A stretch of 64,000 bases of DNA from the NCBI RefSeq assembly GCF_017876435.1, contig NZ_JAGIOA010000001.1, positions 868,001 through 932,000 on the forward strand. The letters are read 5' to 3'. The position numbers were made by a program, and so were the translations under genes. Below the pieces are notes generated by a model, which saw only the letters and a list, made by a program, of their open reading frames with translations, did no database searches and had not been told where the DNA came from. The stretch comes from Microbacterium phyllosphaerae. Its GTDB lineage: Bacteria; Actinomycetota; Actinomycetes; Actinomycetales; Microbacteriaceae. Of this stretch, positions 1-64,000 are shown in pieces; the first letter of the stretch is position 1; the number at the start of each line of letters is the position of its first letter.

Positions 1-570
1 ATCGGCATCCCCGCGGCCTACGCGCTCTCGCGGTTCCCGAGTTACGTCTCGGCGCTGCTGCTCGTGCTCGCGCTGATCTTCCGCGCACTTCCTCGTTTCG
101 CCGTGGTACTGCCGATGTACGACATCAGCCGGGCGCTCGGCATCTACGACACCACGTTCGCGCTGGCGATCGCCCTGGTCGCGATCAACCAGCCGTTCAC
201 GATCTGGCTGCTGCGCAACTTCTTCGCCGAGATCCCCAAGGAGCTCGACGAGGCGGCGATGATCGACGGCTGCACCAGGATCGGGATGCTGCGCCGGGTC
301 ATGATCCCGCTGATGGGGCCCGGCATCCTGACCGCCGGCATCTTCGTCTTCCTGTTCGCGTTCCAGGAGTACCTCACGGCGCTCGTGCTCACCGACACCT
401 CGTCGAAGACCGTGCCGGTCTTCATCGCCACCCAGCTCGGGCAGACCCTGCCGATGCTGCAACAGGCGGGCGCCGCATCCATGCTGCTCACGATCCCGGT
501 GTTCGTGATCGCGTTCATCGCGCAGAAGTACCTCGTCGCCGGTCTCAGCGACGGCGCCGTGAAGGGCTGA
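1..570 (+). CDS. Carbohydrate ABC transporter permease (MalG-type), 5' end outside the window
   Basis: Inner-membrane subunit of a CUT1-type sugar importer. The frame is open from base 1, so the N-terminus lies upstream. About 189 residues remain and read as alternating hydrophobic helices. The cytoplasmic EAA loop, which docks the ATPase, is visible at about residues 77-95 of the visible part (EIPKELDEAAMIDG, then RRVMIP). The stop lies one base before the GTG of the next gene, so the two are probably co-transcribed. The family is clear. The substrate cannot be read; the neighbouring catabolic genes suggest an organic nutrient used by this region. Confidence 0.9.
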   Translation: MGIPAAYALSRFPSYVSALLLVLALIFRALPRFAVVLPMYDISRALGIYDTTFALAIALVAINQPFTIWLLRNFFAEIPKELDEAAMIDGCTRIGMLRRVMIPLMGPGILTAGIFVFLFAFQEYLTALVLTDTSSKTVPVFIATQLGQTLPMLQQAGAASMLLTIPVFVIAFIAQKYLVAGLSDGAVKG

Positions 571-571
571 C

Positions 572-1300
572 GTGTCGGTCGCGGCCGCGCCCCTCGTGCT
601 GCTCGCGGGTATGAACTGCACGGCCGACCTGTGGGCGGATGCGCGGTTCGACGGGGCGGGGTTCGAGGGCGCGATCCGGCCCGTGCTGGATCGACCCTCG
701 ATCGCCGAGCAGGTCGCGGCGCTGCTCGACGGGCTTCCCGAGAAGTTCGTGCTCGTCGGTCACTCGCTCGGCGGCATCGTCGGCATGGCACTCGCTCTCG
801 CCGCGCCCGAGCGTGTGGCGGGGCTCGTGCTCGTATCCACGAACGCCAAGGCGCCGACGGAGGCGCAGCGGTCCGGATGGGGCGACTGGCTGACCCGAGT
901 GGATGCCGGCACTGACGCCCGAGCGCTGCAGCAGAGCATCCTGTCCCCGCTTCTGGGGGAGCGCCTCGTGCGAGACCGACCCGATCTGGTGCAGCGGACT
1001 CTGCGCATGGGGGAGGAGACGGGCGCGGAACGGCTGAGGGCTCAACTCGCGATGCAGCTCACCCGCACCGACCTGCTCGCCCGCCTGCCCGAGCTGACGA
1101 TGCCGACGTTCGTCGTATCGGGGCTCGACGACGTGATCTGCCCACCGCACTTCCACACCGAGATCGTGTCGGCGATGGCCGACGCACGGCTCGTGAGTCT
1201 GGATGCCGGGCACCTTCTGCCGCTCGAGCGGCCGCGGGAGTTCGGGCGCCTCGTGCGGTCGTGGATGTCGCAGCAGCGATTGTTGGGTGCCGTCGCCTGA
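572..1300 (+). CDS. Alpha/beta-fold hydrolase
   Basis: Predicted soluble hydrolase of 242 residues starting at a GTG directly after the permease stop. The nucleophile elbow GHSLGG places the catalytic Ser at residue 65. The acid is probably Asp186 or Asp187 in SGLDDVICPP and the base His214 in DAGHLLPLER, which completes the triad with normal spacing. Length and layout fit esterase or lactonase-like members such as 3-oxoadipate enol-lactonase. The exact substrate is not readable. Tight linkage to the permease suggests it acts on the imported compound or its first product. It converges on the aldolase gene at 1364. Confidence 0.85.
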   Translation: MSVAAAPLVLLAGMNCTADLWADARFDGAGFEGAIRPVLDRPSIAEQVAALLDGLPEKFVLVGHSLGGIVGMALALAAPERVAGLVLVSTNAKAPTEAQRSGWGDWLTRVDAGTDARALQQSILSPLLGERLVRDRPDLVQRTLRMGEETGAERLRAQLAMQLTRTDLLARLPELTMPTFVVSGLDDVICPPHFHTEIVSAMADARLVSLDAGHLLPLERPREFGRLVRSWMSQQRLLGAVA

Positions 1301-1363
1301 CGGCGCGCGCGCGTGGACGGCGCGCCCAGTTGAGCGGCGTCTCCTCCTGAGGAGACGTGCGGG

Positions 1364-2104
1364 TCAGCGCTCGGGCGCCGCCAGTCCGCGCAGATGCGCC
1401 ATGAGCGACGAGGCGAGGTTGTAGACGACGAGGTCGGCGCCGTCGGAGAACGCCGCGCTCGCCGCATCCCGTGTGCCGACAATGTCCATGCGCAGTGAGC
1501 CGGCGCGCGCGAGCGCCGAATGCACCGCCGTGATCGCCTCGGGCACCGGCTGATCGTCGGGACCGGAGCTGGCCGCGAGATCGGCGGGCCCCACCATGAT
1601 GCCGTCGAGCCGCGTCGTCGAGACGATCGAGTCGACGTTCGCGACCCCTCCCGGCGACTCGATCATGCCGAGCACGAGCGTGTGCTCGAGCCACCAGTCG
1701 CGGTGGTCCGGCGGCGCGACGAGGCCGAATCGCCCCGCCCGGCTGTAGGTCGCGAAGCCCCGGTTGCCGACGGGCGGGTACATCGCCGCGTCGACCAGCG
1801 CCGCTGCATCCGCCGCCGTGTCGAGATGGGGAGCGAGGATGCCCTCCGCACCCTGGTCGAGCACCCGAAGGATCTGCCCGCGATCGCCCTCGCCGACCCG
1901 CACGATCACCGGCACTCCGTGCACCTGGGCCAGCGCGATGTGCTGGCGCAGGGCGACGAGGTCGGCCGGTCCGTGCTCGCAGTCGATCAGCACGAAGTCG
2001 AACTCGGCGACCGCGAGCATCTCGACGAGCTCCTCCGACGGCATCCGCAGCAAGGCGCCGATCAGCTTGTCGCCGGCGAGCGCGCGAGCACGCACAGAGG
2101 CCAT
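1364..2104 (-). CDS. HpcH/HpaI family aldolase (class II 2-oxo acid aldolase type)
   Basis: Metal-dependent aldolase of 246 residues, expected to cleave 2-keto-3-deoxy acids or related compounds to pyruvate plus an aldehyde. DCEHGP near residue 41-46 carries the conserved His44, Glu149 lies in GMIESPGG and Asp174 in VGPADLA; these are the usual metal and substrate positions. YPPVGNRG is a family hallmark. The frame opens further upstream, but ATG at 2104 overlaps the TGA of the SDR gene by one base (TGATG), the expected coupled start. It is the last gene of a three-gene minus-strand operon with an SDR and a HisD-like dehydrogenase, which reads as oxidation steps followed by retro-aldol cleavage. 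Confidence 0.88.
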   Translation of the reverse strand: MASVRARALAGDKLIGALLRMPSEELVEMLAVAEFDFVLIDCEHGPADLVALRQHIALAQVHGVPVIVRVGEGDRGQILRVLDQGAEGILAPHLDTAADAAALVDAAMYPPVGNRGFATYSRAGRFGLVAPPDHRDWWLEHTLVLGMIESPGGVANVDSIVSTTRLDGIMVGPADLAASSGPDDQPVPEAITAVHSALARAGSLRMDIVGTRDAASAAFSDGADLVVYNLASSLMAHLRGLAAPER

Positions 2105-2862
2105 CACGCCACCATCCCGGCCGAGAGATCGACGTCGGCTCCGCACATGCCCGGCATCGCCAGCATCGCGATGACCGCGGCGCCGACCTCGTCCTCCGTC
2201 ACCATGCGCCCGAGCGCCGCGCGAGAGACGAACGCCTGCTCGGCCTCGTCGATGCTCGTGCCCGATCTCGCGGCCTCGAGGCGGAAGTTGCGCTCCATGC
2301 GCGGACCCTGCACCGGCCCCGGCGAGAGCGAGTTCACCCGGATCCCGGCCGCCCCGACCTCGAACGCGAGGGTCGAGGTGAGCCCGATCACGGCCATCTT
2401 CGACGCGCAGTACGGCGTGCGGTGCGCGAGGGGACGCTTGCCCGAGACGGATGCGACGTTGATCACGTCACCGTCGCCGCGCGCGACCATGCCCGGCAGC
2501 AGCGCCTTGCAGAGCAGGTAGGTGCCTCGCACGTTCACGGCGAACACCTCGTCCCAGTCGGCGACGTCGATGTCGGTGAGGGCCGCGACGGGGCCGGGGA
2601 TGCCGGCGTTGTTCACGAGGATCGACACCTCGGTGCCGGCGAGCTGCTCGCGCAGCGCATCGACGGATGCCGCGTCAGACACGTCGCACGTGAGCGCGCG
2701 CGCCCGTGGACCGAGCTCATCGACGACGCGACCGAGCTTCTCGGCATCCCTCCCGACGACGACCACCTGCGCACCGGCGGCGTGCAGCGCCCGGGCGATG
2801 GCCGCCCCGAGTCCGCTGCCGCCTCCGGTGACCACCGCAGTGCGACCGGTGAGGTCGGTCAT
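2104..2862 (-). CDS. Short-chain dehydrogenase/reductase (SDR)
   Basis: Classical 252-residue NAD(P)-dependent oxidoreductase. The cofactor loop TGGGSGLG lies at residues 12-19, NNAG at 84-87, the catalytic Ser at 138 or 140, and YCASK gives Tyr151 and Lys155. The C-terminal region carries SPGPVQGPRM. Its start overlaps the stop of the HisD-like gene by four bases and its stop touches the aldolase start, so the three are translated as one operon. It probably oxidises a hydroxy group on a sugar-acid-like intermediate. The exact substrate is not predictable. Confidence 0.9.
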   Translation of the reverse strand: MTDLTGRTAVVTGGGSGLGAAIARALHAAGAQVVVVGRDAEKLGRVVDELGPRARALTCDVSDAASVDALREQLAGTEVSILVNNAGIPGPVAALTDIDVADWDEVFAVNVRGTYLLCKALLPGMVARGDGDVINVASVSGKRPLAHRTPYCASKMAVIGLTSTLAFEVGAAGIRVNSLSPGPVQGPRMERNFRLEAARSGTSIDEAEQAFVSRAALGRMVTEDEVGAAVIAMLAMPGMCGADVDLSAGMVA

Positions 2863-4190
2863 CGCGCGTCCGCGCCGACCGCCGCGTGGCTCTCGTCGAT
2901 CCAGGCGAACTCGGTGCCGGCGTGCCGCCAGGCGCGGGCGTCACCCGAGCGGGCGTGGCCTTCGAACAGCTCGACACGGGCGGCGCGACCGCACACGGCG
3001 CCGAGCTCGGCCGAAGACTGGGTGTTCTGCACCTCCTGATAGGTGACGGTGCGCAGGTACTTGCCCACCCAGAGTCCGCCCGTGTAGCGAGCGGCACCGA
3101 GGGTCGGAAGCACGTGGTTGGTGCCGATGACCTTGTCGCCGTAGGAGACGCAGGTGTTCTCACCGAGGAACAGGGCGCCGTAGTCGTGCATCCGCGTCAG
3201 GGCCTCGCGCGGGTTCTGCGTGAAGATCTGCACGTGCTCGAAGGCGAAGTCATCGGCGATCCGGTAGGCCTCGTCGAGGTCGTCGGCGACGATCACCTGA
3301 CCCCAGTCGCGCCAGGCGGGCCCGGCGTAGTCGCGCGTGGGCATACCGGGAAGGATCTTCTCGATCCAGTCCATGACCTCTTCGGCGAGAGCCTGCGACG
3401 TGGTCACCAGCACCGCGGGGGAGTCGGGACCGTGCTCGGCCTGCGAGAGCAGATCGACCGCGGTGAAGAACGGATCGGCGTGCTCGTCGGCGACGATGAG
3501 GATCTCGGTGGGGCCGGCGAACAGGTCGATGCCGACCTCTCCGAACAGCTGGCGCTTTGCCTCGGCGACGTAGGCGTTGCCGGGGCCGGCGATCATGTTG
3601 ACGGGGTCGATCGAATCGGTGCCGACGGCCATCGCCGCGACGGCCTGCACGCCACCGAGGATGTAGATCTCGTCGGCGCCGGCCATCTTCATCGCGGCGA
3701 CGGTCGCGGCGGGGATCTCTCCGCGGATGGGAGGGGTGCACGCGACGACGCGGGGCACGCCCGCGACCTTCGCGGTGATGATCGTCATGTGGGCCGAGGC
3801 GGTCAGCGGGTACTTGCCGCCGGGGATGTAGGCCCCGGCCGCCTGCACGGGAACGTGCTTCTGTCCGAGGAAGACCCCGGGCAGCGTCTCGACCTCGATG
3901 TCGACGAGCGAATCCCGCTGCGCCTGCGCGAAGCGGCGCACCTGGCTCTGCACGAACTCGATGTCGGTGATGACCTGCGGGTCGAGGGTGGCGATGATCT
4001 CGGTGATCTCGTCATCGGACAGTCGGTAGGAGTCGCGACTCCAGTTGTCGAACTGTTCCGCGTACCGCCGCACTGCGGTGTCGCCGTTCTCCCGGATGTC
4101 GCCGATGATCCCCCTCACGCGCTCGGCGACATCCTGCTGAGCGGTGTCCGCGAACGTCTTCGTCGGCGCTGTCTTCAGATGCAGGGGCAT
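2859..4190 (-). CDS. HisD-family dehydrogenase (histidinol or sulfopropanediol dehydrogenase-like)
   Basis: A 443-residue zinc alcohol dehydrogenase of the histidinol dehydrogenase family. Metal ligands expected for HisD are present: Gln250 and His253 (SQAEHGP), Asp352 and His412. The catalytic Glu-His pair is Glu318-His319. The run CVSYGDKVIGTNH followed by LWVGKYLRTVTYQEV resembles, from memory, HpsN-type catabolic members rather than biosynthetic HisD. No his genes are nearby and it leads a catabolic operon. ATG at 4190 was chosen over the upstream ATG at 4205 because an AGGAAGG ribosome site precedes it. It is transcribed divergently from a LacI regulator with operator copies between them. 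A second, diverged paralogue lies at 9499. Confidence 0.85.
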   Translation of the reverse strand: MPLHLKTAPTKTFADTAQQDVAERVRGIIGDIRENGDTAVRRYAEQFDNWSRDSYRLSDDEITEIIATLDPQVITDIEFVQSQVRRFAQAQRDSLVDIEVETLPGVFLGQKHVPVQAAGAYIPGGKYPLTASAHMTIITAKVAGVPRVVACTPPIRGEIPAATVAAMKMAGADEIYILGGVQAVAAMAVGTDSIDPVNMIAGPGNAYVAEAKRQLFGEVGIDLFAGPTEILIVADEHADPFFTAVDLLSQAEHGPDSPAVLVTTSQALAEEVMDWIEKILPGMPTRDYAGPAWRDWGQVIVADDLDEAYRIADDFAFEHVQIFTQNPREALTRMHDYGALFLGENTCVSYGDKVIGTNHVLPTLGAARYTGGLWVGKYLRTVTYQEVQNTQSSAELGAVCGRAARVELFEGHARSGDARAWRHAGTEFAWIDESHAAVGADAR

Positions 4191-4205
4191 GGCCCTTCCT
4201 TTCAT

Positions 4206-4219
4206 TGCATACGTATGTG
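4206..4219. promoter_or_regulatory. LacI-type operator copy 1
   Basis: TGCATACGTATGTG is an almost perfect palindrome lying just downstream of the -10 box of the minus-strand operon. The core word TGCATACG recurs at 4232-4241 and at 5349-5356, all flanking the LacI gene at 4291, so the likely ligand is that regulator. This is inferred from motif sharing and position. Confidence 0.65.
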
Positions 4220-4222
4220 CTG

Positions 4223-4252
4223 ATTATGACCGCGTATGCATCGGGGCGTCAA
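4223..4252 (-). promoter_or_regulatory. Promoter of the HisD-like/SDR/aldolase operon
   Basis: Read on the minus strand, TTGACG (4252-4247) is followed after 18 bases by CATAAT (4228-4223), a near-consensus vegetative promoter. Its transcript would start about 25 bases before the HisD-like ATG at 4190. The spacer contains a TGCATACGC word shared with the other operator copies, so a bound repressor would block polymerase directly. Confidence 0.65.
4231..4242. promoter_or_regulatory. LacI-type operator half-site, copy 2
   Basis: The plus strand reads CGCGTATGCATC, the complement of the TGCATACGC word seen at the other two sites. It falls inside the -35/-10 spacer of the minus-strand operon and about 50 bases before the LacI ATG, so it could serve both divergent units. 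The palindrome is less complete than copy 1. Confidence 0.5.
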
Positions 4253-4290
4253 GGGCGGTAGAATCCGTGAGATCGAGGGGGAGGCGCCAG

Positions 4291-5292
4291 ATGGTCGTCA
4301 CAAGTCGCGATGTGGCTCGCTTGGCGGGTGTCTCGCAGCCGACGGTCTCTCGGGCACTGCGCGACGATGCGCGGGTGTCCGAGGCGACCAAGCTCCGGGT
4401 GCGCGAGGCCGCGCAGCTGCTGGGCTACGTGCCGAGCGAGGCCGGCAGGGCGCTGTCATCCGGTCGCACCCGCCGCATCGGCCTGCTGCTCACCGATCTC
4501 GACAACCAGTTCTATTCGCACATCATCGCCCCGGTGCACCGGGAGCTCGAGGCGCTCGGGTATCAGCTGATGCTGCACACCGAGTCGGCCGACAACGACA
4601 CGATCGTCGAACGTCTGCTCGCGAACGGCCTCGACGGCGTCATCCTGGCGACCACCACGGTCGAGTCCGTCGCTCCCCTGCGTCTCAAGGATCGCGGCCT
4701 GCCGTTCGTCTACTTCAACCGCACCGGATCCTTCGTCGAGGCGGATGCCACGGTGGTCGACCCCGCTCCCGGGTACCGCGAGGTGGTCAGACGTGCGGTC
4801 GAGCTGGGGCACGCGAGAGTCGGGGCCGTGCTCGGGCCGAGCAACACCAGCACCGCGCAGAGCCGCGAGGCCGCGCTGCGCGAGGCGCTCGTGGCGGAGG
4901 GTGTGGTGCTGCACGAGGCGGATGTCCGGCGTGTCCCGTACGGTGCCGCCGAAGGAGAGGCCGCCGCGACCGAGATCCTCGCGGTGCCGGATCGGCCGAC
5001 GCTGCTGTTCTGCGGCAACGATGTCGTCGCCTACGGAGCCCTGAACGCCGCGCATCGAGCCGGGCTCCGCGTGCCTGAGGATCTCTCGATCGTGGGCTTC
5101 GACGACCTGCCCGAAGCGGCGTGGCCGATCATCGACCTGGCCACCATCGGCTACGACATCGCCGGAATGGCGCGTGCCGCGGCTGACCTGATCGTGCGCC
5201 GCATCGAGGATCCGGACGCCGCCCTCGAGAACACGCGCTTCGAATCCGCCTTCGTGCCGCGGCGCACCCTGGCTGCCGCGCGCACCGCCTGA
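4291..5292 (+). CDS. LacI family transcriptional regulator
   Basis: DNA-binding repressor of 333 residues. An N-terminal helix-turn-helix (TSRDVARLAGVSQPTVSRAL, residues 4-23) is followed by a hinge and a periplasmic-binding-protein-like effector domain (RRIGLLLTDLDNQFYSHII, later IVGFDDLPEA). ATG at 4291 was chosen because GAGGGGGAGG lies just upstream and the helix-turn-helix then begins at the usual position; the longer frame adds a non-homologous leader. It sits between the HisD-like operon and the NTF2/cupin operon, and both promoters share a TGCATACG operator, so it probably controls both in response to a pathway intermediate. Confidence 0.9.
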   Translation: MVVTSRDVARLAGVSQPTVSRALRDDARVSEATKLRVREAAQLLGYVPSEAGRALSSGRTRRIGLLLTDLDNQFYSHIIAPVHRELEALGYQLMLHTESADNDTIVERLLANGLDGVILATTTVESVAPLRLKDRGLPFVYFNRTGSFVEADATVVDPAPGYREVVRRAVELGHARVGAVLGPSNTSTAQSREAALREALVAEGVVLHEADVRRVPYGAAEGEAAATEILAVPDRPTLLFCGNDVVAYGALNAAHRAGLRVPEDLSIVGFDDLPEAAWPIIDLATIGYDIAGMARAAADLIVRRIEDPDAALENTRFESAFVPRRTLAAARTA

Positions 5293-5335
5293 CGCCTCCA
5301 CCGCGGAATGATCACCGTGTGCGCAAAATCTTCTC

Positions 5336-5364
5336 TTGCGCTGGTTTGTGCATACGCATACACT
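5336..5364 (+). promoter_or_regulatory. Promoter of the NTF2/bicupin/amidase operon with overlapping LacI operator
   Basis: TTGCGC at 5336-5341 and TACACT at 5359-5364 are separated by 17 bases. The pseudo-palindrome GTGCATACGCATACAC at 5348-5363 covers the spacer and the -10 box and repeats the TGCATACG word found upstream of the HisD-like operon. This is a simple repression layout for the LacI protein encoded at 4291. Confidence 0.65.
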
Positions 5365-5427
5365 GACGAAGACGGAGCCAGCGATCACCGATGAACCGCA
5401 GCTTCGCATCCTGAAGGAGTGAAAAGC

Positions 5428-6408
5428 GTGTCTCTCGACCCGGTTGCCTATCTGCCGTACCAAGACCCCGACGACTTCATCCGCGAGGTCACCGATCTGA
5501 TCTGGGTCGATCGGTCGATCAGCTTCATCCGCGAAAACTACGAACCCGACTCGATCGTGCACGGCGCCTACGGCACCTCCACGACGCGTCAGGAGGTCAT
5601 CGAGGGCACGCTCATGCGCATCTCGGCGACGCCCGATCGCACCGGCCAGGCCGAGGACGTGATCTGGGAGGCCCGTGGAGACGACGCGTTCCTCAGTTCG
5701 CACCTCGTGCTCTCCGGACACCTGCAGACCTCCTCCCACAGCCGCACGATCGCCAACTGCCTCTACCGCAAGGGCCGCATGGTCGAGGAGTGGGTGGTGC
5801 GCGACTCGCTCGCCGGTGCGCTCGAGAGCGGCCTCGACCTCGACGAGCTGGCCCGTGCGCAGGCGTTCCGCGGGTACACGGGCTCGTGGACCGAGCCGGC
5901 GCCGTCCGATCCGATCGCGAAGGGTGACTCGGGCGTCCGCCCCGACGACTACCGCTCCGAGGTCGAGACCGTGATCGACATGATCCAGACGGTGTGGAAC
6001 GACCGCGATCTGCAGAAGGTCGAGAAGTTCTTCCACCGCGACCTCGTGCTGGTGACGGTCGGCAACCGCATCGTCATCCGACCCGAGGGCTATCGCCGCG
6101 CGCTGCTGCGGTTCCTCGAGTCTTTCCCCGCTGGGCAGTTCGAGATCCGCGACATCCAGACCAACTACGACGTGCGGTACGCGGGCCTTCGGGTCGCCGT
6201 CACGTGGAAGTTCGTCGGCGACTACAACGGCGTCCCCAACTACGGCAGCCTCACCGGCAAGCCCGTCGACGTGCTCGGCATCTCGCAGTTCACGTTCCAC
6301 CAGGGAGCGCTCGTCAAAGAGGTGCGGCTGTGGGACGACATCGCCCTGCGCGCCCAGATCGCGGGTCTCCGCGGCGACGAGCCCGCGGCCTTCAGCAACA
6401 TCTACTGA
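5428..6408 (+). CDS. Tandem NTF2-like (SnoaL-type) domain protein
   Basis: Protein of 326 residues made of two NTF2-like halves (about residues 8-150 and 170-320). Each half has the usual pattern of an N-terminal helix, then beta strands with polar residues lining a pocket. NTF2-like folds serve as ketosteroid isomerase-like enzymes, cyclases, dehydratases or hydroxylase small subunits, so the reaction cannot be named. GTG at 5428 is preferred because AAGGAG at 5414-5419 then sits eight bases upstream; the GTG at 5419 would overlap that site. It is the first gene of an operon with a bicupin and a carbon-nitrogen hydrolase behind a LacI-regulated promoter. Confidence 0.75.
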   Translation: MSLDPVAYLPYQDPDDFIREVTDLIWVDRSISFIRENYEPDSIVHGAYGTSTTRQEVIEGTLMRISATPDRTGQAEDVIWEARGDDAFLSSHLVLSGHLQTSSHSRTIANCLYRKGRMVEEWVVRDSLAGALESGLDLDELARAQAFRGYTGSWTEPAPSDPIAKGDSGVRPDDYRSEVETVIDMIQTVWNDRDLQKVEKFFHRDLVLVTVGNRIVIRPEGYRRALLRFLESFPAGQFEIRDIQTNYDVRYAGLRVAVTWKFVGDYNGVPNYGSLTGKPVDVLGISQFTFHQGALVKEVRLWDDIALRAQIAGLRGDEPAAFSNIY

Positions 6409-6437
6409 TCAGCGACTGATCGACAGGAGAAGAAGAA

Positions 6438-7607
6438 ATGAGCAACGCCATCGTCGACCAGGTCGACGTCATCGTGGATGCGGACGAGATCGCACGCCGC
6501 ACCATCCGCCGTTCCGACTGGGTGCCGTGCAACTCGGCCTTCATCGACTGCCGGACCCCGGGTTCCGACCGCAAGGAGAACTACTCCTTCATCGGGGCGG
6601 GTGTCTCGCAGAACGCGAGCCAGTACGTGAACCTCGAGGTGAACCACGGCTTCAACACCGGCGCCGCCGGCATGCCGAACGGCATCTCGAACAACCTGCA
6701 CCTGCACTTCACTGCCGAGGTCTTCATCAACCTCGGTGGCGAGTTCCGGCTCCGCTGGGGTGTCGACGGCAAGCAGGGCGAGTACATCAGCCATGATGGC
6801 GACATCGTCACGATCCCCACCTGGATCTTCCGCGGCTTCACCAACGAGGGTCCGGATGACGGCATCCTCTACACGGTGCTCGGTCGCGACGACAACGGCG
6901 GCATCATCTGGGGCCCGTCGGTGCTGCGCGAGGCGGAGTCGTACGGGCTGCACCTCACGGCTGACAACAAGCTCATCGACACGGTCGCGGGCGATGTGCT
7001 GCCCGACGATGTGCCGCTGATCACGCCGATGAAGCAGCACTACATCGACGAGCTGACGACCTACACGGTCGAGGACATGCGTTCGCGCGTGATCCAGCCG
7101 GGCGACCGGAAGTACTCGGCGGCGGCGCTGCTGTGCGCCGCGGTCGACGGGGGCCGCGTCGAGCTCGCCACCGCCATCGGCTACGGCATGAGCGAGAACC
7201 GTCGCCAGGTGCCGAACGTCACCGAGCCTCACTCGTTCAACCTCGCATGGGTGCGTGCCGAGGCCGGCCAGGGTGTGCTGCGCCACCGCCACGACAAGAC
7301 GCAGGCGCTGCTGTTCAAGACCGGACGCTGGGAGGTCACCCTCAACGGCGACCCGTCGACCGCGGTCACGCTCGGCGCGGGCGACACGTTCTCGGTGCCC
7401 GAGGGCAGCTGGCGCTCGTACGTGTGCGTCGAAGGCGACGAGTCCGGCACCGGAACCGTGCTCGTGATCAACGGCGGCGACGACCGCGTCTACCTCGAGT
7501 GGGCTCCGGAGGTCATCGAGGCCGCCGCGGCCGCCGACTGGACCATCGACCCCAACGGCTACCTGGCCCCGCTCGGGGTGATGGTCACCGCCACCGAAGA
7601 TGACTGA
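6438..7607 (+). CDS. Bicupin protein, probable metal-dependent enzyme
   Basis: Protein of 389 residues with two cupin barrels. The first motif has His88, His90 and Glu94 (HLHFTAEVF). The second has His283, His285 and Gln289 (RHRHDKTQ). Both fit metal-binding cupin motif 1, as in gentisate-type dioxygenases and sugar isomerases. Overall it resembles uncharacterised cupin-domain proteins rather than a named enzyme. A purine-rich GACAGGAGAAGAAG precedes the ATG. It overlaps the following amidase gene by eight bases, so the products are likely made together. The likely role is an oxygenase or isomerase in the unassigned pathway, by inference. Confidence 0.75.
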   Translation: MSNAIVDQVDVIVDADEIARRTIRRSDWVPCNSAFIDCRTPGSDRKENYSFIGAGVSQNASQYVNLEVNHGFNTGAAGMPNGISNNLHLHFTAEVFINLGGEFRLRWGVDGKQGEYISHDGDIVTIPTWIFRGFTNEGPDDGILYTVLGRDDNGGIIWGPSVLREAESYGLHLTADNKLIDTVAGDVLPDDVPLITPMKQHYIDELTTYTVEDMRSRVIQPGDRKYSAAALLCAAVDGGRVELATAIGYGMSENRRQVPNVTEPHSFNLAWVRAEAGQGVLRHRHDKTQALLFKTGRWEVTLNGDPSTAVTLGAGDTFSVPEGSWRSYVCVEGDESGTGTVLVINGGDDRVYLEWAPEVIEAAAAADWTIDPNGYLAPLGVMVTATEDD

Positions 7608-8469
7608 GACTGACGGGGCGCGAGGGGCTTCCGGCTCCTCGCGCCCCGGCGTCTCCGCCGGACAGCCGGATGCTGAGCGGCTGCGCGTCGCGGCGGTGTC
7701 GCCCGAGGTCGTCATCGGCGATCTCGACGGCAACCTCGACCGCATCCGCTCGGCGATCTCGGCGGCCGCTCGTCGCGGGGCGCAGCTGATCGTGCTGCCG
7801 GAGCTCGCCACGAGCGGCTATGTGTTCGCGGATCGAGAGGAGGCGCGGGGCGCGGCGATGAGCGCCGCTGATCCGCGCTGGGCATCGGTGCAGGGTGCGA
7901 TTCCCGCGGATGCCGTCGTTGTGGTCGGGTACGCCGAGACCGCCGGCGACCTGCTGTTCAACACGGCCGCCGTGCTCACCCGCGACGCGCGCCTGGCCGA
8001 TTACCGCAAGGCTCACCTGTGGGGAGCCGAGAAGCTGGTCTTCGACAGCGGGGCGGAGGCGGGCCTCGTGGTCGATGCGCCGTTCGGTCGACTCGGCGTG
8101 GCGCTCTGCTACGACAACGAGTTCCCCGAGGTGCCCCGCCGTCTCGCGCTCGCGGGCGCCGACGTGCTCGCGCTTCCGGTCAACTGGCCGCTCGTGTCTC
8201 GCCCTGAGGGTGAGCATGCGCCTGAGCTCATCCAGGCGATGGCGGCGGCCCGGTCATCCCGGCTGCCGGTGGTGATCGCCGACCGGTGGGGATCTGAGCG
8301 CGGGGTGGATTGGACCGACGGCACGGCGATCATCGACGAGCAGGGCTGGATCGTCGCGTTCCGGGCCGTGATGGGGGCGACCGCTGTGCTGTCGCTCGAT
8401 GCCGTCCGCAGCAAGGCGCTCCCGCCGCACAACGACCTGTTCGCCGACCGTCGGGCCGACCTGTACTGA
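7600..8469 (+). CDS. Carbon-nitrogen hydrolase (nitrilase superfamily)
   Basis: Predicted cytoplasmic amidase of 289 residues. The invariant triad is visible as Glu68 (VLPELATSG), Lys137 (YRKAHLWG) and Cys170 (GVALCYDNEFPE). The family hydrolyses nitriles, amides or N-carbamoyl compounds. CYDNEFPE and the missing long C-terminus point to an amidase or carbamoylase rather than a true nitrilase. The first 26 residues are low complexity; a later start is possible. The gene overlaps the bicupin stop by eight bases. It may release ammonia from the substrate of this catabolic region. It converges with the LysR gene. Confidence 0.88.
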   Translation: MTETDGARGASGSSRPGVSAGQPDAERLRVAAVSPEVVIGDLDGNLDRIRSAISAAARRGAQLIVLPELATSGYVFADREEARGAAMSAADPRWASVQGAIPADAVVVVGYAETAGDLLFNTAAVLTRDARLADYRKAHLWGAEKLVFDSGAEAGLVVDAPFGRLGVALCYDNEFPEVPRRLALAGADVLALPVNWPLVSRPEGEHAPELIQAMAAARSSRLPVVIADRWGSERGVDWTDGTAIIDEQGWIVAFRAVMGATAVLSLDAVRSKALPPHNDLFADRRADLY

Positions 8470-8495
8470 GCGGGTCCCGGGGCCCCGGGGCGTGG

Positions 8496-9422
8496 TCAGC
8501 CGAGAGCCGTGCGCCCCTCGTGCTCGGGCAGGCGTTCGCGCAGCATCCGCTCCGCCAGCTCGGCGAGCTTCTGGGTGGCCGGTGAGAGCAGCACGCCTTG
8601 GCGCTGCACGAGGGCGATCGTGTCGTGCATCGGTTCGGCGAACGGAAACGTGCGGATGCCGGTGGGAAAAGCCTCGGACTCCGCGATGGACCGAGACACG
8701 ATCGTGTCGGCCGTGCCCGCGGCGACCAGGCTGAGCGCCGTCTCGACGTGCTCGACTTCGACGGCGGGGTCGATCGTGAGGCCCCGGAGTCGGGCGCGTT
8801 CGAGAAGCTGGCGCCGCGTCGGGTCGTCCCATCCGGCGAACGCGTCGTAGAGCACGAGCTTGGCGTCGGCGACCTCATCGATCGTGACCGCCGGGGCATC
8901 GGGCTCGCGGGTGGCCGAGGCGTAGAGCACCTCGTCGCGGAACAGCGGACGGACGTCGAGGCCGTCCTCGTCGACGGGCAGCACGAGCAGGCCGGCCTCG
9001 AGCTCGCCCGCGGCGATCGAACGCGCGACGTGCGCGGAGTTGATGCCGACCAGGCGCAGCCGCACGTTCGGATGCCGGTGGTGGAAGGTCTCGGCGAGAT
9101 CGGCGAGCGCGTAGTACGCCGCGTTGCGCAGCACGCCGAAGGTGCAGGTGCCGCGCTCGAGCGACGCCAGCGCTTGGATCGTGTCGATGCCGTTCTGCAC
9201 CGCGCTCACCGCCTGCGCGGCGTGCGGTCGCAGTTCGAGCGCTGCCGCCGTCGGCACGAGACGCCTGCTGCCGCGGGCGAAGAGCGTGGTGCCGAGTTCG
9301 CGCTCGAGGCGCGCGACCAGCTCGGAGACGGATGCCTGTGTCATCCCGAGGCTCTTCGCCGCCGCCGTGAACGAACCGTCATCGAGTGCGGCGAGGAAGG
9401 CGGTCAACTGCGTGATGGTCAC
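8496..9422 (-). CDS. LysR family transcriptional regulator
   Basis: Regulator of 308 residues with an N-terminal winged helix-turn-helix (ITQLTAFLAALDDGSFTAAAKSLGMTQASVSELVARLE) and a C-terminal periplasmic-binding-like sensor domain. GTG at 9422 is preferred because the protein then begins at the usual LysR position; TTG at 9428 is an alternative and neither has a strong ribosome site. It is divergent from the second HisD-like gene with only about 75 bases between them, the classical LysR arrangement, so it probably activates that gene in response to a substrate. Confidence 0.88.
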   Translation of the reverse strand: MTITQLTAFLAALDDGSFTAAAKSLGMTQASVSELVARLERELGTTLFARGSRRLVPTAAALELRPHAAQAVSAVQNGIDTIQALASLERGTCTFGVLRNAAYYALADLAETFHHRHPNVRLRLVGINSAHVARSIAAGELEAGLLVLPVDEDGLDVRPLFRDEVLYASATREPDAPAVTIDEVADAKLVLYDAFAGWDDPTRRQLLERARLRGLTIDPAVEVEHVETALSLVAAGTADTIVSRSIAESEAFPTGIRTFPFAEPMHDTIALVQRQGVLLSPATQKLAELAERMLRERLPEHEGRTALG

Positions 9423-9433
9423 ACCCAATGGTA

Positions 9434-9465
9434 AACCCTATGGCTATCTCAGGATCATCAGGGTT
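9434..9465. promoter_or_regulatory. Possible LysR binding region
   Basis: AACCCT (9434-9439) and AGGGTT (9460-9465) form an inverted pair separated by 20 bases in the gap between the LysR gene and the second HisD-like gene. The dyad and its position suit LysR binding, but it is short and no clear T-N11-A core was confirmed. Confidence 0.35.
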
Positions 9466-9498
9466 GTCTCGTGGATGCCGCGGATCTAGCCTTCCTGC

Positions 9499-10815
9499 AT
9501 GCGTTACTCCTCAGCAGTGCTCGCCCGCTTCGACGGCGATTTCCACCACCTCAAGACCCCGCTCATCGATGCACCGGCTGCGCAGCGCGACCCCGCGGTG
9601 ATCGAGACCGTGACGAGCATGCTCGCCGATATCCGCGAGCGTGGCCTCGATGCCGTGCTCGACTACGCCAGGAAGCTCGACAACTACCAGGGCGCCGACA
9701 TCGAGCTCACCGCCGAGCAGATCGCGAGCAGCGGAGACCGGCTCGACCCGGATCTGCGTGCGGCGATCGAACTGGGCGCCGCGCGGACGCAGGCGTTCGC
9801 TCGCGCCTCCCGCGAGCACCTGACCGACTTCGAGACCGAGTTCGTTCCCGGCATCGTGACCGGCGCCAAGTACATCCCCGTCTCGCGCGTCGGTGCGTAC
9901 CTGCCCGCCGGGCGCTTCCCGCTCACGGCCAGCGCCTTCATGACGGTGGGTGTGGCCAAGGCCGCCGGTGTGCCGACCGTGATCGCCTGCACGCCTCCGC
10001 AGCCCGACGGCGGAGCGAATGATGCCGTCGTCTACGCCGCGCACCTGTCGGGCGTCGACCGTGTGTTCGTGATCGGCGGAGTGCAGGCGCTCGCTGCGAT
10101 GGCCTACGGGCTGCTCGGAGACCTGCCCGTCGACATGCTCGTCGGAGCCGGCAACGCCTTCGTCGCCGAGGCCAAGCGCCAGCTCTTCGGCACGGTCGCG
10201 ATCGACCTGCTCGCGGGCCCGAGCGAGGTGGCCGTCATCTCGGACGAGACCGCAGACCCGGTGCTCGTCGCCGCCGACCTTCTGGGTCAGGCCGAACACG
10301 GGCCGAACTCTCCCGCGGCGCTCATCACGACGTCCGAAGAGCACGGTCACGCCGTGATCGCCGAGATCGAGCGGCAGCTCGAGACACTGGCGACCGTCGA
10401 CATCGCGGGCGCCGCCTGGCGCGACTACGGCGTCGTCACGGTCGCGAAGGACCGCGAGACCGCTGCGGCGCTCATGGACGATCTCGCCCCCGAGCACCTC
10501 GAACTGCTCACCGCCGACGACGACTGGTACCACGAGAATCTGCGCAACTACGGCTCGATCTTCCTCGGGCCGTGGAGCACCGTCGCGTACTCCGACAAGG
10601 GCATGGCCGGCACGAACCACGTGCTGCCGACGGCCGGTGGCGCCAAGCACAGCGCGGGCCTCTCGGTCTCGCGCTTCCTCAAGCCGCTCACCTATCAGCG
10701 CATCAGCCGCGAGGCGACGCCCGAGCTCGCGAACGCCGTGCAGGTGATCTCCGATTCCGAGGGGATGGCCGCGCACAGCGCGACCGCCACGCTGCGGTTG
10801 GAGCGCCTCGCCTGA
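9499..10815 (+). CDS. Second HisD-family dehydrogenase
   Basis: Protein of 438 residues, a paralogue of the gene at 2859 but clearly diverged. HisD landmarks are intact: Gln264 and His267 (GQAEHGPN), the catalytic pair Glu332-His333 (PEHLEL), Asp366 and His374 (SDKGMAGTNH), and His426 near the C-terminus. It lacks the HpsN-like CVSYGDK signature of the first copy and is closer in feel to ordinary HisD. No other histidine gene is near, and the divergent LysR gene suggests inducible catabolic use, so I infer a dehydrogenase of another amino alcohol or polyol. True histidinol dehydrogenase activity is not excluded. Confidence 0.82.
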   Translation: MRYSSAVLARFDGDFHHLKTPLIDAPAAQRDPAVIETVTSMLADIRERGLDAVLDYARKLDNYQGADIELTAEQIASSGDRLDPDLRAAIELGAARTQAFARASREHLTDFETEFVPGIVTGAKYIPVSRVGAYLPAGRFPLTASAFMTVGVAKAAGVPTVIACTPPQPDGGANDAVVYAAHLSGVDRVFVIGGVQALAAMAYGLLGDLPVDMLVGAGNAFVAEAKRQLFGTVAIDLLAGPSEVAVISDETADPVLVAADLLGQAEHGPNSPAALITTSEEHGHAVIAEIERQLETLATVDIAGAAWRDYGVVTVAKDRETAAALMDDLAPEHLELLTADDDWYHENLRNYGSIFLGPWSTVAYSDKGMAGTNHVLPTAGGAKHSAGLSVSRFLKPLTYQRISREATPELANAVQVISDSEGMAAHSATATLRLERLA

Positions 10816-10890
10816 CTCCTGGGGGATCCACCTCGGGGCCTGTTCCGACGCCGACGGGTAGGTCGGTGCCGGATGCAGGGCCGAATGACA

Positions 10891-10925
10891 GATGCAGGGC
10901 GAGATCACCGATCTCGCCCTGCATC
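10891..10925. terminator. Bidirectional terminator-like hairpin
   Basis: Two perfect 16-base arms (10891-10906 and 10910-10925) flank a three-base loop ACC. The arms begin with GATGCAGGGCGAGATC. The hairpin stands between the convergent HisD-like and SDR genes, and a short T-rich stretch (GTTCTTT) follows on the plus strand, so it can end both transcripts. Confidence 0.75.
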
Positions 10926-10982
10926 CGTTCTTTCGCCCTGCAGGTGTTCCGCCCGCTGACAGCTGCGAGCGGCCACCGATCC

Positions 10983-11735
10983 TCAGAGGGCGGTGTAGCC
11001 GCCGTCGACGAGGTGGTAGCTGCCGGTGATGAAGCTGGCGGCGTCGCTGGCGAGGAAGGCGATGAGGTTCGCGACCTCGTCGGCCTGGCCGAGGCGGCCG
11101 ATCGGGTGCTTGCTGACGAGGAACTCCTTGGCTTCGTCACCCATGGTGGCGAGCAGCGGGGTGTCGATGAAGCCGGGGCCGACGGAGTTCACGCGCACGC
11201 CCTGTGCGGAGTACTCGAGGGCGGCCGACTTGGTCATGCCGACGACCGCGTGCTTGGCGGCGACGTAGGCGGGCGAGTTCGCGAAGCCGACGCTGCCGAG
11301 GATCGACGCGATGTTGACGACCGAGCCGCCGCCGTTCGCGAGGATCGAGGGGATCTGCGCCTTCATGTTGCGGAAGACGGCGTTGAGGTTGATCGAGATG
11401 ACCTTGTCCCAGGCCTCGTCGTCGTACTCGGCGGTGGGGGCGGATGCTCCGCCGATGCCGGCGTTGTTCACACCGATGCGCAGGGGGGCGAGCGTGTTCG
11501 CGAGTTCGATCGAGCTGGCGATCCAGGCGGTGTCGGTCGCATCTCCGACGGATGCCTCGGCGGTGCCGCCGGCGGCGCGAATCTCGTCGACGACCGCGTT
11601 CGCGTTGTCCGCGTTGAGGTCGTTGACGACGACGGATGCGCCGTTCTGGGCGAGCAGCAGAGCGGTCGAGCGTCCGATTCCGCTGCCTGCTCCCGTCACG
11701 ATCGCCGAGCGGTTCGAGACGTCGTACTGAGCCAC
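10983..11735 (-). CDS. Short-chain dehydrogenase/reductase (SDR)
   Basis: Classical SDR of 250 residues with TGAGSGIG at 14-21, the NNAG-type motif at 90-93, a catalytic Ser in NIASILGS (144 or 148), and Tyr157 with Lys161 in AYVAAKHA. The C-terminus ITGSYHLVDGGYTAL is typical of 3-oxoacyl-ACP reductase-like or sugar-alcohol dehydrogenases. A purine-rich GAAGAGGAG lies upstream of the ATG. It is followed on the same strand by the gap before the LacI gene, so it is probably its own unit. The substrate is unknown; neighbours suggest sugar or polyol metabolism. Confidence 0.88.
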   Translation of the reverse strand: MAQYDVSNRSAIVTGAGSGIGRSTALLLAQNGASVVVNDLNADNANAVVDEIRAAGGTAEASVGDATDTAWIASSIELANTLAPLRIGVNNAGIGGASAPTAEYDDEAWDKVISINLNAVFRNMKAQIPSILANGGGSVVNIASILGSVGFANSPAYVAAKHAVVGMTKSAALEYSAQGVRVNSVGPGFIDTPLLATMGDEAKEFLVSKHPIGRLGQADEVANLIAFLASDAASFITGSYHLVDGGYTAL

Positions 11736-11851
11736 GAGTGACTCCTCTTCCGGACGGTCGCGGTGCCGGGAGATCTTCTCGGACGGTCCGTCCTTCTCTT
11801 CAGCCTACGCCTGCGAGAGTGAGGTGGATGCGTGTGAATGGAATTTCTCGG

Positions 11852-12877
11852 TCAGCCCGCGGAGCGTATCGAGGCCCGCTCGATGACCGGCATCGGGATC
11901 AGCACCGCGCCGAGCGGGCGCTCGCCGAGCAGCATCTCGACGGCCGTGCGACCCATGACGTCGTAGGGGAGCCGTGCAGTCGTCAGGCCCGGTCGCTGGA
12001 AGCTCGCGAGCTCTTCATCGTCGAACGATGCGACCGAGATATCGTCGGGAACCCGCAGCCCGCGCTCCGCGATCGCCTGGTACGTGCCGAATGCCACGCC
12101 GTCGTTGCCGGCCAGGATCGCCGTGAGGTCGGGGTGCGCGTCGAGCATCTGCAGCGTCCGCGTGTATCCGATGTCGGGGTTCCACTCGGGGACGTCGATG
12201 ATGAGCGGGTCGACGCCCGCCTCGGCGAATGCGGCGCGAATGCCGTCGAACCGCGGCCCGATGGTGACCGAGTGCAACGGCGACGAGACCGCGCGGGGGT
12301 TGTTGCCGATCACTCCGACACGACGATGTCCGGCTTCCGTGAGCAGGCGCGCCATCGCATGGCCAGCGGTGCGTTCGTCGGGGAGCACGGAGGGGTGCCC
12401 CGTCGTCGAGGTGCCGTTGACGATCACGACGGGAACGTCGGCGGGTGTCTCAGGTACCTCGATCATGCGGGCTCCGAGGAGTCCGATCAGGATGCCGTCG
12501 ACTCGGCGATCGATCATCGCCTGGATCTCGTCCGAGATCGTCGCGTCGTCACCCTCCGTCTCGGCGATGAGGACGGTGTGGCCGTGCTCCTTCGCCGCGG
12601 AGAGCAGGCCGCGGATCATCTCGGATGCGTAGCGGGTCACCGTGATCTGGTCGGAGATGAACCCGAGGGTCTTCGTCTTGCCGAGCCGCAGGCTCTGTGC
12701 AGCCGGGTTCGGGCGGTAGCCGAGCTCCTCGGCGGCGGCGCGGACCCGGCGTGCGGCATCGGCCGAGAGGCGTGAACCGGGCCGGTCGTTCAGGATCATG
12801 CTGACGGCGGTCTTCGACATTCCCGAGAGCGCGGCGACATCGGCGAGCGTCGGCCTGCGATCGACGTTCTTCGGCAC
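11852..12877 (-). CDS. LacI family repressor of the sucrose/fructan operon
   Basis: Repressor of 341 residues with an N-terminal helix-turn-helix (TLADVAALSGMSKTAVSMIL) and an effector domain (KTLGFISDQITVTRYASEMI, later DISVASFDDEELASFQRP). GTG at 12877 is chosen because an AGGAGG lies six bases upstream and the helix-turn-helix then starts at residue 9. It is divergent from the ABC transporter/GH32/kinase operon, and two TGAATyrATT-type palindromes sit in the shared control region, one beside its own start. Likely effector: sucrose, fructose or a phosphorylated derivative. Confidence 0.9.
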   Translation of the reverse strand: MPKNVDRRPTLADVAALSGMSKTAVSMILNDRPGSRLSADAARRVRAAAEELGYRPNPAAQSLRLGKTKTLGFISDQITVTRYASEMIRGLLSAAKEHGHTVLIAETEGDDATISDEIQAMIDRRVDGILIGLLGARMIEVPETPADVPVVIVNGTSTTGHPSVLPDERTAGHAMARLLTEAGHRRVGVIGNNPRAVSSPLHSVTIGPRFDGIRAAFAEAGVDPLIIDVPEWNPDIGYTRTLQMLDAHPDLTAILAGNDGVAFGTYQAIAERGLRVPDDISVASFDDEELASFQRPGLTTARLPYDVMGRTAVEMLLGERPLGAVLIPMPVIERASIRSAG

Positions 12878-12940
12878 CGGCTTCCTCCTGTCGTGACATC
12901 TCCAGCTTAGGCAGTGCGCGAGATGCCCCGAAACCACCTG

Positions 12941-12958
12941 AGTTGAATTGATTTAGCA
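12941..12958. promoter_or_regulatory. LacI-type operator upstream of the sucrose/fructan promoter
   Basis: AGTTGAATTGATTTAGCA matches the palindrome at 12998-13017 in its core (TGAATTGATT followed by AGCA). It lies just upstream of the -35 box of the plus-strand operon and in the leader of the divergent LacI gene, so it could support both loop repression and autoregulation. Confidence 0.65.
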
Positions 12959-12964
12959 AAATGC

Positions 12965-12993
12965 TTGCAGCCCCCCATCCGCGATGCTAATCT
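12965..12993 (+). promoter_or_regulatory. Promoter of the sucrose/fructan uptake operon
   Basis: TTGCAG (12965-12970), a 17-base spacer and TAATCT (12988-12993) form a good sigma-70-type promoter. Transcription would start near 13000, inside the downstream operator, with the ribosome site AGGAGA at 13060-13065. Confidence 0.7.
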
Positions 12994-12997
12994 CGGC

Positions 12998-13017
12998 GTG
13001 CTGAATCAATTCAGCAC
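12998..13017. promoter_or_regulatory. LacI-type operator over the transcription start
   Basis: GTGCTGAATCAATTCAGCAC is a 20-base palindrome with only the central positions unpaired. It begins five bases after the -10 box, so a bound repressor would cover the start site. It shares its core with the site at 12941. Confidence 0.75.
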
Positions 13018-13072
13018 CTCCGCGCGGAGACTGCATCCCGCCTGCGGAGTCACTCACTCAGGAGAGAACATC

Positions 13073-14455
13073 GTGGTTGATCTCACTCGCAGGGCTCTGC
13101 TCGGCGCGATCGGTCTGGGCATCGTGGGCACCGTCGTCTCGTGGCCGAGACTCACCGGAGCCGACATCCCCGGCCGCGGCACAGACACTCTGACCGTCGC
13201 CCTCTTCGGCACTGCCCAGGACGCCGTGGCGCGTCAGGCGCTGGTCGACGGCTTCCAGCGCAAGCACCCCGGCATCGAGGTGCGCATCGTCGCCATCCAG
13301 GGTCAGGACTGGAGCGAGTACTTCGCGAAGATCCTCACGATGATCGCCGCGGGCACGCCGCCCGACGTCGTCACGGTCGCGACCGAGGGGGCGCAGCTCT
13401 TCGCATCGCGCCTCGCGCATCCTCTCGACGAGTATGTGCGCCGCGACGCGTCGGAGATGCAGGAGTACTTCGACGACGTGAACCCGACCCTCATCGAGGC
13501 GTTCATGTACCAGGGCAGCCTGTTCCAGATGCCCGACAACTTCAACGCGGCGAACGTCTTCTACAGCACCCAGGCCATGGAGCGCGCAGGGCTCGAACGC
13601 CCCGCCGACAACTGGACGCTCGAGGAGTTCCTCGGCACCGCCCGTGCGATGAAGAAGAGCGCGCCGGGTCAGTTCCTGCCCTACTTCTGGAACAACCGGC
13701 TGTGGGGCGGCGTCGTCCCCTGGCTGTACGTGAACAACACGAGCTTCCTCCGAGAGGAGAAGTCCGGAGGCGGTGACTGGTTCTGGGACCGCTTCTATCC
13801 GGACCAGCCTGCCCGCAGCGGAGGCTATGTGTGGAAGCAGGCCGACGCGCTCAACGAGCATGCCGTCGAGAGCTTCTCGGTTCTCGAACGCATGGTCTCG
13901 GAGGGTCTTGCGGCGAACCCTGCACAGGGAGGCGGAAACGAGCTGGTCTCGCTGTTCTCCACCGGCGCGGTCGGAATGACTCCCGCGGGCGGATTCTGGG
14001 TGCGCGGCCTCGAAGAGGCGGGCGTCGCGAACGACGCCTATGACGTCACCTACTTCCCTCGAATGTCGGGGCAGCGGCACCAGTTCGGCGCGGGCGGGTA
14101 CGCGATCATGGAGACCTCTCCGCGCAAGGACGAGGCGTGGGAATGGCTCAAGTACTGCGTTTCGGTCGAGGGCATGAAGATCGCCCACCCGAAGCCGGAC
14201 TCATCACTTCCTCGCCGCTCGCTCAACGCCGAACTGTACGGAGCCGGAGTCGGCCCCGCGCACTGGGAAGTCTTCTACGACACGCTCGACAAGTTCCCCG
14301 ACACCGGCCCGATGCCGGCGCCTCCCCAGCAGGCCGCCGTCGAGTCGGCGCTGCTCAAGAACGTGGTGTCGACCATCACCAACGGCCCGTCCGGTGTGCG
14401 CCGGGGCCTGGAGACGATGCAGCGAGATCTCGAGATCGCGCTGGGAGGACGATGA
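13073..14455 (+). CDS. Sugar ABC transporter substrate-binding protein
   Basis: Extracellular binding protein of 460 residues for a CUT1-type importer. It begins with a twin-arginine-like leader (LTRRALLGAIGLGIVG) and has no lipobox Cys, so it may be Tat-exported and then anchored or released. The mature part has the usual pattern of this family (PGIEVRIVAIQGQDW, YFAKILTMIAAGTPPDVV, FPRMSGQRHQFGAGGYAI). GTG at 13073 is supported by AGGAGA seven bases upstream. It is the first gene of the operon and overlaps the next gene by one base. The ligand is probably sucrose or a fructo-oligosaccharide, inferred from the GH32 gene. Confidence 0.88.
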   Translation: MVDLTRRALLGAIGLGIVGTVVSWPRLTGADIPGRGTDTLTVALFGTAQDAVARQALVDGFQRKHPGIEVRIVAIQGQDWSEYFAKILTMIAAGTPPDVVTVATEGAQLFASRLAHPLDEYVRRDASEMQEYFDDVNPTLIEAFMYQGSLFQMPDNFNAANVFYSTQAMERAGLERPADNWTLEEFLGTARAMKKSAPGQFLPYFWNNRLWGGVVPWLYVNNTSFLREEKSGGGDWFWDRFYPDQPARSGGYVWKQADALNEHAVESFSVLERMVSEGLAANPAQGGGNELVSLFSTGAVGMTPAGGFWVRGLEEAGVANDAYDVTYFPRMSGQRHQFGAGGYAIMETSPRKDEAWEWLKYCVSVEGMKIAHPKPDSSLPRRSLNAELYGAGVGPAHWEVFYDTLDKFPDTGPMPAPPQQAAVESALLKNVVSTITNGPSGVRRGLETMQRDLEIALGGR

Positions 14456-15390
14456 TGTCGGAAAGCACTCGAACCCTCACGGTCCCGCCGGGAGCACGCG
14501 GCGAGACCGGCACCGTCGCCCGCTCGGGCCGGTCCGTCATCTGGGTCTTCCTGGCCCCCACGGTGATCGGCCTCGGGCTGTTCAACCTGGTCCCGATCGT
14601 CGGATCGTTCGTCCTGGCGTTCTTCCGCTGGGACATCATCTCGGACCCCGTGTTCGTCGGGCTCGACAACTTCGTCGACCTCGCGACCAATCCCACGGTG
14701 CGCGTGTCATTCCTGAACACCATCGGCTTCGTCATCGTGGCGGTCATCCTGCAGCTCACGGTCGCGCTGGTGCTCGCCATCCTCGTCCAATCGAAGATGC
14801 CGACGTGGCTGCGCACCTTCTTCCGGTCGTCGCTGTTCTTCCCGCTGATCCTCTCGGCCGCATCCGTCTCGCTCATCATGGCGTACCTGTTCAACCAGGA
14901 GTTCGGGCTCGTGAACCAGACGCTCAACCTGATCGGCATCGCTGATGTCGGGTGGCTGACGACCGGGTTCGGGGCGAAGGTCGTGGTGCTGTTGGTCTAC
15001 GTGTGGCAGAACTTCGGCTTCACGTTCCTGCTCTTCATCGGAGGGCTCGCGGCGATCCCGAGCGAGGTCTACGAGGCATCCTCTCTCGACGGCGCGGCCG
15101 GGTGGACGCAGTTCCGCATGATCACGCTGCCCCTCGTGAGCCCGACCCTGCTTGTCGCGTCGGTCATGGCCATCATCAACGCGCTGCAGATCTTCGATCA
15201 GCCGTGGGTGCTCACCCGCGGCGGTCCCGGTGATGAGACCCGAACCGCGGTGATGGTGATCTACGAGTCCGCCTTCCGGGAGCTCGACTTCGGGGGCGCC
15301 TCCGCCATCGGAATCGTGTTGACGCTTCTCATCATGCTCGTCACGGCCATCCAGTTCCGGCTGAGCCGCCGATTCGTCTTCTACGGGTGA
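14455..15390 (+). CDS. Sugar ABC transporter permease, MalF-type
   Basis: Inner-membrane importer subunit of 311 residues with about six hydrophobic helices (VIWVFLAPTVIGLGLF first). The EAA loop reads EVYEASSLDGAAGWTQFRMITLPL. ATG at 14455 overlaps the binding-protein TGA by one base and has GGGAGG six bases upstream; the ATG three bases earlier is too close. It pairs with the next permease as the heterodimeric channel. No ATPase gene is in the operon, so a shared MsmK-like ATPase elsewhere is likely. Confidence 0.9.
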   Translation: MSESTRTLTVPPGARGETGTVARSGRSVIWVFLAPTVIGLGLFNLVPIVGSFVLAFFRWDIISDPVFVGLDNFVDLATNPTVRVSFLNTIGFVIVAVILQLTVALVLAILVQSKMPTWLRTFFRSSLFFPLILSAASVSLIMAYLFNQEFGLVNQTLNLIGIADVGWLTTGFGAKVVVLLVYVWQNFGFTFLLFIGGLAAIPSEVYEASSLDGAAGWTQFRMITLPLVSPTLLVASVMAIINALQIFDQPWVLTRGGPGDETRTAVMVIYESAFRELDFGGASAIGIVLTLLIMLVTAIQFRLSRRFVFYG

Positions 15391-15397
15391 GGTCATC

Positions 15398-16231
15398 ATG
15401 ACTACGACAATCATCACCAAGCGCTCGTGGGCCCACAGCCTCGGCACAGGCGGAAAGTTCGTCATCCTCGGGCTGGCGGCCTTCCTCACTCTCGGACCGG
15501 TCGTCTGGACCCTCGTCACGGCGCTCTCGCCCACCGACAGCGTCACTCAGGAGGTCACCGTCGGCTTCGGAGCGTTCGCCGATGTCTTCACCAAGATCCC
15601 GCTCTGGCTGTACGCCTGGAACAGCGCGCTCGTGGTGATGCTCGTCGCGGCGGGGCAGATGCTCTCGGCGGCGATGGCGGGCTACGTCTTCGCCAAGTTC
15701 GAGTTCCGCAGCAAGAAGATCCTCTTCGCTCTGATCCTCGCGACCATGATGGTGCCGCTGCAGGTCACGATCGTGCCCGTGTTCATGCTCGTGAGGGGCA
15801 TGGGGCTCGCCGACACGCTCCTGGCGCTCATCGTGCCCGCCCTGCCCACCGCGTTCGGCACGTTCCTGATGCGGCAGTACTTCATGGGGATCCCGACGGA
15901 ACTGGGCGAAGCCGCGCAGCTCGACGGCGCAGGGCCCTGGCGCACGTTCTTCGGCGTCTACCTGCCGCTGGCGACGCCGGCACTCGCGATCGTCGGCATC
16001 CTCGCCTTCAACTATCACTGGAACGAGTTCTTCAGGCCGCTCATCATGACGATCAGCGACCAGAACTTCACCCTGCCATTGGGACTCGTGACGCTGCAGG
16101 GCAACCTCGGCACCGGCAGCATCTCGACGGTGCTCGCCGGAGTGATCCTCTCGATGATCCCTGCGCTCCTGGTGTTCTTCTTCGGGCAGAAGCCGCTGCG
16201 CGAAGGACTCACAGCGGGCGTCGGCAAGTGA
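15398..16231 (+). CDS. Sugar ABC transporter permease, MalG-type
   Basis: Second channel subunit, 277 residues, with about six membrane segments and a clear EAA loop (ELGEAAQLDGAGPWRTFFGVYLPL). The C-terminus FFGQKPLREGLTAGVGK is typical of MalG-type partners. It starts seven bases after the previous stop. The next gene begins within or just after its end. It works with the preceding permease and binding protein in sugar uptake. Confidence 0.9.
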   Translation: MTTTIITKRSWAHSLGTGGKFVILGLAAFLTLGPVVWTLVTALSPTDSVTQEVTVGFGAFADVFTKIPLWLYAWNSALVVMLVAAGQMLSAAMAGYVFAKFEFRSKKILFALILATMMVPLQVTIVPVFMLVRGMGLADTLLALIVPALPTAFGTFLMRQYFMGIPTELGEAAQLDGAGPWRTFFGVYLPLATPALAIVGILAFNYHWNEFFRPLIMTISDQNFTLPLGLVTLQGNLGTGSISTVLAGVILSMIPALLVFFFGQKPLREGLTAGVGK

Positions 16232-16266
16232 CGCACGCCCCCATCAAGGAGAAAGACGACTGCCCG

Positions 16267-17775
16267 GTGACCCCCACTGACCTTCCCCCGGTCCGCACCA
16301 CGAGCCCGCGCATGCACTTCGCCCCGCGCAACAACTGGATGAACGATCCGAACGGTCTCGTCTTCCACGACGGCCTGTACCACCTGTACTTCCAGTACAA
16401 CCCGCAGGGCATCGAACACGCCAACCTCAGCTGGGGTCATGCGACGAGCACCGATCTGCTGCGATGGACCGAGCGCGACCCGGCGATCCTCTGCGATGAC
16501 GATGCGCAGATCTATTCGGGCTCCGTCGTGGTCGATCACGGCAACACGTCCGGATTCGGCACCGACGAGAATCCGGCGCTGGTGGCGCTCTACACGGCCG
16601 CTGCGGCCGGACGACAGGCGCAGGCACTCGCGTACAGCACGGACGGCGGGTACGCCTGGACGAAGTACGACGGCAATCCGGTGCTCGACCGCGGCACGAG
16701 CGACTTCCGTGACCCGAAGGTGTTCCGCTACGACGACGGAGGAGACGGGTACTGGGTGATGGTCGCGGTCGAGGCCGAAGACCGCCAGGTGCTGTTCCAC
16801 CGCTCCGACGACCTCAAGACCTGGACCCTCCTGTCGTCCTATGGTCCGGCGGGCCCGGTCGGCGGTGTGTGGGAGTGCCCCGACATGTTCCCGCTCGCGG
16901 TCGACGGCGATGACGACGACGTGCGCTGGGTGCTGCTGATCAGCCTCAACCCCGGGGGTATCGCGGGTGGTTCAGGAACGCATTACATCGTGGGCGATTT
17001 CGACGGCACGACGTTCCGCGCATCCGTTCCCCACCCCACTCCGACGCGTGCGCTGCTGAGAGACGGGAGTCAGTCGCGCGACGAGTTGGAACGCTACGGC
17101 TGGATCGACTTCGGACCCGACTGCTATGCCGGGGTCACGTTCGACAGCCTCTCGCGCAACGAGCGGACGCTCATCGCCTGGATGGACAACTGGAAGTATG
17201 CCGGTCGCATCCCGACCGACGATTCCGATGAACACCGCAGCGCGATGACTCTTCCCCGACGCCTCTCGCTCGTACGCGATCGGGACGGTGACGTGCGACT
17301 GCGGCAGCATCCGGTGATGGATCTCGAGGCGCCGGAGACATCGGACCTGGGCTCGCTCACTGAGGGTGCCGCGCTCGTCGCGGACGCGTCGGATGCCGTG
17401 CGGATCCGCGTCTCCGCCCTCTTCGGAGACGCGCAGAGTGTCGAACTGCGCATCGGATCCGAGACGGACGCGGACGCGGTCGTGATCCGCCAGGACCGTG
17501 CGAGTGCCCGCATCGAACTCGATCGTCCGGACGCGGGGATGCCGGAGGGCTTCCGGGGATCGTCCTCGGCGCCCCTCGCCCGGGCGGATGAGATCGAGTG
17601 GGAGATCTTGATCGATGCGCTCAACGAGCAGGTGTCGTCGCTCGAGCTGTTCGCCGAGCACGGAGAGAGGGTGCTCACCGCACTGATCCCCGCGTCGTCG
17701 TGCACCTTCGCGCTCGCCGCGGTCGGCGGCCGGCTCCTCCAGGCACGAGCGGACGTCGTGGAGATGCGGTGGTGA
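16267..17775 (+). CDS. GH32 beta-fructofuranosidase (sucrose or fructan hydrolase)
   Basis: Glycoside hydrolase of 502 residues that releases fructose from sucrose, fructo-oligosaccharides or levan. The three GH32 signatures are intact: WMNDPNG with nucleophile Asp27, FRDPK with Asp149 stabilising the transition state, and WECPDMF with acid/base Glu203. A five-bladed propeller is followed by a beta-sandwich domain. No signal peptide is visible, so the substrate is cleaved in the cytoplasm after uptake. GTG at 16267 is preferred; GTG at 16228, overlapping the permease stop by four bases, is an alternative that adds 13 residues. It overlaps the kinase start by four bases. Confidence 0.92.
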   Translation: MTPTDLPPVRTTSPRMHFAPRNNWMNDPNGLVFHDGLYHLYFQYNPQGIEHANLSWGHATSTDLLRWTERDPAILCDDDAQIYSGSVVVDHGNTSGFGTDENPALVALYTAAAAGRQAQALAYSTDGGYAWTKYDGNPVLDRGTSDFRDPKVFRYDDGGDGYWVMVAVEAEDRQVLFHRSDDLKTWTLLSSYGPAGPVGGVWECPDMFPLAVDGDDDDVRWVLLISLNPGGIAGGSGTHYIVGDFDGTTFRASVPHPTPTRALLRDGSQSRDELERYGWIDFGPDCYAGVTFDSLSRNERTLIAWMDNWKYAGRIPTDDSDEHRSAMTLPRRLSLVRDRDGDVRLRQHPVMDLEAPETSDLGSLTEGAALVADASDAVRIRVSALFGDAQSVELRIGSETDADAVVIRQDRASARIELDRPDAGMPEGFRGSSSAPLARADEIEWEILIDALNEQVSSLELFAEHGERVLTALIPASSCTFALAAVGGRLLQARADVVEMRW

Positions 17776-18767
17776 CCGCTCCGCGCTGTCTCGTGGTCGG
17801 CGAGGCTCTCGTCGACGTCGTCGACGGCATGGCGCACCCGGGCGGCTCGCCGCTGAACATCGCCGTCGGCCTCGCCAGACTCGGACTCTCGACGAGCCTT
17901 CTCACCCGGATCGGAGACGACGCGCACGGACGGCTGCTCGAAGAGCATCTGGTCCGAGAGGGAGTCGGGGTGCCGCTGGTGAGCATCCGACCAGGGACGA
18001 GGACTTCCCGTGCGATCGCCGTGATAGGAGCTGACGGCTCGGCCGCCTACGACTTCGACATCGAGTGGGAGCTGTCCGCGCGCGCCGCGATCGTCGAGGC
18101 TGCTGATGCCGAGATCGTTCACGTCGGGTCGATCGGTGCGGCACTCGAGCCGGGAGCCACGGCCGTGCGGGCGATGCTCGCCACTATCCCTCGCGGGATC
18201 CTGCGCACATACGACCCGAACATCCGGCCGGCGCTGCTCGGACCGCGAGACGCCGCCGTGTCGCGCATCGAGTCGATCATGGCCGCATCGCACATCGTGA
18301 AGCTGAGCGATGAGGATGCCGACTGGCTCTACCCCGGTCGCGCGATCGGTGAGGTGCTCGAGCATGTGCTCGACCTCGGAGCCAGGCTGGCCGTCGTCAC
18401 GAGAGGAGGCGAGGGCTGCGTCACCGCGATCGCCGGCGCGGGAGAACCGGTGACGAGGCGTGCGTCGCCTGCGACGGTGGTCGACACGATCGGTGCCGGT
18501 GACGCGTTCATGTCCGGTCTCGTCTATGGGATCGTCTCGTCCGGCCTCGTCCCGGCGCTCACGGCCGCGATCTTCGCTCCCGATGCCGATGCTTCGAGCA
18601 TGCTGGATCAGGCGACGGGAACTGCCCTCGCCAGTGCGGCGATCGCGGTGTCTCGTGCCGGGGCGGCGCCTCCACGCGCCGAGGACCTGGCGCGCTGGCC
18701 GAAGTCAGCAGGAAGCGCACCCCGTCTCGACTCTGCGCCCGCATCGGAGCGCATTCGCGTCGGGTGA
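17772..18767 (+). CDS. PfkB family carbohydrate kinase, probable fructokinase
   Basis: Sugar kinase of 331 residues. The N-terminal substrate region has GGSPLNIAVGLARLG, and the C-terminal PfkB signature DTIGAGDAFMSGL carries the catalytic base Asp244. GTG at 17772 overlaps the GH32 stop as GTGA, so translation is coupled. As the last gene of the sucrose/fructan operon it most likely phosphorylates the fructose released by GH32 to fructose 6-phosphate. The operon therefore covers uptake, hydrolysis and activation. Confidence 0.9.
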   Translation: MTAPRCLVVGEALVDVVDGMAHPGGSPLNIAVGLARLGLSTSLLTRIGDDAHGRLLEEHLVREGVGVPLVSIRPGTRTSRAIAVIGADGSAAYDFDIEWELSARAAIVEAADAEIVHVGSIGAALEPGATAVRAMLATIPRGILRTYDPNIRPALLGPRDAAVSRIESIMAASHIVKLSDEDADWLYPGRAIGEVLEHVLDLGARLAVVTRGGEGCVTAIAGAGEPVTRRASPATVVDTIGAGDAFMSGLVYGIVSSGLVPALTAAIFAPDADASSMLDQATGTALASAAIAVSRAGAAPPRAEDLARWPKSAGSAPRLDSAPASERIRVG

Positions 18768-18942
18768 TCGCGATCGCAGGCGACACGCGTCGCTCGACTC
18801 CGGGATACTCGGCGAAGTGCGGGGTGCCGTCACGGAGCAGGGGTGCGACAATCGATGCAATCCGGGATGCCGTCGGCGTCGAACAACTCTCGGACATCGA
18901 GCCCGTCGACGATGCGGATGCTCACGGAGTCGAGAGGATGCC

Positions 18943-20427
18943 ATGGGACTCGCCACGACACTCAAGCGGATCGAACTCGAGACGCGACCGATACATCCCG
19001 AGACCAGACGTGCTCTCGCCATCCGCTGGTCCGAGTTGCCCGAGCACGCGAAGACACCGAATCAGCTGCTCGGTCGTTGTGCGGTGGGATGTGAGGGAAC
19101 CCATGGTGTCTTCCCGAAGTGCAACCTCACGTGCTCGCCCTGCTACCACTCGGCGGACGCCAACAAGGTGCGCATCGACGGTGACCACACGATCGAGAAC
19201 GTCGAGCGTCAGATGTCGTATCTGCGTCAGGTGCGGGGGCCGCGAGCGCATGCGCAGCTGATCGGCGGTGAGGTCAGTCTGCTCTCGGCGGAGGATCATG
19301 CCCAGGCGCTTCTCGCCATGCGCGCGGTCGGCCGCGAGCCGATGTCGATGACCCACGGCGACTTCGAGTACGACTATCTGCTCGATGTCGTGCTCGACCA
19401 GGATCGCAAGCCGAGGTTCGACAAGGTGTCCTTCGCCGCACACTTCGACTCGCTGATGCGAGGTCGCAAGGGTGCGGTCCGCCCACACAGTGAAGCCGAG
19501 CTCAATCCGTTCCGCGAGAAGTTCGCGCAGATGTTCATCGACCTCAAGCGCGATCACGGAGTCGACAGCTACCTCGCGCACAACATGACCGTGACGCCGT
19601 CCAATGTCGACGAGGTCGAGCAGGTCACCCGCGACGTGCTCGACATGCCGTTCGACATGATGTCCTTCCAGCCGGCCGCGTTCATCGGCGACGACCGGCG
19701 CTGGCGCGAGGACTTCGGCGAGGTCACCATCGACGCCGTGTGGGAGCGGATCGAGGCGGGTGCCGGCCACAAGCTGCCCTGGCAGGCGACCCAGTTCGGC
19801 GACCCGCGATGCAACCGCTCCACGGTCGGCGTGCGGGTCGGCGGCGGGTTCGCGGCGTTGCTCGACCCCGACGATCCGAAGGACATCGCGGCACGCGACC
19901 GGTTCCTCGATCACTTCGGTGGAATGATCTTCGGCGGCATTCCGAAGCCTGTGCTCGTCGTGAAGGTGGTCCGTGCCGTCGCCGGCCACCCGGGTGACAT
20001 CCCTCCTCTCATCGGCCTCGCCCGACGCGTACTCCGCCGGGCGGGCGGACTGCGTCGCGTGCTGCGCGAGGCGCGTCGGGGCAAGGTGTCTTTCAAGACC
20101 TTCGTGGTGCACAACTTCATGGACGCCGAGCAGGTCGACCCGGCGTGGAAGCTCATGGAACAGGGCATCGTCGCCGATGATCCGCTGCTGAAGGAGACTC
20201 AGGAGCGCCTCGGTTCGTGCATGTACGCGATGGCGCATCCGGAGGACGGACGCCTGGTTCCGGCGTGCGTGCAGCACTCCGTGCTCGACCCGATCGAGAA
20301 CGTCGAACTGCGGCGTCTGCTGCCGATCCCCTCGGTGCGTGACGGCGCCGCACCGCAGGTCGTCTCGAGGCCCGCGGGCCTCACGGGCGTCCGCGAGACG
20401 GGCTCGGCGCGGGCCGCCGCTCGCTGA
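18943..20427 (+). CDS. Radical SAM protein of unknown reaction
   Basis: Protein of 494 residues with a radical SAM cluster motif C-x3-C-x2-C at Cys60, Cys64 and Cys67 (KCNLTCSPCYH) and a GGE motif at 108-110 that binds the methionine of SAM. Two more Cys (46 and 50) lie just before the motif and further Cys lie near the C-terminus (RLGSCMYA, LVPACVQHS), which may hold a second metal site. Asp/Asn/Phe-rich central segments are consistent with a (beta/alpha) barrel. ATG at 18943 has GAGAGG five bases upstream. It converges with the ABC transporter operon. I recognise the superfamily only; the substrate is unknown. Confidence 0.82.
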   Translation: MGLATTLKRIELETRPIHPETRRALAIRWSELPEHAKTPNQLLGRCAVGCEGTHGVFPKCNLTCSPCYHSADANKVRIDGDHTIENVERQMSYLRQVRGPRAHAQLIGGEVSLLSAEDHAQALLAMRAVGREPMSMTHGDFEYDYLLDVVLDQDRKPRFDKVSFAAHFDSLMRGRKGAVRPHSEAELNPFREKFAQMFIDLKRDHGVDSYLAHNMTVTPSNVDEVEQVTRDVLDMPFDMMSFQPAAFIGDDRRWREDFGEVTIDAVWERIEAGAGHKLPWQATQFGDPRCNRSTVGVRVGGGFAALLDPDDPKDIAARDRFLDHFGGMIFGGIPKPVLVVKVVRAVAGHPGDIPPLIGLARRVLRRAGGLRRVLREARRGKVSFKTFVVHNFMDAEQVDPAWKLMEQGIVADDPLLKETQERLGSCMYAMAHPEDGRLVPACVQHSVLDPIENVELRRLLPIPSVRDGAAPQVVSRPAGLTGVRETGSARAAAR

Positions 20428-20462
20428 CCCATGCCGGCGCCCCGACGCCGCCCCCGGCCGGA

Positions 20463-21512
20463 TCAGCCGGTGACGACGTGCACGGCCGACGTCGGCAGCA
20501 TCAGCCGGACCCGGTCGCCGAGCTGACACCGCTGCGTCGGAGGCGCCTCGGCGTGCAGCAGGGCGTCGCCGCAGCGGACGGCGATCTCGGAGCGCGCACC
20601 GGTGACCCGGACCGCTTCGACGACACCGGCGATCGCGCCGGCATCCGTAGATCCCGTGCTGTCGTCGAGCACGGCCACGTCCTCCTGCCGGATCACGAGC
20701 GTCCCCCACCCCGCCGGCGTCTGCGGCGGCACCGGAACCGAGCCGAGCGCGCTGTGATGGTTGCCGTCGCGCACCTCGCCGGCGACCTCGTTGCGTCCGC
20801 CCATGATCTGCGCCGCCCGCAGGTTCCGCGGGCGGCGGTAGGCCTCGAGCACGGTCCCCTCGTGCAGGAGCACCCCGTGCTCGAGAAGGGCGATGCGATC
20901 CGAGGCTCGAGCCGCCTCGTCTCGGTCGTGGGTGACGAGCACGATCGTGGGCGAGACCGCCTGCCGCACGGAGTCGAGCAGGTCGTGCATGTCGCTGCGG
21001 AGAGCGGGGTCGAGTGCGCTGAACGGTTCGTCGAGCAGGAGCACCGACGGTTCGGCAGCGAGGGCCCTGGCGATCGCGACCCGCTGCTCCTGTCCGCCGG
21101 ACAGCTCGCCGACCCGCCGATCCCCGAAGCCCTGCAGCTGCACCATCTCGAGGTACTCGCTGGCGCGAGAGCGCGCGGCCCGGCGGTTCATCCCGGAGAC
21201 CCGGTCGGAGAACGCGACGTTGTCGAGGATCGTGAGGTGGGGGAACAGCAGCGAACGCTGGAAGACCATCCCGACTCCGCGGTGTTCTGCCACGACGTCC
21301 GCGACATCCGTTCCGCCGATGCGGACTGCTCCGGCATCCGGCGACTCCAGCCCCGCGATGACCCGCAGCAGGGTGCTCTTTCCCGAGCCGCTGGGGCCGA
21401 GAACCGCCGTGCATGTCCCTGCGGCCACGGTGAGCGAGAACCCGCGCAGCGCCGGGGTGGGCGAGCCGGGGAATCTCTTGTCGAGTCCGTCGAGGACGAG
21501 GTCGGCGCTCAC
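20463..21512 (-). CDS. ABC transporter ATP-binding protein (PotA/FbpC/YnjD-like)
   Basis: Cytoplasmic ATPase of 349 residues. Walker A GPSGSGKST is at 39-47, the signature LSGGQEQRVAIARAL follows, and Walker B plus D-loop read VLLLDEPFSALD. The last 110 residues form a TOBE-type regulatory domain as in spermidine, iron or thiamine importers. The start overlaps the permease stop by four bases. With two permeases and a lipoprotein at 21509-24523 it makes a complete importer. Operon content (TVP38, CDP-alcohol transferase nearby) recalls YnjBCD, whose substrate I cannot state. Confidence 0.9.
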   Translation of the reverse strand: MSADLVLDGLDKRFPGSPTPALRGFSLTVAAGTCTAVLGPSGSGKSTLLRVIAGLESPDAGAVRIGGTDVADVVAEHRGVGMVFQRSLLFPHLTILDNVAFSDRVSGMNRRAARSRASEYLEMVQLQGFGDRRVGELSGGQEQRVAIARALAAEPSVLLLDEPFSALDPALRSDMHDLLDSVRQAVSPTIVLVTHDRDEAARASDRIALLEHGVLLHEGTVLEAYRRPRNLRAAQIMGGRNEVAGEVRDGNHHSALGSVPVPPQTPAGWGTLVIRQEDVAVLDDSTGSTDAGAIAGVVEAVRVTGARSEIAVRCGDALLHAEAPPTQRCQLGDRVRLMLPTSAVHVVTG

Positions 21513-22402
21513 GCGGATGCTCCTGAGGTCGTGGGGTGGGAAGCGGGGGTGGCGGCACCGGAGCGCGACCGAGTGGACGACCGCCGATGCCCTTCGGTGA
21601 CAGGGCTGCGAGACCCGCGCAGCGTCAGCACGGAGACGAGGAGCAGGACCGGGGGGATGACCGCTCCGAGCGACATGACGGCGACGGCGGCATCGTTGCC
21701 GAGGCCGGCGGCGGCTCCTGCCACGATCAGCGGAAGGGTGACGAGTTCGCCTCCGCCGACGATGACCGTCACGATGTAGTCGCTCCAGGCGACGAGGAAC
21801 GCGAGGAACGCGGCGCGAGCGAGAGCCGGAGCGATCATCGGCAGGTGCACGCGTCTGAGCACCTGGGCTCGAGAAGCGCCGAGCAGTCGCGCCTCCTCCT
21901 CGTACGACGGATCGTAGGCGCCGTAGGCCGTGCGCATCACGAAGGTCGTATAGGGCAGGGCCAGCACGACGAGTACGAGCACCACACCGAGGACCGGTGG
22001 GACGTGGGCGCGCAGCAGCAGCACGTTCACGCCGAGCACTGCGGCGAACGGCGGCAGGGCGATGGGCGCGAGCAGCAGTGCCGAGACGGTTCGGGGGAAC
22101 GGCACGGCCCCGAAGGTCAGCGCCCGAGCGGCGAGAGCGCCGAGCGGCGTGGCGATCGCGGCGACCGCGAGTCCGAGAAACACAGACCGTGCGAGTCCGG
22201 GCAGCAGGCCGAAGCCGAGCGCGTCCTCGACGCCCTGCAATCCCCAGGCCGTGGGCAGGGGCGAGGGGAAGGACCAGCCGTCGGCGAACGCCCAGAGCAC
22301 GAGGGGCAGGAACGGCAGGGCGAACCAGACCACCAGCAGCGCGGTGAGAGCGAGGCGGATGACGCGGCCGGCGCCGCGCGGAGTCGTCAGGGTGCTCGAC
22401 AT
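21509..22402 (-). CDS. ABC transporter permease (binding-protein-dependent, PotC-like)
   Basis: Channel subunit of 297 residues with six predicted helices and an EAA-like loop (YDPSYEEEARLLGASRAQVLRRVHLP). The C-terminal 35 residues are polar, rich in Ser, Arg and Thr, and may be a tail or linker. It lies between the ATPase gene (4-nt overlap) and the second permease, with seven bases to the latter. In E. coli YnjC the two permease halves are fused; here they are separate genes. Confidence 0.88.
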   Translation of the reverse strand: MSSTLTTPRGAGRVIRLALTALLVVWFALPFLPLVLWAFADGWSFPSPLPTAWGLQGVEDALGFGLLPGLARSVFLGLAVAAIATPLGALAARALTFGAVPFPRTVSALLLAPIALPPFAAVLGVNVLLLRAHVPPVLGVVLVLVVLALPYTTFVMRTAYGAYDPSYEEEARLLGASRAQVLRRVHLPMIAPALARAAFLAFLVAWSDYIVTVIVGGGELVTLPLIVAGAAAGLGNDAAVAVMSLGAVIPPVLLLVSVLTLRGSRSPVTEGHRRSSTRSRSGAATPASHPTTSGASA

Positions 22403-22409
22403 CGCCCGG

Positions 22410-23285
22410 TCACCGCCAGATCGCAGTACGCCGAAGCGCCGCGAAGGTGAGGGCCACGACGGCCAGCGAGATCGTGCAGGTGGCGAGGGCGACCGCGGCC
22501 GCTTCAGGACGAGAGGCCAGCGAGACGCCCTGGAACAGTCGCACGGCGAGCACGGGCAGCGGCTCCGGATAGGTGCGTCCGAGCAGCCAGGTGACCTCGT
22601 ACGATCCCAGGGCGTAGACGAAGCTGATCGCGGCGCAGATGACGATGGTCGGCGCTGTCAGGGGCAGCAGCACATGGCGGAAGCGGCGCCACCGACCCGC
22701 GCCGAGCAGTGCAGCGGTCTCGTCGTAGGTGGCGATGCGGGTGGCGAGAGTGCCGGTCACCACGAGCGCGACGAATGCCGATTCCTTCCACGCGAACTCC
22801 GCGATCGCCGCTCCCCACAGTGGGCCGCCGACCCAGGGTGCCCACTCCTCGGGCTGTATGCCGAGAATGCGCGGCAGCACACCGGCATCCGAGAGCAGCA
22901 GTCCGATCGTCGCGGCGCCGATGAGGTGCGGCACGGTCACGGTCGTGGCGCCGAGCGCGGCGAGCAGACGACTGCCCGCGCGGCCCGAGGCGATGACGAC
23001 TGCGGCGGAGGTTCCCACGACGACGGCGATCACTGTCGACACGGCCGCGACGGCGATCGACACCCCTGTCGCGGCGGCGAGGTCGTCAGGATGCGCGAGA
23101 AAGGCGTCGATCCCGGGGTTCACCGGGCCCGCGATGGGCATGAGGCCGAGAGCCTGGAGCAGCGTCGCCCCGATCCCGCCACCCACGACGAGCAGCGTCA
23201 CGACGGCGGCGGGAAGCACCAGCAGCGCGCCGCTCAGGAGCTGACGAGCGCTCCCGCGGCGGCGCGCCACCGGCGCGAAGCTCAT
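22410..23285 (-). CDS. ABC transporter permease (PotB-like)
   Basis: Partner channel subunit of 291 residues, six predicted helices, EAA-like loop (YDETAALLGAGRWRRFRHVLLPLTAP). The frame opens much further upstream, but ATG at 23285 overlaps the stop of the binding-protein gene as ATGA, the expected coupled start, and gives the right family N-terminus. It belongs to the same four-gene importer operon. Confidence 0.88.
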   Translation of the reverse strand: MSFAPVARRRGSARQLLSGALLVLPAAVVTLLVVGGGIGATLLQALGLMPIAGPVNPGIDAFLAHPDDLAAATGVSIAVAAVSTVIAVVVGTSAAVVIASGRAGSRLLAALGATTVTVPHLIGAATIGLLLSDAGVLPRILGIQPEEWAPWVGGPLWGAAIAEFAWKESAFVALVVTGTLATRIATYDETAALLGAGRWRRFRHVLLPLTAPTIVICAAISFVYALGSYEVTWLLGRTYPEPLPVLAVRLFQGVSLASRPEAAAVALATCTISLAVVALTFAALRRTAIWR

Positions 23286-24523
23286 CGGCCGAGCACGCCG
23301 GTTCGCCAGCCCTCGTCGAGGGCGGGGACCCACTCTGCGGAGAGTTCGCCGTGCGCGTTCTCCGACAGCACCTCGTACCCGGGAACGACAGGCGATTCCG
23401 GGAGCGTGTCGAACAGGGCGCGGTCGGCATCCGAGAGGCCATCGATGTCGAGAACCGTGAACTGCCCCCACACATCGGGCTGCGCCTTCGCCACCTGCTG
23501 CTCGACCGAGAGCGCGACGTTCGCGACGACCATCGCGCCCGCGACCGAGTCGGAGTTCGCGGGCAGTCCGAGGAAGCTCGCGTTGCCCACGGTGCCGTCC
23601 TCGAGAGGCAGCACAGTGGTTCCCGGCGGGTAGGTGCCATCGGCCACGAGATCGGTGAGCGTCGCCGGCCCGTACGTCATCGTGATGTCGATCTGCCGGT
23701 CGGCGAAGAGCTGTCCGAGCTCGGCCTCGTTCGCCGGGTAGGTGTCGCCGCCACGCCACAGACTCGGGGCCAGGTCATCGAGCCGCTTGTAGAGGGCAGG
23801 GCTCAGTTCGTCGAATGCCTCGTCCGAGTACGCCGCGGGCACCTCGTCGGCGCCGCCCGAGACGCTCGCCAGCACCTCGCGAACGAACACCGATCCGGTG
23901 AAGTCCGGGGGAGCGGGATACGTGAAGCGGCCGGGATTGGCTTCGGCCCACTCGAGCACTTCCTCGAGAGTCGTGGGAGGGTCGGGGATCGCTTCGGCGT
24001 TGTAGGCGAGCGTGAACTGCGCCTTGTGCCAGGGGGCCTCGCAGCCGTCGACGGGGGTTCCGAAGTCGGACTGCAGCAGCGGGTCGTCGGGGTCGGTGGC
24101 CGCCATCGACGGCAGCAGATCGGTCCAGCCGCACAGCCAGGCGTCGGCCTCCTTGCCGGTGCGGAAGTTGTCGCCGTTGACCCAGATGAGGTCGACCGTG
24201 CCGTCTTCGCGGCCGGCCTGGATCTCGGTGAACACCCGGTTCAGCGCATCGCCGGTGTCGGTCACGGGCACCCTCTCGAGCGTCACGCCGTACTCCGCGA
24301 CCGCAGGAGCGAGGATGTCGTCGACGTAGGCGTTGCCCTGATCGTCGCCGCCGTACATCCACAGCTGCACGGTCTGCCCCTCGGCATCCTCGAGCACCGC
24401 ATCCCAGTCGTCGTAGGTCGTCGAGGCGCTGCTCTGGGGAGCCGCGCACGCGGTGAGGGCGATCAGCGGCACGGCGAGCGCGAGAGCCGCGCTCCTCCGA
24501 TGCCATCGTGCGGTGCTGCTCAT
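23282..24523 (-). CDS. ABC transporter substrate-binding lipoprotein (YnjB-like)
   Basis: Lipoprotein of 413 residues with a signal peptide ending in the lipobox LTAC (Cys at about 26). The mature part starts DDWDAVLEDAEGQTVQLWMYGGDDQGNAYVDD (shortened here to its key words: YGGD, NAYVDD), a pattern I associate with YnjB-type binding proteins. Later segments (VDLIWVNGDNF, FTYPAPPDFTGSVF) fit the same group. ATG at 24523 was chosen because the longer frame adds a non-homologous leader. It is the first gene of the importer operon and is divergent from the TVP38 gene, 73 bases away. Ligand unknown. Confidence 0.8.
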   Translation of the reverse strand: MSSTARWHRRSAALALAVPLIALTACAAPQSSASTTYDDWDAVLEDAEGQTVQLWMYGGDDQGNAYVDDILAPAVAEYGVTLERVPVTDTGDALNRVFTEIQAGREDGTVDLIWVNGDNFRTGKEADAWLCGWTDLLPSMAATDPDDPLLQSDFGTPVDGCEAPWHKAQFTLAYNAEAIPDPPTTLEEVLEWAEANPGRFTYPAPPDFTGSVFVREVLASVSGGADEVPAAYSDEAFDELSPALYKRLDDLAPSLWRGGDTYPANEAELGQLFADRQIDITMTYGPATLTDLVADGTYPPGTTVLPLEDGTVGNASFLGLPANSDSVAGAMVVANVALSVEQQVAKAQPDVWGQFTVLDIDGLSDADRALFDTLPESPVVPGYEVLSENAHGELSAEWVPALDEGWRTGVLGR

Positions 24524-24596
24524 CGGGGTTCCTCGCTTCGGAATCGGTGTATCGGCATATCGCCGGGCTAGGGTATAGGAGTCGGGGAGGATGCCT

Positions 24597-25316
24597 GTGG
24601 ATGCTGGTGATTCGCGTGTCAGAGTCGCCCCCTCGAAGCGGTCGGCGATCGTCCGCCTGCTGCTTCTCCTTCTGTTCGTCGCCCTCGTCGGAACGGTTGG
24701 GTATTTCTTCGCCCCGACGGACCTCGAGGCGATACGCGACTGGGCGGCGGGTCTCGGACCGGGCGGCGCGCTGCTGTTCGTCGTCGGATATGCCGCACTC
24801 ACGCTGACCCCGGTGCCCAAGAACCTGCTGACCATCGCAGCAGGTCTCGTGTGGGGCTTCTGGCTCGCTCTCGTGCTCGTCTACGTCGGAGCCCTGCTCG
24901 GTGCCGCGGCGTCATTCGTGATCGGTCGAGCACTCGGCAGGGAGGCCGTCGAACGGCTCACCGGAGCCCGGGTCGCGCGCCTCGACGCCGCCCTCGCCGA
25001 CCGCGGATTCCTCGCGGTGCTCGGAGCGCGACTGGTGCCGATCATCCCGTTCACCCTGATCAACTACGGGGCAGGGCTCACGGCCGTGAGACGCAGGGAC
25101 TATGCACTGGGCACGGCCATCGGCATCCTGCCCGGGTCTGCCGCCTATGTGGCACTCGGCGCGTTCGGGCTCGAGCTCGGGCCGCCCTTCTGGGTGGCGG
25201 TGGCCGTGCTGGGTGTGCTCATCCTCGGCGGCGTCGTGACCGCGGCGATCCTGCGCCGCCGGAACGGCGACCGCTCGTCGTCGGCGCGGAAGGCCGAAGG
25301 CGGTCTCGATGCTTGA
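24597..25316 (+). CDS. TVP38/TMEM64 (VTT domain) family membrane protein
   Basis: Integral membrane protein of 239 residues with about five to six helices. The VTT core shows PVPKNLLTIAAGLVWGFW, GALLGAAASFVIGRALGR and the family hallmark RLVPIIPFTLINYGAGLT. The family includes DedA-like and YdjX/YdjZ proteins and is linked to lipid scrambling or membrane homeostasis. GTG at 24597 is preferred because GGGGAGG ends six bases before it; the ATG at 24591 would abut that site. It overlaps the CDP-alcohol transferase gene by eight bases, so a shared lipid-related role is likely. Confidence 0.88.
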   Translation: MDAGDSRVRVAPSKRSAIVRLLLLLLFVALVGTVGYFFAPTDLEAIRDWAAGLGPGGALLFVVGYAALTLTPVPKNLLTIAAGLVWGFWLALVLVYVGALLGAAASFVIGRALGREAVERLTGARVARLDAALADRGFLAVLGARLVPIIPFTLINYGAGLTAVRRRDYALGTAIGILPGSAAYVALGAFGLELGPPFWVAVAVLGVLILGGVVTAAILRRRNGDRSSSARKAEGGLDA

Positions 25317-25950
25317 CCGTTCTCTGCGGGCCGTGCTCGTCAGACCGCTGGAGGCGACAGCGGCGGCCCTGGACCGACCCGGGATCACGCCCGATCGGCT
25401 GACGGTGCTCGGGCTCGTGCTCGGCGTCGCTTCCGCTGTGACGGCAGGATTCCAGCTGTGGGGGGTCGCTCTCGGGCTGTGGCTCGTCTCGCGCATCGCC
25501 GACGGGCTCGACGGGACCCTCGCCCGACGTCGCAGACGGTTGGCGGAGTCGCAGGGGCGGGAGTCCGCGCCCTCGCATGCGGGCGGATTCCTCGACATCA
25601 CCGCCGACTTCGTCGTCTACGGCGCCACGGTCGTCGGCGTCGCCTTCGGCGCCACGTCGCAGTTCGACGCCCCGTGGTGGCCGTTCCTCGTCGTGCTCCT
25701 GGTCTATTACGTGAACGGCACGGCCTTCCTCGCCTTCTCCTCGATCGCCGAGCGCACTGGGCGCACGATCGACGACGGACGCTCACTGTCGTTCCTCGGC
25801 CGGATCGCCGAGGGCACCGAGACCATCGCGGTGCACGCGCTGTGGCTCATCCTGCCGTTCTGGGCCTGGCAGATCGCGCTCGTCTGGTCGCTCTTCGTCG
25901 CGGTGAGCGCTGTGCAGCGCGTCGTCGTCGGCTATCGCAGCCTGCGCTGA
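25309..25950 (+). CDS. CDP-alcohol phosphatidyltransferase family protein with an enlarged catalytic loop
   Basis: Membrane enzyme of 213 residues expected to join a CDP-activated lipid to an alcohol. The CDP-OH motif starts DGTLAR and ends GGFLDITAD, giving the metal-binding Asp residues. Between AR and G there are 18 residues rather than the usual eight, an insert of about ten rich in Arg, Ser and Glu. Helices follow (WWPFLVVLLVYYV, LWLILPFWAWQIA). The gene overlaps TVP38 by eight bases. By memory YnjF of E. coli belongs to the same family and also follows a transporter. The lipid product is unknown. Confidence 0.85.
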   Translation: MLDRSLRAVLVRPLEATAAALDRPGITPDRLTVLGLVLGVASAVTAGFQLWGVALGLWLVSRIADGLDGTLARRRRRLAESQGRESAPSHAGGFLDITADFVVYGATVVGVAFGATSQFDAPWWPFLVVLLVYYVNGTAFLAFSSIAERTGRTIDDGRSLSFLGRIAEGTETIAVHALWLILPFWAWQIALVWSLFVAVSAVQRVVVGYRSLR

Positions 25951-25966
25951 GTCGGGCCGGGCACGC

Positions 25967-27457
25967 TCAGGACCTGCGGCGGTGGAGACGGGCCAGCAGT
26001 CCGATCGCGAATGCGATCGCCCCGCCCCGCAGACCACGTTGTGCCTCTTTCACGACCGCGTTCCATCCCGCGTCGGAGTATGTCGGGTACGCGTGCATCG
26101 TCGTCGCGAGGGTGCGTACGTTCATCCTCGTCTTCACCGCCACGGTGTACTCGGCCAAGGACTCGCCTGCTCGCGGCCCGACGATCACCGCCCCCGTGAC
26201 GCGGCCGCGGCGATCGACGACGATGTTCGTGAATCCGTCGGTGTGGCCGTCGGCGATCGCCCGATCGAGATGCGAGTGCTGCTGCGTGATCACATGCATC
26301 CCGCGCGCGGACGCGTCGGCGGGCGAGACCCCGACTGCGCCCACCTCGGGTGAGGTGAACGTGACGCGAGGAACGACGTCGGCGTCGATCTTGCGGGAGA
26401 GCCCGAGCACGGCGTTCGTCGCGGCGACGCTGCCGTACATGCCGGCCGTGTGCGTGAACCGCGGCAGCGGGGTGACATCGCCGGCGGCACGGATGCGCGG
26501 GTTCGACGTGCGCAGCGAGGCGTCGACGTCGACCGCTCCTCGGCGATCGAGGGTCACACCGGCTGCCGGCAGCCCGAGGTCGGAGACCTCGACCCGGCGT
26601 CCCAGTGCCGCGAGGGCGCGATCGAACACGACCTGCGTGCCGTCGCTCAGCCGGGCGGTGCCCGATGGTGACGGAGCGTCGTCGGACCCGGCTGAGTCGA
26701 AAGAGCGCACGGTCGTGCCGAGGCGCACGTCGACGCCTTCTGCACGGAGAGCAGCGAGGACGACGGCGCTCGCCGCGGCATCCTCCTTCGGCAGCACCCG
26801 ATCGCCTCGGTGGATCAGCGTGACCTGACTGCCCAGTCGCACCATCGCCTGTGCGATCTCGCAGCCGATCGCGCCACCGCCCTGCACGAGCAGGCGTGCC
26901 GGCAGCGCATCCAGATCCCAGAAGGTCTCGTTCGTGAGCACGTCGATCGATGCCTCGCCCTCGACCGACGTGCGCACCGGCGAACTCCCCGCGGCGATGA
27001 GCGCGTCACGGAACGCGATGCGCTCGCCGTCGACCACGACGGAGCGGGGACCGTCGAACCGCGCGCGGCCGGTGAGCGTGTGGATGCCGTCTCGGTTGAG
27101 CGTCTCAGGGGAGTCGACCGGCTCGATGTCATGGATCGCGGCGTGCACGTGCTGCATCACGGCGGGGAAGTCGACGTGCACCTCGCTCGCGGTCACACCC
27201 AGCCCCGCGCTGCTGCGCGCGGCGTGCGCGGCGGCGGCCGACGCGATGAGAGCCTTCGACGGCACGCAGCCGGTGTGCAGGCATTCGCCTCCGAACCGGT
27301 GCGCCTCGATCAGCAGCACGTGCGCGCCGAGCGCGGCCGCCGTGCGTGCCCCGACGAGTCCGGCGCTTCCGGCCCCGATCACGACCAGGTCCCACGTGCG
27401 TCCGCCTGCCTCGCGCGCGGTCAGTGCGCGCGCCGATCTGCGAGAAGGAGTGCTCAT
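25967..27457 (-). CDS. Pyridine nucleotide-disulfide oxidoreductase (mercuric reductase/lipoamide dehydrogenase-like)
   Basis: Flavoprotein of 496 residues. The FAD dinucleotide fold is at about 24-35 (VVIGAGSAGLVG) and the redox-active pair Cys59 and Cys64 lies in GGECLHTGCVPSKA. NAD(P) binding is in GGGAIGCEIA. The C-terminal dimer segment has MHAYPTYSDAGWN, where lipoamide dehydrogenases have a His-x4-Glu pair. There is no N-terminal heavy-metal domain and no C-terminal Cys pair, so it is not a classical MerA. A basic, hydrophobic tail (AIAFAIGLLARLHRRR) could touch the membrane. It is divergent from the methyltransferase and converges with the CDP-alcohol transferase. Confidence 0.88.
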   Translation of the reverse strand: MSTPSRRSARALTAREAGGRTWDLVVIGAGSAGLVGARTAAALGAHVLLIEAHRFGGECLHTGCVPSKALIASAAAAHAARSSAGLGVTASEVHVDFPAVMQHVHAAIHDIEPVDSPETLNRDGIHTLTGRARFDGPRSVVVDGERIAFRDALIAAGSSPVRTSVEGEASIDVLTNETFWDLDALPARLLVQGGGAIGCEIAQAMVRLGSQVTLIHRGDRVLPKEDAAASAVVLAALRAEGVDVRLGTTVRSFDSAGSDDAPSPSGTARLSDGTQVVFDRALAALGRRVEVSDLGLPAAGVTLDRRGAVDVDASLRTSNPRIRAAGDVTPLPRFTHTAGMYGSVAATNAVLGLSRKIDADVVPRVTFTSPEVGAVGVSPADASARGMHVITQQHSHLDRAIADGHTDGFTNIVVDRRGRVTGAVIVGPRAGESLAEYTVAVKTRMNVRTLATTMHAYPTYSDAGWNAVVKEAQRGLRGGAIAFAIGLLARLHRRRS

Positions 27458-27495
27458 CCCTGAAGCCTAGAGTGGACCCGGAAGCGGGAGGGCGG

Positions 27496-28176
27496 ATGGC
27501 GGCACTGATGCGGCGATACGGCGTGGGCGCGCGCTGGTACGACGTGCTCTCGGGCGAGCGCCTGGTCTATCGGGCCGGTCGGCAGGCGGGGATCGCCTTG
27601 CTCGACCCGGGACCCGGCGATGTCGTCATCGATCTCGGATGCGGGACCGGGCTGAACTTCGCGCTGCTGCTCGCGGCGACGGCGCCGTCAGGGGTCGTGA
27701 TCGGCATCGATCGCAGCTCCGAGATGCTGGCCGTGGCCCAGCGGCGGATCGATCGGCAGGGCTGGCGTGACAGGGTCCGTCTGATCCGGGCGGATGCCGC
27801 AGAGCTGCGGTCGGACGAGGTGGCCCGGGCCGTGATCGACCTGCGTGGCGGCGGCGACGGCCGAGCCGACGCTCTGCTCGCGACCTACTCGCTCAGCGTG
27901 ATCACCGAGCGCGAGGAGGCGTGGCAACGAGCGCGAGCGTGCCTGCGCCCCGACGCGAGGGCGTGCATCGTCGACATGCAGCCGCCGCACGGCTTCTGGC
28001 GTGTGCTCTCACCGCTCGCCCGCCTCGCCTGCGCGACGGGCGGAGCCGACATCGCGGCGCGACCCTGGCGGATGCTCGAGCGTGATGCCGTCGACCCGTC
28101 GTCGGTACGACGTGCCGAGCGCAAGGGCGGCCACATCGTCGCGGTGGCTGCGACGCTCGCGGCTACGCGTCCCTGA
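27496..28176 (+). CDS. Class I SAM-dependent methyltransferase
   Basis: Protein of 226 residues with the Rossmann SAM motif I VVIDLGCGTGLNF at about 37-49, an acidic strand-2 end (VIGIDRSSEML) and motif II/III spacing typical of small-molecule methyltransferases such as UbiE-like enzymes. ATG at 27496 has GGGAGGGC just upstream. It starts 38 bases from the divergent flavoprotein gene, so both may share a control region. Substrate unknown; quinone, lipid or metalloid methylation are all possible. Its end overlaps the TetR stop region of the opposite strand by 14 bases. Confidence 0.85.
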   Translation: MAALMRRYGVGARWYDVLSGERLVYRAGRQAGIALLDPGPGDVVIDLGCGTGLNFALLLAATAPSGVVIGIDRSSEMLAVAQRRIDRQGWRDRVRLIRADAAELRSDEVARAVIDLRGGGDGRADALLATYSLSVITEREEAWQRARACLRPDARACIVDMQPPHGFWRVLSPLARLACATGGADIAARPWRMLERDAVDPSSVRRAERKGGHIVAVAATLAATRP

Positions 28177-28834
28177 GCGGTTCGAGCGCGTCGAGGATGA
28201 GATCGAGCCCGAAGAGGAACTCCTCGGCAGGGTCGTAGCCCGCGGCCAGAAGGCCCGCGGCGGACTCATTGAGATAGGGGAAGTCGGCAGGAGGAAGCTG
28301 CGGCATGTAGACGTCCTGCGTCATGTCCGCGAGCTCGTCGGCGGTGTCGAACGGCAGGCTGGCCGCCTGCAGGGCGTAGCCGTAGACGTAGCTGTTGATC
28401 AGCCAGTTGGCATGGGTCGCCATCAGGATCGAGAACCCGGCACGTCGCAGACAGGCGGTGACCGCTTCGCGGTGGCGGAGGTTCGCAGGGCCGGGCGAGG
28501 TCCTCGACTCCATCAGGCCGATCGCCCACGGATGCCGAGCGAGAGCCTGCTGGGTGGAGATCGCTTCCGCCCTCATCGCCGACCGCCAGTCCGTGTCGAG
28601 TGGCGGTGCGTCGGCCTCGTCGAAGACGACGTCGATCATGGCATCCAGCAGCTCGTCCTTGTTCGCCACGTAGTGGTAGAGCGACATCGCGCCCGCGCCG
28701 AGCGCTCCGGCGAGGCGGCGCATGCTGAGTCCGTCGACCCCCTCGCGGTCGGCGAGCCGGATCGCCTCGGCCACCACCCGCTCCGTGCTCAGGCCTGCGT
28801 CTGAGTCGACTCGGTTCTGTTCCTTCGCGGACAC
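28163..28834 (-). CDS. TetR family transcriptional regulator
   Basis: Regulator of 223 residues. The N-terminal helix-turn-helix reads VVAEAIRLADREGVDGLSMRRLAGALGAG followed by the MSLYHYVANKDELLDAM end, and the C-terminus is a TetR_C-type ligand domain. GTG at 28834 is preferred because GAGGGAAG precedes it; ATG at 28870 and 28885 lie without ribosome site, the latter next to the operators. The divergent neighbour encodes a small membrane protein, and three related palindromes lie between them, so it likely represses itself and that gene. Confidence 0.88.
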   Translation of the reverse strand: MSAKEQNRVDSDAGLSTERVVAEAIRLADREGVDGLSMRRLAGALGAGAMSLYHYVANKDELLDAMIDVVFDEADAPPLDTDWRSAMRAEAISTQQALARHPWAIGLMESRTSPGPANLRHREAVTACLRRAGFSILMATHANWLINSYVYGYALQAASLPFDTADELADMTQDVYMPQLPPADFPYLNESAAGLLAAGYDPAEEFLFGLDLILDALEPLRDA

Positions 28835-28885
28835 GTCTTCCCTCGCTCGCTCCCGCGGCGTGAAAGTCATCACCCGCACGCCCAT

Positions 28886-28930
28886 AGTACGGTGTACGCT
28901 CGGTCGTACAGCGTACGCGTACAGTGTACG
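28886..28930. promoter_or_regulatory. Triple TetR operator
   Basis: Three related 13-base words lie in the divergent gap: AGTACGGTGTACG (28886-28898), CGTACAGCGTACG (28905-28917) and CGTACAGTGTACG (28918-28930). The last is a perfect odd palindrome around a central G; the others differ by one or two positions. Two abut directly. The site suits cooperative binding of the TetR protein encoded at 28163. Confidence 0.7.
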
Positions 28931-28959
28931 AAACAACGTTCAACGAGAGAGAAGAACCG

Positions 28960-29448
28960 ATGACCACTCAAGCGAAGACCCAGCCTCTGCTCGATTCCGC
29001 ACCCGCTTCGGTGCGCGCCAAGATCGCCGCCGCATGGACGAGCTTCATGTTCCTGTACGTCTACGTCGACGTGTTCAACTTCTACAAGCCCGACGTCGTC
29101 GACGGCATCCTGAACGGCCGCATCTGGCAGTTCGACATCAGCTCGGGGCTGTTGGCGGTCTTCCTCGTGTCGGTCTCGATCCCTGCACTGATGGTGGCGC
29201 TCTCCATGGCGCTGCCGGCCCGGGCGAACCGCGTCGCGAACCTCGTCGTCGCATCGCTGCTCATTCCGTACTCGCTCTTCAATGCGGCGGGGGCGACCTG
29301 GGAGTGGGCCGCCTTCTATGGCATCTCCATCGCGATCGAGGTCCTGCTCCTGGCCTTCATCCTCCGCTCCGCGTGGAGATGGCCGCGCGTGGGCTCCGCC
29401 GCGGTGGGTGGCGATCGTGCTGAGACGCAGAGGAGTGTTCGTTCGTAG
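28960..29448 (+). CDS. DUF6326-like small membrane protein
   Basis: Protein of 162 residues with four predicted membrane helices (WTSFMFLYVYVDVFNFY, SGLLAVFLVSVSIPALMVALS, VANLVVASLLIPYSLFNAAG, YGISIAIEVLLLAFILRSAW). The family label is from the pattern VYVDVFNFYKPDVVDGIL and is tentative. The start is ATG at 28960 with GAGAGAGAAG upstream. It is probably controlled by the divergent TetR gene. Function unknown; a membrane stress or efflux accessory role is possible. Confidence 0.7.
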   Translation: MTTQAKTQPLLDSAPASVRAKIAAAWTSFMFLYVYVDVFNFYKPDVVDGILNGRIWQFDISSGLLAVFLVSVSIPALMVALSMALPARANRVANLVVASLLIPYSLFNAAGATWEWAAFYGISIAIEVLLLAFILRSAWRWPRVGSAAVGGDRAETQRSVRS

Positions 29449-29465
29449 GGATCTCGCTCGACCTC

Positions 29466-29494
29466 TTGACATCCGCTTCGCTCAGACATAACGT
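29466..29494 (+). promoter_or_regulatory. Promoter of the ArsR/SRPBCC operon
   Basis: TTGACA at 29466-29471 is a perfect -35 box; TAACGT at 29489-29494 follows after 17 bases. The start codon ATG lies at 29503, only eight bases past the -10 box, and no ribosome site fits between, so the messenger is probably leaderless. Confidence 0.65.
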
Positions 29495-29512
29495 ACAACC
29501 AAATGGTTGCAC
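29493..29512. promoter_or_regulatory. ArsR autoregulatory operator over the start codon
   Basis: GTACAACCAAATGGTTGCAC is a 20-base near-palindrome (arms CAACCA and TGGTTG). It covers the end of the -10 box, the predicted start of transcription and the ATG. A repressor bound here would block its own operon. Confidence 0.7.
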
Positions 29513-29898
29513 AAAGAGAACTGAGCGAAGCGGAGGTCGACCGTGTGTTCCACGCACTGGCGACGTCGACCCGGCGTGACATCCTGCGCCGGACGATCGA
29601 GCGGGAGCAGTCCGTCTCGACCCTCGCCTCCGAATACGAGATGTCCTTCGCCGCGGTGCAGAAGCACGTGGCCGTGCTCGAAGCGGCGGATCTCATCGTC
29701 AAGCGCGCCGAGGGACGCGAGCGGCTCGTCCGCGCGAACCCCGAGATGATCGCCCGCGCCAGGGCGCTCCTCGCCCGATACGAAGAGCTGTGGCGGTCGC
29801 GCATCGCCCGACTCGATGACCTGCTGGCCGAGACGCCGGCATCTCCTGCAGACACGACCGAAGCCACCGAAGATCCACGAACCGAAGAAGGAGACTGA
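29503..29898 (+). CDS. ArsR-type winged helix regulator
   Basis: DNA-binding protein of 131 residues with a winged helix-turn-helix (FHALATSTRRDILRRTIE, then VSTLASEYEMSFAAVQKHVAVLEAADLIVKR split across the recognition helix). No CXC metal site is seen, so it senses something other than a metal or acts with its SRPBCC partner. It probably represses its own transcription through the palindrome over its start. The stop lies one base before the SRPBCC ATG. ArsR next to an SRPBCC/AHSA1 protein is a common actinobacterial pair. Confidence 0.87.
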   Translation: MVAQRELSEAEVDRVFHALATSTRRDILRRTIEREQSVSTLASEYEMSFAAVQKHVAVLEAADLIVKRAEGRERLVRANPEMIARARALLARYEELWRSRIARLDDLLAETPASPADTTEATEDPRTEEGD

Positions 29899-29899
29899 C

Positions 29900-30877
29900 A
29901 TGCCCGTCACGGATGTCACCACCGATGCCGACAACCTCACCATGACCGTCGTCGCCGATTTCGCGGCGCCGATCGAGCGGGTCTGGGCCGCGTACAGCGA
30001 CCCGCGCCAGCTCGAGCGCTTCTGGGGTCCTCCCGGATGGCCGGCGACCTTCACCGCCTGGGACCACACGGTCGGCGGCAAGGCGAACTACACGATGAAC
30101 GGACCCCGCGGTGAGAAGGCCTCGGGCACGTGGGAGTTCCTGCGCATCGAGGCCCCGCACGGCTTCGAGGTGCTCGACTCTTTCGCCGACGACGAGGGCA
30201 CCCCTGACCCGAACCTGCCCTCGATGCGGATGGTCTTCTCGTTCGAGTCGACCGCCGAGGGCGCCCGCATGGTCACCACGAGCCACTTCGCGTCTGCCGA
30301 TGCGCTGGAGCAGGTCGTCTCGATGGGGATGGTCGAGGGCACGAAGCTCGCGATGAGTCAGATCGACGCCGTGCTGCAGGACCTCCGCGACTACGCGCAG
30401 GGCAAGGGCACGCGGGTCGAGCTGCTCGACGACGTGCACGTGCGCATCACGCGCCTCGTCGAGGGACCCCGTGATCTGGTCTGGCGTGCGCACAACGAAC
30501 CCGAGCTCATGAAGCAGTGGCTGCTCGGACCCGACGGGTGGGAGATGACCGAGTGCATCGTCGCCACGGAGGTCGGCCAGACCTACCGCAACTCGTGGGC
30601 GCCGGTCGGCGACACCGAGGGGCAGCCGTTCGGCTTCGAGGGGGAGGCGCTGCTGATCGACGCGCCTCGCCGGTCGGTCAACACCGAGCGGATGATCGGG
30701 ATGCCGGTCGAGACGCTGAACGACCTGAACCTCTACGAGGAGGACGGCGCGACGCTGATCACCCTGCTGATCGAGTACCCCGACAAGGAGACGCGCGACA
30801 TGATCCTCGCCACCGGCATGGCCGACGGCATGGAGACGTCGTACGACCGTCTCGAGCGGGAGCTGCTCGCGGTCTGA
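29900..30877 (+). CDS. Double-domain SRPBCC (AHSA1-like) protein
   Basis: Protein of 325 residues with two SRPBCC/START-like domains, each about 150 residues (first from DADNLTMTVVADFAAPIERVWAAYSDP, second from DDVHVRITRLVEGPRDLVWRAHNEPEL, only the key words named: VWAAYSDP, VWRAHNEP). The fold makes a hydrophobic pocket for small molecules. ATG at 29900 lies next to the ArsR stop with GAAGGAGAC upstream. Bound ligand unknown. The duplication in one chain is less common than a single domain. Confidence 0.85.
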   Translation: MPVTDVTTDADNLTMTVVADFAAPIERVWAAYSDPRQLERFWGPPGWPATFTAWDHTVGGKANYTMNGPRGEKASGTWEFLRIEAPHGFEVLDSFADDEGTPDPNLPSMRMVFSFESTAEGARMVTTSHFASADALEQVVSMGMVEGTKLAMSQIDAVLQDLRDYAQGKGTRVELLDDVHVRITRLVEGPRDLVWRAHNEPELMKQWLLGPDGWEMTECIVATEVGQTYRNSWAPVGDTEGQPFGFEGEALLIDAPRRSVNTERMIGMPVETLNDLNLYEEDGATLITLLIEYPDKETRDMILATGMADGMETSYDRLERELLAV

Positions 30878-30896
30878 CCTTTACGACCGTTGCGAT

Positions 30897-30928
30897 GCCG
30901 GGATGCGGGGTCAAAAACGCATCCCGGC
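30897..30928. terminator. Terminator-like hairpin after the SRPBCC gene
   Basis: GCCGGGATGCG (30897-30907) pairs perfectly with CGCATCCCGGC (30918-30928) around a ten-base loop GGGTCAAAAA. It lies between convergent SRPBCC and DoxX genes. The segment after it repeats TGCGGGGTCAA and carries more GATGC-type words, like the repeat array at 55.7 kb. Confidence 0.6.
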
Positions 30929-31035
30929 TCCGTTGCGGGGTCAATAGTGCACGGCATCCGCCGGTTTCCGGTGCGAAACTGGCCACGCACGGGCAGGTCA
31001 GGCGTGAGGGGGTCGGCCCTGCACCGTGCCCGTGG

Positions 31036-31455
31036 CTACGAGTCGGACGAGCCCGCGGATGTGCGGCGCGGAGTGCGCGTCGACCAGATCGCCAGGGCGA
31101 TCAGCACCGGCTGGAAGAAGAGCCGGACGAAGCGCTTGGTGTCGGTGTCGAGACCGAACGCATCGCGGTGCTCGAGCCACTGCGCGATGTTGCCGGGGAA
31201 GACGGCGACGAAGAACAGCGCCGCGAGCACACCGACGAATCCCCGGCGCTTGCGAGCGACGAGGAGCGCTGCGCCCAGCCCGACCTCCACGACTCCGGAG
31301 GCGAGCACGGTCACGTCAGGATCCAGCGGCACCCAGTCCGGCACCTGCGCCTGGAACTCCTCGCGCGCGAACGTCAGATGCGAGACGCCCGCGAAGACGA
31401 GGAAGGAACCGAGGAAGATCCGACCGACGGTGCGTGCGACATTCTTCTTCGACAT
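31036..31455 (-). CDS. DoxX family membrane protein
   Basis: Protein of 139 residues with four predicted helices (GRIFLGSFLVFAGVSHL, VLASGVVEVGLGAALLV, GFVGVLAALFFVAVFPGNI, FFQPVLIALAIWS). The pattern FAGVSHL plus FPGNIAQWL matches DoxX-like proteins, which are thought to partner with oxidoreductases in the membrane. It is a single gene between the SRPBCC operon and the RNase H gene. Exact role unknown. Confidence 0.85.
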   Translation of the reverse strand: MSKKNVARTVGRIFLGSFLVFAGVSHLTFAREEFQAQVPDWVPLDPDVTVLASGVVEVGLGAALLVARKRRGFVGVLAALFFVAVFPGNIAQWLEHRDAFGLDTDTKRFVRLFFQPVLIALAIWSTRTPRRTSAGSSDS

Positions 31456-31493
31456 GGTGCGAGTGTACGCGGGGTCTCGGGGTGCGCGGCGCG

Positions 31494-32243
31494 TCAGATC
31501 AGGCGGCGGAGCGCCTCTTCGAGCGTGACGCCCTGGGCCTCGGCGCGGTCGCGCAGCCGGGCATGCTCATCGCTCGACAGCGCCAGGCTCACGACGATCG
31601 GGTCGTCGACCGGAGCATCGAGCCCGTCGAGCAGATCGGACGCCTCGGCCCAGAGCGGCTCGGCGACGGCCGTCGAGGCAGCGGGGCGGGAAGAGGGGGC
31701 AGGGGCGGAAGAGGCCGCGGATGCCGGTGCCGCGGCGGCGATCGGTGCGGAGGCTGCCGCAGCTGCGCCGGCATCCGTCGCCAGGGTGAATCCGGGCCCT
31801 CGGCGCGGCTCCTGCTTCGCCTGGTACGCCTTGGCCGCGGCATTCGCGCGCTCGTCGGCCGCCTCGTTGAGGGGGTGGCCGGCGTGCCCCTTGACCCACG
31901 AGAACTCGACGTCGCGTCCGCGGATCGCCTCGTCGATGCCCTCGAGCAGGTCGCGGTTGAGCACGGGTCCGCCGTCGGACTTGCGCCAGCCCTTGCGCTT
32001 CCACCCCGGCATCCACTTGGTCACCGAATCGATCACGTAGCGGCTGTCGCACTCGATCATGAGCTTCTCGGAGATGCCCGCCGTCGCCTGCAGCAGCTCG
32101 AGCACAGCCCGCAGCTCACCCTGGTTGTTGGTGCCGTGGGGGGATCCGCCCGCAGCCCAGTTGTCGTCGTCGATGTACCAGGCCCAGCCGTTGGGGCCGG
32201 GATTGCCCAGGGCGGAGCCGTCTGCGGCGGCGGTGATCGTCAT
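31494..32243 (-). CDS. rnhA: Ribonuclease HI with C-terminal extension
   Basis: Enzyme of 249 residues that cuts RNA in RNA-DNA hybrids. Residues 1-140 are RNase HI with the four acidic metal ligands Asp8 (AADGSA), Glu43 (NQGEL), Asp66 (ECDSRY) and Asp130 (EAADERAN). Residues about 145-205 are an Ala/Pro/Ser linker. The last 35 residues (VVSLALSSDEHARLRDRAEA, then VTLEEALRRLI) read as a strand and two helices like a ribbon-helix-helix unit. A DNA-binding tail on RNase HI would be unusual, and that part is an inference from pattern only. Confidence 0.88.
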   Translation of the reverse strand: MTITAAADGSALGNPGPNGWAWYIDDDNWAAGGSPHGTNNQGELRAVLELLQATAGISEKLMIECDSRYVIDSVTKWMPGWKRKGWRKSDGGPVLNRDLLEGIDEAIRGRDVEFSWVKGHAGHPLNEAADERANAAAKAYQAKQEPRRGPGFTLATDAGAAAAASAPIAAAAPASAASSAPAPSSRPAASTAVAEPLWAEASDLLDGLDAPVDDPIVVSLALSSDEHARLRDRAEAQGVTLEEALRRLI

Positions 32244-32301
32244 CCCTCAACCGTAGCCGCGACCGGCGACACCGCCCGTCGTGCTGTCAGGCGGCCGCGC
32301 G

Positions 32302-32535
32302 TCAGTCGTCGTTCTCGGGGTCGCGGTTCTCGATCGAGACCGCGGACGGTGCGGGAGGCGCCACGGGGAAGGCGACCGAGCTCACGGAGGCGCCGGGGCC
32401 CAGCCCCAGACCGATCGACAGCGGGTCGACGGAGGGGGCGTCGTCGAGCACCTCGGACTCCGAGCGTTCGAGCGGCTCGGAGGGCAGAGTCCACTGGTTC
32501 TCTTCTTCGTCGGAGCGTTGCTGGAAAAGTCCCAT
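32302..32535 (-). CDS. Small acidic hypothetical protein
   Basis: About 77 residues (MGLFQQRSDEEENQW, then a low-complexity Pro/Val/Ser stretch). No domain is recognised. ATG at 32535 is chosen from several close in-frame starts (32544, 32550s); the ribosome site is weak. It follows the convergent-spaced RNase H gene on the same strand. Coding bias is normal, so a real small protein is likely, but the start is uncertain. Confidence 0.5.
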   Translation of the reverse strand: MGLFQQRSDEEENQWTLPSEPLERSESEVLDDAPSVDPLSIGLGLGPGASVSSVAFPVAPPAPSAVSIENRDPENDD

Positions 32536-32595
32536 GGGTCCCATTCTGATCCCGCCCATCGGCGGAAGCACCCGATTCACACCGGATTGATCGGT

Positions 32596-32934
32596 TCAGG
32601 CAGACGGGGTGATGCGGCGGAAGGTGAAGTACCCCGCGACGTGGCCGTGGTTGACGACGCCGGTTCCGCTGCTCAGCATGCGCGCCGAGGTCGTCGCGCC
32701 CGACTCCACGAAGGTGTAGCCGGTGTGCTCGAGGCGCCAGCCGATGCGCTCGACGTCGCTGAGGAAGTACCCGACGTGGTCATCGCTCACGAAGTCGTTC
32801 TCTGCGGAGCCCCACGACGACGCCTGGCCGGTGAGTCGGCTGACCTCGGCCTGCAGGTGCAGCACCACGTCGCCTCGGTCGTACGCCTCGCGTGACAGCT
32901 GCATCAGGCGCTCGGCCTCTTCGCTCGTCGGCAT
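32596..32934 (-). CDS. Hypothetical protein
   Basis: Protein of 112 residues with no domain I recognise. The N-terminal helix MPTSEEAERLMQLSREAYDRGDVVLHLQAEVSRL is amphipathic; the rest has alternating strands (YFLSDVERIGWRLEHTGYTFVESG). A GAGGGGGAAC-type purine run precedes the ATG. It is likely cytoplasmic. No context clue beyond the neighbouring small genes. Confidence 0.65.
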   Translation of the reverse strand: MPTSEEAERLMQLSREAYDRGDVVLHLQAEVSRLTGQASSWGSAENDFVSDDHVGYFLSDVERIGWRLEHTGYTFVESGATTSARMLSSGTGVVNHGHVAGYFTFRRITPSA

Positions 32935-33029
32935 GGTGTTCCCCCTCGTGTCGTCGTCCCATCATCCGCCGTGGCGGTGATTCCTCGTGGTCGGCTCGCC
33001 CGCGGCGTGCGCTCTCAGTCGTGCATGCC

Positions 33030-33335
33030 TCAGTCGGATGCCGCGCGCACCGCATCGACGAGGTCCCGCCACGGACCGTCGAGTTCGGAGTCGGGCAGCT
33101 CCCGCTCGCGCTTCTCCGACGGAGTGCGCACCCGGATCAGCCACACGAACCGGTCGGCACCCCTGGTGCCGTCGGCGTCGGCATCCCACGGGCAGCTCTC
33201 GATCATCGCGATCCAGTCGTGCGTGTCGGCCGGATCCGGTTCGACCCGCCATTGACGACGGATGCCGCCGATGCCGCCCGTGCGCACCACCGCGATGACG
33301 ACCTGCGCGTCAGTCGGTGGAGGGGACTCGCTCAT
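33030..33335 (-). CDS. Emfourin-type protease inhibitor
   Basis: Protein of about 101 residues resembling protealysin inhibitor emfourin: RTGGIGGIRRQW near the N-terminus, SCPWD in the middle and GADRFVWLIRV followed by GPWRDLVDAVR at the end. It starts inside the last 26 bases of the M4 protease gene (ATG at 33335; 33341 possible), so both are made together. The likely job is to keep the neighbouring metalloprotease inactive in the cytoplasm until needed. Confidence 0.75.
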   Translation of the reverse strand: MSESPPPTDAQVVIAVVRTGGIGGIRRQWRVEPDPADTHDWIAMIESCPWDADADGTRGADRFVWLIRVRTPSEKRERELPDSELDGPWRDLVDAVRAASD

Positions 33336-34374
33336 CTCCATAGACTCCCACGGTCGTCCACGCACGTCGAGCGGCTGCGCCGGTGGCGGCGTCGATGGCG
33401 GATGCCGCGGCGACCGTCGCATCGGCGAACTGGGTGAAGTTCGCGGTGCTCGACAGGCCTCCGGTGAGCGCCCGGTACCAGACGGTGCCCGCGGTCTCCC
33501 AGGCATTGCCGCCGAGGTCGATCGCGAACAGGGCGAACGCCCGGTTCGGGATGCCGGAGTTGATGTGCACCCCGCCGTTGTCCTCGGTCGTGCGCACGAA
33601 CCCGCTCATGTGGGCGGGCTGCGGATCCTTGCCGAGCTCGTCGTCGTCGTAGGCGGTGCCCGGTTCGATCATCGACCGCAGCGCCGTGCCCTGCACGGCA
33701 TCCGTGAAGATCTCCGCACCGATCAGCCACGTCGCGTCCGCCGCGCTCTGCTCGAGCAGGTACTGCTCGGTGAGAGCGCCGAAGACGTCGGCGATCGACT
33801 CGTTCAGCGCGCCGGGCTGCCCCTGGTACTCGAGGTTCGCGGTGTACTGCACGACGCCGTGAGCGAGCTCGTGCCCGATGACCGTGGTCGACGAGGTGAA
33901 GCCCACGAACACCTCGCCGTCTCCGTCGCCGAAGACCATGCGCTCGCCGTCCCAGAAGGCGTTGTCGTAGTCGACGCCGTAGTGCACGGTGGCGTCGAGC
34001 GGTGCCCCGGCGTCGTTCAGGGAGTTGCGGCCGAAGGCAGCGAGCAGCATCTCGAAGGTGGCCCCGAGGCCGTCGAACGCCTCGTTGACGGAGGCATCGG
34101 CCACCGGTTCGTCGTCTTCACCGCGGACGATCGCGCCCGGCAGGTTCTGCGTGTTTCCCGCATCGCTGATCGTGCGGTTGGGGGCGTCGGAGAGCTGCGC
34201 GACGAGGTCGCCGTTCTCGTCGATCGACAGGTCGATGCGCGCACGGAAGGGCGGTCTGCCGGCCGTCAGCGTCTGCCTCGCGGCCGCGGCGGCACGAGGA
34301 TAGCGGCCCGACTCGGCAAGGCGGGCGAGCAGGTACGACGGGACGACTCCGGGGGTTTCGGTGTGGCTGCTCAT
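33310..34374 (-). CDS. M4 family metalloprotease, protealysin-like
   Basis: Zinc protease of 354 residues. HExxH is at His168-Glu169-His172 (VIGHELAHG) with the third ligand Glu192 in LNESIADVFG, and GGVHINSGIPNRAF carries the catalytic His of M4 enzymes. The N-terminus is a short propeptide with VPSYLLARLAES, like the PPYL motif of protealysin, and no signal peptide is present. It is thus probably a cytoplasmic or unusually exported enzyme. Its 3' end overlaps the inhibitor gene. Confidence 0.9.
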   Translation of the reverse strand: MSSHTETPGVVPSYLLARLAESGRYPRAAAAARQTLTAGRPPFRARIDLSIDENGDLVAQLSDAPNRTISDAGNTQNLPGAIVRGEDDEPVADASVNEAFDGLGATFEMLLAAFGRNSLNDAGAPLDATVHYGVDYDNAFWDGERMVFGDGDGEVFVGFTSSTTVIGHELAHGVVQYTANLEYQGQPGALNESIADVFGALTEQYLLEQSAADATWLIGAEIFTDAVQGTALRSMIEPGTAYDDDELGKDPQPAHMSGFVRTTEDNGGVHINSGIPNRAFALFAIDLGGNAWETAGTVWYRALTGGLSSTANFTQFADATVAAASAIDAATGAAARRAWTTVGVYGDERVPSTD

Positions 34375-34451
34375 GTTCAGACCCTACGCCGGGGGTCCGA
34401 CGTCGGGGCAAGTCGCCTGCGAGTTTCGACGACACCTGAATGGTCTTGAAC

Positions 34452-34480
34452 TTGAGATTGAGAATCGTTCTCAATAGGGT
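34452..34480 (+). promoter_or_regulatory. Promoter of the AztD-like gene pair
   Basis: TTGAGA (34452-34457) and TAGGGT (34475-34480) are 17 bases apart. The GTG at 34489 begins eight bases after the -10 box, so this messenger is probably leaderless. The Zur-like palindrome fills the spacer. Confidence 0.6.
34457..34475. promoter_or_regulatory. Zur-like (Fur family) operator
   Basis: ATTGAGAATCGTTCTCAAT is a perfect 8-3-8 inverted repeat. It resembles actinobacterial Zur boxes of the TTGAAAATGATTTTCAA type in size and pattern. Its place between -35 and -10 of genes for AztD-like zinc proteins supports repression by zinc-loaded Zur. Confidence 0.75.
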
Positions 34481-34488
34481 GATCTCTC

Positions 34489-35718
34489 GTGACCTCCTCT
34501 CCTCGCGCCGGCCGCACACTTCTGCTCGCTTCGCTCCTCGTGGGCGCTCTGGGCGCCACCTCCTGTGCGGCGTCCGGCGCTCCCGCCCCTGCATCGAGCC
34601 CGAGTCTCCCTCCGAATGACGGCGTCGACGGCGGCGGCGCGGCCGAGGTCGCATCCCCGGCGCTCGCGCTGATCGTCGCGGGGGAGAACGGCGAGCTCGC
34701 CTTGCTCGACCTCGAGACCGAAGAGCGCTCGCCACTCACGGACGCAGAAGCGGGAGAGGATGCCGCGGATGCTGCGGTGACCGGTGGCGGCCGCTTCCTG
34801 CACGTCACCCGCGAGACGGTCGACGGAACGTCCGTCGACGTCATCGACTCCGGACGCTGGACCGTGCCGCACGGCGACCACTCCCACTCGTTCGTCGGCG
34901 ATGCGGGCGTGCTCGGCGCGGTGGAGGGGGACGGGCCCGCCGACATCCGCATCGGCGACACTGCCACCGCCATCCGATTCGGCGCCGATGTCACCCTCAT
35001 CGATCACGAGCAGCTCGCCGAGATCGAGGATGCGCAGCGCCTCACCCTCGCGGACACCCCGAGCGGACCCGTCCTGCCGTTCTCGGGGCACCTGCTCGCT
35101 GCCACCGGCGACGCGGTCGAGATCCTCGACTCCGACGGCACCGCGACCGGCATCACCGCACCCTGTGCCGACGCGACGGATGCCGACATCACCCGCGTCG
35201 GCGCCGTCTTCGCCTGCGAGACCGGGGCCGTGCTGGTCACGCGGGAGATCGGCGGAGCGCTCGCCGCGGAAGTCATCCCGTACCCCGCCGGGGTGGCGCC
35301 GGCATCCGACCTCGCCGGCCGCGCCGACCGACCCGACCTCGCCGGTGTCGCCGGAGACCAGGGGGCCTGGCTGCTCGACTCCCGAACCCGCGAATGGATG
35401 CTGCTCGCCACCGACACCTCGCTCGTCCGCGCCGCAGCGATCGGCGATGACGACAGCCGCACGGTCGTCATCGCGTCCGACGGCACAGTGCGAGTGCTCG
35501 CGGCCGACGGCTCGGAGCTCGCCCGGACGCAACCGCTGCTCGCCGCATCCGTCGCCGACCCCGCGCCGCGCGACCGGGTGCAGCTCCTCGTCGACGCCCA
35601 GCACGCCTACGTCTCCGACCCGGACACCGGGGCCGTGCACGAGATCGACCACCGCGACGGCTCCGTCACCCGCACCTTCGGCGACCTCGACTCCCGATAC
35701 GTGCAGCTCGTCGGCTGA
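34489..35718 (+). CDS. Diverged AztD-like secreted protein
   Basis: Protein of 409 residues with an N-terminal signal segment and Cys26 (LGATSC, a weak lipobox). The mature part repeats strand units ending in D-G or D-S, as in a beta-propeller, and carries a His-rich loop VPHGDHSHSF (His128, 131, 133). A Cys pair (PCAD, FACETG) matches the disulfide of the next gene. It lacks the HHGV and CPGVHGEG motifs of AztD proper. It probably arose by duplication and may bind zinc in the cell envelope. It is co-regulated with the next gene by the Zur-like box. Confidence 0.7.
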   Translation: MTSSPRAGRTLLLASLLVGALGATSCAASGAPAPASSPSLPPNDGVDGGGAAEVASPALALIVAGENGELALLDLETEERSPLTDAEAGEDAADAAVTGGGRFLHVTRETVDGTSVDVIDSGRWTVPHGDHSHSFVGDAGVLGAVEGDGPADIRIGDTATAIRFGADVTLIDHEQLAEIEDAQRLTLADTPSGPVLPFSGHLLAATGDAVEILDSDGTATGITAPCADATDADITRVGAVFACETGAVLVTREIGGALAAEVIPYPAGVAPASDLAGRADRPDLAGVAGDQGAWLLDSRTREWMLLATDTSLVRAAAIGDDDSRTVVIASDGTVRVLAADGSELARTQPLLAASVADPAPRDRVQLLVDAQHAYVSDPDTGAVHEIDHRDGSVTRTFGDLDSRYVQLVG

Positions 35719-35791
35719 TCCGCTCTCACGCCCATCGACGGCATCCGCCGTCTCGCGCACCCGCGCACCACCCACAAGAAGGAGAAACCCC

Positions 35792-37000
35792 ATGCACCGA
35801 CCTGCCCGCAGCCGCCTCGCGGCCGGCGCGCTCGCCACGCTCGCCGTGGTCGCGCTCGCCGGATGCGCGACCGCCGCGCCGTCGGCATCCGGCGAACCCG
35901 ATGCCTCCGACGCCGCACACGAGGGCGACACCCGCGTCGCGATCGCCTACGACGGCGGCATCGTCGTGCTCGACGGCGAGACCCTCGACACGGTCGACTC
36001 GGCCGACCTCGACGGGTTCCTGCGCGTCAACCCGGCCGGCGACCACGACGGACACGTCTTCGTCACCGCCGCCGACGGATTCCACGTGCTCGACACGGGC
36101 CTCGCCTCAGACACGGTCGAGTTCACGGGCGAGGTGTTCGACGCCGTGACCCCCGGGCACGCCACCCCGCACGCCGGGCGCACGGCTCTGTTCGACGACG
36201 GCACGGGAGATGTGACGCTGTTCGACACCGATGCGGTCGGCACGGGATCGCTGCCCGAGGCCGAGACGCTGACCTCGGAGGAGGCCCACCACGGCGTCGC
36301 GATCGAGCTGTCCGACGGCACCGTGCTGTCGACCATCGGCACCTCCGAGTCGCGCAGCGGAGTCCGCCTGCTCGCCGAAGACGGCAGCGAGCTCGCCCGC
36401 AACGAGCAGTGCCCGGGCGTGCACGGCGAGGGAGCGCTGAAGGGCGAGGCCGTCGTGTTCGGCTGCGAAGACGGCGCGCTGCTGTTCGCAGCCGGGGCGT
36501 TCACCAAGCTCGACGCCCCCGACGCCTTCGGCCGCTCGGGCAACGCCTACGTGACCGACACCAGCGCGATCGCGGCGATGGACTACAAGATCGACCCCGA
36601 CCAGGAGGGGTACCTCCTCTCGAAGCTCGCGCTCGTCGACACCGAGGCGCAGGAGCTCTCGGTCGTCGACCTGCCCGAGGGCGTCGAGTACACGTGGCGC
36701 GGAGTGGGCCGCGACGGGCACGACAACATCATCGTGCTCGCCTCCGACGGCACGCTGAACGTGCTCGACGAGACCGGCGAGGTGATCGACTCGTGGAGCG
36801 TCATCGAGCCGTGGGAGAGCCCCGAAGAGTGGCAGCAGCCGCACCCGGGCCTGCGCGTCGTGGGAGACATCGCCTACGTGACGGAGCCGGCGGCCAACCG
36901 CATCCTCGCCATCGATCTGCACACCGGCGAGGTCTCGGCCGAGGCGACGCTCGACGTCGTACCCGGCGAGTTCGTGGTGGTCGGCGCCGCCGGACACTGA
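35792..37000 (+). CDS. aztD: Zinc metallochaperone AztD
   Basis: Lipoprotein of 402 residues (signal peptide, lipobox LAGC, Cys25) with a seven-bladed-propeller pattern. AztD hallmarks are present: DHDGHVF (His85, His88), TPGHATPHAGR (His123, His127), EEAHHGVAIELSDGT (His166-167) and CPGVHGEG with FGCEDG (Cys207 and Cys225). AztD delivers zinc to the binding protein of the AztABC importer. AAGGAG lies seven bases before ATG at 35792. No aztABC genes lie within this window, so its partner transporter must be elsewhere or different. Confidence 0.85.
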   Translation: MHRPARSRLAAGALATLAVVALAGCATAAPSASGEPDASDAAHEGDTRVAIAYDGGIVVLDGETLDTVDSADLDGFLRVNPAGDHDGHVFVTAADGFHVLDTGLASDTVEFTGEVFDAVTPGHATPHAGRTALFDDGTGDVTLFDTDAVGTGSLPEAETLTSEEAHHGVAIELSDGTVLSTIGTSESRSGVRLLAEDGSELARNEQCPGVHGEGALKGEAVVFGCEDGALLFAAGAFTKLDAPDAFGRSGNAYVTDTSAIAAMDYKIDPDQEGYLLSKLALVDTEAQELSVVDLPEGVEYTWRGVGRDGHDNIIVLASDGTLNVLDETGEVIDSWSVIEPWESPEEWQQPHPGLRVVGDIAYVTEPAANRILAIDLHTGEVSAEATLDVVPGEFVVVGAAGH

Positions 37001-37095
37001 CCCGGTCGGAACCACCGGAACCATCGGATGCCGAGGGGCGGGGCCGTGCGCGGTCTCGCCCCGAGGCTCCCAGGAACGCAGCCCGCGATCTCGCG

Positions 37096-37101
37096 TAAAA
37101 T
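37096..37101 (+). promoter_or_regulatory. -10 box of a leaderless gene
   Basis: TAAAAT stands seven bases before the ATG at 37109 and no ribosome site lies between. This spacing is typical of leaderless transcripts in actinobacteria. A matching -35 box is not obvious. Confidence 0.55.
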
Positions 37102-37108
37102 CGGCACA

Positions 37109-38629
37109 ATGACCGATGCCTCCTCCGACGCTGCACCCGACCTCGGACCCGGCATCGACCCCGAAGACCTGGCCACGACGCTGCGGGTGCTCTCGGAACT
37201 GCACCAGATCGACAACGAGCACCCCGACTTCGTCGCCGTCCGTCACGCGACCGCCGCGATGTTCAAGGCCGTCAAGCGCGTGCGTCGCAAAGAGATCCGC
37301 GATGCCATCGCCGAAGCCGACAAGGCCGTCGTCGCCCGCACCGCCACCGGTGCCCCCGACCGCATCGATGACGAGACCCGCGGACACGATCTGGCGACCA
37401 GCGTCGTCGACGCCCCGATCGCGGGCGAGCTGCTCAAGCCGCGCAACTGCTACATCTGCAAGCAGCCGTACACGGTGGTCGACGCGTTCTATCACCAGCT
37501 CTGCCCCGACTGCGCGCGTTTCAGTCACGGCAAGCGCAACGCCCGCACCGACCTCACCGGCAAGCGCGCGCTGCTCACCGGGGGCCGCGCCAAGATCGGT
37601 ATGCACATCGCGCTGCGGCTGCTGCGCGACGGTGCCCACACGACGATCACGACCCGCTTCCCGCGCGACGCTGTGCGTCGGTTCTCGGCGCTGCCTGACT
37701 CGGCCGACTGGCTGCACCGCCTGCGGGTCGTCGGCATCGACCTGCGCGATCCGGCCCAGGTCATCGGGCTCGCCGACTCCGTCGCGGCGCAGGGCCCACT
37801 CGACATCCTGATCAACAACGCCGCGCAGACCGTGCGCCGCTCGCCCGGTTCGTACTCGCTGCTGGCGGATGCCGAGCTGCAGCCTCTTCCCGACGGACCG
37901 CTGCCCGAGATGGAGACCTTCGGGCACACCGCCGATCCACATCCGCAGGCGCTGCAGGCATCCGTCGATGCGCACCCGCTGCTCTCGGTCGCAGCCCTCG
38001 GCGGCACCGTCGCCGAGCAGGGCGGCCAGGCGCTGACCGCCGAAGACCTCGCCCGGCTCGCGATGGCGCCCGGATCATCGTCGTTGGAGAAGCACGCCGA
38101 CGGCACCGCGATCGACGCCGGCGGACTCGTGCCCGACGTGAACACGTCGAACAGCTGGGTGCAGTCGATCGATCAGGTCGATCCGCTCGAGATGCTCGAG
38201 GTGCAGCTCGCGAACACGACAGCGCCGTTCCTGCTGATCAGCCGTCTGCGCGCCTCGATGGCCGCGTCGTCGGCGCATCGCAAGTACGTGGTCAACGTCT
38301 CGGCCATGGAGGGTCAGTTCTCGCGCCGGTACAAGGGCCCGGGGCATCCGCACACGAACATGGCGAAGGCCGCCCTCAACATGCTGACGCGCACCAGCGC
38401 GGGCGAGATGCTCGAGACCGACGGCATCCTGATGACCGCCGTCGACACCGGCTGGATCACCGACGAGCGTCCCCACTTCACGAAGGTGCGTCTCGCCGAG
38501 GAGGGCTTCCATGCCCCGCTCGACCTCGTCGACGGAGCGGCCCGCGTGTACGACCCGATCGTTCGCGGCGAGGCCGGCGACGACATCCACGGTGTCTTCC
38601 TGAAGGACTACGAGCCCAGCCCCTGGTGA
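37109..38629 (+). CDS. Zinc-ribbon SDR-family protein lacking the catalytic Tyr
   Basis: Protein of 506 residues in three parts: an N-terminal helical region, a zinc-ribbon-like motif (Cys114, Cys117, Cys132, Cys135; CYICKQPY and LCPDCARF) and an SDR domain with TGGRAKIG at 157-164 and NNAAQT. In the active site NVSAMEG supplies the Ser, but the YxxxK position reads TNMAK, so the usual Tyr is Thr. It is thus a non-classical or inactive SDR. I have seen this architecture in actinobacteria and plants without a known reaction. The ATG at 37109 follows a -10 box directly. Confidence 0.8.
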   Translation: MTDASSDAAPDLGPGIDPEDLATTLRVLSELHQIDNEHPDFVAVRHATAAMFKAVKRVRRKEIRDAIAEADKAVVARTATGAPDRIDDETRGHDLATSVVDAPIAGELLKPRNCYICKQPYTVVDAFYHQLCPDCARFSHGKRNARTDLTGKRALLTGGRAKIGMHIALRLLRDGAHTTITTRFPRDAVRRFSALPDSADWLHRLRVVGIDLRDPAQVIGLADSVAAQGPLDILINNAAQTVRRSPGSYSLLADAELQPLPDGPLPEMETFGHTADPHPQALQASVDAHPLLSVAALGGTVAEQGGQALTAEDLARLAMAPGSSSLEKHADGTAIDAGGLVPDVNTSNSWVQSIDQVDPLEMLEVQLANTTAPFLLISRLRASMAASSAHRKYVVNVSAMEGQFSRRYKGPGHPHTNMAKAALNMLTRTSAGEMLETDGILMTAVDTGWITDERPHFTKVRLAEEGFHAPLDLVDGAARVYDPIVRGEAGDDIHGVFLKDYEPSPW

Positions 38630-38645
38630 GTCGGCTGCCGCCCCT

Positions 38646-38712
38646 GGGTTTCGAATCGCGCACTTTGCAGGATTCGCGATCGAAGAACGGCAAAGTGCGC
38701 GATTCGAAACCC
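38646..38712. repeat. Perfect 23-base inverted repeat
   Basis: Arms 38646-38668 and 38690-38712 are perfect reverse complements around a 21-base spacer. The arms contain TTTCGAATCGCGCAC. The element lies between two convergent genes and can form a very stable hairpin. The TTCGAATCGC core recurs at 48786-48844. Confidence 0.85.
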
Positions 38713-38755
38713 TGCATCCGCCGGTGAACTCGACGGATCGGAGACGAGGCGTGAC

Positions 38756-39253
38756 CTACGGGCGCCGTGCCTGCACAGCCCCGACGATCGCGCCGGCGAT
38801 CACCAGAAGGATGCCGGGGATCGCGAGCAGCACGGCTCCGATGACCGTGAAGAACGTCATCACCGGTCCGACCGTGAACCGACCGTCGGCGACCGGGCCG
38901 TCGCACGTGATCGTTCCGGGGGAGGGGGTGCCCACGGAGAAGCTCCCCTGCGCATCCCAAGCCTCCGGAATGAGCAGACCCTGCTGCGTCATGTCCGGCC
39001 GCAGCTGCAGTACGCCGCCCCCGGGGAACGTGCCGGTGCACTCGATCTCACTCCACTGATCCGACGGGGTGACGTAGATCGCGTGATCGCCCTCGCTGAG
39101 GTCGACCGTGAGCTCCTCGCCGAAGGCGGCGGGCGGTGCGAGACGGAAACCGGGGCTGAACGCCAGTGCGGCGGCGCCCGCGAGGATGAGCGCGCCGAGC
39201 AGCAGCAGGATCCACCAGGCGCGGCGGGGTCGTCGTGCCTGAGGGATCGTCAT
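38756..39253 (-). CDS. Hypothetical membrane protein
   Basis: Protein of 165 residues with a basic N-terminus (RRPRRAWW), one helix (ILLLLGALILAGAAALAF) and a second near the C-terminus (FFTVIGAVLLAIPGILLVIAGAIVGA). The loop between them (about 80 residues, with two Cys) is probably outside the cell. Its ATG overlaps the HxlR stop by four bases, so it is co-expressed with that regulator. No function recognised. Confidence 0.75.
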   Translation of the reverse strand: MTIPQARRPRRAWWILLLLGALILAGAAALAFSPGFRLAPPAAFGEELTVDLSEGDHAIYVTPSDQWSEIECTGTFPGGGVLQLRPDMTQQGLLIPEAWDAQGSFSVGTPSPGTITCDGPVADGRFTVGPVMTFFTVIGAVLLAIPGILLVIAGAIVGAVQARRP

Positions 39254-39588
39254 CGGGCCCGAATCTCGAGATTCTCGGACGCCCAGGTGCCGAGCTGGTC
39301 GAGGATCGGCAGGAGTCCGCGGCCGCTGTCGGTGAGGGCGTAGGAGACGGCGACGGGAGGACCGGCGTCGACGGCGCGGGAGACCAGTCCGGCCTCGGCG
39401 AGTTCGGCGAGCCGGTCGGAGAGCACCGTGTCGCTGATGCCGACGACCGCTCGCCGCAGTGAGACGAAGGTCGAAGGGCCGCCGCCGAGGGAGGAGACGA
39501 TCATGCCGTTCCACCGTTTGCCGAGCACGCTGAAGGCCAGGGTGACGGCGGCGTCGCAGACGTGACGCTCCTCGTCGATCTCGGCCAT
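39250..39588 (-). CDS. HxlR family transcriptional regulator
   Basis: Winged-helix regulator of 112 residues with the HxlR pattern: an N-terminal Cys11 (HVCDAAVTLAF), GKRWNGMIVSSLGGGPSTF, then SLRRAVVGISDTVLSDRLAELAEAGLV split by the recognition helix. Such proteins sense electrophiles or quinones through the Cys. It is divergent from the azoreductase gene 76 bases away and probably controls it. Confidence 0.88.
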   Translation of the reverse strand: MAEIDEERHVCDAAVTLAFSVLGKRWNGMIVSSLGGGPSTFVSLRRAVVGISDTVLSDRLAELAEAGLVSRAVDAGPPVAVSYALTDSGRGLLPILDQLGTWASENLEIRAR

Positions 39589-39606
39589 GCGCCCATCATA
39601 CCTGTG

Positions 39607-39653
39607 CTACGTTAACGCGAGTCGCTAAGAAAAACAGAGTGACTACGTAAACG
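39607..39653. promoter_or_regulatory. Direct repeat, possible HxlR operator
   Basis: CTACGTTAACG (39607-39617) and CTACGTAAACG (39643-39653) are direct copies with 25 bases between them in the divergent gap of the HxlR and azoreductase genes. HxlR sites are often paired words of this size. Inferred from position. Confidence 0.45.
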
Positions 39654-39664
39654 AAAGGCACCCC

Positions 39665-40321
39665 ATGTCCCTGTTCCGTCTCGACGCCAGCATCCTTCCC
39701 GCGTCGTCCGCCAGCCGTTCGCTCGCCGACCTCGTCGAGGCCGAGTGGACCGCATCCCACCCCGACTCCACGGTCACGCGCCGCGATCTGGCCGCCGACC
39801 CCGTGCCTGCGACGGCCTGGGCGGATGCCGTCACCGGCGGATTCGTCGACGAAGCGCAGCGCACCGACGCCCAGCGTGCCGCGCGTGCCCTCGGCACCAC
39901 CTTCGCCGACGAGCTGATCGGCGCCGATGCGCTGCTCTTCGCCGTGCCGCTCTACAACTACGGCGTCTCGCAGCACTTCAAGACCTGGTTCGACCTGGCG
40001 TACACCGACCCGCGCATCGATCCGCAGGGCACCGCGCTGCGCGGCAAGCCGGCGACCCTCGTCACCGTTCTCGGCGGCAACTACGCCCCCGGTACCCCCA
40101 AGGAGGGCTGGGACCACTCCACCGGATGGCTGCGCCGCGTGCTCGAAGACGTCTGGGGTCTCGACCTGCGCATCGTCGAGCGCCCGTTCACCCTCGTGGG
40201 AGTGAACCCGGCACTGGATGCCTTCGCCGACACCGCCCGCGAGCTCAAGGAGAATGCCGAGACGGATGCTCGCACCTACGGTCGCGAGCTCGCCGCACTC
40301 CGGGGCGACAAGGTCGCCTGA
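39665..40321 (+). CDS. azoR: FMN-dependent NADH azoreductase
   Basis: Flavodoxin-fold quinone or azo reductase of 218 residues. The N-terminal strand and phosphate loop read LDASILPASSASRSLAD, the middle PLYNYGVSQHFKTWFD contacts the flavin, and TVLGGNYAPG follows. GAAAGG precedes the ATG. It is divergent from HxlR, the usual partner that induces such enzymes under electrophile stress. Confidence 0.88.
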   Translation: MSLFRLDASILPASSASRSLADLVEAEWTASHPDSTVTRRDLAADPVPATAWADAVTGGFVDEAQRTDAQRAARALGTTFADELIGADALLFAVPLYNYGVSQHFKTWFDLAYTDPRIDPQGTALRGKPATLVTVLGGNYAPGTPKEGWDHSTGWLRRVLEDVWGLDLRIVERPFTLVGVNPALDAFADTARELKENAETDARTYGRELAALRGDKVA

Positions 40322-40362
40322 CCCGGCATCCGGCCCGGCCCGTCGGCCCCACCCCAACAGAT

Positions 40363-40430
40363 GCATGCCCAGATCACGGATGCACGCCGAGAACAGGTTT
40401 CCTCGGCCTGCATCCGTGATTCGAGCATGC
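40363..40430. terminator. Long imperfect hairpin between convergent genes
   Basis: ATCACGGATGCA with GCCGAG (40373-40391) pairs with CTCGGC and TGCATCCGTGAT (40402-40420); outer GCATGC words at 40363 and 40425 extend the stem. It stands between the azoreductase and the histidine kinase genes and probably ends both messages. Confidence 0.6.
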
Positions 40431-40473
40431 AGGTGTCGGGGCGGGACCGACCCCGACCATCCCCGGTCCGGCC

Positions 40474-41592
40474 TCAGGCCAACGGCCGGGGGAACGGATG
40501 CGGCAGCCACACCGTCACGTTCAACCCGCCGCTCTCGCGCGCGGTGAGTACCAGCGATCCGTCATGCGCCTGGGCGATGCGCTGGACGATCGCCAGCCCG
40601 AGCCCGACGCCCACGTGGTCGTCGCCGCGCGTGCGCTCGGCTCCCCGCTGGAAGGGCTCGGCCAGAGTCGCGACGCGATGAGCGGGGAGCACCTCGCCGG
40701 TGTTCTCGACCACCAGCGCGACGGCCTCGGGAAGAACGTGGGTGCGCACCGTGACGGTGCCGCCCTCGGCGAGATTGTGCACGATCGCGTTGTGCACGAG
40801 GTTGGTGATCAGCTGCTGAAGGAGTGCGGGAGACCCGAGCACGTTCGCGGTGTCGCCGCCGACGTCGATCGCCACGCCACGCCGCTCGGCGAGGGGGAGC
40901 AGGGTCTCGGCGGACTCCTCGGTCAGCAGTGAGAGGTCGATCGGCTCGCGCGTGAACGTACGGCGCTCGGCGCGGCTCAGCATGAGCAGCGCCTCGGTCA
41001 GTTCGATCGCCCGCGCATTGACCTCGTGCAGTCGGTCGATCAGCGCGTCGACGTCGCGATCGGGGTCGTTGCGGGCGACCTCGAGCATGGTCTGCGAGAT
41101 CGCGAGCGGGGTGCGCAGCTCGTGCGAGGCGTTGGCGGCGAACCGCTGCTGCTCGGCGATGTGCGCCTCGAGCTGCTCGAGCATCGAGTCGAAGACGTCG
41201 GCCAGGTCTCGGAACTCGTCACGGGGACCCTCGAGGGCGACGCGGTGTGACAGCGACCCCTGAGCTGCGAGCTGTGCGGCTTTGCCGATGCGGTCGAGGG
41301 GCGCCAGCATCCGTCCGGCGATGAGCCATCCGCCGCCGAGTCCGATCGCAAGCAGTACGAGCATCATGACGATCGCGACCGGGACGAATGCGCGGATGAG
41401 GTCGGAGCGGTTCGGCACGAAACGGTCGGCGATGATCGCCACGTCGGGCACATACCGCAGCAAGTACAGGGCGACAGCCGCGAGCAGACCGATGCCCGAC
41501 ACGACGACGACGCCCGCATAGCTCAGGGTGAGCTTCCAGCGGGCGCTCATGCCGCGGCGCCGGGGCTTGCGCACCGGATCAGTCATCGGCAT
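40474..41592 (-). CDS. Two-component sensor histidine kinase (VanS-like context)
   Basis: Membrane kinase of 372 residues. Two helices (LSYAGVVVVSGIGLLAAVALYL and PVAIVMMLVLLAIGLGGGWLI) flank a short extracellular loop of about 25 residues, then a HAMP region, the dimerisation box ASHELRTPL with phospho-acceptor His157, and a GHKL ATPase with HNAIVHN-type N box. Its start overlaps the response regulator end by 14 bases. The adjacent carboxypeptidase/racemase/ligase genes suggest it senses cell-wall stress. The small sensor loop fits a glycopeptide or wall precursor signal. Confidence 0.88.
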   Translation of the reverse strand: MPMTDPVRKPRRRGMSARWKLTLSYAGVVVVSGIGLLAAVALYLLRYVPDVAIIADRFVPNRSDLIRAFVPVAIVMMLVLLAIGLGGGWLIAGRMLAPLDRIGKAAQLAAQGSLSHRVALEGPRDEFRDLADVFDSMLEQLEAHIAEQQRFAANASHELRTPLAISQTMLEVARNDPDRDVDALIDRLHEVNARAIELTEALLMLSRAERRTFTREPIDLSLLTEESAETLLPLAERRGVAIDVGGDTANVLGSPALLQQLITNLVHNAIVHNLAEGGTVTVRTHVLPEAVALVVENTGEVLPAHRVATLAEPFQRGAERTRGDDHVGVGLGLAIVQRIAQAHDGSLVLTARESGGLNVTVWLPHPFPRPLA

Positions 41593-42250
41593 CCGTCCCG
41601 ATGCGGTATCCGACGCCCGGCACCGTGAGGATCAGCCAGGGCTCCCCGAGTCGCTTGCGCAGCGACGAGACGGTGATGCGCACGGCGTTCGTGAACGGAT
41701 CGGCGTTCTCATCCCACGCGCGCTCGAGCAGCTGCTCGGCGCTCACGACCCCGCCGCCCGCGTCGATCAGCACCTCGAGCACCGCGAACTGCTTGCGGGT
41801 GAGCGCGACGTACCGGCCGTCGCGGAAGACCTCGCGGCGGAACGGATCGAGCCGCAGGCCGGCGACCTCGAGAACCGGAGGCCGCACCCGCTGACGGCGG
41901 CGATCGAGGGCACGCAGGCGCAGCACGAGCTCGCGCAGCTCGAACGGCTTGGTCAGGTAGTCGTCGGCACCGATCTCGAAGCCCGTCTCCTTGTCGTCGA
42001 GACGGTCGGCCGCGGTGAGCATGAGGATCGGGATGCCGCTGCCCGACGCCACGATCGACCGGGCGACGTCATCGCCCGACGGACCGGGGATGTCGCGGTC
42101 GAGCACGGCCAGGTCGTAGGAGTTGACGCTCAGGAGCTCGAGCGCCGTGTCGCCGTCTCCCGCGATGTCGGCGGCGATCGCCTCGAGCCGCAGCCCATCG
42201 CGCACGGCCTCGGCGAGATACGGTTCGTCCTCGACGATCAGCACACGCAC
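41579..42250 (-). CDS. OmpR-family response regulator (VanR-like context)
   Basis: Regulator of 223 residues: receiver domain with Glu7-Asp8, phospho-acceptor Asp51 (VLDRDIPG), a Thr/Ser switch (LMLTAADR) and Lys of the KPF motif (DDYLTKPF), then a winged helix DNA-binding domain ending VRITVSSLRKRLG and VPGVGYRIG. It is divergent from the VanY-like gene and overlaps the kinase gene. An inverted repeat at 42299-42320 lies in the shared gap. Confidence 0.9.
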   Translation of the reverse strand: MRVLIVEDEPYLAEAVRDGLRLEAIAADIAGDGDTALELLSVNSYDLAVLDRDIPGPSGDDVARSIVASGSGIPILMLTAADRLDDKETGFEIGADDYLTKPFELRELVLRLRALDRRRQRVRPPVLEVAGLRLDPFRREVFRDGRYVALTRKQFAVLEVLIDAGGGVVSAEQLLERAWDENADPFTNAVRITVSSLRKRLGEPWLILTVPGVGYRIGTDADD

Positions 42251-42298
42251 GGCACAGCTCTCATGCGCTCAGAGCTTACGCACCCGGGCATATCGGGA

Positions 42299-42320
42299 GC
42301 GTATGCAAAAGCGCATACGC
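42299..42320. promoter_or_regulatory. Inverted repeat upstream of the VanY-like gene
   Basis: GCGTATGC (42299-42306) and GCATACGC (42313-42320) form a perfect 8-base dyad around a six-base spacer AAAAGC. It is the only obvious control element in the 102-base gap between the response regulator and the carboxypeptidase and is a candidate site for the response regulator. The half-site also occurs near 4.2 kb, where it is assigned to LacI; that may be chance. Confidence 0.5.
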
Positions 42321-42352
42321 CCTCGCAACACGCGCCTGCATTGACTGAGGAC

Positions 42353-42961
42353 ATGAACACACGCACCACCCTCAGGCGGCGACGCCTCACCGCGCTGATC
42401 GGCGCCGCGCTGCTCGCTGCGGCCATCACCGGATCGGTCGTGCTGATCGGCCAGCAGTCGCTGGCGTCGGCATCCGTTCCTCCGACCTTCTCCGCATCGT
42501 CGCTCACCGAGGCCGACGGCGTCATCCGTGACGAGGGTGCGGTGTCGGTGTTCGACGAGACTCCGGCCGTGACCAACCTCGACTCCGATCTGCTCGCCGC
42601 GGTGCGATCCGCGGCCACGGCGGCAACAGCCGACGGCGTGCGGGTGCACGTGAACAGCGGGTGGCGCTCGGCCGCGTACCAGCAGGTGCTGCGGCAGGAC
42701 GCGGTCGCCGAGTACGGCTCCGAGGAGGAAGCAGCGCGCTGGGTCGCGACTCCCGAGAACTCCGAGCACGTGTCGGGAGACGCCGTCGACCTCGGACCGG
42801 TCGCCGCTCAGGACTGGCTGTCGCGCAACGGCGCCGAGTTCGGGCTCTGCCAGATCTACGCGAACGAGCGGTGGCACTTCGAGCTGCGCCCGGCCGCCGT
42901 CGCCAACGGCTGCCCCCTCATGTACGACGACCCGACTGCCGATCCGAGGACCCAGCGATGA
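42353..42961 (+). CDS. VanY-like D-alanyl-D-alanine carboxypeptidase
   Basis: Cell-wall peptidase of 202 residues. A basic N-terminus and one hydrophobic helix ([21 protein letters not shown]) anchor or export it. The metal site of the VanY/DacB family is clear: SGWRS at 102-106, [10 protein letters not shown] giving His139 and Asp146, and ERWHFEL giving Glu172 and His175. It removes the terminal D-Ala of wall precursors. Its stop overlaps the racemase start as ATGA. The two-component genes beside it suggest induction by wall stress. Confidence 0.87.
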
Positions 42962-44094
42962 CCACGACACTGAGCGCCCCGCGCCTCACGCTCTCGCGCA
43001 TGCACGCGCCCACTCTGCACACGATCCCCGCCGCCGTCTCGGCGAACGTCGAGCGGATGCGGTCGGCGACCGACGCACGCATCATGGCCGTCGTGAAGGC
43101 CGACGGCTACGGTCTCGGAGCCGTCGCGGTCGCTCGCGCGGCGGTCGATGCGGGCGCGGAATGGCTGGGCGTGACGGATGCGGAGGATGCTGCCGAGCTG
43201 CGGTCCGCGAGCATCGAGGTGCCGATCCTCGCGTGGCTCAACCCCTCGGGGGTCGACGTCGCGCGGGCTGTCGCCGATCGCGTCGACATCGCCGTCGGAT
43301 CGGTGGAGGAGCTGCGACAGCTCCTCGCGGATGTGACTGCTCTCGCTGCCGGTCCGGTCCGCGTGCACCTGCACATGGATACCGGCATGGCGCGGGGCGG
43401 TGTGCCACTCGACGACTGGGCAGAGCTGCTGCGGGTGGCGCGCTCGGGCCGAGGGCGCATCGACGTGGTCGGGGTCATGGGGCATCTTCCGTGCGCCGAT
43501 GCGGCAGACCCGTCGGTCAACGCACCCTCCGTGCTGCGGATGCGGCAGGCGCGGGATGCCGTGCTGCGCGCCGGCTTCGGCCCGCTCCTCGTGCACCTCG
43601 CCGCGACCTCGGGCACCCTGACGGATTCGGCGACCCACTTCGACCTGGTTCGCGTCGGCGCAGGGCTCGTCGGCATCGATCCGTCCGAGACGGTGGCGCT
43701 GCACGGGGCGGCGCGGCTGACGGCATCCGTCGTGCACAGCAGCGTCGTGCCCGCCGGGACTCCCGTGGGCTACGGCGGTGCGTTCGTGACCGAGCGCGCG
43801 ACCCGTCTCAGCGTGGTCGGGGTCGGGTACGCCGACGGCATTCCTCGCGAACTCGCCGCGGGGGCGGCGGTGGCGATCGACGGCATCCGCTGCCCGATCG
43901 TGGGACGCGTGTCGATGGATCAGATCGTCGTCGACACGGGGGATGGGATCGTGCCGCGGGGCGCGACCGCCGTCGTGTTCGGTCCCGAGGGCGGGGCGGT
44001 GCCGAGCGTGCAGGAGTGGGCGCGGTGGGCGGGAAGCATTCCGCACACGATCGTCACAGGTATCGGCGCGCGGGTCGAGAGGGCGATCGCGTGA
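42958..44094 (+). CDS. alr: Alanine racemase, cluster-linked
   Basis: PLP enzyme of 378 residues that interconverts L- and D-alanine (or serine in VanT relatives). The PLP lysine is Lys47 in AVVKADGYG, the second-subunit Tyr is in PVGYGGAF, and [12 protein letters not shown] is the C-terminal hallmark. The start overlaps the carboxypeptidase stop by four bases and its stop overlaps the ligase start, so it is one coupled unit. A second housekeeping racemase elsewhere is likely. VanT-type serine racemase activity is possible because an acyltransferase-like membrane protein follows. Confidence 0.88.
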
Positions 44095-45045
44095 GGGTGC
44101 TGGTCGTCGGAGGAGGGCAGAACGCCGAGCACGAGGTCTCTCTCGCGTCGGCGGCGGCGGTCGCCGAGGCGCTGCGTGTCGGGGGACACGAGGTGCGCGC
44201 GGTGACCATCTCACGCGAGGGCATCTGGGAGGTGGCGGGCGTCTCGGAGGGTGCCACCGTCGCCGACTCCCTGGCTCTCGCGATGCCCCTCATCGCGCGC
44301 GGAGGTCATATTCCCCGCGGTGCATGGAGCGCTCGGGGAAGACGGCGCTCTCGCGGCGCTGTGCGCACTGGCGGGCGTGCGGGTGGTCGGGTCAGGGCCT
44401 CGGGCGGGGGCGATCGGCATGGACAAGTGGGCGACCAAGCTCGTGGCCGAGGCCGCAGGGTTGCGCACGGCTCGGGGGCGCCTGATCGCATCCGCCGACT
44501 GCGGGGATGCCGAGTTCGACGGCCCCGTGGTCGTGAAGCCGGTGTCGGCTGGGTCGAGCTACGGGGTCTCGCTCGTGCGCGACGAGGGTGAGCTCGGGCC
44601 GGCGCTGCGCGAGGCGGCGCGGTTCGACCGCCGCATCCTCGTCGAGGAGGTCGTGCAGGGACGCGAGATCGACGTCGCGGTGATCCGGGAGGCCGGCGGG
44701 GTGCGCTGGGCGGCTCCGCCACTCGAGATCCATGCGGCCGGGCTCTTCGACACCGCCATGAAGTACGACGGCAGTGCACGGTTCACGGTGCCTGCACAGC
44801 TCTCGGATGCCGAGGCGACCGCGCTCAGCCGGGCCGCCCTGACGATGTTCGACGCGCTCGGCTGCGCGGGCGTCGCCCGGATGGACTTCTTCCTCACGGC
44901 AGAGGGGCCCGTGCTGAACGAGGTCAACACGATGCCCGGTCTGACTGCGGCCTCGCAGGTGCCCCGGATGTTCGCGGCGGCCGACGTGTCGTACGTCGAC
45001 CTGGTGTCGCGCCTGGTGCGTGCCGCCGAGGTGCCGGGGCGGTGA
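44091..45045 (+). pseudogene. ddl: D-alanine-D-alanine ligase with a single-base frameshift
   Basis: The N-terminal part ([19 protein letters not shown]) reads from GTG at 44091 in one frame, and the ATP-grasp part ([42 protein letters not shown]) reads in the next frame to 45045. The join is at about 44295-44304. Removing one G from the GG at 44301-44302 would restore [13 protein letters not shown], the expected Ddl reading. Total length 955 nt is not a multiple of three. The omega-loop MKYDGS keeps the Lys-Tyr pair of D-Ala-D-Ala enzymes. It is either a broken gene or a sequencing error; flanking genes keep tight 4-base overlaps. Confidence 0.85.
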
Positions 45046-46076
45046 GGGCTCGCGTCGGCTGGCCCGATGTCGCGAAGGGCGTCTGCATCATCCTGGTGGT
45101 GCTGTGGCATGTGGTCACCAAGCACGCGATCGAGGTCGAGGGGGCGGGGCCGATCACCGACGCGTGGGCGACCCTCAACGCGCAGCTGCTGCCGCTGCGG
45201 ATGCCCCTGTTCTTCCTCATCTCGGGGATGTTCGCGGGAAGCGCCGTGAGTGCGCCGGCCGGGTCGTCGTGGCGGCGTCGCGCAGGGCGCCTCGCCGCGG
45301 TCTACGTCATCTGGGTCGTGATCCAGACGTTCGTGCTCGCGCTGACGCCGGGCTTCGACACGGCGAGGGCCGAGGACGGATGGCAGCTGCTCCCGCAGCT
45401 CACCATCAGCCCGACCAACCTCTGGTACCTGCTCGCGCTCGCGGTGTACCTGGTCGTCGCTCGTCTGCTGCGTGATGTGCCGACTGGGGTGGTGTTGCCG
45501 GCCGCCTTCGTGATCGCGGCGGTCGCCGCTGCGGGGCTCATTCCCGACCTCGGCAACCTGTGGCAGCTCGTGCAGAACCTGTTCTTCTTCCTCGCAGGCC
45601 TCCGGCTGCGACCGATGATCGAGCACTTCGCGGCCGCATCCGGGCCTCTGCGAACCCTCATGCTGGGAGCGGCATGTGTCGCCGCGGTCGGTGCCGTCGG
45701 GGTGCTCGGTATGCGGCAGTGGCCCGGGGTCTGGCCGTTGCTCGCGGTCGTCGCTGTCACGTTCGGCGTCGCAGCCTGCGCGGTGCTCGACCGTCATGCG
45801 GGGGCGATCGCGCGCCCCCTGCGCTGGATCGGGCAACGAACTCTGCCGATCTACGTGATCCACATGATCCCGCTCGCGCTGATCGACGGAGCGCTTCGCG
45901 GGGCGGGGTGGGTCACGACCCCGGCACTCGAGGTCGTCTGGCCGATCGTGCTCACGGGTGTCGTCATCGCGATCTGCCTCGCGGTGCACGCGGCGCTCGT
46001 GCGGATCGGGCTCGGGGTACTGTTCGACCCGCTGCTTCTCGTCGACCGTGTGGCTGCCGCCCGGATGCCGGGCTGA
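45042..46076 (+). CDS. Acyltransferase-3 family membrane protein
   Basis: Integral membrane protein of 344 residues with about ten helices. It begins like acyltransferase 3 proteins (PDVAKGVCIILVVLWHV, with His near residue 23) and has FFLISGMFAGSA. In VanT-type serine racemases a membrane domain of this kind is fused to a racemase; here the racemase is a separate gene three positions upstream. GTG at 45042 overlaps the ligase stop by four bases. It may modify wall precursors or import an amino acid; not determinable. Confidence 0.8.
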   Translation: MRARVGWPDVAKGVCIILVVLWHVVTKHAIEVEGAGPITDAWATLNAQLLPLRMPLFFLISGMFAGSAVSAPAGSSWRRRAGRLAAVYVIWVVIQTFVLALTPGFDTARAEDGWQLLPQLTISPTNLWYLLALAVYLVVARLLRDVPTGVVLPAAFVIAAVAAAGLIPDLGNLWQLVQNLFFFLAGLRLRPMIEHFAAASGPLRTLMLGAACVAAVGAVGVLGMRQWPGVWPLLAVVAVTFGVAACAVLDRHAGAIARPLRWIGQRTLPIYVIHMIPLALIDGALRGAGWVTTPALEVVWPIVLTGVVIAICLAVHAALVRIGLGVLFDPLLLVDRVAAARMPG

Positions 46077-46082
46077 GGCCCT

Positions 46083-46170
46083 GGGCGGCTGCGGTCGGGG
46101 CGGCTGCAGGTCCGGGCGGCCGCGGCCCGGCGGCTGCGGTCCGGGCGGCTGCAGGTCCGGACGGCTGGCT
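46083..46170. repeat. Short GC-rich tandem repeat
   Basis: About five degenerate copies of a 14-16 base unit of the form GGGCGGCTGCAGGTC follow one another after the acyltransferase stop. A related word appears inverted near 46190-46235 (GCCGTCCGGGCG). It lies between convergent genes and may act as a stable structured spacer. Confidence 0.6.
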
Positions 46171-46241
46171 GAGCCCCGCCCGGCTGACTCCGCAGGCGCC
46201 AACCGTCAGCCGTCCGGGCGACGATCAGCCATCCGAGCGCG

Positions 46242-48755
46242 TCAGAGTCGGTCGACGCCCGTCACGGTGACGACGGCGGCGCCCTCCTCGTCGGAGGCGG
46301 CGAGGTCGACCGTGGCCGAGATGCCCCAGTCATGGTCGCCCGCCGGGTCGTCGAGGATCTGACGCACGGTCCACTCGCTGACGCCCTCGGTGAGGAGCAG
46401 CAGCTGGGAGCTGCGGGCGTTCGCGCCGGTGAGGATCTCGTCGTGATCGGCGAAGTAGCCGTCGAGCGCGTCGGACCAGGCATCCGCGCCGAACGACGGG
46501 TCGAGCTCGGCGAGAGCCGAGACATCCTCACGGGCCGCGAGCTGCACACGGCGGAACAGCTCGTTGCGCACGAGGGTGCGGAAAGCGCGCACGTTCGAGG
46601 AGAGACGCTTCGGCGCAGGTGGGACGATCGGCTCGTCATCCGGGCCCTGGAGAACGCCGTTGACGAGCTCCTCCCACTCGTCGAGCAGGCTCGAGTCGAC
46701 CTGGCGGACGAGCTCGCCGAGCCACTCGATGAGGTCGCGGAGGTCCTCGTCCTTGAGCTCTTCGGGAATCGTCTGCGAGGCCGCGCGATACGCATCGGAG
46801 AGGTAGCGCAGCACCACGCCCTCAGAGCGCGCGATCTTGTAGAAGGCGACATATTCTCCGAACGACATGGCTCGCTCGTACATGTCGCGCACGACCGACT
46901 TCGGATGCAGTTCGAAGTCGCGGATCCACGGCTGGGCGGCGCTGAAGGTCTCGAATGCCGCGCTCAGGAGCTCGTCGAGCGGCTTCGGGTAGGTGATCTC
47001 CTCGAGCAGTTCCATGCGCTCGTCGTACTCGATGCCCTCGCGCTTCATGACGGCGACCGCCTCGCCGCGCGCCTGGAACTCCTGCTGGCCGAGGATGGCG
47101 CGCGGGTCGTCGAGCGTCGATTCGACGATCGAGATCATGTCAAGGGCGTACGACCCGGTGCCGGTGCCGGCCGAGGGATCGGGGTCGAGCAGCTCGAACG
47201 CCGCGAGGGCGAACGGCGACAGCGGCTGGTTCAGCGCGAAGTTCGGCTGCAGGTCGACCGTCAGGCGGATCTCGCCGTCTGCGGTCTGTTCGACGACGCC
47301 CGACTCGAGCAGCGTCCGGTAGATGCCGATCGCGCGCAGTGCGAGCTCACGCTGCCTCTTGCGGGGCTCGTGGTTGTCGTAGACCAGCGCGCGCATGTTG
47401 CCGAAGACGTCGCCGCCGCGGCCGATCACGTTGAGCATCATGGCGCTCGTGATCTGCATGTGCGAGGTCAGGGTCTCGGGTTCGGCGTCGATCAGCTTGC
47501 GGAACGACGGCTCTCCCCACGAGACGAAGCCATCAGGTGCCTTCTTGCGGACGATCTTGCGCTTCTTCTTCGGATCGTCGCCGGCCTTCTTGATCGCGGC
47601 GACGTTCTCGCTCTCGTGCTCCGGAGCCTGCGCGACGACCGTGCCCGCGGTGTCGAAGCCCGCCCGACCTGCGCGTCCCGCGATCTGGTGGAACTCGCGG
47701 GCGCTGAGCTGCCGCATCCGGGTGCCGTCGAACTTCGTCAACGCCGTGAGCAGCACCGTGCGGATCGGCACGTTGATGCCGACGCCGAGGGTGTCGGTGC
47801 CGCAGATCACCCGCAGCAGGCCGCGCTGCGCGAGCTGTTCGACGAGCCGGCGGTACTTGGGCAGCATCCCGGCATGGTGAACGCCGATGCCCGCCCGGAG
47901 GAACCGCGAAAGGGTCTTGCCGAACGCGGTCGTGAAACGGAAACCGCCGATCAGCGCCGCGATCTCGTCTCGCTGCTCCCGCGTGGCGACCTTGGTGCTC
48001 GACAGCGCCTGCGCCCGCTCCATCGCCGCCGCCTGCGAGAAGTGCACGACGTAGATCGGCGACTGACCGGTGCCGAGCAGGTCGTCGATCGTCTCGTGGA
48101 TCGGCGTCGTCTCATAGAAGTAGTGCAGCGGCACGGGGCGTTCGACTCCCGTGACGGATGCCGTGTCGCGGCCGGTCCTGCGGGTGAGGTCGCTCGACAG
48201 CTGCGACACATCGCCGAGGGTCGCCGACATGAGGATGAACTGCGCCTGCGGCAGCTCGAGCAGCGGCACCTGCCACGCCCACCCGCGGTCGGGGTCGGCG
48301 TAGAAGTGGAACTCGTCCATCACGACCTGGTGCACCGCGGCATCCGTGCCCTGGCGCAGAGCGAGGTTGGCGAGGATCTCGGCCGTGCAGCAGATGATCG
48401 GCGCATCCGGGTTCACCGACGAGTCGCCCGTGATCATGCCGACGTTGGAGGCGCCGAACACGTCGACGAGGGCGAAGAACTTCTCACTCACCAGGGCCTT
48501 GATCGGGGCCGTGTAATACGAACGGCGGCCCTCGACGAGCGCGGCGAAGTGCGCGCCGACCGCGACGAGCGACTTTCCGGTGCCGGTGGGCGTCGACAGG
48601 ATCAGGTTGTTGCCCGAGACGATCTCGATGACCGCTTCGTCCTGCGCGGGGTAGAGGCGGATGCCGGTCGACTCCGCCCACTCGACGAACGCCGTGTAGA
48701 CGGCATCCGCATCGGATCCGTCGGTCAGTGTGGTCGGGTCGAGGATCGCAGGCAT
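46242..48755 (-). CDS. Ski2/Mtr4-like DEAD/DEAH helicase with DUF3516-type C-terminus
   Basis: Helicase of 837 residues. Walker A STPTGTGKS is at 54-62, motif II reads DEFHFYADPDRGW with the Asp-Glu pair, and motif VI is HQIAGRAGRAGFD, all of the Ski2-like type. The C-terminal half has the length and composition I associate with DUF3516 and includes EEITYPKPLDELLSAAF. It is expected to unwind RNA in degradation or ribosome-related processes. A single gene followed by the repeat at 46.1 kb and preceded by an inverted repeat. Confidence 0.88.
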   Translation of the reverse strand: MPAILDPTTLTDGSDADAVYTAFVEWAESTGIRLYPAQDEAVIEIVSGNNLILSTPTGTGKSLVAVGAHFAALVEGRRSYYTAPIKALVSEKFFALVDVFGASNVGMITGDSSVNPDAPIICCTAEILANLALRQGTDAAVHQVVMDEFHFYADPDRGWAWQVPLLELPQAQFILMSATLGDVSQLSSDLTRRTGRDTASVTGVERPVPLHYFYETTPIHETIDDLLGTGQSPIYVVHFSQAAAMERAQALSSTKVATREQRDEIAALIGGFRFTTAFGKTLSRFLRAGIGVHHAGMLPKYRRLVEQLAQRGLLRVICGTDTLGVGINVPIRTVLLTALTKFDGTRMRQLSAREFHQIAGRAGRAGFDTAGTVVAQAPEHESENVAAIKKAGDDPKKKRKIVRKKAPDGFVSWGEPSFRKLIDAEPETLTSHMQITSAMMLNVIGRGGDVFGNMRALVYDNHEPRKRQRELALRAIGIYRTLLESGVVEQTADGEIRLTVDLQPNFALNQPLSPFALAAFELLDPDPSAGTGTGSYALDMISIVESTLDDPRAILGQQEFQARGEAVAVMKREGIEYDERMELLEEITYPKPLDELLSAAFETFSAAQPWIRDFELHPKSVVRDMYERAMSFGEYVAFYKIARSEGVVLRYLSDAYRAASQTIPEELKDEDLRDLIEWLGELVRQVDSSLLDEWEELVNGVLQGPDDEPIVPPAPKRLSSNVRAFRTLVRNELFRRVQLAAREDVSALAELDPSFGADAWSDALDGYFADHDEILTGANARSSQLLLLTEGVSEWTVRQILDDPAGDHDWGISATVDLAASDEEGAAVVTVTGVDRL

Positions 48756-48785
48756 GGTCTGTCGATCATCCCACCTCGTCCCGCC

Positions 48786-48844
48786 TTCGAATCGCGTGAA
48801 TGACCCGATATGCGGTGAAGATGCGGTCAGGTGAGCGATTCGAA
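48786..48844. repeat. Inverted repeat with TTCGAATCGC arms
   Basis: TTCGAATCGC (48786-48795) pairs with GCGATTCGAA (48835-48844) around 39 bases that are partly self-complementary (TGACC, GGTCA). The arms share their core with the perfect repeat at 38646-38712. It lies between the helicase and purine nucleoside phosphorylase genes, both on the minus strand. Confidence 0.65.
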
Positions 48845-48858
48845 AGGGAACGGGGAGG

Positions 48859-49572
48859 TCAGACCGAGGTCGCGGCGCGCAGCGCGATGCGGATCATGTC
48901 GCCGAACGTCTGCTCGCGCTCCTGCGCGGTCGTCTCCTCGCCGGTGACGATGTGATCCGACACCGTGCAGATGGCCAGGGCGCGGCGCTCGTAGTAGGCG
49001 GCCAGGGTGTACAGGCCCGCGGCCTCCATCTCGACGCCGAGAACCCCGTGCTTCACGAACGGCTCGGTGAGCTCGGGGCGCGTGCTGTAGAACTGGTCGC
49101 TCGAGAAGAGCAGCCCCACGTGCACGGCCGAGTCCAGGGGCTCCGCCTCGCTCGCCTCGACCGCCGCGCGCAGCAGGCCGAAGTCGGCGACAGGGGCGTA
49201 GTCGAGACCGTGGAAGCGCACGCGGTTGATGCCCGAGTCGGTGCAGGCGCCGTTGGCGATGATGATGTCTCGGACCTTCAGGTTCTCGGTCAGAGCGCCG
49301 CACGATCCGACGCGCACGATTGTCTGCACGTCGTACTCCTCGAACAGCTCGTTCGCATAGATCGCCATCGACGGCTGGCCCATGCCCGAGCCCTGCACCG
49401 AGACACGGTGACCCTCCCAGGTGCCGGTGTACCCCAGCATCCCGCGGGTCTCGGAGTACAGCTCGGCGTCCTCCAGGAACGTCTCCGCGATCCACTTCGC
49501 GCGCAGCGGGTCACCGGGGAACAGGACGATGGGGGCGATCTGACCGGGCTCTGCGGCGATGTGCGTGCTCAT
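48859..49572 (-). CDS. deoD: Purine nucleoside phosphorylase, DeoD type
   Basis: Hexameric-type enzyme of 237 residues that splits purine nucleosides with phosphate. GDPLRAKWIAE binds phosphate, MGQPSMAIYANEL and VRVGSCGAL follow, and VEMEAAGLYTLA with SDHIVTGE form the ribose and base pocket with the catalytic Asp. ATG at 49572 gives the normal family N-terminus. A TACGCT word six bases before the ATG and no ribosome site hint at a leaderless message. Confidence 0.93.
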   Translation of the reverse strand: MSTHIAAEPGQIAPIVLFPGDPLRAKWIAETFLEDAELYSETRGMLGYTGTWEGHRVSVQGSGMGQPSMAIYANELFEEYDVQTIVRVGSCGALTENLKVRDIIIANGACTDSGINRVRFHGLDYAPVADFGLLRAAVEASEAEPLDSAVHVGLLFSSDQFYSTRPELTEPFVKHGVLGVEMEAAGLYTLAAYYERRALAICTVSDHIVTGEETTAQEREQTFGDMIRIALRAATSV

Positions 49573-49606
49573 GGAATCAGCGTAGTGACGACACTGATGA
49601 GGATGC

Positions 49607-50275
49607 TCAGCCCTCGCGTCGCCGCACGATCTCGCCGATCCATGCCGGAGCGAAGGGCGAGGTGCAGCCCGGAGCGGTGGGGTAGTCGGCCAGCACCTGC
49701 AGGCGCTCACCGATCTCCAGCGCCCTGGCGCGCAGCTCGGGGTGGAAGATGCCGATGTTCGCGAGGGTCTCGTTCATCGACCACTGCAGGCGCTTCGGTG
49801 CATCCTTCAGGTCGCGCTCGATCAGGTCGAGCAGGTGCTCCAGATCGAGGCCTTCCGCGTCCTTGGCGACGCGGACGGTCGTGAGCGACCACGCCGCGGC
49901 GGCGACCGTCGGGTCGGAGTCGTCGAACCAGCGCAGACGCAGCTCTTCGGCGAGGGGCGTCTTCTTGGCGACATAGTTCACGAACCAGTCGTTGACCTTC
50001 GGGGGCCGAGTCTCGCGGAGCATCGCATCGAGCTCGTCGGCGGTGAACTGCTTCGGCGTGCAGATGAGCAGGGCGAGCAGCCGAGGGCCGGTCTCGCCGG
50101 TCGCCCACAGCTCCTTCGCCAGGGGGTGATCCGTCTTGATGCGCTTGGCGACCCCGCGCAGCCGGCTGAGGTTCATGCCATGGTCGTCGCCGCGCTTCTC
50201 GTTCGCCGCGCGCATCTTCGGATCCTCGATCGCGGCCAGCTCGGCCAGCGCGTCGGCGACGGTCATGTCAGACAT
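49607..50275 (-). CDS. DNA alkylation repair protein (AlkD-like HEAT repeat)
   Basis: All-helical protein of 222 residues. The pattern GVAKRIKTDHPLAKELWATGE followed by FTADELDAML and VNDWFVNYVAKK, then AAWSLTTVRVAKD, matches the AlkC/AlkD glycosylase group that removes alkylated purines. The catalytic Asp of AlkD has a possible counterpart in DWFVNY. M1 or M4 may be the start. It follows the phosphorylase gene on the same strand with a 34-base gap. Confidence 0.8.
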   Translation of the reverse strand: MSDMTVADALAELAAIEDPKMRAANEKRGDDHGMNLSRLRGVAKRIKTDHPLAKELWATGETGPRLLALLICTPKQFTADELDAMLRETRPPKVNDWFVNYVAKKTPLAEELRLRWFDDSDPTVAAAAWSLTTVRVAKDAEGLDLEHLLDLIERDLKDAPKRLQWSMNETLANIGIFHPELRARALEIGERLQVLADYPTAPGCTSPFAPAWIGEIVRRREG

Positions 50276-50302
50276 GCCTCCAGGGTAGGCCTCGAGCCGC
50301 GC

Positions 50303-51337
50303 TCAGTCCTCGTCGACGAGCTCTCCGCGGATGCGACGGAGGTCTTCCATCAGCGACCCGATGAGGATCCAGTGCGTCGAGGCGGGGGGACGGATCACGA
50401 GCGGTGCCGTCAGCGCGGGGATCGCGGACGTGAGGGTCTCGGGCTCAGGCGCCACATCCGCGATCTGCACCGCGAGGCGCACATCGTGGCCCGCTCGACG
50501 CAACTGCTCGGCGATCGCCGTGACTGCGGGCTCCTGGCCGATCGAGTCGTCGTAGTGATCGAAGTAGGCGCGGGTCATGCCGATCGTCTGCGTCACGATC
50601 GGCGAGAGCCGCTCGAGCAGCGCGCGCATCTCGACGAGTTCCTCGCGGTGGGTGGAACGGCGCGGGTTGAGCGTGAGGGACTCCTCGCCGGCCTCGATCG
50701 ACGCCTCTGCGGCATCCTTCATCGGGCGCAGCAGCCGTGCCTCGAGCATGAGCTCCTGCAGTCCCGCGGGCGTCTGCGGCTCGGGCAGGGCGTCGGCCAG
50801 ACGGTCGAGGCTCGCGGCGAGCTCGCTGCCGAGCAGGCCGAGGTCGCGCCGAGCGGGGGCGACGAGCACGGGCGGCACGATCAGCGCGTTGACGACGATG
50901 CCGATCACGACCCCGATCAGGGTCTCGACGATGCGGGCGAGGGCGTAGTCGGGGGTCGACCCGAGGGCGAGCACGAGCATCGCCGAGATCGCGACCTGGT
51001 TGCCGGTACCCGGCGTCGCCCGCAACGCCCACGCGACGAGCATGGCCACGACGATCGCGAGCAGCACGATCCAGCTCGGCGATCCGAGCAGCAGCCCGAG
51101 CAGGACGGCGATGATCACGCCGGCGATCACGCCGATGCTGCGCTCGAGCGCCTTCGACAGAGACTGGTTGACGCTGGGCTGCACGACGAGCAGGGCCGCG
51201 ATCGCGGCGAAGACCGGCAGTTGACCCGGCACGACCCAGCCCGCGAGCATCCACGCGGCGATCGTCGCCGCCGCGGACTTCACCACCTGCAGCAGGGGTG
51301 AGCGCTTGGAGGCGCGGATCGCGGCATGGATGCGCAT
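50303..51337 (-). CDS. FUSC family membrane transporter
   Basis: Protein of 344 residues with about six helices in the N-terminal 150 residues (AATIAAWMLAGWVVPGQLPVFAAIAALLVVQPS, shortened to its key words: AAWMLAGW, LLVVQPS) and a long helical cytoplasmic part. The pattern matches FUSC/aromatic acid exporter-like proteins. It probably exports small aromatic or amphipathic molecules. It is divergent from the SRPBCC gene. Confidence 0.82.
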   Translation of the reverse strand: MRIHAAIRASKRSPLLQVVKSAAATIAAWMLAGWVVPGQLPVFAAIAALLVVQPSVNQSLSKALERSIGVIAGVIIAVLLGLLLGSPSWIVLLAIVVAMLVAWALRATPGTGNQVAISAMLVLALGSTPDYALARIVETLIGVVIGIVVNALIVPPVLVAPARRDLGLLGSELAASLDRLADALPEPQTPAGLQELMLEARLLRPMKDAAEASIEAGEESLTLNPRRSTHREELVEMRALLERLSPIVTQTIGMTRAYFDHYDDSIGQEPAVTAIAEQLRRAGHDVRLAVQIADVAPEPETLTSAIPALTAPLVIRPPASTHWILIGSLMEDLRRIRGELVDED

Positions 51338-51453
51338 GCGACCAACGCTACTCGGAAGCGCCCCCGCTCGACCGAGAAGTCAACCCCATCGCGCATGTGC
51401 GGCGACCGGCGCTGAATGGGACGACACGAACGACGAGCAGTGAGGAGCATCAC

Positions 51454-51909
51454 ATGGTGCAGATCATCGAGACCATCGACGTCCACGTTCCGATCGACGT
51501 CGCCTACAACCAGTGGACGCAGTTCGAGAGCTTCCCGGAGTTCCTCGACGAGGTCGAGTCCATCCGCCAGATCGACGACACCCACAACCGGTGGATCGTG
51601 AAGGTCGGCGGCGCGACGCGCGAGTTCGACGCCGAGATCACCGAGCAGCACCCTGACGAACGGGTCGCCTGGAAGAGCGTCGGCGGCGACACGGAGCATG
51701 CGGGCGTCGTGACGTTCCACAAGATCGAGGACCTCACGACCCGCGTGACGGTGCAGATCGACTGGGAGCCCGAAGGGTTGCTCGAGAAGGTCGGAGCGCT
51801 CGTCGGTGCGGGGTCGCACGCGGTGAAGAAGGACCTGAAGAACTTCAAGGAGTTCATGGAGAAGCGCGGTGCCGAGACCGGCGCGTGGCGCGGCGACGTG
51901 AAGGCCTGA
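51454..51909 (+). CDS. SRPBCC family protein (polyketide cyclase-like)
   Basis: Protein of 151 residues with the single-domain START-like pattern: IIETIDVHVPIDVAYNQWTQF, then FPEFLDEVESI and WKSVGGDTEHAGVVTFHKI. Such proteins bind lipids or other hydrophobic small molecules. GAGGAG at 51442-51447 is six bases before the ATG. The C-terminal KNFKEFMEKRGAETGAW is a helix that often closes the pocket. Ligand unknown. Confidence 0.83.
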   Translation: MVQIIETIDVHVPIDVAYNQWTQFESFPEFLDEVESIRQIDDTHNRWIVKVGGATREFDAEITEQHPDERVAWKSVGGDTEHAGVVTFHKIEDLTTRVTVQIDWEPEGLLEKVGALVGAGSHAVKKDLKNFKEFMEKRGAETGAWRGDVKA

Positions 51910-52069
51910 CAGACCCCAGGTGAGGGGCTCGAACGGCGGTAGTCCCCGCTGTCGTTCGGGCCCCGTTCTGTGCGCCCGAGCGATCGGACTCGCAAAGATA
52001 GGGCATCCTCCCGATGTCGGCGTGGCACCTCAGAGCGGAGTGTAGGGACATCCCGACCGAGGAGATGTC

Positions 52070-52369
52070 ATGTACGAGCACCCCTATCTCGCCTACACGG
52101 TGACCGAGTACGAGCAGGAGCGGATCCAGAGAGCGGCCGAGCGGCGTCGCTTCCTCGCGGAGCACGCCGACCAGATCGTCCCTCGGGCCGCTGGCCCGTT
52201 CCGGAGAGCAGGACAGCGGATGCTGCGCGCGATCATCGGTGCACGCGCCGCTGCCCCGGATGCCGCCGCACCGGCCGACCGGCGGGCTGACGTGCCTGCC
52301 GACCGGCAGGCTGCCGCATCCGCCGACTGTGATGCCGCCTTGCGGTGCGAACCCGTCGCGGCGAGGTGA
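52070..52369 (+). CDS. Small hypothetical basic protein
   Basis: About 99 residues with an N-terminal EHPYLAYTVTEYEQERIQRAAERRR helix and a C-terminal low-complexity part with repeated PADR words. CGAGGAGATGTC precedes the ATG. No domain recognised. It lies between the SRPBCC and LuxR-type regulator genes. The tail coincides with DNA-level repeats (GCCGACCGGC), so the C-terminus may be poorly conserved. Confidence 0.5.
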   Translation: MYEHPYLAYTVTEYEQERIQRAAERRRFLAEHADQIVPRAAGPFRRAGQRMLRAIIGARAAAPDAAAPADRRADVPADRQAAASADCDAALRCEPVAAR

Positions 52370-52437
52370 GTTCCACTCTGCCGACGGCAGACGCGCACAG
52401 ACCCCTGAATGTCGGACGGGGGTGGGACGATGAATCC

Positions 52438-55323
52438 ATGCCCCCATCCGCCCCGAGCGCCACGATGGTCGGCCGCGAGGTCGAGCTGGCGATCGTGCGC
52501 GGGTTCTTCGACCAGGTGGTCGAAGGGGTCCCGATCGCGGTGCTCGTCGAGGGCGAGGCGGGCATCGGCAAGTCGCGTCTGCTGCGCGAGTTCGGTGCCG
52601 AGGTCGCGAACCGGGCCGACGTCCACGTCGGCTGGTGTCTCGACCTCGGGGCATCGCGCACCCCGTTCGGACCGTTGACCGGCATCCTGCGCTCGATCGT
52701 CGCGCGAATGGGTGCGGATCGTGTGCGTGACGAGCTCGGCGTCGGCGTCGAGGCGCTGGGCATGCTGCTGCCCGAGCTCAACCCCACCGAGCGCTCGCAG
52801 ACCAGTCCCGACCGGTTGCGCGACGCGATCGCATCGCTCATCGAGGCCGCCGCAGAACTGGCTCCGCAGGTGCTGGTGGTCGAAGACCTGCACTGGGCCG
52901 ACGAGTCGACTCTCGCGCTCCTCTCCTTCCTGCTGCGCACGCTCGCCCGAGGGCGCATTCTGCTCGTGCTCACCTGCCGTTCCGACGACGTGCGCCGCGG
53001 CGACGCGGTGAGCCGGTTCATCGGCGAGTCGACCCGCGCGCGCCTCCTCGAGCGGGTCGCCGTCGAGAGGCTCGCGACGGCATCGGTGCGGCAGCTCGCC
53101 GAAGCGATCACCGGAGAGCCGCTCAGCGACACCGCGCTCGAACGGATCCAGGAGCGCGCAGAGGGCGTGCCGTTCTTCGTCGAGGAGATCGCCGGATGCT
53201 CGGCCGGTCCCCTTCCCGGCAGTCTGCGCGATCTGCTGCTCGCCCGGTTCGACCGGCTCGGCGACGATGCGAGAGGCGTCGTGCAGGTCGTGTCCGGGGC
53301 AGAGCGTCCTCTGACGCATCCGCTGGTCACGCAGCTCGCCGGCCTGCCCGAGGCGCGGCTCGATGAGGCGATCCGCGAGGCGACGATGAGCGGCATCCTC
53401 GTCGTGGTCGACGATGACTATCGATTCCGGCACGCGCTGCTGCGCGAGGCCGTGCACGACGACCTGCTCCCCGGTGAGCGGGCACGCCTGCATCGCGCCT
53501 ACGCCGAGACCCTCGAAGAGAACTGCACCGGCACCGACAGCGGCGACCCCGCAGCCCTCGCGTATCACTGGCAGCTCGCGCAAGACGACCGGCGTGCGCT
53601 CGCCGCAGCCGTCACCGCGATGCTCGACGCCAAGTCACGGTTCGCCTTCGCCAGTGCCGCGCGATTCGGCGAACTCGCCCTCGACCTGTGGATCCGGGTA
53701 CCCGACGCGGCGAGCGTCGTCGAGGTCGAGCGGTTCGAACTGCTTCGCACTCTCGGCTCGGTGCTGCGCAACGCCGGCGACGGCGAGCGTGCGCTCGCGG
53801 TGGTCAACGTCGCCCTCGGCGAGGTCGACCCCGAGACGGTCGACCCGCGCACGCACGCGAGGCTGCTGCGCGACAAGGCGTACTACATGATGAACCTCGG
53901 GCGGGAGGGATCGATCCCCCTGTTGCAGCAGGCGCTCGCCGCCCTCGACGGCAGAGTCAACGACGATCGGCTGCGCGCGTCGATCCTCAATCAGCTGGCG
54001 AGCAGATACATGATCGCGGGGCGGCTCGACGAGGCGATCACGCTGGCGATCGAGGCCGGAGACCGTGCGGCGAGGGCGGGATCCGATGACGAGGCGTCCA
54101 TCGCTGCGAACGTCCGCGGCGGTGCCCGTGCGCACCTCGGCGATCTCGAGGCAGGGCACCGCGAGTACGCGCTCGCCCTGCAGCTGGCGAAGGGCACGAA
54201 CGCCGAGATGCGATACCGGGTCAACTACTCCGATCTGCTGGGGCTGCTCGGGCGCTACCGCGATGCGGTGCAGGTCGCCGAAGACGGCCTCGCTCCGGCG
54301 CGCGCATTCGGCGTCGAGCGGACGACCGGCGCCCTGATGACCCAGAACATGGCGGTGCCGCTTCTCGAGATGGGCGAGATCGACCGCGTCGAGGGGATGC
54401 TGGCGCGCGAGCTCTCCCAGCGGACGCTGCGCATCTCGCACATGTACTCCACGATGACGCGCGTCCGCGTGCTGTCGTGGCGGGGCAGGCACGAGCAGGC
54501 GGCCGAGATCGTACGCGAGTGGCATCCGTCGTTCGAGGAGACCGGACGCGTCGAACGGCAGATCTGGTACGACGAGGTGATGATGCGGGTCGCCGTCGCC
54601 GAGGGGCGCAACGATCACGCGCGCGCTCTCGCCGAGGTCAGGGCGATGCTCGCCGATGACGGGCCGGTGTTCCTCCACCAGCGACGGCTTCTCCTCGAGG
54701 CGGGGTGGATGATCGCCGAACTCCGCGCATCCGGCGTCGATGTCGGTGAAGCCGTCGGTGAGGTGCGATCAGCCTGGTCGGCGCAGCCGACCCAGCTGCT
54801 CGATGACACCTGGTGGTCGATCCTCGACGCGCTGCTCTCTCCGTCGATCCCCGCACTGCGTGCGGCTGTCGATCTCGCCGACGGCGACGATGTGCCGGTG
54901 ACGGTCCGGGTGACGACCCGGCTCGAGCTCGCGCGTCTGCTCGTCGACACGGGAGAGCGCACCGAGGCAGCCTCCGTTCTGGCCCACGCGCTCGCCGAGG
55001 CGGAGCGGCTCGGGCACGTGCCGTTGACTCAGGCCGTCGGGGCATTCTCGGTCGCGGCCGGCCTCGCCGCAGCATCCGATCCCTCCCGTGCCGTCGCGGA
55101 ATCCGACCCCCTCACCTCGCGTGAGGGGCAGGTTCTCGCGCTGATCGCCGAGGGCCTGAGCAACCGGCAGATCGGCGAGCGGCTGTTCATCAGTGCGAAG
55201 ACGGTGAGCGTGCACGTGTCGGCCGTGCTGCGCAAGCTCGGTGTCAGCACACGCACAGAAGCGGCGGTTCTGCAGCAGAAGTCGGCGTTCGCGGCATTCG
55301 GTCAGCCTGTCGTGGTACGTTGA
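52438..55323 (+). CDS. Large LuxR-type regulator with AAA ATPase domain
   Basis: Protein of 961 residues of the LAL (large ATP-binding LuxR) type. Walker [12 protein letters not shown] is at 39-49 and Walker B-like [10 protein letters not shown] follows. A long helical, TPR-like region fills the middle. A C-terminal LuxR helix-turn-helix reads [26 protein letters not shown] and [19 protein letters not shown]. Such proteins activate genes in response to a ligand bound by the middle part. No clear target is nearby; the following cold-shock gene is probably a separate unit. Confidence 0.9.
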
Positions 55324-55358
55324 GCGAGCGCGTGTGTCGGACGTTCCGTCACGGCGCA

Positions 55359-55374
55359 GGCCGCGAAAGCGGCC
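55359..55374. other. GNRA tetraloop hairpin before the cold-shock gene
   Basis: GGCCGC pairs with GCGGCC around a GAAA loop. It lies 26 bases before the cold-shock ATG, in a leader that ends in an A-rich GAAAACAGAAAGTAGAAAAC segment. It could be a terminator stem for the LuxR-type gene without T run, or a structure in the cold-shock leader. Confidence 0.45.
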
Positions 55375-55399
55375 GTTGAAAACAGAAAGTAGAAAACAC

Positions 55400-55603
55400 A
55401 TGGCCACTGGCACTGTGAAATGGTTCAACGCGGAAAAGGGCTTCGGCTTCATCGCTCCCGATGACGGCACGGACGACCTTTTCGCCCACTACTCGGCAAT
55501 CGCCGGCTCCGGTTTCAAGGAGCTCCGCGAGAACCAGAAGGTCGAATTCGACGCTGAGCGTGGCCCCAAGGGCATGCAGGCGGCGAACATCCGCGCTCTC
55601 TGA
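55400..55603 (+). CDS. Cold-shock protein
   Basis: Single cold-shock domain of 67 residues. RNP1 KGFGFI and the RNP2-like DLFAHYSAI are present and the start is [13 protein letters not shown]. It binds single-stranded RNA and DNA and melts RNA structure. A strong terminator follows at 55622. The ribosome site is weak but the leader is A-rich, as in many csp genes. Confidence 0.92.
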
Positions 55604-55621
55604 GCGCGCGCTGACTTCCTG

Positions 55622-55655
55622 AAGCCGGCCGGATCCTCACGGATCCGGCCGGCTT
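55622..55655 (+). terminator. Strong rho-independent terminator
   Basis: Perfect 15-base arms (55622-55636 and 55641-55655, AAGCCGGCCGGATCC and its complement) flank a TCAC loop and are followed by TTC. It ends the cold-shock transcript. Confidence 0.85.
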
Positions 55656-55690
55656 TCTGCATGCCCTGGGGTCTTCGCGCGGATGCCGGT

Positions 55691-55816
55691 GCGGGGCCGT
55701 TCTGCATCCGAACCCGGTGCGGGGCCAGTTCTGCATCCGATTCGCCTGTCCGCGATGCGCAACTGGCCCCGCCCAAACGCGCGATGCGCAACTGGCCCCG
55801 CCCAAACGCGCGATGC
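55691..55816. repeat. Array of direct and inverted repeats
   Basis: A 29-base unit beginning CGCGATGCGCAACTGGCC is repeated at 55751, 55780 and (partly) 55809. Two earlier copies of GCGGGGCCAGTTCTGCATCC-type sequence (55691 and 55719 areas) are nearly its reverse complement, so long hairpins can form. No coding sense is visible. The same GCGGGG and GATGC words occur at 30.9 kb. Confidence 0.75.
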
Positions 55817-55841
55817 ACAGCTTCCCAGGGGCACCCCGAGA

Positions 55842-55860
55842 TGAGGCTTGCCTAACTTTC
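55842..55860. promoter_or_regulatory. DtxR/IdeR-like iron box 1
   Basis: TGAGGCTTGCCTAACTTTC (reverse GAAAGTTAGGCAAGCCTCA) matches the iron-box consensus TTAGGTTAGGCTAACCTAA in its central GTTAGGC and CC words. It lies in the control region of the iron-siderophore operon. Confidence 0.6.
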
Positions 55861-55862
55861 TG

Positions 55863-55881
55863 TTAGATTAGGCCAGGCTTA
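55863..55881. promoter_or_regulatory. DtxR/IdeR-like iron box 2
   Basis: TTAGATTAGGCCAGGCTTA follows box 1 after two bases and matches the same consensus in TTAG-TTAGGC and CTTA. Two stacked boxes upstream of a ferric siderophore transporter suggest repression by an iron-loaded DtxR/IdeR protein. Confidence 0.65.
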
Positions 55882-55939
55882 CCAAAGCCCAGGCGCCTCT
55901 CTGCGCCGCACCCCCAATCCCAACCCGAAGGGAATGCCT

Positions 55940-56974
55940 GTGCGCACCTCTCGTCTCATCGCCGCCGGTGTCGCCGCGGCCCTCGCCATCGGCCTCACCG
56001 CCTGCGCGACGCCCGCCGCCGACAACGGATCCGACTCGGCCGGCGGCAACCCGGCCGACGACAGCGCCTTCCCCGTCACGATCGAGCACGTGTTCGGCGA
56101 GACGACCATCGAGACCAAGCCCGAGCGCGTCGCGACGATCGCGTGGGCCAACCACGAGGTTCCCCTCGCCCTCGGCATCGTGCCGGTCGGCATGAGCAAG
56201 GCGACGTGGGGCGACGACGACGACAACGGCATCCTGCCCTGGGTCGAGGAGAAGCTCGACGAGCTCGGCGGCGACGAGCCCGTGCTCTTCGACGAGTCCG
56301 ACGGCATCGACTACGAGGCCGTCGCCGACACGAACCCCGACGTCATCCTCGCCTCGTACTCCGGCCTGACGCAGGAGGAGTACGACACCCTCTCCAAGAT
56401 CGCACCGGTCGTCGCCTACCCCGAGGTCGCCTGGGGCACCCCGGTCGACGAGATGATCGAGATGAACTCGAAGGCACTCGGCCTCGAGGCTCAGGGCGAG
56501 GCCCTGATCGAGGACCTGCACGCCGATGCCGAGGCCGCCCTCGAAGAGAACAGCGTCCTCAAGGACAAGAAGGTCCTGTTCGCCTACGTCGACCCGAGCG
56601 ACCTGAGCCAGGTCGGCTACTACACCGCGATCGACACGCGTCCCGGATACCTGCACGACGACCTCGGCCTTCCGCTGCCGTCGATCGTCGAGGAGAACGC
56701 CGACAGCGACCAGTTCTACCTGACGGTCAGCGCTGAAGAGGCCGACAAGTTCGACGACGTCGACGTGTTCGTGACCTACGGCGACGAGTCGCTCATCGCG
56801 ACGCTGCAGGCCGACCCGCTGCTGTCGAAGATCCCGGCCATCGCCGAGGGCCGCATCGCGATCCTCCCGGATGCCACTCCCATCGCCGCGTCGGCGAACC
56901 CGTCGCCGCTGTCGATCCCGTGGGGTCTCTCCGACTACCTCGCTCTGCTGGCAGCACCGCTCGCCGCGAAGTGA
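55940..56974 (+). CDS. Iron-siderophore ABC transporter substrate-binding lipoprotein
   Basis: Binding protein of 344 residues with a signal peptide and lipobox LTAC. The TroA/FepB-type fold shows VFGETTIETKPERVATIAWANHEV split into two strands, ILASYSGLTQEEYDTL and IAPVVAYPEVAWG. GTG at 55940 is preferred because AAGGGA lies six bases upstream; the ATG at 55934 would be too close. It captures ferric siderophores outside the membrane and is the first gene of the uptake operon behind two iron boxes. Confidence 0.88.
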   Translation: MRTSRLIAAGVAAALAIGLTACATPAADNGSDSAGGNPADDSAFPVTIEHVFGETTIETKPERVATIAWANHEVPLALGIVPVGMSKATWGDDDDNGILPWVEEKLDELGGDEPVLFDESDGIDYEAVADTNPDVILASYSGLTQEEYDTLSKIAPVVAYPEVAWGTPVDEMIEMNSKALGLEAQGEALIEDLHADAEAALEENSVLKDKKVLFAYVDPSDLSQVGYYTAIDTRPGYLHDDLGLPLPSIVEENADSDQFYLTVSAEEADKFDDVDVFVTYGDESLIATLQADPLLSKIPAIAEGRIAILPDATPIAASANPSPLSIPWGLSDYLALLAAPLAAK

Positions 56975-57006
56975 CCTTCGGCGTCACCCTCGCGCACTGA
57001 ATTCCC

Positions 57007-58050
57007 GTGACCGCTGTCACCATCCCCACGCCGGGCACCGCAGACCTGCGGCGCCCGGCGTGGGCGCGCTCGCTCTGGCTGCTCGTCGGAGTGGGTGTGC
57101 TGCTCGTGCTCTGCATCCTGTCCATCTGCTTCGGCGTGCGCGCTGTGAGCATCGACGACATCTTCGCCGCACTCGCGGGGCAGGATGACACGCTCGCTCA
57201 GGCGGCGATCATCAAGCGGCTCCCGCGCACCGTGCTCGCGATCCTCGTCGGTGCCGCTCTCGCGCTCTCGGGCGCGACGATGCAGGCGGTCACCCGCAAC
57301 CCGATCGCCGACCCCGGCATCCTCGGCGTCTCGAACGGCGCCTCGCTCGCGGTGGTGCTCGGTCTCGCCTTCCTCGGTCTGACCGATGCGTACAGCCAGA
57401 TGGCCCTCGCGATCATCGGCGCCGCCCTCGCCGCCGCCTTCGTCTACACGGTCGGCTCGCTCGGACGCGGTGGCGCGACCCCCCTCAAGCTCGCGTTGGC
57501 GGGTGCCGCCACCTCGGCGGCGTTCGCCTCGCTCATCAGCGCGGTCATGCTGCCGCGCGTCGACCTGCTGCAGGCCTTCCAGTCCTGGCAGATCGGCGGA
57601 GTCGGCGGTGCCGAATGGCCGCGCATCGCGATCACCGCTCCCGTGCTCGCGCTCGGCGCACTCATCTGCTTCGTGAGCGCCCGCGGTATGAACTCCCTCG
57701 CGCTCGGCGACGACATGGCCAAGGGGCTGGGGGAGCACGTGTTCCGCACGCGCCTCGTCTCAGCGGTCGGCGCGGTGATCCTCGCCGGTGCCGCCACTGC
57801 GATCGCCGGGCCCATCGGCTTCGTCGGTCTCGTGATCCCACACGTGTGCCGGATGCTGATCGGCACCGACCACCGCTGGCTGCTGCCGTTCTCAGCTCTG
57901 GCCGGCTCCGCCCTGCTGCTCGCGAGCGACATCGTCGGCCGTGTCATCGCTCCGTCGTCGGAGGAGATCCAGGTCGGCATCATCACCGCGATCATCGGCG
58001 CCCCGTTCTTCATCTGGATCGTCCGTCGTCAGAAGGTGCGTGAACTGTGA
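57007..58050 (+). CDS. FecCD-type iron-siderophore permease
   Basis: Channel subunit of 347 residues with about nine to ten helices. The family words RLPRTVLAILVGAALALSGATMQAVTRNPIADPGILGVSNGA (only the key parts LPRT, GATMQ, NPIADP and GISNGA-like named here) and SPIGFVGLVIPH-type PIGFVGLVIPHVCR are present. GTG at 57007 follows the binding-protein stop after 32 bases. It pairs with the next permease. Confidence 0.9.
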   Translation: MTAVTIPTPGTADLRRPAWARSLWLLVGVGVLLVLCILSICFGVRAVSIDDIFAALAGQDDTLAQAAIIKRLPRTVLAILVGAALALSGATMQAVTRNPIADPGILGVSNGASLAVVLGLAFLGLTDAYSQMALAIIGAALAAAFVYTVGSLGRGGATPLKLALAGAATSAAFASLISAVMLPRVDLLQAFQSWQIGGVGGAEWPRIAITAPVLALGALICFVSARGMNSLALGDDMAKGLGEHVFRTRLVSAVGAVILAGAATAIAGPIGFVGLVIPHVCRMLIGTDHRWLLPFSALAGSALLLASDIVGRVIAPSSEEIQVGIITAIIGAPFFIWIVRRQKVREL

Positions 58051-59129
58051 GCACCATCGACCGGGCTGCGGCCCAGACCCCGTCGGCATCCGACAGTCGA
58101 GGCGACCAGGTCGCGGCGATCATCGCCGGCCGTCGTTCCCGCCATCGTCGCCACGCGGTCGCCACGATCGTGCTCGGCGTGCTGCTGGTGGTCCTGTTCG
58201 CCGTGGCACTGATGATCGGCAACACGTTCTACCCGCTCGACGAGGTCATCCGCGTCATCCTGGGCCAGACGGTGCCCGGAGCATCCTTCACGGTCGGCGA
58301 GCTGCGGCTCCCGCGGGCGGTGCTCGCGATCCTCTCGGGCTTCGCGTTCGGCATCGCCGGCGTCTCGTTCCAGACCCTGCTGCGCAATCCGCTCGCGTCG
58401 CCCGACATCATCGGCATCTCGAACGGCGCCGGGGCTGCGGCCGTCGTGGGGATCGTCGTGCTCTCGCTCAACGGACCCGTCGTCTCGCTGATGGCCCTCG
58501 GCGGCGCGATCCTCACCGCAGGGATCATCTATCTGCTGTCGATCAAGAACGGCTTCGCCGGCACCCGGCTGATCCTGATCGGCATCGGCGTCGCGGCGAT
58601 GCTGCAGAGCATCATCTCGTACATGCTGTCGCGCGCGGCGAGCTGGGACATCCAGACGGCGATGCAGTGGCTCACCGGCAGCCTGAACAACGCCTCGTGG
58701 GAGCGCGTGCTCCCTCTCGCGATCGCCGCTGCCGTCATCCTGCCGCTCATGCTCTCGAACGGCAGGGCGCTCGGAGCGCTGCAGCTGGGCGACGACTCGG
58801 CATCCGGACTGGGCGTGCGGGTGAACCGCACCCGCCTGCTGTTCATCCTCGGGGCGGTCGCGCTGCTCGCCTTCGCGACCGCCGCCACCGGACCCATCGC
58901 GTTCGTCGCCTTCATGGCGGGCCCGATCGCCGCGCGCATCACCGGCCCCGGCGCGAACCTGCTCGTCCCGAGCGCGTTCATCGGCGCCGTCCTGGTGCTC
59001 GGCGGTGACCTGATCGGCCAGTTCGCGTTCGGAGAGCGCTACCCGGTCGGCGTCATCACGGGTGTGCTCGGCGCTCCGTACCTGATCTATCTGCTCATCC
59101 GCACCAACCGCTCGGGAGGCTCCCTGTGA
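58047..59129 (+). CDS. FecCD-type iron-siderophore permease, second subunit
   Basis: Partner channel of 360 residues. It shows LRLPRAVLAILSGFAFGIAG, SFQTLLRNPLASPDIIGISNGA (split: NPLASPD, IGISNGA) and PIAFVAFMAGPIA. The first 45 residues are a polar cytoplasmic extension. GTG at 58047 overlaps the previous stop by four bases. Its end overlaps the ATPase start by four bases. Confidence 0.9.
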   Translation: MSTIDRAAAQTPSASDSRGDQVAAIIAGRRSRHRRHAVATIVLGVLLVVLFAVALMIGNTFYPLDEVIRVILGQTVPGASFTVGELRLPRAVLAILSGFAFGIAGVSFQTLLRNPLASPDIIGISNGAGAAAVVGIVVLSLNGPVVSLMALGGAILTAGIIYLLSIKNGFAGTRLILIGIGVAAMLQSIISYMLSRAASWDIQTAMQWLTGSLNNASWERVLPLAIAAAVILPLMLSNGRALGALQLGDDSASGLGVRVNRTRLLFILGAVALLAFATAATGPIAFVAFMAGPIAARITGPGANLLVPSAFIGAVLVLGGDLIGQFAFGERYPVGVITGVLGAPYLIYLLIRTNRSGGSL

Positions 59130-59926
59130 CCGAGGCGCACACTCTGACGGCCGACGCCGTCACCCTCGCCTACGGCGACCGCACGATCATCGAGAACCTC
59201 GATCTCGAGATCGCCCCCGGCAAGATCACGACGATCGTCGGAGCGAACGGATGCGGCAAGTCGACGCTGCTGCGCTCGCTCGCTCGCCTGCTCTCGCCGA
59301 CCGCCGGTCAGGTCGTGCTCGACGGCAAGTCGGTGCACGCGCGCCCGACCAAGGAGGTCGCGCGCATCCTCGGCCTGCTGCCGCAGTCGCCGGTGGCTCC
59401 CGAGGGCATCGCCGTCGCCGACCTCGTCGGGCGCGGCCGGCATCCGCATCAGAAGATGCTCGCCCGCTGGAGCGCGCACGACTACGAGGTCGTGGCGGAT
59501 GCTCTCGCGGCGACCGGCACCACCGAGCTCGCCGACCGCAGTGTCGACGAGCTGTCGGGCGGCCAGCGTCAGCGCGTGTGGATCGCGATGGCGCTCGCGC
59601 AGGAGACCGACATCCTGCTGCTCGACGAGCCGACCACGTTCCTCGACGTCGCTCATCAGGTCGAGGTGCTCGACCTGCTCACCGACCTGAGCGTCTCGCG
59701 CGGCACCACGATCGTCATGGTGCTGCACGACCTCAATCTCGCGGCGCGCTACTCCGACGAGCTCGTCGCGATGAAGGACGGCCGTGTGCACGTCACCGGC
59801 ACCCCGCAGGATGTCGTGACCGCGCAGCACGTCGAAGAGGTCTTCGGCCTCGCGAACCAGATCACCATCGACCCCGTCTCGGGTAAGCCGATGGTCACCC
59901 CGATCGGAAGGCATCATGTCCGCTGA
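59126..59926 (+). CDS. Iron-siderophore ABC transporter ATP-binding protein
   Basis: ATPase of 266 residues with Walker A GANGCGKST at 39-47, signature LSGGQRQRVWIAMALAQ and Walker B ILLLDEPTTFLD. It powers the two FecCD channels. GTG at 59126 overlaps the permease stop. The last bases overlap the SIP gene by 11 nt. Confidence 0.92.
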   Translation: MTEAHTLTADAVTLAYGDRTIIENLDLEIAPGKITTIVGANGCGKSTLLRSLARLLSPTAGQVVLDGKSVHARPTKEVARILGLLPQSPVAPEGIAVADLVGRGRHPHQKMLARWSAHDYEVVADALAATGTTELADRSVDELSGGQRQRVWIAMALAQETDILLLDEPTTFLDVAHQVEVLDLLTDLSVSRGTTIVMVLHDLNLAARYSDELVAMKDGRVHVTGTPQDVVTAQHVEEVFGLANQITIDPVSGKPMVTPIGRHHVR

Positions 59927-60872
59927 GACCACGACCGAACGCCCCACCTACGTGCTGGCTCGCGCCGAGGTGCGCGGCGTCGAACGCGTCTCGCCGAACT
60001 TCGTGCGCGTGACGTTCGGCGGTGAAGACCTGTTCGAGTTCGGCACGCCGGGCGACGTCTTCGACTCGCGCATCAAGATCGTCTTCCCGCCGGCATCCGG
60101 CATCCTCCCCGATCTCGACCGCTCGACCGGCGACTGGTGGGGCTCGTTCCTCGCCGTGCCCGAAGACGAGCGCGGCTCGATGCGCACGTACTCGGTGCGC
60201 GAGCTGCGGGTCACGGATGCCGGGACCGAGCTCGACGTCGACTTCGTCCTGCATCTCGCCCCCGGTCTCACCGGACCGGCGTCGCGCTGGGCCGATGCGG
60301 CCGCCGTCGGCCAGGAGCTGTTCATCGTCGGCCCGCGCCGCGGTGTGCCCGCATCCGCTCATGGCGGTGCAGAGTACGAGCCGGGGACGGCCACCTCGGT
60401 GGTGCTCGCCGGTGACGAGACGGCGGCTCCCGCGATCGCGCGCATCCTCGAGGACGCCCCGCGCGACCTGCGTGGGGTGGCGTTCCTCGAGGTGCCGTCA
60501 CCCGCCGACATCCTGCGCATTGACGCTCCGTCGGGCGTCGAGGTGCACTGGCTGCCTCGCGACATCGGCGAGCCCCACGGCGTGCGGCTCATTCCCGGCG
60601 TGCTCGCGTACCTCGGCGATGCGGATGCCGGTGACGAGATCGACGTGAAGGACATCGAGTCCGAGGATCTGCTCTGGGAGACACCCGACTACTCGGGTCT
60701 CGGTGAGGAGATCGCGGCAGCGGATGCTCCGGCCGAGCGCTACTTCTGGATCGCCGGCGAGAGTGGCGTCGTCACGACGCTGCGCCGCCACCTCGTGAAG
60801 GATCTCGGCATCGATCGCGGTCAAGTGGCCTTCATGGGCTACTGGCGACGCGGCGTCGCCATGCGCGGCTGA
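59916..60872 (+). CDS. Siderophore-interacting protein (ferric-siderophore reductase)
   Basis: Flavin reductase of 318 residues of the ViuB/SIP family. FAD is bound by the RTYSVRELR strand at about 90-98 and the C-terminal NAD(P)H domain holds YFWIAGESGVVTTLRRHLV. It releases iron from the imported siderophore in the cytoplasm. It overlaps the ATPase gene, completing a five-gene iron uptake operon. Confidence 0.9.
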   Translation: MSAETTTERPTYVLARAEVRGVERVSPNFVRVTFGGEDLFEFGTPGDVFDSRIKIVFPPASGILPDLDRSTGDWWGSFLAVPEDERGSMRTYSVRELRVTDAGTELDVDFVLHLAPGLTGPASRWADAAAVGQELFIVGPRRGVPASAHGGAEYEPGTATSVVLAGDETAAPAIARILEDAPRDLRGVAFLEVPSPADILRIDAPSGVEVHWLPRDIGEPHGVRLIPGVLAYLGDADAGDEIDVKDIESEDLLWETPDYSGLGEEIAAADAPAERYFWIAGESGVVTTLRRHLVKDLGIDRGQVAFMGYWRRGVAMRG

Positions 60873-60911
60873 GGCGGCTTCCGCGCGGTCGGCCACGCTC
60901 GGGCTTCGCTC

Positions 60912-60988
60912 GCCACGAAGGAGATCTCACGCAACGAAGGACTGCATCCGGCGTTCGACCCTTCGTCGCGTGAGATCTCCTTCGTGGC
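60912..60988. repeat. 29-base inverted repeat
   Basis: Arms 60912-60940 and 60960-60988 are reverse complements with one mismatch, around a 19-base spacer. The arms include CACGAAGGAGATCTCACGC. It follows the SIP gene and precedes the hydrolase gene on the same strand, and so can act as a terminator for the iron operon. Confidence 0.8.
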
Positions 60989-61088
60989 ATGCGCTCGCGC
61001 CGACGCGGACGACGACCGAACCGGTGGCGCACGCGGAGGCGGCGCCGTAGCATCCCAGTGGAATCGTTCGCCGGCGAGGAGGCCCCTG

Positions 61089-61955
61089 ATGACGCAGCAC
61101 ACACTCGAGCTCCCCGAGGTCGACCTCGTCTACGACGTGCACGGGCCGCTGCCGACGGCGGATGGTCGCCCTCCGCTGATGATGATCGGCCAGCCGATGG
61201 ACGCGAGCGGATTCCAGGCCCAGGTGAAGCTGTTCGACGACCGCACCGTCGTGACCTACGACCCGCGCGGACTGGGTCGGAGCGCCCGCAAGGACGGCGG
61301 TGTCACGAACGAACCCGAGGTCCAGGCCGAGGACGTGCACGCGATCATCGAGGCTCTCGAGGCGGGACCCGTCGACATGCTCGCGAGCAGCGGTGGCGCG
61401 GTGACCGCGCTCGCCCTGGTCACGGAGCATCCGCACGACGTGGCGACGCTCGTCGCGCACGAGCCGCCGATCGACAGCGTGCTTCCGGATGCCGACGCGG
61501 TGCATCGAGCCCGGGTGGCCTACACGCAGGCGTATCAGGACCACGGATGGGGCGCCGGGATGGCCGCCTTCGTCGCGATGACGGCGTGGGAGGGCGAGGT
61601 CACCGACGAGTTCCTCTCTCGGCCAGCGCCCGACCCTGCAGCATTCGGGATGCCGACCGAGGATGACGGCAGCCGGGACGACCCGTTGCTGTCCGAGCTC
61701 TCGTGGGCGGTGCCCCTCTACGTTCCGGACATCGAGGCGCTGAAGGCGTCGCCGACCAGGATCGTCGTGGCCGTCGGCGAGGAGTCGGTGAAGGTCTACA
61801 CCGGACGCACGTCGATCGCCCTTGCGGAGGCACTCGGCCAGCAGGTGACGGTCTTCCCCAGTCATCACGGCGGCTTCATGGGTGGCGAGTTCGGCTACGC
61901 CGGCCAGCCCGAGGCGTTCGCCGCCACGCTCCGCGAGGTCCTCGACCGGTCGTAG
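61089..61955 (+). CDS. Alpha/beta-fold hydrolase
   Basis: Protein of 288 residues. The oxyanion region is MMIGQPMDASGFQ, then YDPRGLGRSAR, and the nucleophile elbow is atypical (LASSGGAVTAL, Ser in A-S-S-G-G). The acid may be in VAVGEES and the base in PSHHGGFMGG. CGAGGAGGCCCCTG precedes the ATG. The family has many roles; none is indicated by context. It converges with the LacI gene. Confidence 0.82.
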   Translation: MTQHTLELPEVDLVYDVHGPLPTADGRPPLMMIGQPMDASGFQAQVKLFDDRTVVTYDPRGLGRSARKDGGVTNEPEVQAEDVHAIIEALEAGPVDMLASSGGAVTALALVTEHPHDVATLVAHEPPIDSVLPDADAVHRARVAYTQAYQDHGWGAGMAAFVAMTAWEGEVTDEFLSRPAPDPAAFGMPTEDDGSRDDPLLSELSWAVPLYVPDIEALKASPTRIVVAVGEESVKVYTGRTSIALAEALGQQVTVFPSHHGGFMGGEFGYAGQPEAFAATLREVLDRS

Positions 61956-61969
61956 AGCCCGACAGCGGA

Positions 61970-62977
61970 CTACGCGCTCGCGCGCACCACGAGCTCGGTG
62001 TCGAGGACGACGGAGCGAGGTGATGCCCCCGCGATGACCTCGAGCAGCACGGCGACCATCTGCGCACTGATCTGATCCCACGGCTGGCGCATGGTCGTGA
62101 TCGGCGGCTCGTGGGTGGCGGCGAGGCCCGAGTCGTCGAAGCCGGCGATCGCGATGTCCTCGGGCACGCGGCGTCCTGCTCGGCGGGCGGCGGCGATGGC
62201 TCCTGCGGCCATCCGGTCGGAGGCGGCGAACACGGCGTCGACGTCGTGCTCGAGCATCCGGGTCATGGCGGCCTGCCCTGAGTCGTACGAGTAGTCGCCG
62301 ACCTCGACCAGAGATTCGTCGAACAGCTCGCCGAGCTCTTCGCGGAATCCGACCAGGCGGTAGCGCCCGCCGGGGGTGTCGTCGGGGCCGGTGATCATGC
62401 CGATGCGACGGTGTCCCTGCGCCACGAGGTGCGCGGCCATCGTGCGCGCGGAGGCGACTTCGTCGACCGAGATCGTCGAGAGCTCTCGTTCGTGTCCGAG
62501 GGGCAGGCCGCAGCACACGGTGGGGATTCCGACCTCGATCAGCTGGTCGAGCAGGGGATCCGACTCGTGCGACGAGATCAGCATGACGCCGTCGACGTGC
62601 CCGGCGCTGAGGAACTGTGCGACGCTCTCGCGCTCGGCGGGCGTTCCGGCCACGAGCAACACCAGCGTCATCGCGCGCTGGGCGAGAGCTTCGGCGGCGC
62701 CGCGCAGCAGCAGCGCGAAGGTCGGGTCGTCGAACAGCAGCTGCTGCGGCTCGGTGAGCAGGAAGGCGAGCGAACCGGCGCGACCGGTGGCGAGGCTGCG
62801 GGCGTGATGGTTCGCGGTGTACCCGGTGGCGAGGATCGCCTCTTCGACGGCCTGTCTGGCGTCGGGCGACACCCAGTGCCCGCCGTTGATCACGCGCGAG
62901 ACCGTGCTGCGGGACACCCCCGCCTGCGCCGCGATCTGGCGGATCGTCGGCTTGCGCTTCGCGCTGACATCACTCAT
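61970..62977 (-). CDS. LacI family repressor of the beta-galactosidase gene
   Basis: Repressor of 335 residues with helix-turn-helix TIRQIAAQAGVSRSTVSRVI and an effector domain (GSLAFLLTEPQQLLFDDPTF, then DIAIAGFDDSGLAATHEPP). ATG at 62977 was chosen because the longer frame adds a leader that is an image of the operator region. It is divergent from the GH42 gene, and three copies of a CTGrGACCGGTCyCAG palindrome lie between them. Confidence 0.9.
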   Translation of the reverse strand: MSDVSAKRKPTIRQIAAQAGVSRSTVSRVINGGHWVSPDARQAVEEAILATGYTANHHARSLATGRAGSLAFLLTEPQQLLFDDPTFALLLRGAAEALAQRAMTLVLLVAGTPAERESVAQFLSAGHVDGVMLISSHESDPLLDQLIEVGIPTVCCGLPLGHERELSTISVDEVASARTMAAHLVAQGHRRIGMITGPDDTPGGRYRLVGFREELGELFDESLVEVGDYSYDSGQAAMTRMLEHDVDAVFAASDRMAAGAIAAARRAGRRVPEDIAIAGFDDSGLAATHEPPITTMRQPWDQISAQMVAVLLEVIAGASPRSVVLDTELVVRASA

Positions 62978-63020
62978 CGCTGTGACTCTACCCACAGCAT
63001 CCCGTCCAGCGGTAGTCGAA

Positions 63021-63038
63021 ACTGGGACCGGTCTCAGT
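63021..63038. promoter_or_regulatory. LacI operator copy A
   Basis: ACTGGGACCGGTCTCAGT is an 18-base near-palindrome centred on ACCGGT. It is 44 bases upstream of the LacI start and probably serves autoregulation. Confidence 0.75.
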
Positions 63039-63079
63039 TCGGTAACGGCGGTTGTGATCACGAGTGCACCTGGGGTAGA

Positions 63080-63097
63080 ACTGAGACCGGTCCCAGT
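63080..63097. promoter_or_regulatory. LacI operator copy B
   Basis: ACTGAGACCGGTCCCAGT repeats copy A in inverted arrangement (one arm exchange). It sits in the middle of the divergent gap, likely near the GH42 promoter. Confidence 0.75.
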
Positions 63098-63114
63098 CAT
63101 GTCTCATGAGTCAG

Positions 63115-63132
63115 GCTGAGACCGGTCCCAGT
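63115..63132. promoter_or_regulatory. LacI operator copy C
   Basis: GCTGAGACCGGTCCCAGT matches copy B except for its first base, and its centre lies 35 bases after that of copy B. It is about 60 bases before the GH42 ATG. Confidence 0.75.
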
Positions 63133-63191
63133 CGAATGAGCGACAGCATGTCGGGACCGCACCACGACCGCACCGACCCGATGGAGTGCCG

Positions 63192-64000
63192 ATGACCTCC
63201 CCCCACGCCTGGCCCGACCTGCGCGGAATCGCCTATGGCGGCGACTACAACCCCGAGCAGTGGTCGCCCGAGACGTGGCGTGAAGACGTCATCCTGATGC
63301 GCGAGGCCGGCGTCAACCTGGTCAGCGTGGGCATCTTCTCGTGGGCGCTCATCGAGGTCGCCGAGGGCGAGTTCGACTTCACCTGGCTCGACGAGCTGCT
63401 CGATCTGCTGCACGAGAACGGCATCGCGGTCGACCTCGGCACCCCGACGGCATCGCCGCCGGCCTGGTTCTTCGCGAAGAACCCCGACGCTCACGTCATC
63501 GACCGCGAGGGGCGCACGATGGGCTTCGGCTCCCGCGGCATGGCCTCGCACTCGTCGCCCGCCTACCGCGAGGCGATCGTGCGGATCGCGGATGCTCTCG
63601 CGGCGCGCTACGCGCAGCATCCGTCCGTCGTGCTGTGGCACGTGCACAACGAGTACGGTGTTCCCGTCGGCGAGGACTACTCGCCGAACGCGGTCGCCGC
63701 CTTCCGGCTCTGGCTCCAGGAGAAATACGGTTCGCTCGACGCGCTGAACAGCGCGTGGGGCACCGCCTTCTGGGGTCAGCACTACTCGGCCTGGGAGCAC
63801 GTGGGTGCCCCGGCCATCGCCCCGAGCGTCGTGAACCCCGCGCAGCGCCTCGACTTCGCGCGCTTCACGGATCACCAGCTGCGCGCGTGCTTCATCGCCG
63901 AGCGCGACGCGATCCGCGTCCACGCCGACCAGCCGGTCACGACCAACTTCATGGCCAACCAGAGCTGGACGACCGACCTGTGGGCATGGGGCCGCGAGGT
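63192..64000 (+). CDS. GH42 beta-galactosidase, 3' end outside the window
   Basis: First 269 residues of a glycoside hydrolase family 42 enzyme. The N-terminus reads RGIAYGGDYNPEQW and the acid/base Glu lies in LWHVHNEYG at about residue 154; FGSRGMASHSS and the WGTAFWGQHYSAW segment are typical. The barrel nucleophile is beyond the window. No signal peptide is seen, so it probably works in the cytoplasm on imported galactosides. GGAG lies five bases before the ATG. Control by the divergent LacI protein is expected. Confidence 0.92.
   Translation, partial: MTSPHAWPDLRGIAYGGDYNPEQWSPETWREDVILMREAGVNLVSVGIFSWALIEVAEGEFDFTWLDELLDLLHENGIAVDLGTPTASPPAWFFAKNPDAHVIDREGRTMGFGSRGMASHSSPAYREAIVRIADALAARYAQHPSVVLWHVHNEYGVPVGEDYSPNAVAAFRLWLQEKYGSLDALNSAWGTAFWGQHYSAWEHVGAPAIAPSVVNPAQRLDFARFTDHQLRACFIAERDAIRVHADQPVTTNFMANQSWTTDLWAWGRE

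Follow-up and report, generated by a model that had tools for sequence, protein, structure and literature searches.

What does a YnjBCD-type importer do when it is encoded beside a VTT-domain membrane protein, a CDP-alcohol transferase and a radical SAM protein? This question is raised by a gene cluster in the window, by which we mean the whole 64,000-nucleotide stretch analysed here (Microbacterium phyllosphaerae, assembly GCF_017876435.1, contig NZ_JAGIOA010000001.1, positions 868,001 to 932,000).

Gene content and relatives of the locus

A sequence-only reading had counted eight adjacent genes; there are nine, all intact, and every protein type that it named is present in intact form (Table 1). 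The overlaps of 4 or 8 bases that it listed are found between ATPase and permease (4), permease and YnjB (4) and VTT protein and transferase (8), while the two permease genes are separated by a 7-base gap. The YnjB and VTT genes diverge across 85 bases and the flavoprotein and methyltransferase genes across 38, and the radical SAM and ATPase genes converge across 35. Since the genes lie on mixed strands, the cluster is not one single operon. By eye, TAGGGT occurs upstream of the VTT gene (24569-24574) and in Microbacterium loci too; exact FNR-like or CRP-like half-site pairs were absent from 48 YnjB-VTT/transferase intergenic stretches, including that of the window.

Table 1. Positions of the module genes and the divergent promoter region within the window.
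Feature	Position	Strand	Remarks
Radical SAM protein	18943-20427	+	494 aa; no curated family name
YnjD-type ABC ATPase	20463-21512	-	349 aa; carries a TOBE_2 domain
YnjC-type permease, second half of split gene	21509-22402	-	
YnjC-type permease, first half of split gene	22410-23285	-	
YnjB solute-binding lipoprotein-like protein	23282-24505	-	407 aa; NF008633
Divergent promoter region, YnjB/VTT	24506-24590	.	by eye
VTT-domain (TVP38/DedA superfamily) membrane protein	24591-25316	+	241 aa; PF09335
CDP-alcohol transferase, YnjF-like	25309-25950	+	213 aa; PF01066
Pyridine nucleotide-disulfide flavoprotein, CX4C	25967-27457	-	496 aa; redox pair C59/C64
Class I SAM methyltransferase	27496-28176	+	226 aa

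The comparison with E. coli ydjXYZ-ynjABCDEF that the sequence-only reading had drawn holds: VTT proteins, YnjB, YnjC, YnjD and a CDP-alcohol transferase stand together there, and the corresponding genes are adjacent in the window. However, YnjC is fused in E. coli and the permease is split in the window; YdjY, YnjA and YnjE of the E. coli cluster have no match in the window; and the window, unlike E. coli, has the radical SAM protein, the flavoprotein and the methyltransferase. Among 79 related loci, which come from the best 80 of 256 relatives and are biased to close kin, YdjY and YnjE were each found in none and a YnjA-like gene in 14. Cassettes from a Klebsiella plasmid, Metabacillus, Paracoccus, Falsirhodobacter and Pseudoalteromonas share the importer, VTT protein, flavoprotein and transferase with the window but have no radical SAM protein or methyltransferase of its kind, and in all of these except Metabacillus the VTT protein and flavoprotein, separate genes in the window, are fused. 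Parts of the ynj operon recur on plasmids and chromosomes in several phyla. In the open-licence literature searched we found no functional assignment for the E. coli operon, and in its titles and abstract openings no description of the module.

Co-inheritance of the nine genes

Are the nine genes more than neighbours? The radical SAM gene is present in 7 of 150 Microbacteriaceae genomes, and these seven also carry the CDP-alcohol transferase (7/7), the flavoprotein (7/7), YnjB (6/7) and the methyltransferase (5/7); six further genomes with YnjB-family matches under the cut-off were left out of the YnjB count. Across 149 of these genomes, the window's own excluded, hypergeometric p values, which ignore phylogeny and shared ancestry, are approximately 6e-8 for the radical SAM gene with YnjB and 5e-10 for the radical SAM gene with the transferase, values that put the grouping far beyond chance. 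A sample of the phylum contained the radical SAM gene in 6 of 246 genomes, with YnjB over its cut-off in four of the six, in G140 on another contig. At 51 well-flanked radical SAM loci, where presence was judged by identity floors of 35-50% set by the analyst, the transferase accompanies the radical SAM gene in 46, the flavoprotein in 45, YnjB in 44 and the methyltransferase in 28; the flavoproteins of L107, L108, L110, L113 and L115 (37-40%) went uncounted because of these floors.

The module genes lie close together in most loci of seven actinobacterial families although their order is reshuffled, and the core, without the radical SAM gene, is found again in other phyla and is similar to the E. 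coli cluster. Context labels on the tree were assigned by hand, and L139 is labelled as having no radical SAM gene although one is present on another contig of its genome. At three loci (L044, L077 and L079) the radical SAM gene stands without any of the window's remaining families inside 10 kb, and two genomes (G363 and G385) have the flavoprotein-methyltransferase pair without the rest of the module. The separability of this pair, like the mixed strands, is what would be expected of genes that merely adjoin one another. Against such chance adjacency stand the proximity kept through reshuffling and the reappearance of the core in other phyla; the radical SAM protein, flavoprotein and transferase accompany the importer in most loci, and the neighbours-only reading, to which we give almost no credence, is close to refuted by the co-occurrence counts. 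That the nine genes form a single module, inherited together, is near certain. The sequence-only claim of a conserved module is strongly supported and survives the refutation that it had named for itself, with the qualification that the methyltransferase is a looser member than the others.

The enzymes, the importer and its cargo

What do the individual proteins tell us about the chemistry? The CX3CX2C motif of the radical SAM protein (C60/C64/C67) is invariant in 35 aligned sequences, as are C50, C290, C426 and C442. Its predicted structure resembles the fold of tetraether lipid synthase (Tes), in a model whose mean pLDDT is 76.5 and falls below 50 at residues 55-77, the iron-sulfur loop; Tes was absent from Foldseek's own top 50 for this model. 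The radical SAM profile search of the PDB gave no match, PDB profile searches yielded nothing useful, and another search gave weak FhuA matches only. The protein shares CX3CX2C with Tes (GDGT-MAS, MJ0619), but its partner genes differ and it scores far under the family cut-off (NF045702, 21.3 bits versus 450). TrsS was likewise rejected (NF045646, 27.3 bits versus 490). The N-terminal rubredoxin site and N-terminal cluster of Tes use three cysteines each plus a histidine, as described in PMC9433317; the only cysteines N-terminal to the radical SAM site here are C46, which is not conserved, and C50, too few for either site.

The VTT protein scores 95.2 bits against a PF09335 cut-off of 33.9 and the transferase 35.6 bits against a PF01066 cut-off of 22. 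CDP-alcohol phosphatidyltransferases carry the motif D-x2-DG-x2-AR...G-x3-D-x3-D, and the window transferase has it as D65-G66-D68-G69-A72-R73...G92-D96-D100, residues that 95% or more of 71 aligned sequences share. Elsewhere YnjBCD is adjoined by lipid genes, for example those for a lysophospholipid acyltransferase and a sterol desaturase. From the Tes-like fold, the conserved transferase motif and these lipid genes, the synthesis half of an earlier suggestion of "membrane lipid synthesis or repair" gains support; no separate evidence favours repair.

The flavoprotein has cysteines only at positions 59, 64 and 199. Mercuric reductase (MerA) has C-terminal vicinal cysteines; both this difference and the score (TIGR02053, 336 bits versus 454) speak against that assignment, and the protein also falls under the cut-offs for RclA and hypothiocyanous acid reductase. 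Similarly, arsenite methyltransferase ArsM needs further conserved cysteines beyond motif I. The window methyltransferase has as its sole conserved cysteine the motif I residue C49 (39 aligned sequences) and scores 36.2 bits against 263 for ArsM (NF008823), so that this assignment is rejected too.

YnjB exceeds its curated cut-off (NF008633) at 437.6 bits versus 203. Its best structural matches are tied among binders of polyamine, thiamine, iron, sugar and dinucleotide, and because of these ties we assign no ligand from structure. The neighbours around YnjB swap between loci, and these neighbour genes point to a nucleoside-like riboside, or a comparable polyol, as the most probable cargo, which narrows the earlier claim that the module "imports a compound". 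Part of the neighbourhood comparisons, including that of the f18 hydrolases, used genes picked by a rough script; the hydrolases of L134, L122 and L144 were checked by Pfam, and BLAST placed the remaining five f18 hydrolases in a group with L134. A PF01156 nucleoside hydrolase is absent from the window's genome and present, away from the module, in 6 of 12 radical SAM genomes. Twelve of the 13 f18 genomes with YnjB were fetched, G184 (a split match) and a second copy in G141 being left out.

A proposed route and its alternatives

We tentatively propose, as a quite possible reading short of an even chance, that the module takes up a small hydroxylated compound, most probably a riboside or a comparable polyol, and makes a modified membrane lipid from it. 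YnjB would bind the compound outside the cell, and the two permeases and the ATPase would carry it inward. The CDP-alcohol transferase would then link the compound, or its phosphate, to CDP-diacylglycerol, and the VTT protein might move that lipid from one leaflet to the other. Given its Tes-like build, the radical SAM protein may modify the lipid, or its head group, by radical chemistry; the methyltransferase may methylate the product in lineages that have the gene, and the flavoprotein could provide NAD(P)H-driven thiol reduction.

Three alternatives give the enzymes or the cargo a different role. The resemblance to Tes, together with bacterial Tes homologues proposed for branched tetraethers in PMC8941075, raises the idea of a bacterial membrane-spanning lipid pathway in which the radical SAM protein joins lipid tails in the manner of Tes while the remaining proteins supply and move the lipid; the low family score and the missing N-terminal cysteines make this very unlikely. 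Slimmer still is the case for import of polyamine, thiamine, metal or anion, with the lipid and radical genes acting on something else. YnjB is listed as polyamine-binding in one review table (within PMC9397018), and such binders are among its structural matches, but they tie with sugar and dinucleotide binders, and no matching biosynthetic or catabolic genes lie beside YnjBCD at the loci inspected except in Falsirhodobacter, where thiamine genes lie about 2.4 kb beyond. (In PMC9405208, ynjB figures simply as an entry in a knockout-correlation table.) A system for thiol, oxidant or metal stress, in which the flavoprotein, elsewhere partnered by AhpD-like proteins, renders a reactive compound harmless while importer, VTT protein and transferase maintain the membrane, strikes us as distinctly unlikely. 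Among the 79 loci (best 80 of 256 relatives), ECF sigma matches occur at 10, CRP-family matches at 17 and the YnjA/AhpD-like matches at the 14 noted above; MsrA and MsrB lie close to the Metabacillus copy and DUF2282/DUF692/DoxX genes close to the Klebsiella and Paracoccus copies, and a BaeR table in PMC2731931 gives a slight rise of E. coli ynjA and ynjB. Yet the ECF sigma, CRP-family and AhpD-like queries all lack a match in the window, the flavoprotein scores do not fit, and such a system has no need for a tetraether-synthase-like radical SAM protein, nucleoside hydrolases or a nucleoside transporter.

Organoarsenic metabolism is unlikely too, but a more serious contender. Here the module would make or handle a 5-modified, arsenosugar-type riboside as well as the corresponding phospholipid. 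The radical SAM protein would add a 5'-deoxyadenosyl or related group, and an arsenosugar-like phospholipid would be the product of the transferase. We gave this reading more weight because of two neighbourhoods: at L050 the radical SAM gene is followed by an APH-like kinase, TIGR04283 (246 versus 182), YnjD and YnjC, and at L046, from Microbacterium proteolyticum, the radical SAM gene is separated from YnjDCCB by ArsR-type and arsenate-reductase-like genes. Likewise, at L107 the radical SAM gene precedes a nucleoside-phosphorylase-like gene (145 bits, below the 275 set for MTAP) and glycosyltransferases that pass the TIGR04282 (166 versus 134) and TIGR04283 (217 versus 182) cut-offs, family names that rest on the curators of those models. 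TIGR04283 immediately precedes the radical SAM gene in G100; L143 has both glycosyltransferases, two VTT genes and YdjY with YnjBCD; L163 combines YdjY, VTT, TIGR04283, ArsS-like and phosphorylase-like genes; and a distant radical SAM relative lies near ArsS on a B. glumae plasmid. A few relatives of the radical SAM protein, YnjBCD, VTT protein and YdjY are thus located within or next to arsenosugar clusters (ArsS, TIGR04282, TIGR04283). However, none of the three markers has a match in the window's genome. Among 12 radical SAM genomes ArsS exceeds its cut-off in none and TIGR04282 in three; within the 79 loci (best 80 of 256 relatives) the B. glumae ArsS matches none and the L046 ars genes match no other; and the methyltransferase keeps the motif I cysteine only.

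The lipid reading that we prefer can be carried further, to a bolder version that we consider improbable but worth stating. Aerobic Actinomycetota may contain a new phospholipid class, in which a 5-modified riboside, imported or self-made and perhaps but not necessarily containing arsenic, is put on phosphatidate by a YnjF-type transferase, and a new radical SAM family of tetraether-synthase-like build completes the molecule; E. coli ydjXYZ-ynjABCDEF would be a stripped-down salvage version and the arsenosugar phospholipids a chemical cousin. The window version is a richer cousin of the E. coli operon, and its added enzymes have chemistry that is easier to read, so that the ynj question becomes specific: whether the importer brings in a riboside, whether the pathway ends in a lipid, and which reaction a tetraether-synthase-like radical SAM protein catalyses in actinobacteria such as Microbacterium and Arthrobacter. 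If the lipid reading is true, these bacteria would contain membrane lipids worth looking for.

Composition and co-inheritance of the module

Do the module genes belong together? The window's own genome (G000; 3.73 Mb) carries nine, all intact: those for the radical SAM enzyme, the ATPase YnjD, two YnjC permeases, YnjB, a TVP38/DedA-type membrane protein (VTT), a YnjF-like CDP-alcohol transferase (the transferase), a flavoprotein and a methyltransferase. The sequence-only reading described them correctly except that it counted eight genes and let the permease genes overlap; these lie 7 bases apart. With a curated family score of 437.6 bits against a subfamily cut-off of 203, the window YnjB is, judged by score, a true subfamily member.

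The radical SAM alignment was scanned against one genome per species (84,980 species), and the best 80 of the 256 relatives were kept, giving 79 loci from Microbacteriaceae, Micrococcaceae, Geodermatophilaceae, Intrasporangiaceae, Kineosporiaceae, Nocardiaceae and Nocardioidaceae. The closest relatives among the matches listed are from Microbacterium, at 96–98% identity. By identity floors that we set, the PfkB-type kinase gene upstream of the module is matched at one of these 79 loci and the TetR-family gene downstream at none, and thus neither looks like a module part. Within the same best 80, 51 loci have flanks of 8.5 kb or more on each side; the transferase is present at 46 of them, the flavoprotein at 45, YnjB at 44, VTT at 35 and the methyltransferase at 28, and these five together with YnjD at 24. 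Gene order is variable: several Arthrobacter relatives have VTT-transferase-flavoprotein-methyltransferase followed by radical SAM-YnjBCD. The radical SAM gene stands without other module genes at L044, L077 and L079, and the importer is absent nearby at L065 and L067. A record titled Planococcus, a title that may be wrong, has the module in the window's order (L053; proteins 52–84% identical).

Among 150 Microbacteriaceae genomes, the radical SAM gene occurs in seven (G000, G314, G319, G320, G328, G381 and G391), and YnjB exceeds its cut-off in seven, the same set with G326 in place of G320. The transferase occurs in the eight genomes that form the union of these sets, and the flavoprotein (at least 50% identity) in ten, that union plus G363 and G385, or in 17 at a looser E-value. 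The methyltransferase is found in seven (G000, G314, G320, G328, G391, G363 and G385). The span was taken in six genomes and ranges from 8.2 to 9.9 kb for the module members; the G381 flavoprotein gene is elsewhere on the same contig. For the 149 genomes without G000, hypergeometric p values, which ignore relatedness, for co-occurrence with the radical SAM gene are 6e-8 (YnjB), 5e-10 (transferase), 6e-9 (flavoprotein) and 1e-5 (methyltransferase). Of 246 genomes sampled across the phylum, 6 have the radical SAM gene, 21 have YnjB over cut-off and 4 have both (p 0.004 without G000). The module is real and co-inherited. The sequence-only reading would have taken the radical SAM, flavoprotein and methyltransferase genes for mere neighbours had they failed to co-occur with the importer elsewhere; they do co-occur with it, both in the 150 genomes and at the 51 well-flanked loci.

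Coordinates of the module and of neighbouring or related features
Sequence	Coordinates	Strand	Feature
G000, contig 1	868001-932000		Window
Window	15398-18767		Sugar-uptake neighbourhood directly upstream of module: ABC permease, glycosyl hydrolase family 32, PfkB carbohydrate kinase
Window	18943-28176		Nine module genes
Window	24569-24574		TAGGGT element before VTT gene; same position in Microbacterium loci (by eye)
Window	29503-30877		Helix-turn-helix regulator, then two-domain AHSA1/SRPBCC protein; coordinates overlap
Window	31494-32243	-	RNase H domain protein with long low-complexity tail
G363	C1:244907-248285		Flavoprotein and methyltransferase pair alone, rest of module absent (2/150 Microbacteriaceae, with G385)
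G385	C16:58253-60393		As G363
L118 (Klebsiella plasmid)	2101-13581		DUF2282/DUF692/DoxX genes and sigma factor adjoining VTT-FAD/YnjBCD/transferase
L171 (Paracoccus plasmid)	1635-12446		As L118
L046 (Microbacterium proteolyticum)	11650-17127		ArsR-type regulators, ArsO-like flavoprotein (53 bits vs 425), thioredoxin reductase, arsenate-reductase-like genes (one fused to ArsR domain), all between radical SAM and YnjDCCB
L158	1952-3709		Metallophosphoesterase fused to Rv1681-kind radical SAM domain (below cut-off), adjoining TIGR04283 glycosyltransferase genes
L160	10893-12566		As L158

Relation to the ynj loci

YnjBCD, VTT, flavoprotein and transferase occur without the radical SAM gene in Metabacillus, Paracoccus, Falsirhodobacter, Pseudoalteromonas, Catenovulum, Ciceribacter and some deep-branching Actinomycetota, as do YnjBCD, transferase and a fused VTT-FAD protein on a Klebsiella plasmid. 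Match listings alone place similar YnjB or transferase proteins on Salmonella, Citrobacter and Providencia plasmids. E. coli ydjXYZ-ynjABCDEF shares VTT, YnjBCD and YnjF with the window. In a YnjB tree of 44 rows, two changes account for the radical SAM label (14 rows). One falls at L139, whose genome carries a radical SAM gene on another contig; a single joining of the radical SAM gene to the YnjB lineage is therefore probable. The module is a variant of the ynj kind, with a radical SAM enzyme whose family, of tetraether-synthase-like fold, fits no curated family tested. No published description of the module was found in the literature searched.

Low-oxygen use would suit a radical SAM enzyme. 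The FNR-regulon operons tabulated in PMC3688515 include E. coli ydjXYZ-ynjABCD. CRP-family matches occur at 17 and ECF sigma matches at 10 of the 79 loci (best 80 of 256 relatives), with none of either in the window, and a search of the YnjB-VTT gaps turned up no exact FNR/CRP-type sites.

In an alignment of 71 transferase sequences, the catalytic residues are conserved in at least 95%. The flavoprotein retains C59/C64 and has no cysteine past C199, an arrangement unlike that of mercuric reductase (MerA) with its C-terminal cysteine features. Arsenite methyltransferase (ArsM) likewise has cysteine features of its own; the methyltransferase conserves a single cysteine, that of motif I, which speaks against arsenite methylation. 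The predicted YnjB model is good (pLDDT 90.8), and its best structural matches are nearly tied.

Cargo and the arsenosugar alternative

What might the importer carry? At six of the 12 YnjB loci taken from the f18 genomes (L126, L127, L130, L132, L133 and L134), a nucleoside hydrolase gene (PF01156) lies directly upstream of YnjB, and at four of the six an APH-type kinase gene directly precedes it; five others carry VTT, flavoprotein or transferase in place of the hydrolase, and L131 shows neither context. A hydrolase of this kind also lies before YnjB in Peptoclostridium, and hydrolase and kinase flank YnjBCD at L144. YnjBCD, hydrolase and APH-type kinase are all present at L126, L130, L133, L134 and L144. 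Such loci resemble a catabolic counterpart of the importer locus. In the YnjB tree the hydrolase label (8 rows) needs six changes, at least five forced by well-supported branches, and the intermingling of hydrolase and VTT/flavoprotein/transferase contexts within the clade suggests that a single ligand meets two fates. A NupC-type transporter gene (194 bits to the Pfam nucleoside transporter domain; 249 bits against a NupC subfamily cut-off of 442) lies directly upstream of the transferase in Sphingopyxis, in a stretch with no match to YnjB, YnjC or YnjD. From these neighbours we infer that the cargo is a riboside or similar polyol. This cargo is weakened as a candidate by the absence of PF01156 from G000 and by its position in the 6 of 12 radical SAM genomes that have it, never beside the module.

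A link to arsenosugars is a serious rival. After the radical SAM gene at L107 come a phosphorylase-like gene and glycosyltransferases that score above the cut-offs for the arsenosugar cluster markers TIGR04282 and TIGR04283; L050 (Microbacteriaceae) has the order radical SAM, APH-like kinase (28–33% identity with those at L127, L130 and L134), TIGR04283 glycosyltransferase, YnjD, YnjC; a TIGR04283 gene immediately precedes the radical SAM gene in genome G100; and at L143 YnjBCD is accompanied by both kinds of glycosyltransferase, two VTT genes and YdjY. ArsR-type and arsenate-reductase-like genes separate radical SAM from YnjDCCB at L046, but these have no match at the other loci among the 79 (best 80 of 256 relatives). 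Because, in addition, G000 has no match to TIGR04282, TIGR04283 or the third marker, ArsS, and among the 12 radical SAM genomes ArsS exceeds its cut-off in none and TIGR04282 in three, arsenic is not the best reading. We tentatively propose, as the best reading, that the module may build lipids from a riboside or polyol that it imports.
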